Source: Pseudomonadales bacterium
GTDB taxonomy: Bacteria; Pseudomonadota; Gammaproteobacteria; Pseudomonadales; Pseudohongiellaceae
Direction: 5' to 3'
Length of the DNA stretch: 34,851 nt
NCBI GenBank assembly: GCA_022819645.1
Contig: JAJEGU010000028.1
Coordinates: forward strand, 1 to 34,851
The position numbers were made by a program, and so were the translations under genes. The notes below the pieces were generated by a model. That model saw nothing but the letters and a program-made list of their open reading frames with translations. It was not told the DNA's origin and did not search any database. Below are positions 1 through 34,851 of this stretch, piece after piece; position 1 is the stretch's first letter, and each line of letters opens with the position of its first letter.

Positions 1-144
1 TCACGGCTGCAAATCCGCTCTCATCCGCGCCCCTGGCCGCTCGATTTCGTTGCATATCCACCAATATTCGCCTCAATCGACCGGCCAGGGGCGCGGCGAT
101 AGCGAATTTTCGCTTTCGCGAATTCCTGCGGCGCAGGCTCCCAG
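1..144. repeat. Family A palindromic element, cut by the window edge
   Basis: This stretch is nearly identical to the right-hand 140 bases of the complete copy at 18863-19023: the same CGCGCCCCTGGCCG arm, the same centre GAATAT-CCACCA-ATATTC (here with a C in the first arm), the inverted arm CGACCGGCC, and the terminal GAATTCCTGCGGCGCAGGCTCC. Its outer left end lies outside the window. It ends one base before the stop codon of tyrS (146-148), so it sits directly against the gene end and could form a very long stem in the tyrS transcript. It is non-coding; short open frames across it are by-products of the repeat. Confidence 0.85.
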
Positions 145-145
145 A

Positions 146-1420
146 TCAGGCGAGTTTGGCGAGATGGTGGTTTTTCTTGCCGCGGCGGATGATGAAGAAT
201 TTCCGGTGCAGCGCGATTTGCCGGTCCAGCGGCTCGTCGCCGGCTTGCTGAACCACATTGTTGGCTGTCACCGCGCCGCTTTGCACCAGGTCCCGGGCAA
301 TGCGGCGCGAGCGGGCGAGGCCGCAGGACACGAGCACATCGAGTAGCGGGGCGTCCTCCGCAATATTCGTGCAGGGCAGGCCATCCTGTTCGAGTTGCCG
401 CAGGTCTTCTTCCCGCAGGCCCGTGAGTTCGCCCGAAAACAGCGCCGTGCTGATCCGCCGCGCCGCCGCGAGGCCTTCCCGGCCGTGGACGAGTCCGGTG
501 ACTTCCCGGGCCAGTATGTCCTGGGCTTCCGGGCGCGATTGCGAGGCGGCATCGCTGCGTTCGATTTCGCTGATTTCCGCCGGCGACAGGAAGGTGAAGT
601 AGCGCAGGAAATCGTACGCATCGGCATCGGCGGCATTACGCCAGAACTGGTGGAAGGCGTAGGGCGAAGTCCTGGCGGGGTCGAGCCAGACCGTGCCGGA
701 TTCGGTCTTGCCGAACTTGGCGCCGTCGGCCCGGGTGATCAGGGGGAAAGTCATCCCGAAGACCTGCTGCCCGTGCAGCCGCCGGGTCAGGTCGATGCCG
801 CCGGTAATATTGCCCCACTGGTCGCTGCCCCCCACCTGCAGCGTACAGCCATAGCGCCGGAACAGCTCGGAAAAATCGAATGATTGCAGGATCATGTAAC
901 TGAATTCGGTGTAGGAAATTCCTTCTCCCTCGCGCTCGATGCGCTGGCGCACCGACTCTTTCCGGATCATGCCGTTTACCGAAAAATGCTTGCCCACGTC
1001 GCGCAGGAAGCTGAGTACATCGTAGTCCCGGGTCCAGTCCAGGTTGTTCACGAGCAGCGCCGCACCCTCGCCGCAGTCAAAATCGAGAAAGCGGGCGAGC
1101 TGCGGCTTGATGCGCTCGGCCCAGTCGCCGATGGTGGCCGCGGGATTGAGCTTGCGCTCGGCGTCCTTGAAGCTTGGATCGCCGATCAATCCGGTGGCGC
1201 CGCCGACCAGGGCAACCGGACGATGGCCGGCAAGCTGGAACCGGCGCAGGGCGAGCAGGGGCAGCAGATTGCCGATGTGCAGACTGTCGGCGGTGGGGTC
1301 GAATCCACAGTACAGCGTACGGCGCCCCGTGGTCAGATGCTGTTTCAGTTCATCGCCGCCGGCGAGCTGGGCCACCAGGTTTCTCCCGGCAAGGTCGGCA
1401 ATGATGGATGACTGCGCCAT
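146..1420 (-). CDS. tyrS: Tyrosyl-tRNA synthetase
   Basis: This enzyme attaches tyrosine to tRNA-Tyr in the cytoplasm. The class I signature HIGN is at about residues 48-51 and the second signature appears as KFGKT near residue 230, as in E. coli-type TyrRS. The tyrosine-pocket stretch GGSDQWGNI is present, and the C-terminal 65 residues form an S4 RNA-binding domain ending HHLAKLA. Starting at the ATG at 1420 (MAQSS) gives 424 residues, the length of E. coli TyrS; an in-frame ATG four codons upstream (1432) is possible. The gene is divergent from the M23 peptidase gene, and a palindromic element abuts its stop codon. No missing catalytic motif is seen. Confidence 0.97.
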   Translation of the reverse strand: MAQSSIIADLAGRNLVAQLAGGDELKQHLTTGRRTLYCGFDPTADSLHIGNLLPLLALRRFQLAGHRPVALVGGATGLIGDPSFKDAERKLNPAATIGDWAERIKPQLARFLDFDCGEGAALLVNNLDWTRDYDVLSFLRDVGKHFSVNGMIRKESVRQRIEREGEGISYTEFSYMILQSFDFSELFRRYGCTLQVGGSDQWGNITGGIDLTRRLHGQQVFGMTFPLITRADGAKFGKTESGTVWLDPARTSPYAFHQFWRNAADADAYDFLRYFTFLSPAEISEIERSDAASQSRPEAQDILAREVTGLVHGREGLAAARRISTALFSGELTGLREEDLRQLEQDGLPCTNIAEDAPLLDVLVSCGLARSRRIARDLVQSGAVTANNVVQQAGDEPLDRQIALHRKFFIIRRGKKNHHLAKLA

Positions 1421-1548
1421 GGCTGCGCCCATAAAATTAACGGGAACTTATCGGAGACCGGTCAGGTCAAAAATACCGGAGAACCACATGGCCCACCGGA
1501 GAAAGTTGCCGATACTACAATAATCGGCCACCAGATTGGCAGCATCAG

Positions 1549-3063
1549 ATGATGCAAGCGCCGCCAAAAAGGTGTAACCTCCGGCGTTTTGCTGCGAACT
1601 TCGATGGGGCGAGAGCTATCAGCATTCCATCCACGCAACGCCGCCGGCGCCAGGATGCCAGGCAACCCATCATGGCGCTGATGCCGATCAGCGCCATGTG
1701 CCTGTTTTCCATGTCCGTGCTGCAAACCCCCGCGGAATCCGAAATCCGGACCTTCACGGCCCCCGAAATCAGCGGCGGGCCGCTGGAATTGTCCACCGAA
1801 CTCCTTGCCGCCAAGCGGCGGGCATTGCCGGAAATCCCCATATCCGAAGATTTCAACTCGCCCATTGCAAGAGAACCTGCGGAACTTCCATCAGTGGAAT
1901 CCATTGCCCGGGCAGAACCCCAGCCGCTGCCCCCGTTATCCACGGATTGGCAATATGTGGAAGTCCGCGAGGGCGATACCCTGAGCGAGCTGTTTGCCGA
2001 GCATCAGCTTGACTCGGCCGACCTCGCGCGGCTGTTGCAAAGCGGAGAGGAGGCCCGGTCGCTCAACCACATGAGAGTGGGCGATGAGCTTGGCTTCAAA
2101 CTCGATGATTCCGGCCGACTCGACGAATTCCGACTGTGGCGCTCGCCGCTTGACGTGCTCGCCTTCGGCCGGGAAGGCGATGCCTTCCATGTGGAACAGA
2201 TCGAGCTTTCGCCGCGAATCGAAACCGAAATCAAGGGCGGCACGGTGTACAGCAGCTTGTTCGCCGCCGCCCGGCGCGAGCAGGTTTCACCCACCCAGAG
2301 CATGCGCATGGCGGATATCTTCGGCGGCAAGATCGATTTCATGCTCGACACCCAGCCCGGAGATCAATTCACCATCCTGTACGAGGAGAAATATCTGCAG
2401 GATGAACTCGTCGGCGAGGGCGACATACTCGTGGCGCGCTTCGTCAATCGGGGCGAAGAGCATCTTGCCGTGCGCTACGAAACCAGCGATGGCTGGGTCG
2501 GCTTCTACAGCCCCGACGGCAACAACATGCGAACCGCCCTGATGCGCAATCCACTCGATGTATTCCGCATCAGCTCGAATTTCAATCCGCGCCGCATGCA
2601 TCCCATCCTCAATACGATCCGGGCCCACAAGGGAACCGACTACGCCGCCCCGACAGGCACGCCGGTGCGCGCCACCAGTGACGGCAATATCTCAAGAGCT
2701 TCCCGTTTCGGCTCCTACGGCAATATCGTGATCATCGCCCACGAAGGCGGGCTTGAGACGCGCTACGCCCACCTGTCCCGATTCGCCGAAGGCGTCGGGC
2801 CCGGGGTCCAGATCAAACAGGGCGATGTCATCGGTTATGTCGGCGCCACCGGCAGCGCCACCGGGCCGCATTTGCACTATGAAGTACTCAAGAATGGCGT
2901 ACACCGGGACCCGGCCCGGGTACTCGACCTGATGCCTCCCGCCCCGGGCATTGACGGCGAAGAGATGGATCGTTTCCGCGATCACACGCAAACGCTGCTT
3001 GCCCAATTCAATGCGCGCAGCGAGGAACTGCTCAGAAGCAATGCCGGAGTCAGCGCCGACTAG
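1549..3063 (+). CDS. M23 peptidoglycan DD-endopeptidase, MepM-like
   Basis: A likely periplasmic, membrane-anchored murein hydrolase that cuts peptide cross-links during wall growth. A basic N-terminal stretch (about residues 8-35) precedes a hydrophobic anchor (IMALMPISAMCLFSMSVL, about 41-58). A LysM/OapA-like module follows (WQYVEVREGDTLSELF, about 136-185), and then the LytM/M23 domain (about 345-455). The zinc motifs HKGTD (about residue 360) and HLHYE (about 442) are both intact, so it should be an active enzyme and not a degenerate EnvC/NlpD-type regulator. The start at 1549 keeps the cytoplasmic and anchor segments; ATG at 1672 is an alternative. It lies beside tyrS, the usual position for this family in pseudomonads. 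Confidence 0.92.
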   Translation: MMQAPPKRCNLRRFAANFDGARAISIPSTQRRRRQDARQPIMALMPISAMCLFSMSVLQTPAESEIRTFTAPEISGGPLELSTELLAAKRRALPEIPISEDFNSPIAREPAELPSVESIARAEPQPLPPLSTDWQYVEVREGDTLSELFAEHQLDSADLARLLQSGEEARSLNHMRVGDELGFKLDDSGRLDEFRLWRSPLDVLAFGREGDAFHVEQIELSPRIETEIKGGTVYSSLFAAARREQVSPTQSMRMADIFGGKIDFMLDTQPGDQFTILYEEKYLQDELVGEGDILVARFVNRGEEHLAVRYETSDGWVGFYSPDGNNMRTALMRNPLDVFRISSNFNPRRMHPILNTIRAHKGTDYAAPTGTPVRATSDGNISRASRFGSYGNIVIIAHEGGLETRYAHLSRFAEGVGPGVQIKQGDVIGYVGATGSATGPHLHYEVLKNGVHRDPARVLDLMPPAPGIDGEEMDRFRDHTQTLLAQFNARSEELLRSNAGVSAD

Positions 3064-3278
3064 GGAAGCTCTGATCAAGTCAGAGCTTCCCTGCGGCACA
3101 TGGAAGTGCCGCCAAATTCGATGGGTGAAGGCAAGCGTTTTCGAAGCGCAGCTTCGAGCGCGGCCGCAACGGTACGGAGCTATGCTCCGTGACTGGAGTA
3201 AGCCATTGAATTTGGGAGCAAAACAAAACCACGCTTTTGTTTTGCGATAATGAAAAACTCCACGGATGGAGTTTTTCA
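3062..3278. repeat. Array of consecutive hairpins in a convergent intergenic region
   Basis: Perfect inverted repeats follow one another: 3062-3074 with 3080-3092 (13 bp, begins in the peptidase stop codon); 3093-3099 with 3106-3112 (7 bp); 3141-3147 with 3151-3157 (7 bp); 3174-3180 with 3184-3190 (7 bp); 3218-3228 with 3235-3245 (11 bp, GCAAAACAAAA); and 3251-3262 with 3267-3278 (12 bp). A longer-range pair, CAAATTCGATGG (3113-3124) and CCATTGAATTTG (3203-3214), matches at 11 of 12 positions and encloses the third and fourth hairpins, giving a branched fold. The first hairpin may terminate the peptidase transcript, but it has no T-run. The rest is unexplained. Confidence 0.85.
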
Positions 3279-3287
3279 GAGAATACC

Positions 3288-3335
3288 TGGGAGTCTGCGC
3301 CGCAGGAATTCGCGAAAGCGAAAATCCGCTCTCAG
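3288..3335. repeat. Half copy of family A element overlapping the erpA stop
   Basis: The sequence CTGGGAGTCTGCGCCGCAGG, then GAATTCGCGAAAGCG and AAATCCGCTCTCA, matches the outer end of the family A element. Its last bases are shared with the stop codon of erpA (TGA on the minus strand, 3332-3334). It is truncated compared with the full copy at 18863-19023. Position and content suggest insertion or ectopic pairing exactly at a gene end, as also seen next to tyrS. Confidence 0.75.
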
Positions 3336-3685
3336 ATGGAAAATGAAGCCCCGCAGCCGCAGGTGGTGGTGGCCATGGGATTGTCGACGATAAAGCGCGA
3401 ACCTTCCAGCCCTTCCACATAATCGACCCGCGCTCCCACCAGATACTGGAAACTCAGGGGATCAATGAGCAGGCTCGCACCCTTGTTGTGGACCACGGTA
3501 TCGTCTTCGGCCACTTCCTCGTCAAAGGTGAACCCGTACTGGAATCCGGAGCAGCCGCCACCAGTGACGAAGACGCGCAGCTTCAGATTGTCATTGCCTT
3601 CTTCGGCGATCAGGCGGTGCACCTTGTCCGCCGCCTGATCGGTGAATTGCATGACTATCGGGTCCTGGGACTGCACTACGGACAT
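3332..3685 (-). CDS. erpA: Iron-sulfur cluster insertion protein ErpA
   Basis: An A-type carrier that delivers Fe-S clusters to apo-enzymes, including those of isoprenoid synthesis. The three cluster cysteines are visible: one in [11 protein letters not shown] and two in the C-terminal CGCGASFSI. The ATG at 3685 (MSVVQSQDP) gives 117 residues, close to the 114 of E. coli ErpA; a TTG further upstream would add nine non-conserved residues. GGGGA just upstream of the ATG can serve as the ribosome site. The gene lies downstream of the bactofilin gene on the same strand. Its stop codon falls inside a family A repeat. Confidence 0.95.
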
Positions 3686-3703
3686 GGTTTCCCCGAAACG
3701 GAA

Positions 3704-3722
3704 GGCCCGCAAGGCGCGGGCC
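3704..3722 (-). promoter_or_regulatory. GC-rich hairpin upstream of erpA
   Basis: GGCCCGC (3704-3710) and GCGGGCC (3716-3722) form a perfect 7-bp stem between the bactofilin stop and the erpA start. There is no T-run, so it is not a clear terminator. It could attenuate or stabilise the bactofilin-erpA transcript. That role is inferred from position only. Confidence 0.35.
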
Positions 3723-3751
3723 CGAGATACGGTACAGGCGCATATTGTAGC

Positions 3752-4222
3752 CTATCCGGCGTTTTCGAGCTGAAGATTCTCGGACTGCACCAGGGCGATT
3801 TCCCGCTCCTGTTGCGATCCGTCCTTCGATTCTTTCTGGCTCATTCGCGCCAGGGCGCCGTTCACCGCGGACCCCATGACCATCTCGATAAGGTGATAGG
3901 ACACATTGCCGTTGACCACTCCCCGGGCGGCAAGTTCAATATGCTTGCCCGCCCGGATATTGCCGGTCACACAGCCATCGATGACCGCGAGCGGCACATC
4001 GATATCGCCTTCCACCTGGCCGCCTTCGGCAATCCGCAATTGCGCTTCCGAGCCTGCTTCCGCCGTGATATTGCCGACGACCACGCCTTCCACCACAAGC
4101 TCGCCGTCAAAATGGACATCGCCGGTGATCGTGGTGGATGTCGACACCAGTGCGGGGCTTCCCGACCTGGGGATACTGCTTGTAGCGGCGTTTCCGGATT
4201 TCTTGTTCAAGATCTTTCTCAC
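3752..4222 (-). CDS. Bactofilin (polymer-forming cytoskeletal protein)
   Basis: A 156-residue member of the bactofilin (DUF583) family, which self-assembles into filaments that act as scaffolds for wall and envelope enzymes. A disordered N-terminus (about 1-28) leads into a right-handed beta-helix core (about 29-120) with the typical spacing of short hydrophobic rungs and turns: ITGDVHFDGELVVEG, GNITAEAG, GQVEGDIDVP, CVTGNI. The tail is charged and Q/E-rich. It sits 37 bases after the argC stop and upstream of erpA on the same strand. The nearby M23 peptidase fits the known habit of bactofilins lying next to M23 genes. Its own partner is not shown by the sequence. Confidence 0.9.
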   Translation of the reverse strand: MRKILNKKSGNAATSSIPRSGSPALVSTSTTITGDVHFDGELVVEGVVVGNITAEAGSEAQLRIAEGGQVEGDIDVPLAVIDGCVTGNIRAGKHIELAARGVVNGNVSYHLIEMVMGSAVNGALARMSQKESKDGSQQEREIALVQSENLQLENAG

Positions 4223-4259
4223 TTGGCTTACCCAATCAGATTCCAGTTCCTTTCTGATC

Positions 4260-5306
4260 TCAGGGCAGCAGGCCGATTCCCGCCAGACCCTCGGATTCGT
4301 TCCATCCGAACATGATGTTCATACATTGTATCGCCTGACCCGCCGCTCCCTTTACCAGATTGTCCTCCGCGGCGAGCACCACCGCCATGGATCGGGCTTC
4401 GAGCCAAGTCACCGCCAGCTCGCAGACATTGGAGCCGCGCACCTCCCGGGTGGCGGGAAACTCCCCCTGGGGAAGGACCTGAACGAACGGCTCGTCCCGG
4501 TAGCGCTCCTCGAAAACCTGTTGCAGCAATTCACTGCCGCAGGCATCAGGCTCCCGCACCGGCGCATAGCAGGTGGCGAGAATTCCGCGAATCATGGGCG
4601 TCAGATGCGGCACAAAGGTCAGCCCCACGGGCCGACCGCCATTCGCCTGCTCCAGGCCCTGGATGATTTCCGGATGATGCCTGTGCCCGGCAAGGCCATA
4701 GGCGCTGATGGATTCCGAGGCTTCACAGAGCAGATAGGCCGCCGCCGCCTTGCGGCCCGCCCCGCTGACGCCGGACTTGGCGTCGGCAATGAGGCGGGAT
4801 TCATCCACCAGGCCTTTTTCCAGCAATGGCAGCAGGGCAAGCTGGATGGCAGTGGGGTAACAGCCGGGAACCGCGATCAGGCGCGCATGGCGAATACGCT
4901 CCCGATTGACTTCGGGAAGTCCGTACACCGCCTCAGCCACGAGTTCCGGGCTTTCGTGCGCCGTTCCGTACCATTGCTCCCAGCAGCCGATGTCGCGGAT
5001 ACGAAAATCCGCCGACAGGTCGATCACCCTGGCGCCGCCGGCGAGGACCTGCGCCGCTGATTTCATGGCGACGGCATGGGGCGTGGCGAAGAAAACCACA
5101 TCGCACCCGGCCAGCGCCGCCGCATCCGGGGGGCTGAAATCGAGGTCGAAGCGTCCGCGCAGATTGGGGAAACGGCCGGCGACGGAGGTCCCCGCAAGTT
5201 CCCGCGAAGTGACCAGGCCGACTTCGACCCGCCGGTGCCCCGCCAGCAGACGCAACAACTCCACGCCGGTGTAGCCGGTGGCGCCCACTATGCCCGCGGT
5301 GATCAT
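4260..5306 (-). CDS. argC: N-acetyl-gamma-glutamyl-phosphate reductase
   Basis: Catalyses the NADPH-dependent third step of arginine synthesis, reducing N-acetylglutamyl phosphate to the semialdehyde. The N-terminal nucleotide-binding loop GATGYTG is at residues 8-14, and the catalytic cysteine lies in VPGCYPTA (Cys149). The C-terminal segment has HLTPMIRGI and the typical [11 protein letters not shown] ending region. At 348 residues it matches the family. GGAGG lies about nine bases before the ATG at 5306. It is divergent from hemJ, so about 70 bases must hold both promoters. No other arginine gene is in view. Confidence 0.97.
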
Positions 5307-5373
5307 GCTAGACTGCCTCCGCCGCCTTGAAAGGCGGGTATCTTACACGTTCGATGTCCGGCGAGAAAATTCC

Positions 5374-5799
5374 ATGCTGTGGCTGAAATCCTTTCACATC
5401 ATCGCCATGGTGTGCTGGTTTGCCGGCCTGTTCTATCTGCCGCGGCTCTTCGTCTACCACAGCCTCAGTGAGGACGCCGTCAGCCGGGACCGCTTCGTCG
5501 TCATGGAACGCAAGCTGTTCTGGGGCATCATGACGCCTTCGGCGGTCGCCACCCTGCTGTTCGGCTTCTGGCTGCTGTTCGGCAACCCCGACTATTACCT
5601 GGCCTGGTGGTGGATGCGGCTCAAGCTGGCCCTGGTGGCGCTGTTGCTCGCCTACCATGGCCTGTGCTGGCATTACCTGCAAGCCCTGGGGGAAGGACGC
5701 AACCGGCGTGGCCATGTGTTTTTCCGGATTTTCAATGAATTGCCGGTGCTGCTGCTGATTGCGATCACCATTCTGATCGTCGTCAAGCCGGTGCTGTGA
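5374..5799 (+). CDS. hemJ: Protoporphyrinogen oxidase HemJ
   Basis: An inner-membrane protein that oxidises protoporphyrinogen IX to protoporphyrin IX, the penultimate step of haem synthesis in bacteria lacking HemG/HemY. The ATG at 5374 (MLWLKSFHIIAMVCWFAGLF) gives 141 residues, the usual HemJ length. Four transmembrane helices are visible, with the conserved His8 in the first. Longer in-frame starts upstream run antisense over the argC start and are unlikely. The stop overlaps or nearly touches the start of thiD, so the two are probably co-transcribed. Confidence 0.93.
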   Translation: MLWLKSFHIIAMVCWFAGLFYLPRLFVYHSLSEDAVSRDRFVVMERKLFWGIMTPSAVATLLFGFWLLFGNPDYYLAWWWMRLKLALVALLLAYHGLCWHYLQALGEGRNRRGHVFFRIFNELPVLLLIAITILIVVKPVL

Positions 5800-5804
5800 T
5801 CCCC

Positions 5805-6611
5805 ATGCGGACCGGCAAGCCCGTGGTGCTGTGTTTCTCCGGCCTCGACCCGAGCGGCGGCGCCGGCTTGCAGGCCGATATAGAAACCCTGCAAAGCCTC
5901 GGTTGCCATTGCGCCCCCGTGGCCACGGTGCTGACCGTCCAGGACACGGTCAATGCCAGCGAGGCAAGACCCGTGGCGCCTGAACTGATGGTGGCCCAGG
6001 CCCGCGCCGTTCTCGCCGACCTGCGGGTGCGCTGCTGCAAGATCGGGCTCACCGGCGGCGCCGACAGCATCAGGGCGATTGGCGGCTTGTTGCGCGAGTT
6101 CCGGGAAATCCCGATAGTCCTCGACCCGGTCAGCGCGGCGGGCGGCGGTTTCACCTTTCAGGACGCCGGGGCGCTGGCCGCGCTGCGGGAAACCCTGTTG
6201 CCGCTGACTACGGTGTTGACGCCGAATACCATGGAAACCATGACGATCGCGACCACGGAATCGCCGGAATCCGCCGCCGCCGCGATTCTGCAATCCGGCT
6301 GCCAGAACGTGCTGCTGACCGGAGGCCATGCTTCAGGCCCGGTAGTCCTGAACCGCTGGTACCGGCGCGAAGGCCCGGAAGTCAGGGCGCAGGATTTTCA
6401 CTGGACGCGGCTCGGGCATGAATACCATGGTTCGGGTTGCACCCTGGCCAGTGCGGTTGCCGGCTTTCTTGCCCTGGGCTGTGGGCTTGAAGAGGCTTTG
6501 CGACAGGCCCAGGAATTTGCCTGGCGTTCACTCGACCGGGCCTGGCAGGCGGGCAAGGGACAGCATCTTCCTGACCGGCGAAGCGCGCGGCAAATGGGGA
6601 CAAACCAATAA
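5805..6611 (+). CDS. thiD: Hydroxymethylpyrimidine/phosphomethylpyrimidine kinase
   Basis: A cytoplasmic ribokinase-fold enzyme that phosphorylates HMP and then HMP-P to make the pyrimidine half of thiamine. The substrate loop GLDPSGGAGLQAD is at about residues 13-25, DPV is in the middle, and the anion-hole and catalytic stretch GSGCTLASA is near residue 207. The ATG at 5805 gives 268 residues (E. coli ThiD has 266); a GTG at 5796 overlapping the hemJ stop as GTGA is a possible alternative. It lies directly before thiE, whose substrate HMP-PP it makes. No thiamine riboswitch was recognised upstream. Confidence 0.95.
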   Translation: MRTGKPVVLCFSGLDPSGGAGLQADIETLQSLGCHCAPVATVLTVQDTVNASEARPVAPELMVAQARAVLADLRVRCCKIGLTGGADSIRAIGGLLREFREIPIVLDPVSAAGGGFTFQDAGALAALRETLLPLTTVLTPNTMETMTIATTESPESAAAAILQSGCQNVLLTGGHASGPVVLNRWYRREGPEVRAQDFHWTRLGHEYHGSGCTLASAVAGFLALGCGLEEALRQAQEFAWRSLDRAWQAGKGQHLPDRRSARQMGTNQ

Positions 6612-7249
6612 AACACAGACGTTCCGGCATTTATCCGATCACCAATGACGCTGTCCTCACCCACCCCGACTACGAGTCAGTGATACATGATGTGGTCGAA
6701 GGGGGCGTCGTCATGCTGCAATTCCGCGCCAAACACGATGACCGAAGCAAGGCCCGGAAGCAGGCGGAGGCGCTGCTCCGGATCTGCCGGGAATACGCGA
6801 CGCCTTTGATCATCAACGACGATGTCGCCCTGTGCGCCGCCATTGGCGCCGATGGGGTGCATCTTGGAACCGATGACGCCGACATCGACGACGCCCGCCG
6901 GGAACTGGGCCGGGGCGCCATTATCGGCGCCACCTGTCACGATTCGCTGGAACTGGCCGAGGAGGCCCAGGAGGCTGGCGCCAGCTATGTCGCTTTCGGC
7001 AGCATCTTCCCCTCCCACAGCAAGATCGCGGCGCCGCCGGCAAGTCCCGGCATCCTGCCGAAGGCCCGGGCAATGCTCAAAGTGCCTGTGGTGGCCATTG
7101 GCGGCATCAACCGGCACAACGCGGAATCCACGTTTATCGCCGGAGCGGATATTCTCGCGATGATCGGCGGCATCTTCAACACGCCAAACCCCGGCGCGGC
7201 CACGCGGGAACTCGTGCATATTCATGCGGCCCACTTCACGAGAAGGTAA
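6608..7249 (+). CDS. thiE: Thiamine phosphate synthase, probable ATA start
   Basis: Joins HMP-PP to thiazole phosphate to give thiamine monophosphate. It is a TIM-barrel protein with VMLQFRAK (strand 2), IINDDVALC, GVHLGTDD, GATCHDS, YVAFGSIFPS and VVAIGGIN. The first ATG/GTG in this frame is the GTG at 6680 (VIHDVVEGG), but strand 1 of the barrel (GIYPITND, matching LYPVVDS of E. coli ThiE) lies upstream at 6626-6649. Between 6575 and 6680 there is no ATG, GTG or TTG in frame. An ATA at 6608-6610 overlaps the thiD stop and sits seven bases after GGGGA (6596-6600); it gives 213 residues (E. coli 211). The start is therefore inferred; the gene itself is certain. Confidence 0.9.
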   Translation: MKHRRSGIYPITNDAVLTHPDYESVIHDVVEGGVVMLQFRAKHDDRSKARKQAEALLRICREYATPLIINDDVALCAAIGADGVHLGTDDADIDDARRELGRGAIIGATCHDSLELAEEAQEAGASYVAFGSIFPSHSKIAAPPASPGILPKARAMLKVPVVAIGGINRHNAESTFIAGADILAMIGGIFNTPNPGAATRELVHIHAAHFTRR

Positions 7250-7256
7250 CCGATTG

Positions 7257-7637
7257 CTACAGCACCAGATGCGCCGCCACCATGACTGTGGCCATTACGA
7301 CCACGAAAACGCCCTCAATGATTGCGGCGAAATGACTGTTGCGATGAAACAGCCCGGCTGAAATCAGAATCACGGACGCCACGCCCACAGTGGCGGCAAT
7401 CATCAGCCATTCCCCGGCGTCCACCATCGCGCCGAGCACCCAGGCCAGCAGCAAGGTGCTGACGAACTGCACCGAAAGCGCCTTGACCGCATGCTTGCCG
7501 GCGTCCTCGGATTCCAGATCGATACCCACGCCTTCGGCCCATCTTGTGCCGAAAACCCTGGGCGAATACCAGACGCCGCCGAGCATGAAGCCAAGTACTG
7601 TGGCGACGATTATGGCGAGTATGCTTACTTCGGTCAT
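7257..7637 (-). CDS. DUF1761-type membrane protein
   Basis: A 126-residue protein with four predicted transmembrane helices. The N-terminal signature GGVWYSPRVFGTRW fits the DUF1761 family, whose function is unknown. GAGGA lies about seven bases before the ATG at 7637. It is convergent with thiE, with only seven bases between the stops. It lies 183 bases downstream of the GGT gene on the same strand, but a hairpin-rich spacer separates them. Family assignment is from the signature and topology. Confidence 0.75.
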   Translation of the reverse strand: MTEVSILAIIVATVLGFMLGGVWYSPRVFGTRWAEGVGIDLESEDAGKHAVKALSVQFVSTLLLAWVLGAMVDAGEWLMIAATVGVASVILISAGLFHRNSHFAAIIEGVFVVVMATVMVAAHLVL

Positions 7638-7670
7638 GACTTTTCCTCATTTTGCCCTGTCAACTTCGGT

Positions 7671-7819
7671 TGCGCCGACCGTGTACGAGCCTTCAGGCAA
7701 ATTGTACCTGCCATCCCTGGCGTGACCTGTGCGGCTCCAATCAACCCCAAACTTGCCTTCCATGGCAAGCCTTGCGACACTCGAAAAGCTGCGCTTTTCG
7801 TCGGCTGCGCCGACCGTGT
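7671..7819. repeat. Hairpins bounded by a 14-bp direct repeat
   Basis: TGCGCCGACCGTGT occurs at 7671-7684 and again at 7806-7819, the second copy ending one base before the GGT stop codon. Between them are two perfect hairpins: CTTGCC/GGCAAG (7752-7757 with 7764-7769) and CGAAAAGC/GCTTTTCG (7782-7789 with 7793-7800). The second resembles the TCGAAGC/GCTTCGA hairpin at 3141-3157. There is no T-run in the direction of the GGT transcript. No gene is seen in this 183-base gap. Confidence 0.6.
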
Positions 7820-7820
7820 C

Positions 7821-9638
7821 TCACCAACCAGCGGCTTGGCCGTCTTTTCGGTGGTCTGAACCGGCACGGTAGACGCCGTTTACCGGGAGGTCTTCGTCAA
7901 TGCTTTGCTGGTTGAACAGTGGCGGCGTGAGTTCCGGATCCCGGGTGAACAGGATGCCCTGATAGCCGCCCACGGCGCCGCCATCCACGCCGCGCACCTC
8001 ATGCCCCCGCGCCCGCAGCGCGGGCCCGACGAGATCGAACAAATTATGCTCCAGCGACAGCACATTGCTGTTCTGGTTGTGGGTGAAGCGCGCCGCGTCG
8101 GTGGTCATCTGGATATTCATGCCGTGGTCGATGACGTTCACCATGTGCTGGGCGTGGGTTTCCGGCTGCACCGAACCTCCCATATTGCCAAAGGTCATCA
8201 GGGGCTCGCCGTCCCGGGACACGAACCCGGCGATGATCGAATGAAACGGCCGCTTTCTCGGCGCCACGACGTTGGGATGATCCTCATCGAGAGAAAATGC
8301 CACGCCGCGGTTGTGCAGGATCATGCCGTAGGGCGGAATCGTGACCCCGCTGCCATACACCGAAAAAATGCTGTGAATCAGGGACACCATATTGCCCCAG
8401 CGGTCGGCGGTGGTGAGGTAGACGGTGCCGCCGTCAAGACCGCCGGTCACCGCAGGTTCGGCGGCCCGGTTCATGTCGATGCGCTCGCAAAGCGACAGGG
8501 CGTAGGTCTTGGACAGCAACTGGTTCAGCGGCGGCGGATTGAACAGCGGGTCGGCATTGTAGGCCTGCAGGTCGGAATAGGCGAGCTTCTTGGCTTCCAC
8601 CAGGAAATGCCAGTAATCCGGGCTCGAAGGGCCAAGGGTGGCCAGATTCAGGCCAAGCGCCGGGGCGCACATTTCCAGGATATTGAGCATTTCCAGCGCT
8701 GCCCAGCCCTGGCCCGGCGGCGGCAACTGATGCACTTCGTAGCCGTGGTAGCTGGTGGAAATCGGCTCGACCCATTCCGGCTCGAATTCCGCCAGATCGG
8801 CATGGGTCATTACGCCGCCTTCGGCCCGCACCTTGGCGACAATGGCGTCGGCGATGGCGCCCCGGTAGAAGGCGTTGCCGCCTTCGTCCTGCAATAGCCG
8901 CAGGGCGTCCGCGAGCCCCGGATTGCGGATGATGGAATACAGTGGAGGCGCTTCCCCGCCTTCAAGGAACACCCGGGCCGAATCGGCGTCTTCCCGCAGC
9001 TTGTCGCGCTGGCGGGTGAGGTCGATATGCCGCCGCTCGGCCTGCCCCCAGCCTTCCTCGGCGATGCGCGCGGCGCGCTCCAGGGTCTGGCGGAAATCCA
9101 TGCTGCCGAAGCGCGCAAGCAGGGCGTCGTAGCCCGCCACGGCTCCCGGCACGGTGGCGGCATTGACGCCGCGCCCCGGCACCCTTTCGAGCCCGAGCTC
9201 TTCGGTAAAGAACTCCGGCGTCCAGCCCGCCGGCGCCCAGCCGGCGGAATTGAGCGCATACAGCCGCCGGTCCGCCGCGCTCCAGACCAGGGCGAAAAGG
9301 TCGCCTGCGAGCCCGGTATCGTTCTGGGAAGTGACGTCAAGCACCGCCGCCGCCGCCACCGCGGCGTCAATGGCATTGCCTCCCTGTTGCAGGATCTCAA
9401 GCCCGGCCTGGGCCGCGAGCGGGTCGCTGGTGGCGACCATGCCATGGCGGGCAATCACCTCGGAGCGGCCCTGGCCGGCAAAACCCTGGGCGCGGCTGCC
9501 GGGCACGGCAACTATGCCGGCGGCGGGATTGGGCCGTTCCGCGCTGGGCAGGCCAAAAGCGTTATCGGATTGGGAATAAGCCGCCAGCGGGCAGAGCGCC
9601 AGGGCGCAGAACAAGAGGTTTCGACAGGTTTTCATCAT
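7821..9638 (-). CDS. Gamma-glutamyltransferase family protein, exported
   Basis: An N-terminal nucleophile hydrolase that cleaves and transfers gamma-glutamyl groups, normally from glutathione, in the periplasm. An N-terminal signal peptide (MMKTCRNLLFCALALCPLAAYS) is followed by the large-subunit region (ATSDPLAAQAGLEILQQGGNAIDAAVA). The likely self-processing threonine is in GGTVYLTTAD (about residue 402), followed by WGNMVSLIHSIFSVYGSG and NMGGSVQPETHAQ of the small subunit. The GGTVYLTTAD wording is closer to the YwrD-like branch than to E. coli Ggt. The ATG at 9638 (605 residues) lies two bases after the stop of the DUF3500 gene; a TTG at 9644 is an alternative. Substrate is not settled by sequence. 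Confidence 0.88.
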   Translation of the reverse strand: MMKTCRNLLFCALALCPLAAYSQSDNAFGLPSAERPNPAAGIVAVPGSRAQGFAGQGRSEVIARHGMVATSDPLAAQAGLEILQQGGNAIDAAVAAAAVLDVTSQNDTGLAGDLFALVWSAADRRLYALNSAGWAPAGWTPEFFTEELGLERVPGRGVNAATVPGAVAGYDALLARFGSMDFRQTLERAARIAEEGWGQAERRHIDLTRQRDKLREDADSARVFLEGGEAPPLYSIIRNPGLADALRLLQDEGGNAFYRGAIADAIVAKVRAEGGVMTHADLAEFEPEWVEPISTSYHGYEVHQLPPPGQGWAALEMLNILEMCAPALGLNLATLGPSSPDYWHFLVEAKKLAYSDLQAYNADPLFNPPPLNQLLSKTYALSLCERIDMNRAAEPAVTGGLDGGTVYLTTADRWGNMVSLIHSIFSVYGSGVTIPPYGMILHNRGVAFSLDEDHPNVVAPRKRPFHSIIAGFVSRDGEPLMTFGNMGGSVQPETHAQHMVNVIDHGMNIQMTTDAARFTHNQNSNVLSLEHNLFDLVGPALRARGHEVRGVDGGAVGGYQGILFTRDPELTPPLFNQQSIDEDLPVNGVYRAGSDHRKDGQAAGW

Positions 9639-9640
9639 GG

Positions 9641-10843
9641 TCAATGGGCTTGCGCCGCAAGATGCCGGGCGAGCAGGTCCTTGCCGTAGTCATTGCCATT
9701 GGGCGTTCTGACCACGGTGTGGATATGGTCCCGTGTCGGCACGCCGGGCGGGTTCGTGGTCAGGGTTCCCACGGGATTCTGGTGGTCGAATTCGATCAGG
9801 ATCACCGGGCTCTGAATGCGATAGTAGAACACCGCATCGTCCTCGGCGGCGCCGCGCCAGCCGAACCAGGTGTCGTCGACATGCTCGCCGATCTCTTCCA
9901 TGGTGACCGCGGCGTGGGGGTCGCGCAGATTGCCCACGTATTCGCGAATGAGGCCGAGCAGGGCGAGTTTCTGGCCGCTGTCGAATGCCGTCGCGCGAAT
10001 GCCTTCCGGGTCGAGCACGAGATTGTCCTGATTGCCCGCGGCGAGAAGATTGTTGCGCGTCTTGGCCGGATCGATGGTCGCCGCCGCCTGTTGTTCCGGG
10101 CGCAGGGACTGCATCAGCGCAAGGCCGAGATCCTGTTCCGCCTGCAGAATGGCGTTGCCGGCGTAGCGTCCCGAATCGGCCACCACCGGCTCGCCGCCCC
10201 AGAAGGACGGGGTCATGACCACCTGGTCGCCGAGCACGAAATAGTTGATCACCAGATGATGGCCTTCAAGCTGCCAGCCCCAGGGCTCGGTGGCGGAAGG
10301 CATGCCCATGAAGGTGAAATAGTACTTGTCCTCGTGATAGCGGATCGGCTCGCCGTTGATCTCGAACAGGGTCTGCTCGGTGCGCATGATGCCCCGGGTC
10401 TTGTCGACTCCCGCAGTGCTGAGCGACTGCTCCAGCAGACGCCAGGCGGCGGCTTTTTGCGCTTCGTTCATCTCTTCGAGGCTGACGCCCCGGCGGGCGA
10501 AGATACCCACGTCCACATTGGACCAGTCGCGCCATTCCGGGTCTTCCACGGCGAAGTGCGCCCGGCTCAATTCGCCGGTATCGAGAGTCGCCAGCATGGC
10601 CTCGGCGGCTTCCCGCACCGGCGCGGTGGAGACCCCGGTCTCGCGAACGGGATACAGCCCTTCGACAAGACCCTCGGAAGTCACCAGCCCGCGAAAGGGC
10701 TCGCCCAGGGCCCGGGCCGCCGAGCGCATGAAGTTCGACTTTTGCTCAAGCAGCGCCCGGGGATACTGGGACTGGGACCAGGAAAGCGAAAAGCCCAGCG
10801 CGAAAAATGCGGGCAGCAACAGGCAGAGGATTCTTTTCATCAC
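9641..10843 (-). CDS. DUF3500 family exported protein
   Basis: A 400-residue protein with a clear signal peptide (MKRILCLLLPAFFALGFSLSWSQ). It carries the DUF3500 hallmarks: WSNVDVGIFARRGVSLEEM, PWGWQLEGHHLVINYFVLGDQVVMTP, the FWGGEP stretch, and the histidine-rich C-terminus DHIHTVVRTPNGNDYG. The function of this family is not established. The GTG at 10843 sits eight bases after AAGGA; ATG at 10840 is the alternative. It is translationally coupled to the downstream GGT gene (TGA, two bases, ATG), and both are exported, so they may act together in the periplasm. Confidence 0.82.
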   Translation of the reverse strand: MMKRILCLLLPAFFALGFSLSWSQSQYPRALLEQKSNFMRSAARALGEPFRGLVTSEGLVEGLYPVRETGVSTAPVREAAEAMLATLDTGELSRAHFAVEDPEWRDWSNVDVGIFARRGVSLEEMNEAQKAAAWRLLEQSLSTAGVDKTRGIMRTEQTLFEINGEPIRYHEDKYYFTFMGMPSATEPWGWQLEGHHLVINYFVLGDQVVMTPSFWGGEPVVADSGRYAGNAILQAEQDLGLALMQSLRPEQQAAATIDPAKTRNNLLAAGNQDNLVLDPEGIRATAFDSGQKLALLGLIREYVGNLRDPHAAVTMEEIGEHVDDTWFGWRGAAEDDAVFYYRIQSPVILIEFDHQNPVGTLTTNPPGVPTRDHIHTVVRTPNGNDYGKDLLARHLAAQAH

Positions 10844-10932
10844 TGCATGCGTCCTTCACTGAATACGAAATCCCGAGGCTACCCCCTGCCGCCCGGATGC
10901 ACAAGCAGTTATCGGCAGCTATCGGAACTCCT

Positions 10933-11047
10933 GTCATTCCGCGTGCAGTCGCAGAATCTCATCGGGAGGCCACTGAGGGAGATTCCGCGACTACGCTTCG
11001 CTTCGCGCGGAATGACAGGAAGGTTGGAGCGCCAAAATGAGAATTGC
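10933..11047. repeat. Family B palindromic repeat with 27-bp tail
   Basis: The element opens GTCATTCCGCGTGCAG and closes CGCGCGGAATGAC at 11016, with GAATCTC and GAGATTC arms inside. It continues into a 27-base tail (11021-11047, from AGGTTGGAGCGCC to AATGAGAATTGC) that is identical at 18319-18345. The short open frame on the minus strand from 11176 runs into this repeat and takes its last residues from it. Confidence 0.8.
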
Positions 11048-11176
11048 CGGCGCGGAAGCCAGTGGCGGCACAATGATCGACCAGAGCTTTTCCAACCAGT
11101 CAGACCTGACTTTCTCCAAGTCTCTTTTGGTGGCTTTACCGGATTCGAGATTGCCCACCTTTGTATTCGATTCCAA
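10991..11176 (-). pseudogene. Possible small coiled-coil/membrane protein remnant
   Basis: A 61-codon frame begins MESNTKVGNLESGKATKRDL, with a charged helical stretch and then a hydrophobic segment (IIVPPLASAPAILILAL). Its C-terminal part is encoded by the family B repeat and its tail, so any original gene has been replaced from about 11047 leftward. It is not recognised. It may be a truncated membrane-anchored coiled-coil protein or simply a chance frame. Confidence 0.25.
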
Positions 11177-11298
11177 GTGGGGAAGCGCGCCGTGGCCACG
11201 GGAGGTTGCCCGGAATCAGTAACCCTTGATCAGGGTGTTCAGGATTTTTTCGCGCAAAGTCTGGTGTGCTGTCCCACAAGTTCGCCGCATTTCAGAGT

Positions 11299-11387
11299 GG
11301 TCCTGGAGCGTCAATGCAAGGCACCGCCCGCGGGCAATACCGGGAGTATTGCCAAGGGCGGCAACGCCGCGGTGGCGCTTCAGGACC
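11299..11387. repeat. Long imperfect hairpin upstream of the ATPase-PIN genes
   Basis: Nested arms pair around one centre: GGTCCTGGAGCG (11299-11310) with CGCTTCAGGACC (11376-11387), 11 of 12 positions; CACCGC (11322-11327) with GCGGTG (11369-11374); and GGCAATAC (11333-11340) with GTATTGCC (11346-11353), perfect. It lies upstream of the proposed promoter at 11426-11454, so it is not part of the ATPase leader. It could be a small structured RNA or a non-autonomous element. No gene was recognised in 11180-11425; a minus-strand frame ending ILNTLIKGY at 11216 matches nothing I know. Confidence 0.65.
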
Positions 11388-11425
11388 GCTCCCGAAGGGC
11401 GCGTCCCCCGCGGCGCGTGGCCGCG

Positions 11426-11454
11426 TTGCGCCAGCTTCCCCTTTTTGCCATAAT
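11426..11454 (+). promoter_or_regulatory. Putative sigma-70 promoter of the ATPase-PIN genes
   Basis: TTGCGC (11426-11431) and CATAAT (11449-11454, five of six to consensus) are separated by exactly 17 bases. Transcription would start near 11461, leaving a leader of about 20 bases with GGGA at 11469-11472, seven bases before the ATG at 11480. The -35 box matches only its first three bases, so the call is tentative. Confidence 0.4.
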
Positions 11455-11479
11455 GCCGCGTCTTTCGTGGGATACTCAA

Positions 11480-12844
11480 ATGCTTAAAAATCTGCATATC
11501 GAGAATTTCAAAGCTTGGCGGAAAGTAGAGTTAGAGTTAGCGCCAGTGACTGGATTCTTCGGAACTAACAGTTCCGGGAAGAGTAGCTTGATTCAATTCC
11601 TGTTGATGCTGAAACAAACCAAGAATGCGACTGATCGCAGGATAGTGCTCGATTTTGGTGGTGATTCAGGGCTTGTGAACCTTGGCACATACAAAGATGT
11701 AATCCATGATCAAGATACCAATAGTTTCATGTGTTGGTCGTTTGAGTGGTCGTTGCCAGAGCCATTGAGGATTCGCAAGCCAGGAGGGAAGAAGGATGAA
11801 GTTTTGTTTAGAGGAAATTCTTTGGAATCAGGTTGCTTAATAGGGGTTTTGCCTCGCAGCCTTCTGTTCCCTTACGAACTATTTTATAAGTTCGATGATA
11901 CGAAGTTTCGCTTAAAGCACATTGATGAAAGTGCCGGCAACAAATTTGAATTAACCGCAGAAGGGTCAAATTTTGAGTTTAAACGAAATAGAGGCAGAGC
12001 ATGGAAACTCCCATCCCCAATCAAGACCCACTTGTTTCCTGATGAAACGAGGTATTTTTTTCAAAACGCAGACTTCCTAGGCGAATTTGAATTTGCTTAT
12101 GAGGAATTCATGGATTCGATTTACTATCTCGGGCCATTACGTGAACATCCACAAAGAGAATATCAATGGACAGGAACAGCTCGTTCCGATGTAGGAAAAC
12201 GAGGTGAATTCGCTATAGATGCAATTCTTGCTGCAACTAGAGATAGGGAGGAAAGAAGTCTGGGATATAGAAAATGGAGGATGGATTTCCAGAAGATGAT
12301 TGCATACTGGCTATGGAAACTAGGTCTGGTTGGGGGTTTCCGAATTGAAGAGATTAAGGAAGGCTCAAACCTGTATCGAGCCTTGGTGAAGATGCCTGGT
12401 TCGAAAGTAGAAGTGACATTGACAGATGTTGGATTTGGCGTATCCCAAGTCCTGCCAGTTCTGGTGCTTCTTTACTACGTACCTGAGGGCTCTACAATCT
12501 TGATGGAACAACCGGAAATACATCTCCACCCGGCAGTGCAAAGTGGTTTGGCGGACCTTATGTTGAATGTTGCTGAGGCACGTAATCTTCAGATTATCGT
12601 GGAAAGTCATAGTGAACATCTTTTGAGACGGTTTCAACGTCGAGTGGCCGAAGGAGATACTTCATCCGAGAAAGTAAAGCTGTACTTTGTTTCCGCGAAA
12701 AATGGTGTGGCAAAGGCTAATGACCTTAATCTCAATGAGTGGGGGGAGATTGAAAATTGGCCTATTAATTTTTTTGGAGATGAAATGGGAGAGATCGCAG
12801 CGATAGCAGAATCTTCCATCAGCAGGAAACTGGAGAGTTCTTGA
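11480..12844 (+). CDS. AAA family ATPase with DUF3696-type C-terminus
   Basis: A 454-residue ABC/SMC-like ATPase opening with MLKNLHIENFKAW. Walker A is GTNSSGKSS (residues 28-36), the Walker B region is ILMEQPEIHLHP (about 340-351), and the sensor-like VESHSEHLL is at about 374-382. The tail (NEWGEIENWPINFFGDEMGEI) fits the DUF3696 end. It has no TOPRIM domain, unlike OLD nucleases. The row 11941-12000 has only 22 of 60 G/C bases, while 14281-14340 has 47, which suggests horizontal transfer. The stop overlaps the next start as TGATG, so the two proteins are probably made in concert. Related ATPases act as sensors or scaffolds in phage-defence pairs; a defence role here is inference. Confidence 0.88.
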   Translation: MLKNLHIENFKAWRKVELELAPVTGFFGTNSSGKSSLIQFLLMLKQTKNATDRRIVLDFGGDSGLVNLGTYKDVIHDQDTNSFMCWSFEWSLPEPLRIRKPGGKKDEVLFRGNSLESGCLIGVLPRSLLFPYELFYKFDDTKFRLKHIDESAGNKFELTAEGSNFEFKRNRGRAWKLPSPIKTHLFPDETRYFFQNADFLGEFEFAYEEFMDSIYYLGPLREHPQREYQWTGTARSDVGKRGEFAIDAILAATRDREERSLGYRKWRMDFQKMIAYWLWKLGLVGGFRIEEIKEGSNLYRALVKMPGSKVEVTLTDVGFGVSQVLPVLVLLYYVPEGSTILMEQPEIHLHPAVQSGLADLMLNVAEARNLQIIVESHSEHLLRRFQRRVAEGDTSSEKVKLYFVSAKNGVAKANDLNLNEWGEIENWPINFFGDEMGEIAAIAESSISRKLESS

Positions 12845-13335
12845 TGACCGATTTTGTGGTAGACACGAACGTCGCGGTTGTAGCAAATGGCAAGAACACT
12901 CATACTGATAAGCAATGCCAGTTGAGATGCATAAGAAAGCTAAATGCTGTAGTGGATCAAGATGTAATTGTAATTGATGATGCCGGCTTAATCCTGAATG
13001 AGTATAAGGGTTACCTTAGTTTCTCAGGCTCACCCGGCGTAGGAGATAAGTTCTTCAAACACATCGTAGACAATCAGTGGCAGAAAAAAGTAAAGAGAGT
13101 AACCATAACTGAATCTTCTGACCCCACTAGAGGTTTCAAAGTGTTGCCGAGCAACACTTTTGATCGTTCTGACAGGAAATTTCTGGCTGTCGCAGTTGTT
13201 TCCGGCGCAACAGTAGTTAACGCAATTGACAGTGATTGGACGAAAAACAAAATGCTCATGTCCCAAGTAGGAGTGAGAGTCGAGGAACTCTGCCCTCAGG
13301 TTATCAAGCGTAAATTGCTCAGAGACGAAAATTGA
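12844..13335 (+). CDS. PIN-like nuclease paired with the AAA ATPase
   Basis: A 163-residue protein with a PIN-like layout. FVVDTNVAVVANG opens strand 1 with Asp7 and Asn9. VIVIDDAGLILNEY supplies Glu53. FDRSDRKFLAVAV supplies Asp110, and NAIDSDW supplies Asp129/Asp131. These are the positions where PIN RNases carry their metal-binding acids, so an active ribonuclease is likely, though the overall family was not recognised by name. Translation starts on the A of the ATPase stop codon (TGATG), and it shares the ATPase's AT-rich composition. Unlike VapC it has no VapB-type antitoxin; its partner is the ATPase. RNA or DNA as substrate is not decided by sequence. Confidence 0.75.
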   Translation: MTDFVVDTNVAVVANGKNTHTDKQCQLRCIRKLNAVVDQDVIVIDDAGLILNEYKGYLSFSGSPGVGDKFFKHIVDNQWQKKVKRVTITESSDPTRGFKVLPSNTFDRSDRKFLAVAVVSGATVVNAIDSDWTKNKMLMSQVGVRVEELCPQVIKRKLLRDEN

Positions 13336-13354
13336 CTGCGAACGTGGAACTGCA

Positions 13355-14017
13355 TTGACTCTAAAATACCCAAAAACGCTCTCATGGCCCTGGTCGCCCG
13401 GTATCGGTCGACAGAGCAGGGTTCATCAGGAACCACTTCGCTTTGTAGGTTCTCCCGTAGTCATAACGGAGAAACTGGACGGCGGTAATACTCTGCTCCA
13501 TAAGGGCAAGGTCTACGCCCGAAGCGTATCGGCCCCGAGCGAGGCGAAATGGTTCGCTATGGTCAAAAAGCACCATGCCTGGAAAGTGACCGAGCCCGAT
13601 GTCTATCTGTATGGCGAGGATATCTACGGCGTCCATAGCATCGCTTACGGTCCAGTACCCGAGGACAGGACGTTTTACGCTTTTGCAATTTGCGATGCCA
13701 CCGGCGCGTTCGCGCCTTTTTCCGAGGTGGAGACGTATGCACAGAGGCGTAATATACCGATGGTGCCGGTGCTGTTCCGGGGTACTTTCAGTTCGATCAA
13801 GGAGCTTCGGGCATTCATGGACAATGCGCACGGCGAAAGTTCGGTACTGGGTGGCGCACGCGAGGGAGTCGTGATTCGATTGGCCTGCGGATTCTCAACA
13901 CCGGATTTCCAGCATAGCGTTTGCAAGAGCGTTCGCGCCGGGCATGTGCGCTGTGATGAGCACTGGAGCAGAAACTGGCAGCCTTGTCCAATTTCTACCA
14001 AGCCCACGAATATCTGA
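13355..14017 (+). CDS. RNA ligase family protein (nucleotidyltransferase)
   Basis: A 220-residue ATP-dependent ligase-type protein. Motif I is EKLDGGN with the adenylated Lys40. The motif III region is YGEDIYGVHSIAY (Glu88), motif IV is EGVVIR (Glu170) and motif V includes Lys191 in CKSVRAGHV, followed by DEHW. The opening KYPKT..WPWSPG is typical of the stand-alone bacterial/phage RNA_ligase family. The start is a TTG at 13355 with GGA six bases upstream; no ATG fits. It follows the PIN gene by 19 bases, but its base composition (36 of 60 G/C at 13501-13560) matches the host and not the ATPase/PIN pair, so it may have had a separate origin. It would seal broken RNA; a link to the PIN nuclease is inferred. 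Confidence 0.8.
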   Translation: MTLKYPKTLSWPWSPGIGRQSRVHQEPLRFVGSPVVITEKLDGGNTLLHKGKVYARSVSAPSEAKWFAMVKKHHAWKVTEPDVYLYGEDIYGVHSIAYGPVPEDRTFYAFAICDATGAFAPFSEVETYAQRRNIPMVPVLFRGTFSSIKELRAFMDNAHGESSVLGGAREGVVIRLACGFSTPDFQHSVCKSVRAGHVRCDEHWSRNWQPCPISTKPTNI

Positions 14018-14070
14018 ATGGCGTGGGCATTCACCCAATCGCGGGAATTCGTCTATGCAGCCTGATTCGC

Positions 14071-15450
14071 TCACTCACTCATCACCGCCGCCAGTTTCTC
14101 CTCGGTGCGCCAGTTACCGCCTTGCAGGCGGGAGACGTAGACGATGGCGATGGCGAAGACCAGGAGGGTGAAGACGATCCAGGATATTTCGGCGCTCAAT
14201 TGCCAGACCAGGATGATGAAGTACTGGATCACGAGCATGGCCCAGTGCAGGGCGGTGGAGGCGAACATCAGCCAGCGGGTGTCGCCGGCGCCGCGCAGCA
14301 CGCCGCCGGCCACGAGGCAGGTGGCGTCGGCCATGGTGTAGCAGGACAGTCCGATCATCATGAAACCCGCCAGGGCGCGGATTTCGGCGAAGTCTCCGCC
14401 GGGTGGCGCGAACAGTTCCACCAGCGGGAAACGGAACAGCACGTAGACGATGGCCAGGGTCGCCGAATAGCACAGTCCGAGGGCGAATCCCGCGCGGATG
14501 ACCTGGTTGGTCTGTTCCATGTCGCCGGCGCCGACGAAGCGCCCGATCATGCTGATCACGGCGATGTTGAGACCGATCATGGGCACGAAGGAGAGAATGT
14601 CCCAGTTGAAGACGATGGCCGCCGAAGCGCCCGCGGCCACGCCATAGGACTGGAACATCAGCAGGAACAGGTTGAAGGCCGCCACATTGAGAAACAGTTC
14701 CACCGCCGAGGGCAGACCGAGGCGCAGGTAGCGGCGGGTGATGCCCGCATCGAAGCGGAACGAGCGCCTCACCCGGAAGCGCGCGCGATGCTCCCGGTGA
14801 AAATAGAAGCAGGCGAACAGGCCCAGGGAAAACAGCGTCGCCAGATTGGTGCTGATTGCGGCCCCGGCGATGCCCATGGCGGGTAGGCCGAGATGACCGA
14901 AGATCATGACGTAGGCCAGCGGCACATTGAGCAGCAGGCCGCCGATGTCGCAGATCATCACCACCCGGGTGCGGCCGATGCCGGCGAAGTAGGAAGAAAA
15001 GCAGGTTTTCGCCAGGGGCAGGATCACTCCGGCCATGAGGATCAGGTAGTAGACGCGCTCCAGCTCCACGAGTTGCGGGTCGTGGTCGAGCAGGTTGAAC
15101 AGCTCCAGCACGAATACCGTGATCAGCGCCAGGGGAAGCAGGCTGGCCACGGACATGATCAGGCCCTGGGTGACGACCTTGCTGCATTTGTGCAGCTCGC
15201 CGGCGCCGAAATACTGTGCCGCCAGGGCATTGCTATAGGAAAACAGCCCCGTGAAAAAGCAGAACGAGAAAAACGCCCCCACGCCGCCGCCGAGCCCGGC
15301 GGCCATATGGGTGGAACTGACCTGGGAGAGGAAATAGCGGTCGGTGAAAATCATCAGGGCGAAGGTGCCCTGGGACACCACCATCGGAAGGGCGATGCGG
15401 ACCATTTCCCGGAACGTATCCCGGTCGAGATGGAAAAGCCTTGCTTGCAT
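14071..15450 (-). CDS. MATE family efflux transporter
   Basis: A 459-residue inner-membrane antiporter with about twelve transmembrane helices, exporting drugs or metabolites against H+ or Na+. The opening FREMVRIALPMVVSQGTFALMIFTDRYFLSQV is the characteristic first helix pair of MATE/NorM proteins, and the second half starts with the similar RRYLRLGLPSAVELFLNVAAFNLF, showing the internal duplication. It lies 80 bases downstream of the DUF418 gene on the same strand and may share its transcript. It is convergent with the RNA ligase gene, 53 bases apart. Substrate unknown. Confidence 0.9.
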   Translation of the reverse strand: MQARLFHLDRDTFREMVRIALPMVVSQGTFALMIFTDRYFLSQVSSTHMAAGLGGGVGAFFSFCFFTGLFSYSNALAAQYFGAGELHKCSKVVTQGLIMSVASLLPLALITVFVLELFNLLDHDPQLVELERVYYLILMAGVILPLAKTCFSSYFAGIGRTRVVMICDIGGLLLNVPLAYVMIFGHLGLPAMGIAGAAISTNLATLFSLGLFACFYFHREHRARFRVRRSFRFDAGITRRYLRLGLPSAVELFLNVAAFNLFLLMFQSYGVAAGASAAIVFNWDILSFVPMIGLNIAVISMIGRFVGAGDMEQTNQVIRAGFALGLCYSATLAIVYVLFRFPLVELFAPPGGDFAEIRALAGFMMIGLSCYTMADATCLVAGGVLRGAGDTRWLMFASTALHWAMLVIQYFIILVWQLSAEISWIVFTLLVFAIAIVYVSRLQGGNWRTEEKLAAVMSE

Positions 15451-15530
15451 GTTGGTTACTACGATGCGCCATTACTTGTGCCGGCGTCCGGATCTCGGGC
15501 GGCGGCGGTTTGTTGCTGTTCCGGCCCGGT

Positions 15531-16835
15531 TCAGGCCGGCTTGAGCATCGGCTGGCGGCGGCGATAGGTCAGGCTGCGCCAGAGCCACTCACAGGGGCCG
15601 AATCGGTAGCGACCCAGCCAGTACACGCTGAACAGCGCCTGAAAGATCCACACGCCCAGCACGAACAGGTACATCTGCCAGCGGTCCCACAGTGCGAACT
15701 GGCCGAGGCCGAAGCCGAGAAAAACCAGATTGCACAGCACCGTCTGCATCAGGTAGTTGGTGAGCGCCATCCGGCCAATCCGCGCCAGCACCGATTGCGC
15801 TCTCCTGAGCAGTCCCGCCCGGCAGACGCTCATCACCAGGCCGATATAGCCCACCGCCAGGGCGAGCCGGCCCAGGTCATAGCTCGGCCGGTTGAGCGAC
15901 TGCCACTGGATATCGTAACCGCTGCCGACGAAGGTCATGGTTTCCCAGGCGTTCAGCGGCAGGCCGACGCCAAAACCCGCGAGCATCAGCAACAGGTAGA
16001 ACCGCAGGCTGCGCGAGGCGTCGAAAATGCCCCACTTCATGAAAGCCATGCCGATGAGCATCATGCTGAGCGCGTCCCAGAACAGGATGATGAGTAATCC
16101 CGCGGTTTGCAGGAAGATCGTCAGGCCGGCGCTGTAGGCGAAATTGTCCGCGTATCCCCGGCTTCTGGTTTCGATCTCCGCGGCCCGGGCCGCTTCGGTC
16201 ATGCCCTGGCTTTCCAGGGTGGTCTCCCAGGCGGCAATGACTTCCTGCTGTTCCCCGGTGAGTTCGGCGCCGGGGCCAAGGGCTTCGATTTCCGCCGCGG
16301 CGTCGCCGAGCTGCCCGAGGGACAGATGCAGGCCCGTATGCCCCAGGGTCGTGATGAGCAACACGGCGAACGCCCATCCCAGCAGGGCCCGGCTGCCCAG
16401 ATTGCGAAACAGATACAGCAGCAGCCCCACCATGCCATAGGTGACAAGGATATCCCCCGGCCACAGCAGCACGTAGGCGTTGACCAGGCCGAACACGATC
16501 AGCCAGCCGGTGCGCCGGTAGTACAGCGAGCGCACTTCCGCAGGGTCGGCGCCGGGCTTGTTCATGAAAATCAGCAGGCCGGCCCCGAACAGCATGGAAA
16601 ACACAGCCCGCATGCCGCCCTCGACGAATATCTCGGCGCTGGCGAACAGGGCGAAATCGACGCCGCCAACGGCCCCGTCGACTTGCGGGTCGGCCATGGC
16701 GCCAAAGGGCTGGGCGAAGGCCAGAATATTGATGATCAGGATGCCGAGCAGGACGAGTCCGCGCAGGGTATCGATCGACCGGATTCTGGCCTTGCCGCTG
16801 ACCGGGGCCTGGATCTGTGTGCTGGTTTCCGACAT
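15531..16835 (-). CDS. DUF418 (YeiB-type) membrane protein
   Basis: A polytopic inner-membrane protein of 434 residues from the ATG at 16835 (MSETSTQIQAP). IRSIDTLRGLVLLGILIINI is the typical first helix of the YeiB/DUF418 (HGSNAT-like acyltransferase) group. The C-terminal DUF418 domain includes GRMALTNYLMQTVLCNLVF and the final SVYWLGRYRFGPCEWLWRSLTY. Function is unknown; transport or acyl transfer has been suggested for the wider group. A start 29 codons further upstream would add a non-conserved tail. It lies just upstream of the MATE gene on the same strand. Confidence 0.88.
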   Translation of the reverse strand: MSETSTQIQAPVSGKARIRSIDTLRGLVLLGILIINILAFAQPFGAMADPQVDGAVGGVDFALFASAEIFVEGGMRAVFSMLFGAGLLIFMNKPGADPAEVRSLYYRRTGWLIVFGLVNAYVLLWPGDILVTYGMVGLLLYLFRNLGSRALLGWAFAVLLITTLGHTGLHLSLGQLGDAAAEIEALGPGAELTGEQQEVIAAWETTLESQGMTEAARAAEIETRSRGYADNFAYSAGLTIFLQTAGLLIILFWDALSMMLIGMAFMKWGIFDASRSLRFYLLLMLAGFGVGLPLNAWETMTFVGSGYDIQWQSLNRPSYDLGRLALAVGYIGLVMSVCRAGLLRRAQSVLARIGRMALTNYLMQTVLCNLVFLGFGLGQFALWDRWQMYLFVLGVWIFQALFSVYWLGRYRFGPCEWLWRSLTYRRRQPMLKPA

Positions 16836-17164
16836 GGCGCGCAGCATAAGGTCGAAGCAGAGCAATTTCAATGGGAATTTCGTTAATTTCGTGATGAATT
16901 CGACGGTATCGTGTGCGCCCAATCACACCCGCCGTCGATATTTCGCCATGGCCAGGAGCCTGCGCCGCAGGCTTTCGCCCGACTTCGGTTGGCGGCTCCA
17001 CTTTTTTCGCTCGAAACCATGCACTTTCCCGGCTTCTCGCCTATACCTTCCGTACCGGAACGGATTGGCCCATCCAGGAGCCTGCGCCGCAGGCTCCTGG
17101 AGAACGGTTTTCGGTGGTCGATTCGTTCCCATTTCCGTAATTTCGTGATATAGAAGGAGTCGAG
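16836..17164. other. Gene-free stretch with palindromes and a direct repeat
   Basis: No gene is supported. TAATTTCGTGAT occurs at 16884-16895 and at 17138-17149. Between them lie two short family A ends: 16954-16973 (GGAGCCTGCGCCGCAGGCTT) and a perfect palindrome at 17074-17100 with 13-bp arms (CCAGGAGCCTGCG and its complement). AAGGAG at 17154-17159 is the ribosome site of the next gene. Confidence 0.6.
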
Positions 17165-17548
17165 ATGAAAGCTGAGGAAATCATCCCCGTAGCCCGCAGG
17201 CTGGAGTTGACCGGTATGGCCCGATCCCAGGCCGAAACAGTAGTGTGCGTCGTTCAGGAAGCGGTCTCCGAACTTGCCACCAAGGCTGATCTCGCGGCAT
17301 CGGAGAAACAGCTTCGTGAGGACATGAAAAGCGTGGAAAGTTCGATACGTGACGATATGGAAAGTCTGAAGGGGTCTTTGCGCAAGGAAATGAAGGACCT
17401 GGACAAATCGATCAGATCGTCAATGAAGTCCGATATGGCGAAGATGGAGGCCAGGCTGTTCTGGAAACTTTCCGCGGCGATACTCGCGATGTGCACCTTC
17501 ATGAGCACTTTCATTTTTGCGGTATTGAGATTTGTCCCTCTCTCGTGA
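17165..17548 (+). CDS. Coiled-coil protein with C-terminal membrane anchor (DUF1640-like)
   Basis: A 127-residue protein with a short N-terminal helical region (about 1-38), a long charged coiled coil (about 39-100, repeated KxxxSSIRxDM and LKGSLRKEMKDLDKSI patterns), and one C-terminal transmembrane helix (LSAAILAMCTFMSTFIFAVLRF). This layout resembles the DUF1640/CCDC90 group, of unknown function in bacteria. A strong AAGGAG ribosome site lies five bases before the ATG. It stands alone in a repeat-rich zone, about 90 bases before the antitoxin gene. Confidence 0.65.
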   Translation: MKAEEIIPVARRLELTGMARSQAETVVCVVQEAVSELATKADLAASEKQLREDMKSVESSIRDDMESLKGSLRKEMKDLDKSIRSSMKSDMAKMEARLFWKLSAAILAMCTFMSTFIFAVLRFVPLS

Positions 17549-17636
17549 AACTGCATGGGCGCCCCGATATTGACCTGCCCAAGTCGGAACGCCATGTTTC
17601 CGTACAGAATCACGTACATAACAGAATCAGGAAATC

Positions 17637-17927
17637 ATGATGGACGCTATCAGTTACACAGCCGCCCGCGCCAACCTTGCAAAGACCATGGAAAAAGTGT
17701 GCCGGGACCATGACCCGGTAATCATTACCCGCAAGCGGGAAGCTGCCGTGGTGATGATCTCGCTGGAGGACTTTCACGCCATGGAAGAAACCGCCTATTT
17801 GCTTCGCACTCCCGCCAACGCCCGTCGCCTGCTTGAATCAATAGCCGAACTGGAAGCCGGAAAAGGCGTCGAACGCGACCTGATCGGAAGTAGCGGAGCT
17901 TATCGATGTTGTGGGCGTCTGGAATGA
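17637..17927 (+). CDS. Phd/YefM-type antitoxin, orphan, altered C-terminus
   Basis: A type II antitoxin-like repressor. AISYTAARANLAKTMEKVCRDHDPVIITRKREAAVVMISLEDF is a full Phd/YefM N-terminal DNA-binding domain, and LLESIAELEAGKGVERDLI is the usual toxin-binding tail. YefM proteins normally end soon after RDLI. Here 13 more codons (from GSSG to CCGRLE) come from antisense reading of a truncated NYN-domain gene. No YoeB toxin follows. The gene therefore appears to have lost its partner by a deletion that fused two unrelated segments near 17887. Confidence 0.85.
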   Translation: MMDAISYTAARANLAKTMEKVCRDHDPVIITRKREAAVVMISLEDFHAMEETAYLLRTPANARRLLESIAELEAGKGVERDLIGSSGAYRCCGRLE

Positions 17928-18027
17928 GAAGGTACGAGAGCCTGACAGGGTCCAACCATCTGAACGCCGTTGTTTTTAGCGCTCCGTAGTACAGGTTGAA
18001 GCCATCCACATAGACTCTTGTGCGCAC
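17888..18027 (-). pseudogene. NYN-domain gene, N-terminal fragment only
   Basis: Read leftward from a GTG at 18027 (or TTG at 18030), the frame gives RVYVDGFNLYYGALK, then FRWLDPVRLSYLLIPDAHN and IDKLRYF, which is the start of a NYN (PIN-like RNase) domain with its first acidic residue in VDGFN. After about 47 residues the family resemblance stops and the frame runs antisense through the antitoxin gene. The rest of the domain, including the other catalytic acids, is missing, so it is a remnant. Confidence 0.75.
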
Positions 18028-18039
18028 CAAGCCTGCTCC

Positions 18040-18075
18040 AAAAAAAAGCAGGGGCCGCTCCTAAGAGCAGCCCCT
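18040..18075 (-). terminator. Orphan rho-independent terminator, leftward
   Basis: On the minus strand AGGGGC pairs with GCCCCT (18070-18075 with 18050-18055), and GCTC pairs with GAGC inside (18065-18068 with 18057-18060). The stem is followed by GC and eight Ts (18047-18040). It is a textbook terminator for leftward transcription, but no complete gene lies upstream on that strand, so its gene was probably lost. Confidence 0.8.
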
Positions 18076-18159
18076 GAGCCGACAGCACGCTGCCAGCGGG
18101 TAATCACGATATTCTAAATCACAGTTGTCCCCATGCACAATAGCACGCGCTCACTATCA

Positions 18160-18367
18160 GCAATTCTCATTATGGCAATGGGCGCGCCCATATCGATCAT
18201 CCCGCGCGCAGTCGCGGGGTGGGGCCCGACCGGCGTAGCCGCGCCAGGGAAGGCATGCACCCTCACACAGAATCCCCAAAGAGATTCCGCGACTGCGCTT
18301 CGCTTCGCGCGGAATGACAGGTTGGAGCGCCAAAATGAGAATTGCTGGCTCATTATGGGACACCCAT
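18160..18367. repeat. Family B repeat with inverted outer ends
   Basis: A GC-rich palindromic core (about 18196-18318, closing CGCGCGGAATGAC) is followed by the 27-base tail shared with 11021-11047. The left outer flank has GCAATTCTCATTATGGC (from 18164) and the right flank the inverted AATGAGAATTGC, so the unit has terminal inverted repeats like a miniature element. ATGGGACACCCAT at 18355-18367 is a separate small palindrome also found at 31814 and 31933. No gene is supported between 18031 and 18546. Confidence 0.65.
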
Positions 18368-18546
18368 CTTGACTTCGCTGGCGCAGGCTCATCGGCTGGG
18401 ACGGCACTGTGACCAACTATTGGCGAATTCCGCCAATTCGATTCGGGAACATTTCAAGCAATATCGAAAAGCTTAGAATTATCAATTAGTTGCAATATTG
18501 GCACGGTTCCTGCTCAGGATGGGTCATCAGTATCTGGAGAACAACC

Positions 18547-18732
18547 ATGAGAACCGTTCGAAGAATCAGCCTTACTTCATTGCTGGTGCAAACCCTGTTG
18601 CTGCTGGCCATCGCCGCCTGCGCCATTGTCGGCGTCGCCGGCCTGCTGCTGCCGCTCATCCCCGGCCTGCTTTTCCTCGCCGTCGCCGCGGTCCTGCTGC
18701 GCCAGTTCCAGCGCCGCCAGATTCGCATGTAA
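18547..18732 (+). CDS. Small membrane protein
   Basis: A 61-residue protein: a basic N-terminus (MRTVRRISLTS), then two hydrophobic segments split by a turn (TLLLLAIAACAIVGVAGLLLPLIPGLLFLAVAAVLLRQF), and a basic tail. The LPLIPGLLFL stretch resembles the core of DUF454/PGPGW-type small membrane proteins, but the match is too short to name a family. GGAG lies about seven bases before the ATG. It is followed after 71 bases by the signal-peptide segment of the interrupted MBL gene. Confidence 0.6.
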   Translation: MRTVRRISLTSLLVQTLLLLAIAACAIVGVAGLLLPLIPGLLFLAVAAVLLRQFQRRQIRM

Positions 18733-18803
18733 GGGAGGGATTGTCATTCCGCCTGCGGTTTTGCTACCTTGCCCGGCATACATACGGCCATGAGGTTCCC
18801 ATC

Positions 18804-19986
18804 ATGCGCAAGCTGCCGATTCTGGCTTTCTTCGCCGCGCTGCTGCCGGCAGCCCAGGCCTAGGAGCCTGCACCGTAGGAATTCACGGCTGCAAATCCGC
18901 TCTCATCCGCGCCCCTGGCCGGTCGATTTCGTTGAATATCCACCAATATTCGCCTCAATCGACCGGCCGGGGGCGCGGCGATAGCGAATTTTCGCTTTCG
19001 CGAATTCCTACGGCGCAGGCTCCCAGGAGGTCATCGAAACCGACACCCACAACCTGCGGGTGGTCGCCGACGGCGTCTGGTTCGCCGTGGGCAACGGGAC
19101 GCTGTACACCATGAGCAATACCCTGGTGATCGAACGCGACGAAGACGTGGTGATTGTGGATTCCCATGTGACGCCGGCGGCGGGAGCGGCCCTGCGCGAG
19201 TCCATCGCGGTGGTCACCGACAAGCCGGTCACCACGGTGATCAACTCGCATTTCCACTACGACCACGCCTTCGGCACCCAGGCCTTCGGCGACGATGTGC
19301 AGGTCATCGGCCACGAATATACCCGGGCCAGGCTCGCCATCGACCCGCTTGACGATCCCACCTACCTGCGCTCGCTGGATCGTTTCGACAATACCCTGGC
19401 CGAGGTGGAAGCCCGGCTTGCCAGCGCGGATGACGACGAGCGCGAGGGGCTGGAAATCGAAGCGAGCTTCTGGCGCGCCCATGTCGAGTCCCAGGGGGAA
19501 ACCGACCCGGTGGCGCCCGATGTTGCCGTGAGCGAGCGCCTGACCCTGTATCGCGGCGGCCGGGAAATCCAGCTCCACTGGCTGGGCCGCGCCCACACCG
19601 GCGGCGATCTTGCGGTCTATCTGCCCGGGGAGAAAATCGTCTTCACCGGCGACATGATGCTCGGCCGGCCCTCGTATATGGGAGACGGCTACGTCGGCGA
19701 ATGGGCCGCCACCCTCGCCAATCTCAAGCAGCTTGATATCGAACTCGTGCTGCCGGGCCACGGCGAGGGCTTTTCCGACCTGCGCATCATCGACTATGTG
19801 CAGGCGTACTATAATGACCTCCACGCCGGGGTGATGCGGCTCAAGGGCCAGGGATTCTCCGCGGAGGAAGCCGCGGCCCGGGTGGACCTGCGCCACCACG
19901 AGGACAGCCTTGGCGTCAGCGAACTCGGCGCCGACCTGCTGGCGGTGCGGCGGATTTACGATCTCGCCGATGGCGTGGCTGAATGA
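18804..19986 (+). pseudogene. Exported metallo-beta-lactamase-fold hydrolase split by a repeat
   Basis: An ATG at 18804 encodes a complete signal peptide (MRKLPILAFFAALLPAAQA) and then meets TAG at 18861. The next 160 bases are a family A element. Coding sense resumes after 19023 as QEVIETDTHNLRVVADGVW, in another frame, and runs to 19986. The hydrolase part has HFHYDH, AHTGGD, TGDMM and PGHGE, so all metal ligands are intact. Without the insert the two pieces would join as AQA-QEVIE, a normal cleavage site. The only possible start after the insert is a GTG at 19060 with no ribosome site; that product would be cytoplasmic and lack about 12 mature residues. The stop overlaps the original DUF411 frame (ATGA). 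Confidence 0.85.
18863..19023. repeat. Family A palindromic element, complete copy
   Basis: A 161-bp element bounded by GGAGCCTGCACCGTAGGAAT at the left and its near-perfect inverse at the right (AATTCCTACGGCGCAGGCTCC). Inside, CGCGCCCCTGGCCGG pairs with CCGGCCGGGGGCGCG, and GAATAT (18932-18937) pairs with ATATTC (18944-18949) at the centre. It contains stop codons in the entry frame (18861-18863 at the junction) and an in-frame TAG at 18982-18984. No transposase is encoded. Its insertion splits the MBL gene. A target-site duplication could not be fixed with certainty. Confidence 0.9.
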
Positions 19987-20006
19987 AGAACGTAGCGAGG
20001 AGCAAC

Positions 20007-20522
20007 ATGAACCACCATTCCGACTCCGGCAAGATCAACCAGGCGGCCCGCAAACTCGGGCTCTCTCTCGCAGCGGCGCTGGCCGCCTCCCTCGGGGCGG
20101 GCGCCGCCGCGGCCCAGTCCATCGAGGACATCACCCTGAATGTCTACAAGGAAATCACCTGTGGCTGCTGCGTGGGATGGATCGAACATATGGACGAGCA
20201 CGGCTATGATTCCACGGCGCATCATCCCGCCGATATCACCCGGGTCAAGCTCGACCTCGGGATTGCCCGCCAATACCACTCCTGCCACACCGCGGTGACT
20301 GACTCCGGCTATCTCTTCGAAGGCCATATCCCGGAGAAATACATCGCCCGGTTCCTCGCCGACCCGCCGGAGAACGCCATTGGCCTGTCGGTGCCGGGAA
20401 TGCCCATCGGCGGGCCGGGAATGGAAATCGGCAACCAGTTCACGCCCTACCAGATCCTGCTGCTGTTCGAGGACGGCTCGGCCAGGGTATTCGCCGAGAT
20501 CAACAGCAAGGCGGATCAGTAG
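20007..20522 (+). CDS. DUF411 putative metal-binding exported protein
   Basis: A 171-residue protein with a signal peptide (KLGLSLAAALAASLGAGAAAAQS). The DUF411 core has VYKEITCGCCVGW, YHSCHTAVTDSGYLFEGHIP and GLSVPGMPIGGPGME; the CGCC pair, the CH pair and the conserved GH-P are the likely metal ligands. DUF411 proteins often occur with copper-resistance genes, so copper handling in the periplasm is plausible but not shown. GAGGAG at 19997-20002 is four bases before the ATG at 20007, which favours that start over the ATG at 19983 that overlaps the MBL stop. Confidence 0.85.
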   Translation: MNHHSDSGKINQAARKLGLSLAAALAASLGAGAAAAQSIEDITLNVYKEITCGCCVGWIEHMDEHGYDSTAHHPADITRVKLDLGIARQYHSCHTAVTDSGYLFEGHIPEKYIARFLADPPENAIGLSVPGMPIGGPGMEIGNQFTPYQILLLFEDGSARVFAEINSKADQ

Positions 20523-20837
20523 CTCTCAATTCCAGTATTCAAGCAAACGCAGCAAAACCGGCACCGGTCTTCAGGCTTCGCAGCCTCATGCCGAACTTCT
20601 TCCGGGAGCCTGCGCCACAGGCTCCCGGGGCGGTGATTTCGGGTAATTGCCACTTTTTGGCCAGAATTGCCACAAAATTGCCCGTATGCAATAGACACAC
20701 GGCAGCAAAATGCTTATCCTTGCCGAATGGCACGCGCCAGAAGGCGGGGACCTCCCGGTTCCGTGCTTCCGCCGCATGCCTGGAATGGCCTTTTGGCCAG
20801 TACTGTACTAAAACCAATCTTCCTTGGGGGTAGATAA
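20523..20837. other. Leader region of the TonB receptor gene
   Basis: No gene is supported here. A short family A-like palindrome sits at 20602-20628 (CCGGGAGCCTG and CAGGCTCCCGG, perfect 11-bp arms, 5-base loop). Downstream, repeated TTGCCAC/ATTGCC motifs occur around 20645-20690 with no clear promoter. GGGGG at about 20825-20829 precedes the receptor ATG and probably acts as its ribosome site. Confidence 0.5.
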
Positions 20838-23567
20838 ATGTTTAGACAACGAAAAGCAGCCAGAGTTCTGTCTCCTGCGATAGCCCTGGCGCTTCTCGCG
20901 CCCGCGGCCTATACGCCGATGGCCCTGGCGCAGCAAGACTCGGCCGATCTCGAAGAGATCATCGTGACCGGCGCCCGTGGCCGGCCGCGCACCGTAACGG
21001 ATTCGCCGGTTCCCGTCGACGTGTTCAGCGCCGAAGAGATCGAAGCGATTTCCTATACCGACACCAACGACATCATCAAGACGCTGGTGCCCTCCTTCAA
21101 CATCTCCCGCCAGCCGATTTCCGACGGCGCCTCGTTCATTCGTCCGGCATCCCTGCGCGGTCTGCCCACCGACAAGACCCTGGTGCTGGTCAACTCCAAG
21201 CGGCGGCATCGCGCGGCGCTGGTCACTATTGGTGGCTCGGGCACGCAAGGCCCCGACATGGCAACGATTCCAGCCGTGGCGCTCCAGAGCATCGAGGTGC
21301 TGCGCGACGGCGCGGCAGCGCAATACGGTTCCGACGCCATCGCCGGCGTGATCAACTTCCTGCTCAAGGAAAACCGCGAAGGCGGCAGCGTCAGCATCGA
21401 TTCCGGCCAGTACAGCGAAGGCGACGGCGCCTCCACCACGGTGCAGGGCAACATCGGCCTGCCCTTGGGTGACAATGGATTTCTCAGCATTTCCGGGGAA
21501 TTCTACGAAGCCGACCAGACCACCCGCTCGAACCAGTATTGCGAAGGATGGTTCTGTCTGAACCGCGATGATCCGAGTTGGGACGCCTTTGTGGACGCGG
21601 GAAGCGCAAGTTCGATCAGGGGTGTGGGCTGGAACGGGAATCCGGCCACAAGGCTCCACTATGGTAGGGATAATCAGACCTTTCTGTCCAACACCCATTT
21701 GGCCAATATCGGCGATGGTGATGTAGTGCAGCCCTGGGGCCAGCCCGACGCGGAGGCCGCCCGGGTATTCTTCAACGCGGGTGTCGATCTCGACGACAAC
21801 AACGAACTGTACGGCTTCGGCAATTTTTCCGACAGCACGAGCAACGGCAGCTTTTTCTATCGTTATCCGTACAACGGCACGATCGAGGAACTGCGCGAAC
21901 CCGATGGTTCGGTCTACTTCCCACTGGAGAAACATCCCGGCGGCTTCACCCCGCGCTTCTTTGGCGATGTGCGCGATGTATCCATAGTCGGTGGAATCCG
22001 CGGCGAGATGGACAACGGCCTCAGCTACGATTTCAGCGCCCGAACCGGCGAAAGCGAAATCCAGTACACGCTGAGCAATACCATCAACCCGTCCATGGGT
22101 CCCGAATCTCCCACTTCTTTCCGCCCGGGCGACCTGATCAACAGCGAGACCCAGTTGCAGGCGGACTTCACCTATGAACTCGACAACGGCGCGCTGATCG
22201 CTTTCGGCGCATCGTGGATGGACGAGTCCTACGAAGTAGTGCAGGGAGAGGAAGACTCTTATCGCGCTGGGCCTTACGCAAATATCGATCCGCACGATTT
22301 CTGCGAAGCCGGCCCCGACGGCCTGCTCACGGGCTCGGGCGCTTATGCCGACAACATGGCGTCGGACAAGGGATCTGGAGTAGACGGTCTGGATTGCACC
22401 AACAGCAACGACCCGGTGTTCAATGTCGTCGGTGTTGGCTCCAACGGCTTCCCTGGATATTCGCCCCAGTTCTCGGACGTTTACGAACGCAACTCCTATG
22501 GACTTTATGGCGACATCAGCGGTGATGTCACCGACCAGCTTTTCCTGCAAGCTGCGGTGCGCTATGAAGACTACGACGACTTCGACGCGGAACTCGTGTG
22601 GAAACTGGCGGCCCAACTGGACGTGACCGATAATTTCGGTGTTCGCGGCTCCATCGGCACCGCTTTCCGCGCGCCGACCCCAGGCCAGCAGGGCACCACC
22701 AACGTATCCACGAGACTGCCCCAAGGCCTTCCGGTGGCGACCGGACTGTTCCCCGCGGGTGGCCCGGTGGCCCAGGCACTTGGCGCGGTTCCGCTCAAGC
22801 CCGAGTTGTCCGACAACTTCACGATCGGTTTCACCGCCCAGGTTCTGGACACCATCGATGTGTCCGTGGACTTCTTCCGCATTGACGTGCAGGACCGCAC
22901 CCGGGCGATTTCCACCTTGCAAGTTTCCAGCACTGATGCGGCTCAGGCGGGCAATACCGCGGCTTGGCAGAATTTCGTCAAACTCAGGGATGCGGGTGTG
23001 CCCGGCGCGAACTCGATCGGCGGCGTTTTCTACTTCACGAATGGCTTCGACACCAGCACCCAGGGTGTGGACATTGTGGCGACCGCACCGTTTGAGTGGG
23101 GTGATATGGGCACCACCACGGTGACCGCGGCGTTCAACTTCAGCGAAAACAAGTTCGACACGGATCGCTCGGTTGTGGGCAGGTATCTGAACAACGAAGC
23201 CCAGCATGACTTCGAAAACTACGATCCGAACTGGCGTGGCGTTATCACCGCACGGCATGAGTTGAACCAGCTCGTGCTGATCGGTCGCGTGAGCTACTAC
23301 GGAGAGTCGATCAACTCCAATACGGGAGGTAACGACCCCCTTGGTTTGCGCTATCAGACTTTCGACCCGACCTGGTACACGGATATCGAAGGCCAGTACC
23401 GCTTCAACGACACCTTCCGGCTTTCGCTGGGAGCCAGGAACGTGTTTGACGAGTACCCGGCCCAGGGAGTAGTAGGTGACACTTGCTGCGGTCGACTCTG
23501 GGAGTCCGCCACCGGAATGGACTGGCAGGGAGCGTATTACTACGGCCGACTCACCGTCGACTTCTAG
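20838..23567 (+). CDS. TonB-dependent outer-membrane receptor
   Basis: A 909-residue receptor that imports a ligand across the outer membrane using TonB energy. The signal peptide ends near ALAQQ. A TonB-box-like LEEIIVTGARG follows, then a plug domain with PVPVDVFSAEEIEAI, SLRGLPTDKTLVLVNSKRRHR and the IEVLRDGAAAQYGSDAIAGVINFLLK signature. The beta-barrel ends GAYYYGRLTVDF with the terminal Phe needed for Bam insertion. The substrate is not evident; no siderophore or sugar-use genes adjoin it. A strong terminator follows 36 bases after the stop, so it is transcribed alone. Confidence 0.95.
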   Translation: MFRQRKAARVLSPAIALALLAPAAYTPMALAQQDSADLEEIIVTGARGRPRTVTDSPVPVDVFSAEEIEAISYTDTNDIIKTLVPSFNISRQPISDGASFIRPASLRGLPTDKTLVLVNSKRRHRAALVTIGGSGTQGPDMATIPAVALQSIEVLRDGAAAQYGSDAIAGVINFLLKENREGGSVSIDSGQYSEGDGASTTVQGNIGLPLGDNGFLSISGEFYEADQTTRSNQYCEGWFCLNRDDPSWDAFVDAGSASSIRGVGWNGNPATRLHYGRDNQTFLSNTHLANIGDGDVVQPWGQPDAEAARVFFNAGVDLDDNNELYGFGNFSDSTSNGSFFYRYPYNGTIEELREPDGSVYFPLEKHPGGFTPRFFGDVRDVSIVGGIRGEMDNGLSYDFSARTGESEIQYTLSNTINPSMGPESPTSFRPGDLINSETQLQADFTYELDNGALIAFGASWMDESYEVVQGEEDSYRAGPYANIDPHDFCEAGPDGLLTGSGAYADNMASDKGSGVDGLDCTNSNDPVFNVVGVGSNGFPGYSPQFSDVYERNSYGLYGDISGDVTDQLFLQAAVRYEDYDDFDAELVWKLAAQLDVTDNFGVRGSIGTAFRAPTPGQQGTTNVSTRLPQGLPVATGLFPAGGPVAQALGAVPLKPELSDNFTIGFTAQVLDTIDVSVDFFRIDVQDRTRAISTLQVSSTDAAQAGNTAAWQNFVKLRDAGVPGANSIGGVFYFTNGFDTSTQGVDIVATAPFEWGDMGTTTVTAAFNFSENKFDTDRSVVGRYLNNEAQHDFENYDPNWRGVITARHELNQLVLIGRVSYYGESINSNTGGNDPLGLRYQTFDPTWYTDIEGQYRFNDTFRLSLGARNVFDEYPAQGVVGDTCCGRLWESATGMDWQGAYYYGRLTVDF

Positions 23568-23602
23568 TAATTCGCTGCTGGTTCAACCCAGTGATAGAAA
23601 AG

Positions 23603-23635
23603 AAAGGGGGCGGCCAAATGGCCGCCCCCTTTTTT
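23603..23635 (+). terminator. Rho-independent terminator of the TonB receptor gene
   Basis: GGGGGCGGCC (23606-23615) pairs perfectly with GGCCGCCCCC (23620-23629) around an AAAT loop, followed by six Ts. The three As before the stem can pair with the first Ts. It lies 36 bases after the receptor stop. Confidence 0.93.
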
Positions 23636-23806
23636 CTGTCACGAAATGCTGCTGGCGGTTAGCTCTCGCACTTCCGGTGCAATCACTACATGTTGTAGTT
23701 TAATCCTTAAAAATCAACAATATACAGATTTGCATAAAACAATCGGGTAGAGTAGCCTACCGGTAGCGGCGCAACGGGGTACTGTGCTGCAAACTGGAGA
23801 GATGAC

Positions 23807-24352
23807 ATGAGCGCGATGTGGTCTGCCTTGGCCAGGGCGGAGGTGCAGCTTGCGTTGCTGGGGCTGCTGTTGTGGTTCGTCTGGTGGTTTCGCGGGTGGT
23901 ACAAGGACGTGAACTACGACCGCAAGAGATTAGGGGAGTCCGACGCGAGCATCAAGGATGATGTTAGGGACATCAAAAAAGGCTTTGAAGACGTAAAAAG
24001 AATTGTTTTTCTAATGGCCGGGCGGGTGTTACCGCCAGAAGCGATCATCCAGAGAAACAGCCCTCTTCAACTAACCGAGTATGGTAAAAATCTGTCAAGA
24101 CAAATTGATGGGGAGGCCCTTGCTGTGCGCTTGGCTGAAAGCGCATGGACGGAAGCCAAGCATAAAGAAGAACATGAGTTGCAAAATTTTAGCTCAAGAT
24201 ATGTTTATGACTATTTCGAGTTGAATCCTGTCCATGAAAAAGAAGTCGAAAAACTCACGTACGAGAGTGATCTCACGAGACCTGAGATATACCAGATTTT
24301 GACAATCGAGCTTCGTGACGTATTGGTTGCCAAACTTAAACAGGCGAGATGA
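23807..24352 (+). CDS. Membrane-anchored protein of unknown function, AT-rich
   Basis: A 181-residue protein not recognised by name. An N-terminal transmembrane helix (QLALLGLLLWFVWWF) is followed by a basic, helical cytoplasmic region with a short coiled coil (about 45-70: SIKDDVRDIKKGFEDVKRIVF) and a C-terminal helical domain opening NSPLQLTEYGKNL and ending in TIELRDVLVAKLKQAR. The SPLxLTxxG motif after an N-terminal anchor recurs in hypothetical proteins, but I know of no assigned role. GGAGAG lies before the ATG. The gene is visibly AT-richer than its neighbours and flanked by AT-rich spacer (23690-23760), suggesting recent acquisition. Confidence 0.7.
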   Translation: MSAMWSALARAEVQLALLGLLLWFVWWFRGWYKDVNYDRKRLGESDASIKDDVRDIKKGFEDVKRIVFLMAGRVLPPEAIIQRNSPLQLTEYGKNLSRQIDGEALAVRLAESAWTEAKHKEEHELQNFSSRYVYDYFELNPVHEKEVEKLTYESDLTRPEIYQILTIELRDVLVAKLKQAR

Positions 24353-24413
24353 ATAAGGTCATAGTTTTGGCTCATAATGACTCCGACACCAGAGGCCGAG
24401 CGCAGAATAAAAA

Positions 24414-24818
24414 ATGAGAACCACCGATCACACCCTCTACATGCTCGCCACGGCAAAGCTGCTGGCGCAGTACATCGCCACCGCGAGACAGGCGGGGCTT
24501 GGGCGCGATGCAATCAATGCGACGCTGACCACGGTCTCCGCCCAGTCGGTCATCGGCGAATTCTGGGTAAGCGACGAAAATGGCGAGGTCGAATACAGCA
24601 ATGCCGACCCGCAAGGTTTCCGCTTTCCCCTGGACCCGGAAGCGGACTCCCAGGCGGCGCCGTTCGCCGCCTTGCTGAGCGGCAAGTCATCCATGGTGGT
24701 GCAGGCGCCCTGTCCCCGGGACCTCGACGGCCGCCGCTTCCAGTACGTTGGCGTTGCCGGAGTGGACAAGCCGCGTATCGTCCAGGTGGGCGTCGAAGTC
24801 GCTGACGGCGAAGAGTGA
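24414..24818 (+). CDS. Stand-alone Cache-like sensor domain protein
   Basis: A 134-residue soluble protein: an N-terminal helix (LYMLATAKLLAQYIATAR), then an alpha/beta domain with SVIGEFWVSDENGEVEYSN, SQAAPFAALLSG and the ending YVGVAGVDKPRIVQVGVEV. This wording resembles small-molecule Cache/PAS-like sensor domains of chemoreceptors and histidine kinases, but no membrane helix or output domain is present. A signalling partner is therefore not shown. The start is an ATG at 24414 within AAAAAATGAG and has no strong ribosome site. Confidence 0.6.
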   Translation: MRTTDHTLYMLATAKLLAQYIATARQAGLGRDAINATLTTVSAQSVIGEFWVSDENGEVEYSNADPQGFRFPLDPEADSQAAPFAALLSGKSSMVVQAPCPRDLDGRRFQYVGVAGVDKPRIVQVGVEVADGEE

Positions 24819-24881
24819 ACGGAGGGCAACCCGATGCGGCATACCAGCTATTTTCCTGCTTGCGCTGCGCGTCCTTTTTCA

Positions 24882-25043
24882 GTCATTCTGCGCGTAGTCG
24901 CGGAATCTCCCTGGAGAGGCCACCACGCGTGAATCTGCAACAAAATGGCAGGATTGCCATTTTGGACGTCGCACAGCGACGCCCCGCAGGAGTGAGGGGC
25001 ATGGATGCCCCGAATCACTTCGCTTCGCTACGAGCAGAATGAC
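24882..25043. repeat. Expanded family B repeat abutting the amidase start
   Basis: The ends are GTCATTCTGCGCGTAG and AGCAGAATGAC, as in family B, but the inside is longer and holds extra hairpins: AAAATGGCA/TTGCCATTTT (from about 24943) and GGGGCAT/ATGCCCC (near 24997-25012). The last base lies directly before the ATG of the amidase gene at 25044, so the whole translation-initiation region of that gene is repeat sequence. Confidence 0.75.
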
Positions 25044-26600
25044 ATGAAAGCGGTCAGGCGCCAAAGCGGCGGTTACTGGCGACGAAGAGATTTTCTTGCC
25101 ACCGGCATTCACACCGGGCTGGCTGCCCTGGCGCTGAGCGGCGCGGCGCGGCGCGCTTTCGCGGCGGCCCTGCCCGCGGATATCACCGGCTTTTCCGCGC
25201 TGGAGCTGTCCACCGCCATCGCCAGCCGGGAAGTGGGCTGCGTGGAAGTCATGCAAGCCTATCTCGCGCGCATCCACCGCCTCAATCCCGCCTTCAACGC
25301 CATTATCGGCATGTTGCCCGACGAGCAATGCCTCGCCCTCGCGGACACCGCCGACGCCGAACTCGCAAGAGGCGAACACCGGGGCTGGATGCACGGCATG
25401 CCCCATGCGGTGAAAGACCTGACGCCCGCCGCGGGCCTGCCCTATACCAGCGGCTCGCCGATGTTCCGGGATCGCATCGCCGAGCAGGATGGCGCCGTGG
25501 CCGCGGCCATGCGCGCCGCCGGGGCGATCTTCATCGGCAAGACCAACGTCCCCGAATTCGGGCTCGGTTCGCAATCCTACAACCCGGTCTGGGGCGCCAC
25601 CGGCTGCGCCTACAATCCGGAACTGACCAGCGGCGGCAGCAGCGGCGGCGCGGCCTGCGGCATGGCGACCCAAATGCTGCCCATCGCCGATGGCAGCGAC
25701 ATGATGGGTTCCCTGCGCAATCCCGGCGCTTTCAATAACGTCATCGGCTTTCGCCCCAGCGCCGGGCTGGTCAGCGGCGACGATCCATTCTCCCGGGCGC
25801 TTTCCACCTCCGGGCCCATGGGCAGAAACAGCGCCGATACCATCCGCCTCCTGCATACCCTGGCGTCGCCCCCCGGCCCGGAGCAGCCGGCGGCATTGCG
25901 GAACGCCCTGGCCGGCGACAGCGAATACCGGCCGCTGGAACTTGCCGGCCTGCGCATCGGCTGGATGGGCAGCTATGAGGGCTATCTCGCCGTGGAGCCA
26001 GGCATACTCGGGCTCTGCGAAGCCAATCTTGCCGCTCTCGAAGCCGAAGGCGCCATCGTCGAGCCTGTCATGCCGCGCTTCGACATGGCGGAACTGTTCC
26101 AATGCTGGCTCGATCTGCGCAACCAAGGCCGCATCGGCATGCGCGAGTATTACGAAAATGCCGATACGCGCCCGCTGCTCAAGCCGGAACTCGTCTGGGA
26201 AATCGAGATTGGCTACGAACTCGGCGCCGACGACATCTATCGGGCCGATGCGATCAGGCGGCGCTGGTACGCCGAAATCAACCGGCTGTTCGGCGATCAT
26301 GACTTCCTGGTATTGCCCACCGCCCAGGTTTTTCCCTTCCCCAAGACCACACCCTGGCCCGCGGAAATCGACGGCAGGACCATGGACACCTACCACCGCT
26401 GGATGGAAGTCGTCATCGGCGGCAGTCTGGCCGGCATCCCGGTGGTGAATCTGCCGGTGGGCTTCGACGGGCGCGGGCGACCCATGGGCATGCAGGTTAT
26501 GGGGCCGTTCGCCAGGGACCGCAAGGTGCTGGAATTCTCCCTCGCCTATGAGCGGATTACCGACCACCTTGGCCGCCGGCCGGAACTGCCGGCAGCTTAG
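25044..26600 (+). CDS. Tat-exported amidase (amidase signature family)
   Basis: A 518-residue amide hydrolase. The N-terminus has a twin-arginine signal (RRRDFLATGIH, residues 13-23, then a hydrophobic stretch ending AAALPA), so it is exported folded. The Ser-cisSer-Lys triad is visible: Lys in HAVKDL (about residue 123), the GGSSGG loop (about 195-201) and Ser in GSDMMGSLRNPG (about 216-226). The usual GSDxGGS reads GSDMMGS, a small deviation. Substrate cannot be told. No ribosome site is seen, because a repeat fills the bases up to the ATG. A longer frame starting at 25005 would be encoded by that repeat and is rejected. Confidence 0.9.
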   Translation: MKAVRRQSGGYWRRRDFLATGIHTGLAALALSGAARRAFAAALPADITGFSALELSTAIASREVGCVEVMQAYLARIHRLNPAFNAIIGMLPDEQCLALADTADAELARGEHRGWMHGMPHAVKDLTPAAGLPYTSGSPMFRDRIAEQDGAVAAAMRAAGAIFIGKTNVPEFGLGSQSYNPVWGATGCAYNPELTSGGSSGGAACGMATQMLPIADGSDMMGSLRNPGAFNNVIGFRPSAGLVSGDDPFSRALSTSGPMGRNSADTIRLLHTLASPPGPEQPAALRNALAGDSEYRPLELAGLRIGWMGSYEGYLAVEPGILGLCEANLAALEAEGAIVEPVMPRFDMAELFQCWLDLRNQGRIGMREYYENADTRPLLKPELVWEIEIGYELGADDIYRADAIRRRWYAEINRLFGDHDFLVLPTAQVFPFPKTTPWPAEIDGRTMDTYHRWMEVVIGGSLAGIPVVNLPVGFDGRGRPMGMQVMGPFARDRKVLEFSLAYERITDHLGRRPELPAA

Positions 26601-26716
26601 TATTTCACCCGATTTGCCGACATCCTGATGGGAGGCGCCGAAATCCCGGCGCTTTCCCGTGGCGCGGGTTTGCGCGCTCTTCCCTTCGAAGGGATACAGG
26701 AATGTCCAACATCGCC

Positions 26717-26797
26717 TCATTCCGCGCGCAGTCGCGGAATCTCATGAACCCGGCACTGCCATTCGACGGGAGATTCCGCGACTGCGCGCGGAATGAC
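26717..26797. repeat. Family B palindromic repeat before the hydrolase gene
   Basis: TCATTCCGCGCGCAGTCGCG at the left and CGCGACTGCGCGCGGAATGAC at the right enclose a spacer (ATGAACCCGGCA.TGCCATTCGACGG) that is almost identical in the copy at 32049-32140. The repeat keeps an open frame upstream of the hydrolase start at 26819 and reads as the familiar spurious peptide FRAQSRNL. Confidence 0.85.
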
Positions 26798-26818
26798 GGG
26801 GGGTGGGTGGGCGGCGCC

Positions 26819-28750
26819 ATGAGAATTGCCCTTTGCGCGCTGATGCCGCTGTTGGCTTTCGCCCTCGGCCCGGCCTTTGCCACGGGTAGCTGCGGGGAAG
26901 ACGAATACCGCACGCCGGTGGGCGGCTGTTATCCCGTCTGGCACGGGCAGACGCCGAACGGCGCGTACTACACCATCGCCATCCCCGAAGGCTGGGTTCC
27001 CGGCAAGGGGCTGGTCATCTGGAATCACGGGCTGCAAACCTATCTCGGCGGCGACACCCTCGACCTGCTCACCGCCAACCTGCTCGGCCTTGAAGCGGAA
27101 ACCGACATCCAGGTCATGGGCGAGATTGCCCCCAAACCCGGCCTCGGCGATGTGGCGAGCATCGTGCTGTCCCAAGGATACGCTATGGCCGCGTCGAGCT
27201 TCCTGCAAACCGGCTGGGCGGTATTCGATTCCCACCTCGCGAACGCCGAGCTATACGAACAGTTTCTCCGGGTCGCCGCGGAATTCGGCCCTGGGACACC
27301 CACCCCGCTGTATCTGCTCGGGGGTTCCATGGGCGGCATCGTCAGCCTGCGCGACATGGAAGAAGGGCTGATTCCCGAGCCCGACGGCGCCTTGCTGTTG
27401 TGCGGCGCCGTGGCGGGTTCGGAAAACTGGCGCAACGCCTTCGACCTGCGCATGATCGCCGAAGCCATCTGCGCCGGCGAAGACGAAAGCGCATTTCCCA
27501 CGCCCTGGTACGAAATCCCCGCCCTCGGCCAGGAAATCGACTGGATTCGCGAACTCGATTCCTGCACCGCCCTCGGCAGTCGTATCGCCGCCGAAAACAA
27601 GCACGACGATTTGCAAGCGGAAATCGACGAACTGCGGGCGCGCAAGGCGGTCGAGGGCAATATCCTGCGCGAATTCGACCTGCAACGGCGCATTGCCGCC
27701 CGCGAAGTGGAACAGCGCCTTGTCATGCAAACCTGGAAACAGCTTTCCTCGAACCGCCAGGTGGGCAACTACGAGCGCCTGCAACGCCTCGCCCCCACCG
27801 AGTCGGCGGTGATGCTGTCGGTGGGATTGTTTTACGGCACATTCCTGCTGCCGCGGCTGATCCAGGAACCCGGCAAGCTCAATGGCCTGAATCCGTTTCA
27901 CAATATCGCCGCGGACTACGGCGACGACTGGCTCAACCAGCGCATCGGCCGCGGCATCGGCCTGCCCGCGGCGCGCCGCGCCCTCGCCGCGAACTACAAT
28001 CCCAGCGGCGAAATCGGAGACACCCGTATCGTTTCCATACATACGTCGCGGGACGGCATTGTGGCGGTGGAAAATCAGGCGGCGCTGCAATCCCTGCTGC
28101 CTCCGGAGCAGCTCAGCGTCGGAATTGTCGCCGAGTCGGCGCCGACACATTGCGGTTTCCGCGAGTCGGAAGTCATCGCGGCCTGGAATCTGCTGCAGCG
28201 ATGGGTCGAAAGCGGCGCCCGACCGGACGCCGCCGCCCTGCAGGAGGAATGTCGCGCGGTTTCCGGCCGCACCGACCAGGGCGCGATTCCCAGGGACTGG
28301 GACCGGGCCCCGGACGGCGAACTGCATTCCGGCAACCGCTGCCGCTATGCGCCCGATTTCGAGATCGATCCGCAGTTGACGCTGTATCCCAGGGAACCGT
28401 CATCCCGCGCCGAAGGCAATGTTTTCGACGCCGCCACGGGCGTCATCGGCGTTGCCGAAATGGAAGCGGAACTCGAAGGCGAGGTCAGCCTGTACCGCAC
28501 CGAACTCGAATTGACCGACCCGGCCAGGCTGGTTTTCGCGCCGCGCAATACCCGGCCACTGGAGGACGTCAACGAGAACTGGCGCCACCGGGCGGCGGTG
28601 GACGAACAATTCCGTTTCTACCTGCCTGACCTCGGCGTGCGCAACGACCCGAATCTGGCGGGCCAGCGCTTCAACGTCTACATGCAACTCACCGAAGCCC
28701 TGGAATTCGAATTCATCGATTTCGAACCGGCAAGCATCTCGCCACAGTGA
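26819..28750 (+). CDS. Secreted alpha/beta hydrolase
   Basis: A 643-residue exported protein. The signal peptide is RIALCALMPLLAFALGPAFATG. An alpha/beta-hydrolase core follows, with the oxyanion-hole stretch IWNHGLQTYL (about 64-73), the nucleophile elbow LLGGSMGGIVSL (about 167-178) and the likely catalytic His in APTHCGFRESE (about 442-452). A C-terminal domain rich in beta-strands (about 510-643) follows. The layout is similar to tannase/feruloyl-esterase-like or lactone hydrolases, but no substrate can be named. The ATG at 26819 is chosen because the upstream in-frame extension (from 26702) is repeat-derived. Confidence 0.8.
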   Translation: MRIALCALMPLLAFALGPAFATGSCGEDEYRTPVGGCYPVWHGQTPNGAYYTIAIPEGWVPGKGLVIWNHGLQTYLGGDTLDLLTANLLGLEAETDIQVMGEIAPKPGLGDVASIVLSQGYAMAASSFLQTGWAVFDSHLANAELYEQFLRVAAEFGPGTPTPLYLLGGSMGGIVSLRDMEEGLIPEPDGALLLCGAVAGSENWRNAFDLRMIAEAICAGEDESAFPTPWYEIPALGQEIDWIRELDSCTALGSRIAAENKHDDLQAEIDELRARKAVEGNILREFDLQRRIAAREVEQRLVMQTWKQLSSNRQVGNYERLQRLAPTESAVMLSVGLFYGTFLLPRLIQEPGKLNGLNPFHNIAADYGDDWLNQRIGRGIGLPAARRALAANYNPSGEIGDTRIVSIHTSRDGIVAVENQAALQSLLPPEQLSVGIVAESAPTHCGFRESEVIAAWNLLQRWVESGARPDAAALQEECRAVSGRTDQGAIPRDWDRAPDGELHSGNRCRYAPDFEIDPQLTLYPREPSSRAEGNVFDAATGVIGVAEMEAELEGEVSLYRTELELTDPARLVFAPRNTRPLEDVNENWRHRAAVDEQFRFYLPDLGVRNDPNLAGQRFNVYMQLTEALEFEFIDFEPASISPQ

Positions 28751-28762
28751 TTCATAATCACT

Positions 28763-28794
28763 GTCATTCTGCGCGAAGCGAAACACCCCCTTCC
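28763..28794. repeat. Partial family B copy
   Basis: GTCATTCTGCGCGAAGCGAA lacks the second arm and is followed directly by the two tandem units described next. It looks like a broken first copy. Confidence 0.6.
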
Positions 28795-29146
28795 GTCATT
28801 CTGCGCGAAGCGAAGCGTAGTCGCAGAATCCCATGCGGAAGCCACCCAACGAGATTCTGCGACTGCGCGCAGAATGACAGTAGCGTCGCGCTTCCCGGAC
28901 TGTGCGCAGAATGACATTACCCTGTAGCCTTACTTGAAGAACTCCACGTAGAAGCGCAGCGCCCCTTTCCGTCATTCTGCGCGAAGCGAAGCGTAGTCGC
29001 AGAATCCCATGCGGAAGCCACCCAACGAGATTCCGCGACTGCGCGCGGAATGACAGTAGCGTCGCGCTTTCCGGACTGTGCGTGGAATGACGTTCCCCTG
29101 TCACCTTATCTGAGGAACTCCACGTAGAAGCGCAGTTTGCCGAGGG
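28795..29146. repeat. Two tandem 176-bp units, each a family B repeat plus gene tail
   Basis: Unit 1 (28795-28970) and unit 2 (28971-29146) match with a period of exactly 176 bases. Each contains a family B palindrome (GTCATTCTGCGCGAAGCG to GGAATGAC or AGAATGAC) and then a copy of the last 30 bases of the DUF1971 gene (28929-28959 and 29105-29135). Unit 2's gene tail belongs to the live gene; unit 1's tail (encoding LRFYVEFFK and a stop) is a duplicated scrap. A tandem duplication is the simplest explanation. Confidence 0.88.
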
Positions 29147-29381
29147 GTTTCACTTCGTGGGCGACTTGCGGCTCGACGACGCCGGGGTTTTGCGGGTCCA
29201 GTACCCATTCTTCCAGGCTCGGCTCCAGAATTCGGTAGCACAGCCTTCCTTCGAGCACGACGATGCGGCCCCAGGTTCCCGCCTTGGTGCTATGGGATTT
29301 GAGCAGGCCCCCGGGAACCGTCTCCTCGGTGAAAACCGGCGTTTGCCGATAAGGACTGACCTCGGCCGGCAGGCTTTTCAC
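29106..29381 (-). CDS. DUF1971 cupin-like small protein
   Basis: A 91-residue protein matching the DUF1971/TehB N-terminal-like family: LPAEVSPYRQTPVFTEETVPGGLL, SHSTKAGTWGRIVVLEG, then GVVEPQVAHEVKPLGKLRFYVEFLR. The His residues in KSHSTK and VAHEV are where cupin metal ligands would be. Function is unknown; in tellurite-resistance proteins a like domain precedes a methyltransferase, which is absent here. Translation starts at GTG 29381, overlapping the PQQ dehydrogenase stop as GTGA, so the two are coupled. Its 3' end is duplicated in the adjoining tandem repeat. Confidence 0.85.
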   Translation of the reverse strand: MKSLPAEVSPYRQTPVFTEETVPGGLLKSHSTKAGTWGRIVVLEGRLCYRILEPSLEEWVLDPQNPGVVEPQVAHEVKPLGKLRFYVEFLR

Positions 29382-31747
29382 TCAGCGCCGCCCCCCGGTA
29401 ATCGATACGCGATGACGTAGCCGCCCTCGGGGTCTTCCGCCTCGGCCGGCAAGGCGCGGAAGCCCTGCCCCGAAGTCGAATTGAACACTGGCACCGTCAC
29501 GACCAGGGTCTGTTCGCCGGCGGGGGACAGGTAGGTCATGGGCGTCGAATGCGCGGTGAACGGCAAATCGGCGCGCCAAAGCTCCTCGCCGTTCATGATA
29601 TGGGTCGCGCGCACAGAGTTGTCGAAAGCGCCCGAGGAGAAGATCAGCCCGCCCGCAGTCGTGACGGTGCCGCCGCTTTGCGGCGTGCCGATGGTCAGCG
29701 GCACGCGGGTCGGAATGCCGAAGGGTCCGCTGTCCCTGGCCAGGCCGATCGGGCGCTCCCAGAGCAGATCGCCGGTTTCCAGGTCGACCGCGGCCATGAT
29801 GCCGTAAGGCGGCTGGTTGCAGGGAATGCCGAGCGGCGACATGAAGCGGCGGGTATTGTGGGAATACGGCGTGCCCAACTGGTTGCCCTGAACGCCTTCC
29901 GGCAACTCGTCGCGGGGAATGAGAATCAGGCGGTTGCCGACGATCATCGGGTTGACGACCATGATGTTGTTGACCTGATCGACGCTGACGCTGCCCCAGT
30001 TGTGCCCGCCGGCGTTGCCGGGAAACTGGAAGATCGGTTCGGTGCCGGGCACGGTGAAATGCCCGTCGTAGCGCATCTTGTTGTATTCGATGCGGCACCA
30101 GAGTTGGTCGAAGGGGGTTATGCCCCACATCATGTTTTCGGTGATGTCGTCGCGGAAGTGCGGCAGTTCGGTGGAAAAGGGCTGGGTGGGCGAGACGTAA
30201 TCTTCCGGTACGCCGCCCTCCGTTGGCACGGGCAATTCCTCCACCGCGAAGATCGGCTCGCCGGTTTCCCGGTTCAGTACGAAGACCTCCGAGCGTTTGG
30301 TCGGCACGAGCACGGCCTTGACCTTTTCGCCATTGTCGCCGGGCAGGTCGATGAGGGTGGGCTGGGACGGCACGTCCCAGTCCCAGATGTCGTGGTGAAC
30401 GGTCTGGAAATGCCAGCGCGGAGAACCGGTTTCGCCGTCGATGGCGACCACCGAACTTGCGTATTCGTCGCTGACTTCCATGCGGTAGCCGCCAAAGTAA
30501 TCCGGCGTCTCGTTGCCGGTAGGCGCATAGATCAGGCCGAGTTCCTCATCGACGCTGAACAGGCTCCATACGTTCGGCGTGCCGCGGGTGTAGACCTCGC
30601 CCGCCAGCGGTTCGGTGTGAATGCCGGGCCGGCCCATGTCCCAGGCCCAGGCAAACTCGCCGGTAATTGCATTGAAGGCCCGTACGACTCCCGAAGGCTC
30701 TCCCACCGACTGGTTGTCGAAGACCCAGCCTCCCACCACGGCATTGCCGCGCACGATTCCGGGCGGCGAAGTCTGGAAATTGAAAATGCGCGGGTCGTTG
30801 CCCATATTGATCGTCAGGTCGACCTCGCCCTGATCGCCGAAACCCAGACAGCGTTCGCCGCTGAGCGCATCCAGTGCGATCAGGCGGGCGTCGGTGGTAT
30901 TGGTGAGAATGCGCGTCCGGCATTCGCCCTGATACTCCGCCGGGGCCTCGTACCAGGACACGCCGCGGCAGCCGGTGGTGAAATAGCGCGCCATTTCGAG
31001 ATGAGCCGGGTCGATCAGCGGGTCGAATTGCCAGCGCAGGTCGCCGCTGTCGGCATCGAGCGCGATGACCACATTGCCGCCGGTGCAGACATAGAGCAGA
31101 TCCCCGACTTGCAGCGGGGTCGCCTTGAAGGAGCCGCCCTGCCCGGTGCGGTAGGTCCAGGCAACTTCAAGCCCGGCGACGTTTTCGGCATTGATCTGAT
31201 CCAGCGGCGAATAGCGGCTGCCGCCAGGGTCGTTGCCATAGGACGGCCAGTCGGTAGCCGTGTTCACGGTATTGACGCCGCTGCGAGGGGCAAGTTCGTT
31301 TACTTCATAGCCATGGTCGTGGCCGGCCCAGATGACGAAGGCCGCCGCCAGAGCGGTCACCGGAATCGACCATTTGGCTACGCTCGATTGCAGTAATGGC
31401 GGCGGAGAACCGTTATGCAGGGAATTGCGAAACCACGGCGTGACGAACCAGAGCCCGATCGCGGCGAATGGCAGGACGCGCGGCGCCAGCGCCCACAGAT
31501 CGGTTCCCGCCTCCCACAAGGACCAGACGACGGTGGCGACAAGGAGGCCGCCGTATAGCCACGCTCCCGAAGACTGGCAGCGCCATATGCGATACGCACA
31601 GGACAGCAATACCAGCCCCGCGAGCACGAAATACATCGACCCGCCCAGGAACACGAGTTGCAGGCCGCCGATCACGAGCGGCGCGGCGATCAGAATGAGA
31701 ATTGCGGGAAAGACGCGCGGCGGTCTGGAACTGGTCAGCGTATTCAT
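29378..31747 (-). CDS. Membrane-bound PQQ-dependent dehydrogenase, glucose/quinate/shikimate type
   Basis: A 789-residue quinoprotein that oxidises a sugar or polyol in the periplasm and passes electrons to ubiquinone. The N-terminus has about five transmembrane helices (residues 1-135, as in E. coli Gcd). The periplasmic eight-bladed propeller follows, opening DWPSYGNDPGGSRYSPLDQIN and including VAWTYRTG, DLRWQFDPL, DIWDWDVPSQP and the W-docking stretches. The C-terminal FSSGAFDNSVRA and LPGGGAE close it. PQQ synthesis genes are not in view, so cofactor supply comes from elsewhere. It is co-transcribed with the DUF1971 gene. Confidence 0.92.
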   Translation of the reverse strand: MNTLTSSRPPRVFPAILILIAAPLVIGGLQLVFLGGSMYFVLAGLVLLSCAYRIWRCQSSGAWLYGGLLVATVVWSLWEAGTDLWALAPRVLPFAAIGLWFVTPWFRNSLHNGSPPPLLQSSVAKWSIPVTALAAAFVIWAGHDHGYEVNELAPRSGVNTVNTATDWPSYGNDPGGSRYSPLDQINAENVAGLEVAWTYRTGQGGSFKATPLQVGDLLYVCTGGNVVIALDADSGDLRWQFDPLIDPAHLEMARYFTTGCRGVSWYEAPAEYQGECRTRILTNTTDARLIALDALSGERCLGFGDQGEVDLTINMGNDPRIFNFQTSPPGIVRGNAVVGGWVFDNQSVGEPSGVVRAFNAITGEFAWAWDMGRPGIHTEPLAGEVYTRGTPNVWSLFSVDEELGLIYAPTGNETPDYFGGYRMEVSDEYASSVVAIDGETGSPRWHFQTVHHDIWDWDVPSQPTLIDLPGDNGEKVKAVLVPTKRSEVFVLNRETGEPIFAVEELPVPTEGGVPEDYVSPTQPFSTELPHFRDDITENMMWGITPFDQLWCRIEYNKMRYDGHFTVPGTEPIFQFPGNAGGHNWGSVSVDQVNNIMVVNPMIVGNRLILIPRDELPEGVQGNQLGTPYSHNTRRFMSPLGIPCNQPPYGIMAAVDLETGDLLWERPIGLARDSGPFGIPTRVPLTIGTPQSGGTVTTAGGLIFSSGAFDNSVRATHIMNGEELWRADLPFTAHSTPMTYLSPAGEQTLVVTVPVFNSTSGQGFRALPAEAEDPEGGYVIAYRLPGGGAE

Positions 31748-32152
31748 CGGCCAATCACCCGAGGCAAAGGTCTTGGCCGAATATACCCAAAATCACCTGG
31801 GGCGGCTAACTGCATGGGACACCCACCATCGGAACAACTGTCATTCTGCGCACAGTCGCAAAATCTCAAGCAGTACCCTCCCAGCGAGATCCTGCGACTT
31901 CGCGCAGGATGACGAGAATGAACGAGGCCTGCATGGGACACCCATTGTTGTCGGTTCCCAGGAGCCTGCGCCGTAGGAATTCGCGAAAGCGAAAATTCGC
32001 TATCGCCGCGCCCCTGGCCGGTCGATTGAGGCGAACGCCCCGCTCCCCGTCATTCCGCGCGAAGCGAAGCGGAGTCGCGGAATCTCATGAACCCGGCATT
32101 GCCATTCGACGGGAGATTCCGCGACTGCGCGCGGAATGACAGGAGAAGATGC
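31748..32152. other. Repeat cluster between dehydrogenase and surface protein genes
   Basis: No gene is supported. A family B copy (31840-31913) is flanked on both sides by the same 16 bases, CTGCATGGGACACCCA (31810-31825 and 31929-31944). A half family A element follows at 31961-32036, truncated at its centre (ends GATTGAGGCGAA). A second family B copy (32049-32140) ends 12 bases before the stop of the giant surface protein. The copy shares its spacer with 26717-26797. Confidence 0.8.
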
Positions 32153-34851
32153 CTATCGCGACATCGCCTCCCGCAGGGATTGTTGCTCCATGCATCGCAG
32201 CGCGTCCGCCACGGGGAGCCAGCCGGGCTGGCCGGCGGCGGCGTGGAAACTCGCCTCGGCGGGGGTGACGATGGTGGCGTCGTTGGCCCCGCCGGAGAAG
32301 GTCTGTCCCACCCGCAGCCAGCGCTCCACGTGGGCCGCGCCGCGCCAGGTTTCGCTGGCCCGGACCACCGCCTCGGACCGCAGTTGCGGGGATACGCAGG
32401 CGCCGGCGGCGAAATCGGGCGGCGCATCCGGCTGGGTGTCCTGTGGGTTCCGCCTATCCGGTTCGAATTCTCTCGGGGCGGTTTCCGGATTCCAGCGGTC
32501 GCGTTCCATCGCCTCTTCAGGATTCGTGTTTCCGACCTCGCCGGATTGGCTCCCGTTTGGCGTGTCGCTGGCGACAGAACCCGTCGAACCGCCGCCTTTG
32601 GCTTTCTCCAGACATTGCAATGCCTCGCGCACCGGCGTCCAGCCGGACCACGCCGCCTCCCCGTCCTCCGCCTCCTTCGCGGTGAACGCGGTGGCGGGCT
32701 CGGCGGTCGCGCCCTCCCAGGCGGGCAGCGCCTGGTCGCTGCGCTCCTGCCGGTAGGCGATCAGGACGCGATACCAGTTCGCGCCGTAGTTCGGGGACTT
32801 GCCGGCGTTGGAATCGTAATAGTCCGCCACCGTTTTCCACTGGGCGTCGCTGACGCAGGCCGGGGGCGCCAGAGAGGACGCACCCCGCGGCGTTTCCTTG
32901 ATGGTGTAGACGAGCGGCTTGACGTAGGGCACGCCGTTGTCGCCGTAGAGGCTCGTGCCCACCGGATTGACCAGTGTGACAACGATCGACTCGTTCCCTT
33001 CGGACTGGTCGTCGCTGACAGAGCGAATGTAGAAGTGCGCCCGTTCCCTGCCCGCGGACCAGCCGGTGCTTTGCTCCTTGTCGTTGGTCCTCGAGCAGCC
33101 ATTCTGGTCGAGTTCCAGGGGCAGATTGCGGTGGTTGCGGATCGTGTAGTCCACATCCGGCGTGGCTGTGCCGCCGAAACAGAGCTGGAAACCCCAGGCG
33201 TTGGGGGGCGAGACGATACCTTGATCCGTCACCACATTGCGCACAACCGTAAAGACGTGCCGGGTCCCCTCGGGACCGGCACGATCAGTGTCCGCCGACA
33301 AAGTGATGAAGTCGCTGGTGCTGTACTGCGGGCGCGCATCATCGTCGATGACCGTCACCGCCACCGGGTCGATGGATGCGGCCATCGGATAGGCGCTGGT
33401 GGCCGTGGTCACCGAATGGTCCACCGAGGCCGAACCCGCGCTCTTGCCGGTCACCGTCACCATCTGTGGCGTGGACCAGTTCGCGCCGGTGAAGGTCAGC
33501 GCCGCCGCCGATACCGTGGCGTGCGCCGAGTCCGGGGTCACGCCAATCACCAGCGTGCCGCCGGGATCGCTTTTCAGCACCACCGCGTAAGTCGCGGTCC
33601 CGTCGTTCTCCCGCACCGACAGCATGGACTCGGACACCACCACGCCGTGGCCCGCGTCGGTGAGGGTGACGGCAACCGGGTCGATGGCGATGCCGTGGTA
33701 GTCATTGCCGGGGTCGCTCACGGTGGCGGCGTGCGTCAGGTTGAACGACTCGCCGGAAGCGTCGCCGTCGTTCAGCGCCCGCACCGTCACCGTCTGCGCG
33801 GTGCTCCAGTTGCCGGAGTTGCCGTGGGTGAAGGTGAGGGTGTTCTGGTTGCCGCTCGTGCCGGAGTCGGTGTCCACCTCGACGGCGGTGGCGTCGCCAT
33901 TGGTGACGGTGACGGTGACGTTCGCGCCCGGGTCGCTTTCCAGCACCAGCGTGTAGGTTTTTTCGATCGCGCCGGCGGCGCCCAGTTCGGTCAGCGCCAG
34001 CGTGGCCGTTGAAACCTTCACGCCCGGGCCCGGCAGAATGTTGAAGTCGTTCAGGTTGTCGCTCTGGTTCGCGCCGCCAAAATTCGTCAGGCCCGTCTCG
34101 GTGACCGCGCCGAGGCCAATGACCACCGACTCCGGCCCGGTCTCGGCGACATTGTCCGCCGCCGCGCCCAGGGTGATCGTGGCCACGGTGGCGGTGGCGC
34201 CGGCATTGGGGCCGGTGAACACCACGCTGGCGCCGCCGCTGTCCAGGTTGTTGTAGCTCACGCCGGTGGCCACCGCGCCCGTCATGGTGTAGTCCGCGCC
34301 CCTTGTCGCCGCGCCGCCGAAAGTCAGCGGCGCGGTCAGCGTCTCGCCGGCCACCAGGCCGCGGTTCAGGGTGACCGTGAACGCCTTCGTCCGGCCCTCT
34401 TTGACATCGCCCGCCGGGCCGGACAGCGTCACCGTCGTCGGATCGTCGTCGGTCACCCTCGCCATGATGCCGCCGGCGCTGGCGATCTGATAGTTGGCGT
34501 CGGTCGAACTGGCCGCGTGGGCAAGGGTTGCGTCGCGCCCGCCACCGGGATTGTCCACGCTGTCGGGCACGCCAATCACCCGCACCGTCCGCGCCGCGCT
34601 CCAGTTGCCCGCGGTGAAGGTCAGCGTGTTCTGGTCGCCCGGCATGCTGGCGTTGGTGTCCACCTTCGCGCCCGCGCCGGCGGTCACCGTCACCGTCACG
34701 TCGTGGGTCGGCTCGGTGTTCAGCGCCACGGTGTAGGTGTCGGTGAGCGTCGCGCCGTCCTCGCTCACTTCCGTCTTCGCCGGTGTGCCGCTTTCAAGGA
34801 GCGTGACGCCGGCGCCGTCGTCGTCGGTGATCGTCACCGTCGCCGCGCCCG
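32153..34851 (-). CDS. Giant surface/adhesin-like protein with beta-sandwich repeats, partial
   Basis: About 899 codons of the C-terminal part are present; the N-terminus lies beyond the right edge (the frame is open there, and the GTG at 34837 is internal). It consists of Calx-beta/Ig-like repeats with the recurring phrase LTFTAGNWSAARTVRV or LTFTGANWSTPQMVTV, and VTDDD/IDDD linkers that probably bind calcium. The last part contains two related cysteine-containing units, ACVSDAQWKTVADYY...GWTPVREALQCLE and ACVSPQLRSEAVVRA...GWLPVADALRCME. No membrane anchor or secretion signal is seen at the C-terminus, which ends SLREAMSR. Cell-surface or secreted is inferred. The stop is 13 bases from a family B repeat. 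Confidence 0.8.
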   Translation of the reverse strand, partial: GAATVTITDDDGAGVTLLESGTPAKTEVSEDGATLTDTYTVALNTEPTHDVTVTVTAGAGAKVDTNASMPGDQNTLTFTAGNWSAARTVRVIGVPDSVDNPGGGRDATLAHAASSTDANYQIASAGGIMARVTDDDPTTVTLSGPAGDVKEGRTKAFTVTLNRGLVAGETLTAPLTFGGAATRGADYTMTGAVATGVSYNNLDSGGASVVFTGPNAGATATVATITLGAAADNVAETGPESVVIGLGAVTETGLTNFGGANQSDNLNDFNILPGPGVKVSTATLALTELGAAGAIEKTYTLVLESDPGANVTVTVTNGDATAVEVDTDSGTSGNQNTLTFTHGNSGNWSTAQTVTVRALNDGDASGESFNLTHAATVSDPGNDYHGIAIDPVAVTLTDAGHGVVVSESMLSVRENDGTATYAVVLKSDPGGTLVIGVTPDSAHATVSAAALTFTGANWSTPQMVTVTGKSAGSASVDHSVTTATSAYPMAASIDPVAVTVIDDDARPQYSTSDFITLSADTDRAGPEGTRHVFTVVRNVVTDQGIVSPPNAWGFQLCFGGTATPDVDYTIRNHRNLPLELDQNGCSRTNDKEQSTGWSAGRERAHFYIRSVSDDQSEGNESIVVTLVNPVGTSLYGDNGVPYVKPLVYTIKETPRGASSLAPPACVSDAQWKTVADYYDSNAGKSPNYGANWYRVLIAYRQERSDQALPAWEGATAEPATAFTAKEAEDGEAAWSGWTPVREALQCLEKAKGGGSTGSVASDTPNGSQSGEVGNTNPEEAMERDRWNPETAPREFEPDRRNPQDTQPDAPPDFAAGACVSPQLRSEAVVRASETWRGAAHVERWLRVGQTFSGGANDATIVTPAEASFHAAAGQPGWLPVADALRCMEQQSLREAMSR

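Follow-up and report, generated by a model that had tools for sequence, protein, structure and literature searches.

A three-gene locus of ATPase, PIN-fold protein and RNA ligase: probably a virus-defence unit with its own repair tool

The three genes and their products

The window, that is, the whole 34,851-nucleotide stretch of DNA analyzed here (positions 1 to 34,851 of contig JAJEGU010000028.1, assembly GCA_022819645.1, from a Pseudomonadales bacterium of the Pseudohongiellaceae), contains three consecutive genes on the forward strand. The first (11480..12844, 454 aa; ATG at 11480, stop codon 12842-12844) encodes an OLD/ABC-type ATPase with a DUF3696 tail, and its stop codon overlaps the ATG of the second gene (12844..13335, 163 aa; stop codon 13333-13335) in the sequence TGATG, with a TTG at 12841 as an alternative possible start. 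The second gene encodes a predicted PIN-fold nuclease and is followed, after 19 bases, by the TTG start of the third (13355..14017, 220 aa), which encodes an ATP-dependent RNA ligase, here called type A, consisting of the nucleotidyltransferase domain only. The sequence-only reading that preceded this work had described these same-strand reading frames with their overlap, gap and TTG start, and all are present. The trio lies in a 3227 bp interval (10844..14070) between two reverse-strand genes that border the insertion site, a DUF3500 gene on the left (9641..10843, Pfam DUF3500 4.4e-101) and a MATE transporter gene on the right (14071..15450, Pfam MatE 1.4e-35).

All three genes are under purifying selection, with omega of 0.11-0.20 in 16/16 pairs with dS >0.1. 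Because of this selection, the family matches and the homologues in the same gene order, chance can be excluded as the source of the arrangement on the basis of sequence comparison. The ligase had also been thought to be host-like in base composition, which does not hold, as its GC3 is 0.61 vs. 0.81-0.86 in three flanking genes, with 0.41-0.45 in the ATPase and PIN genes.

The ATPase aligns over nearly its full length with the PADLOC model HEC-03B (E 4.8e-195; residues 1-452 on model positions 1-454 of 458), and also matches the Pfam families AAA_15 (2.4e-27), AAA_21 (2.5e-19) and DUF3696 (2.3e-7). Among other PADLOC models, NsnB matches at E 7.2e-64 and AriA at E 8.4e-31 and 5.2e-20, the AriA score being well below those of HEC-03B, NsnB and PDC-M55A. 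The Walker motifs had been regarded as intact, and this is true of Walker A (GTNSSGKSS), which is accompanied by a signature-like motif (GFGVSQ), but not of Walker B, which is non-canonical and carries Gln in place of the catalytic Glu (E343-Q344). Gln occupies this column in 85 of the 89 ATPase rows with letters there, the window included.

The PIN protein matches HEC-03A (E 1.5e-62; residues 4-153 on model positions 3-154 of 159), which is the only PADLOC model that it matches at E 1. By sequence, no credible relative was found among solved structures for this protein, the top matches being de novo TIM barrels, a prolyl isomerase and SecA, nor was one found for the ligase, and the folds of both were therefore predicted. 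The AlphaFold2 model of the PIN protein (pLDDT 95.8) has VapC and protein-only RNase P among its top fold matches. PIN folds can also belong to non-nucleases, and the cyclodehydratase RohQ is among the matches. Conserved acidic residues are D7, D45, E53, D107, D110 and D129. Four of the acids singled out earlier, D7 (88/90 rows), E53 (89/90), D110 (90/90) and D129 (89/90), are retained, and the exceptions are gaps, save for a single R in place of E53; residue 131, which had been counted with them, is variable (44 D and 42 K in 90 rows). A non-nuclease fold had been named as a possible weakness of the earlier interpretation; the model instead predicts a PIN nuclease fold with its acids kept, and this fold together with the acidic metal-binding residues would place the protein among the PIN-domain ribonucleases with a VapC/PRORP-like fold. 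A small antitoxin gene in the manner of VapBC is not present directly beside the PIN gene, which is flanked directly by the ligase gene and that of the 454 aa ATPase.

The ligase belongs to Pfam RNA_ligase (PF09414, 5.7e-21) and matches two PHROG families, phrog_34045 of unknown function (1.3e-33; positions 7-206 of 219) and the RNA ligase family phrog_24030 (2.8e-31; positions 134-332 of 342). Its predicted model (pLDDT 87.2) has a fold like that of T4 Rnl2 and other RNA ligases, with a putative DNA ligase at rank 11 and further DNA ligases from rank 28. The motifs comprise E39-K40-L-D42-G43 (KxDG with the Lys nucleophile), E88 (motif III), E170-G171 (motif IV) and K191 (motif V), and the four catalytic residues named earlier are indeed intact, being kept in 47/47 (K40), 47/47 (E88), 46/47 (E170) and 46/47 (K191) rows. 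The single row without letters is consistent with L084, in which the ligase is truncated by the contig end. Full-length Rnl5/Rnl2-type ligases carry an extra OB or C-terminal RNA-binding domain, which is absent from the 220 aa protein, and the ligase may be weak on its own without it. No PADLOC family matches the window ligase or two type B ligases.

Distribution, insertion site and ligase lineages

A homologue search found 173 relatives, of which 80 were listed. In a set of 90 HEC-03-like loci, the ATPase is present in 90/90 and an RNA ligase immediately follows the PIN gene in 47/90, with gaps of -7 to +47 bp between the matched stretches. A phylum sample, retrieved with PADLOC's own model and sharing 3 of its 15 loci with the 90, gave the PIN gene in 15 of 398 genomes, accompanied by the ATPase in 15/15 and by the ligase in 11/15. 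The concern that homologues of the pair might never occur with a ligase is thus answered by both of these partly overlapping samples. Going by the titles of the records, most of which are metagenome-assembled genomes, trios occur in six phyla (Pseudomonadota, Acidobacteriota, Cyanobacteriota, Planctomycetota, Latescibacterota and Actinomycetota), and Azotobacter chroococcum NCIMB 8003 carries one. A scan of viral sequences with the PIN alignment returned one locus, and a suspected fusion in L124 proved to be merely an open reading frame.

Where the ligase is absent, 41/90 loci share no third gene, which makes the ligase optional, and 2/90 have an HNH gene in its place; taken together, these loci suggest that the pair works without a ligase. 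Borrowing of a ligase from elsewhere in the genome was considered for 33 genomes, representing 35 of the 41 pair-only loci (one dropped, two sharing a genome), and mostly failed as an explanation, since an RNA_ligase match elsewhere was found in 7/33 at E 0.001 and in 4/33 over the cut-off. As most pair-only genomes have no ligase in trans, cutting would not be leaky enough to make sealing obligatory.

Within the genus, the PIN gene and the ligase are found in the identical 4 of 61 genomes, at one common site, and the other 57 lack both. In 20 loci of the genus that lack the trio, only ~68-402 bp separate the two flanking genes, and in the trio-free relative L144 the DNA resumes at ~10911 and ~14066, so that a single inserted interval contains all three genes. 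The sequence-only reading had hesitated over whether the ligase was an older neighbor, and this doubt is contradicted by the shared genomes and the empty site; its inference of a single unit gains support from ligase co-occurrence and the shared insertion. Judged from these genome comparisons, the ligase is no bystander of the ATPase-PIN pair. A functional unit of the pair alone, with an unrelated RNA-repair ligase gene lying beside it by chance, is hardly probable. About half of the pairs do lack a ligase and its base composition differs from theirs, but this reading is largely contradicted by the 57 congeners that lack the ligase as they lack PIN, by the single inserted interval, by purifying selection on the ligase, and by the two separate ligase lineages that occupy one slot.

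These ligases form two lineages rather than one clade (AU test p 9e-102). An AU test on ATPase+PIN, from a quick tree, gave p 1.4e-4, and a single origin of all trios is rejected by these tests, to which a long-branch caution applies. The window ligase shares 50-51% identity with ligases on viral contigs of 204 and 360 kb, of which the 204 kb one is sister to its group (support 100/99), and two megaphage ligases with 39% identity come next in the tree with weak support (86/46). Its closest outside kin are ligases of viral contigs, jumbo phages and bacterial repair cassettes.

Some relatives adjoin restriction genes, and others are located on conjugative plasmids or in a P2-like prophage, in which one lies on the portal side adjoining an AbiJ_NTD3 gene. 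This position is probably the old/tin site of P2, at which P2 carries old and tin according to PMC9122126. Hand-picked flanks of relatives contain GmrSD, type I HsdS, DUF1156 and CAP12/Pycsar TIR genes, and PADLOC scans found defence genes around a number of relatives. A control took in six stretches from two genomes, 105 proteins in all, and 59 families were matched there by one member each, including NsnB/AriA- and DpdF-like models; since PADLOC models thus match outside known islands as well, the enrichment expected earlier is only indicative. It also does not extend to the window itself, where no defence genes were found beside the trio among the genes scanned (most with Pfam only) and the neighbors are housekeeping genes.

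Relation to known systems

The pair corresponds to HEC-03, a PADLOC candidate defence system of HEC-03A and HEC-03B, and has the same gene order as its relatives, whereas the ligase is an addition. The trio had been taken for a candidate undescribed system, which is not so for the pair; for the ligase as a third member, no mention was found in the accessible literature, although an earlier one is possible. Our literature search found no report of HEC-03 activity, HEC-03 being named once in a survey; PMC12839542 refers to pairs of an OLD-type ATPase and a PIN endoRNase.

PARIS likewise pairs a related ABC ATPase (AriA) with a nuclease, the Toprim tRNA nuclease AriB. PMC12409363 describes tRNA cleavage by AriB, with 3'-OH ends shown and 5'-P expected. 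The window differs in its predicted PIN rather than Toprim fold, which sets the protein apart from AriB, in its ligase, in an ATPase far closer to HEC-03B than to AriA, and in the Gln at the Walker B catalytic position (AriA itself lying outside our alignment). NsnB, which we take to belong to the system named Menshen, scores far below HEC-03B on the window ATPase, and the other Nsn models gave no PADLOC match at E 1 for the PIN protein or the ligase; for the flanking DUF3500 and MATE genes, the scan covered only Pfam and NCBIfam. Cassettes of RNA ligase and end-healing enzymes (D. radiodurans pMP1; L104) have a ligase of the same superfamily, the D. radiodurans protein being 32% identical to that of the window, but there it stands beside an AAA ATPase and a TIGR02452 gene, or a gene that we take to be HD-Pnkp, rather than beside a nuclease. 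No end-healing kinase or phosphatase gene adjoins the window ligase, whose direct neighbors are the PIN and MATE genes. Jumbo-phage ligases of its type are thought to reseal cut tRNA as counter-defence, according to PMC7824862, whereas the window ligase is linked to a host nuclease.

A possible mechanism and its alternatives

Sequence comparison and fold prediction give a unit, a patchy and mobile distribution, the folds, the conserved active-site residues and a single slot that holds ligases of two lineages; the sensing step, the RNA target, the chemistry of the cut ends and the purpose of sealing are what we infer. By analogy to AriA and AriB in PARIS, the ATP-bound ATPase would keep the PIN protein inactive until it detects a phage-made trigger, and the released PIN enzyme would then cleave host RNA, most likely tRNA, so that translation stops. 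PIN-fold cleavage leaves 5'-phosphate and 3'-hydroxyl ends. An Rnl-type ligase could join such ends directly with ATP and with no kinase or phosphatase, and since they are directly joinable, the ligase may reseal stray or post-infection cuts, thereby raising the threshold for self-killing and allowing cell recovery. We give an even chance to this explanation as a whole, in which the three genes are one transferable operon, a variant of the candidate system HEC-03 that includes a ligase, and a PARIS-like gated PIN RNase makes cuts in host RNA that the ligase reseals.

Alternatively, the ligase might be a co-attacker that acts on PIN-cut or phage RNA through wrong joins, circularized fragments or blocked 5' ends, making the damage irreversible. 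Adjacency and the two ligase lineages in the one slot would suit a co-effector no less than an enzyme of repair, maintenance of the pair in ligase-free genomes means that the ligase may add potency, and the HNH gene that fills its slot in two loci is likely a second effector. However, the nearest kin from viral contigs, jumbo phages and repair cassettes include ligases thought to reseal tRNA (PMC7824862), and we consider co-attack unlikely. We give little credence to the trio being a system of regulated RNA processing or splicing, in which RNA is cut and then ligated as in tRNA splicing or by Ire1-RtcB and defence is not the main role. The cut-and-seal enzymes in fixed order, the housekeeping surroundings in the window and the common site in four genomes would be in keeping with it, but the patchy presence, in 4 of 61 congeners and 15 of 398 phylum genomes, the conjugative plasmids and P2-like prophage, and the ligase-free relatives argue against it. 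The least probable reading takes DNA as the substrate of the PIN-fold protein, with the ligase working on DNA or on RNA-DNA nicks. The nucleotidyltransferase fold is common to DNA ligases, but for both enzymes the top structural matches are for the most part RNA enzymes, and the ligase falls into a Pfam family and a PHROG family of RNA ligases.

Returning to gated cleavage with resealing, the sequence evidence indicates that the trio is probably a virus-defence unit with its own repair tool. So far, RNA repair in phage-host conflict is chiefly known as a phage weapon or a general stress response. More tentatively, and a little short of an even chance, we propose an immune system with its own RNA antidote, in which an ATPase-gated PIN RNase would break host RNA into ligatable 5'-P/3'-OH ends and a dedicated ligase, gained at least twice independently, would reseal them, that of the window being akin to large-virus ligases thought to undo host RNases, such that shutdown would be reversible and tunable rather than suicidal. 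The third gene would join the automatically annotated candidate system HEC-03, and because this system exists both with and without the ligase, the repair idea can be tested directly. If it is true, some immune nucleases would be made so that their action can be reversed, a point relevant to cell survival when activation is leaky or transient.

Three genes forming one unit

The ATPase gene (11480-12844; Pfam AAA_15/AAA_21 and DUF3696) matches HEC-03B, the ATPase model of the PADLOC candidate defence system HEC-03 (4.8e-195), and overlaps, as TGATG, the PIN gene (12844-13335), which matches the PIN model HEC-03A (1.5e-62) and for which the sole Pfam match, PIN_3, falls below threshold (E 0.025). 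The RNA ligase gene (13355-14017) begins with TTG 19 bases past the PIN stop and matches Pfam RNA_ligase (5.7e-21), with no PADLOC match. ORFs were found exactly where the sequence-only reading had placed all three. The catalytic Glu of Walker B is naturally replaced by Gln in 85 of 89 rows of HEC-03B-like ATPases (E343-Q344 in the window), the usual laboratory change for trapping ABC ATPases with ATP. A phage family with 654 profile positions and no assigned function, phrog_21420, also matches the ATPase (E 7.1e-69; best stretch at profile positions 392-640) and may represent an HEC-03-like ATPase that is carried by phages and extended at its N-terminus.

Within the genus, PIN is present in the window's own genome and in 3 of 60 congeners, and the ligase in 4 of 61 genomes, the identical four; in all four the trio occupies a single site adjoining a MATE gene. 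A MATE search of the genus gave 53 matches in 52 of the 61 genomes, and among the 30 loci fetched, 4 carry the trio, 20 are trio-free and 6 have no full DUF3500 gene in the stretch. DUF3500 and MATE are about 68-402 bp apart in the 20 trio-free loci vs. 3227 bp in the window, where the DNA of a trio-free relative picks up again at about 10911 and 14066. Therefore, all three genes came, or in other genomes were lost, as one block, and the trio is one unit rather than a set of chance neighbours. In one carrier genome, G030, the DUF3500 gene beside the trio is reduced to its first 25 residues, indicating that the insertion site has decayed there. A dispersed repeat of about 100 bp, which looks REP-like, lies at 10926-11025. 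Partial copies of it are located around 18281-18321, 24882-25048, 26717-26800, 28761-29059 and 31838-32145; the repeat occurs in both orientations, as matching pieces of 15-103 bp that are 72-100% identical.

The ligase had been described as host-like in base composition, a label that proved wrong, since its GC3 (0.61) is far below that of the flanking genes (0.81-0.86). ATPase and PIN have GC3 of 0.41-0.45, and this compositional difference leaves room for an earlier history of the ligase other than that of the pair. Over 6 pairs each, the ATPase had omega values of 0.11-0.19 and the ligase of 0.15-0.20. Four PIN pairs gave 0.15-0.16, and the two remaining PIN pairs 0 and 0.456 at dS <0.03.

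Frequency and lineages of the ligase

PIN homologues were collected from plasmids (11 records, 5 fetched), congeneric relatives, one genome collection (best 80 of 173 relatives) and viral contigs (1 locus), and removal of duplicates (L001-L008, L020-L022) left 90 loci, some of them near copies (L011/L012, L070/L073 and others). The ATPase lies directly upstream of PIN in 90/90. Homologues of the pair do co-occur with an RNA ligase, as the proposed three-gene module would require: it is found in 47/90 loci, -7 to +47 bp from the PIN stretch. Two loci have an HNH-nuclease gene in the ligase slot, at 8538-9296 on an Acinetobacter soli plasmid (L009) and at 9581-10333 in a related genome (L018). 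Upstream of it lies a DNA methylase, by annotation in L009 and as judged by eye in L018. Inspection by eye found no common third gene among the other 41, of which three end 174, 381 and 619 bp past PIN and are poorly judgeable; two pairs of related loci share a third gene, methylase-like in L031/L069 and a different one in L049/L053. For a second sample, the PADLOC model itself was run against 398 genomes of the phylum; 15 matched, with the ATPase in 15/15 and the ligase in 11/15, or 8/12 excluding three also among the 90 (the own genome, G096, and L124, identical to L087). As the ligase profile derives from the ligases of trios, these counts may miss ligases that are more distant. A further plasmid trio, in Tistrella, was reached via its ligase.

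The ligases are of two types: type A in 9 loci (the window, three congeners, four Acidobacteriota and one Arenicellales) and type B in 38; PADLOC models matched neither of two type B ligases checked. On the ATPase+PIN tree, type A falls within a 44-row clade (support 99) whose 35 other rows have no ligase, apart from the main type B clade. A single clade of all trios was rejected on ATPase+PIN (p 1.4e-4, quick tree), as was one of all trio ligases on the ligase tree (p 9e-102), which held 63 rows including phage, plasmid and bacterial ligases, with L084 (truncated) and L102 (near-copy) excluded. The sister of type A is a ligase encoded on a viral contig of 204 kb (identity 51%, support 100/99), and megaphage ligases stand next to both (39% identity, weak support 86/46). 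Long branches (L019, L013, L040; L118, L119) weaken details of both trees, which, being unrooted, are silent on gain vs. loss and on the direction of transfer. A relative of the ligase on D. radiodurans pMP1 (L111 2501-5204), in an operon with TIGR02452 and AAA ATPase genes, is a different arrangement of the same ligase superfamily.

Genomic setting

The scanned neighbours in the window (TyrRS, gamma-glutamyltranspeptidase, DUF3500, MATE, DUF418, TonB receptor and PQQ dehydrogenase) are housekeeping genes and provide no defence setting. On the virus-labelled contig L100, a P2-like prophage or phage with portal, terminase and head-completion genes, a complete trio (2909-5501) lies between AbiJ_NTD3 and DUF4145 genes on the portal side. 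In P2, old and tin sit between the portal gene and gpA, a defence hotspot (PMC9122126). The L100 trio thus probably occupies the old/tin-type cargo site, the gpA border being outside the stretch. Flanking genes of other trios, selected by hand, comprise among others GmrSD, HsdS, a DUF1156 methylase, an SNF2 helicase, a CAP12/Pycsar TIR effector and GASH. When two genes per side were scanned with PADLOC, families reached up to 5 members among the 112 trio flanks and likewise among the 120 pair flanks (in the latter HmaB, 5; two HNH loci included), against no more than 1 among the 105 control proteins, a comparison with a small control and rough gene calls. The trio set had 34 loci with two called genes per side, of which 28 were scanned; the window, L011 and L014-L016 were unused.

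Full-text searches for the trio combination among open PubMed Central papers, a set without the HEC-03 preprint and some important older surveys, pointed to PMC7824862, PMC3710099 and PMC11090510 among others, and the accessible portions of these three do not describe it. In that set 'DUF3696' occurs in one unrelated paper, and HEC-03 is named once in a survey (PMC13356809). OLD-type ATPases paired with HNH, PD-(D/E)XK or PIN nucleases were reported from 594 taxa (PMC12839542), in whose available text 'RNA ligase' is absent.

Proposed break-and-reseal immunity with an optional ligase

PIN enzymes are usually considered to leave 5'-P/3'-OH ends, like those of AriB, the Toprim nuclease of the PARIS defence system. 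PARIS has an ATPase related to that of the trio and likewise paired with a nuclease; AriB cuts tRNA, with 3'-OH ends shown and 5'-P ends expected (PMC12409363). Such ends from PIN would be a substrate for an Rnl-type ligase without end-healing enzymes, which adjoin some relatives of the ligase (identities partly read by eye). Because these are the ends that Rnl-type ligases join, we favour break-and-reseal immunity as the putative role of the trio.

An RNA_ligase match was found in 31/31 trio genomes searched, by construction (32/47 loci covered), and among pair-only genomes (35/41 ligase-free loci covered) in 7/33 at E 0.001 and 4/33 over the cut-off. The few matches in the latter make a strict need for sealing unlikely and the ligase optional. 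The ligase may be a second effector, or it may instead tune or reverse the response.
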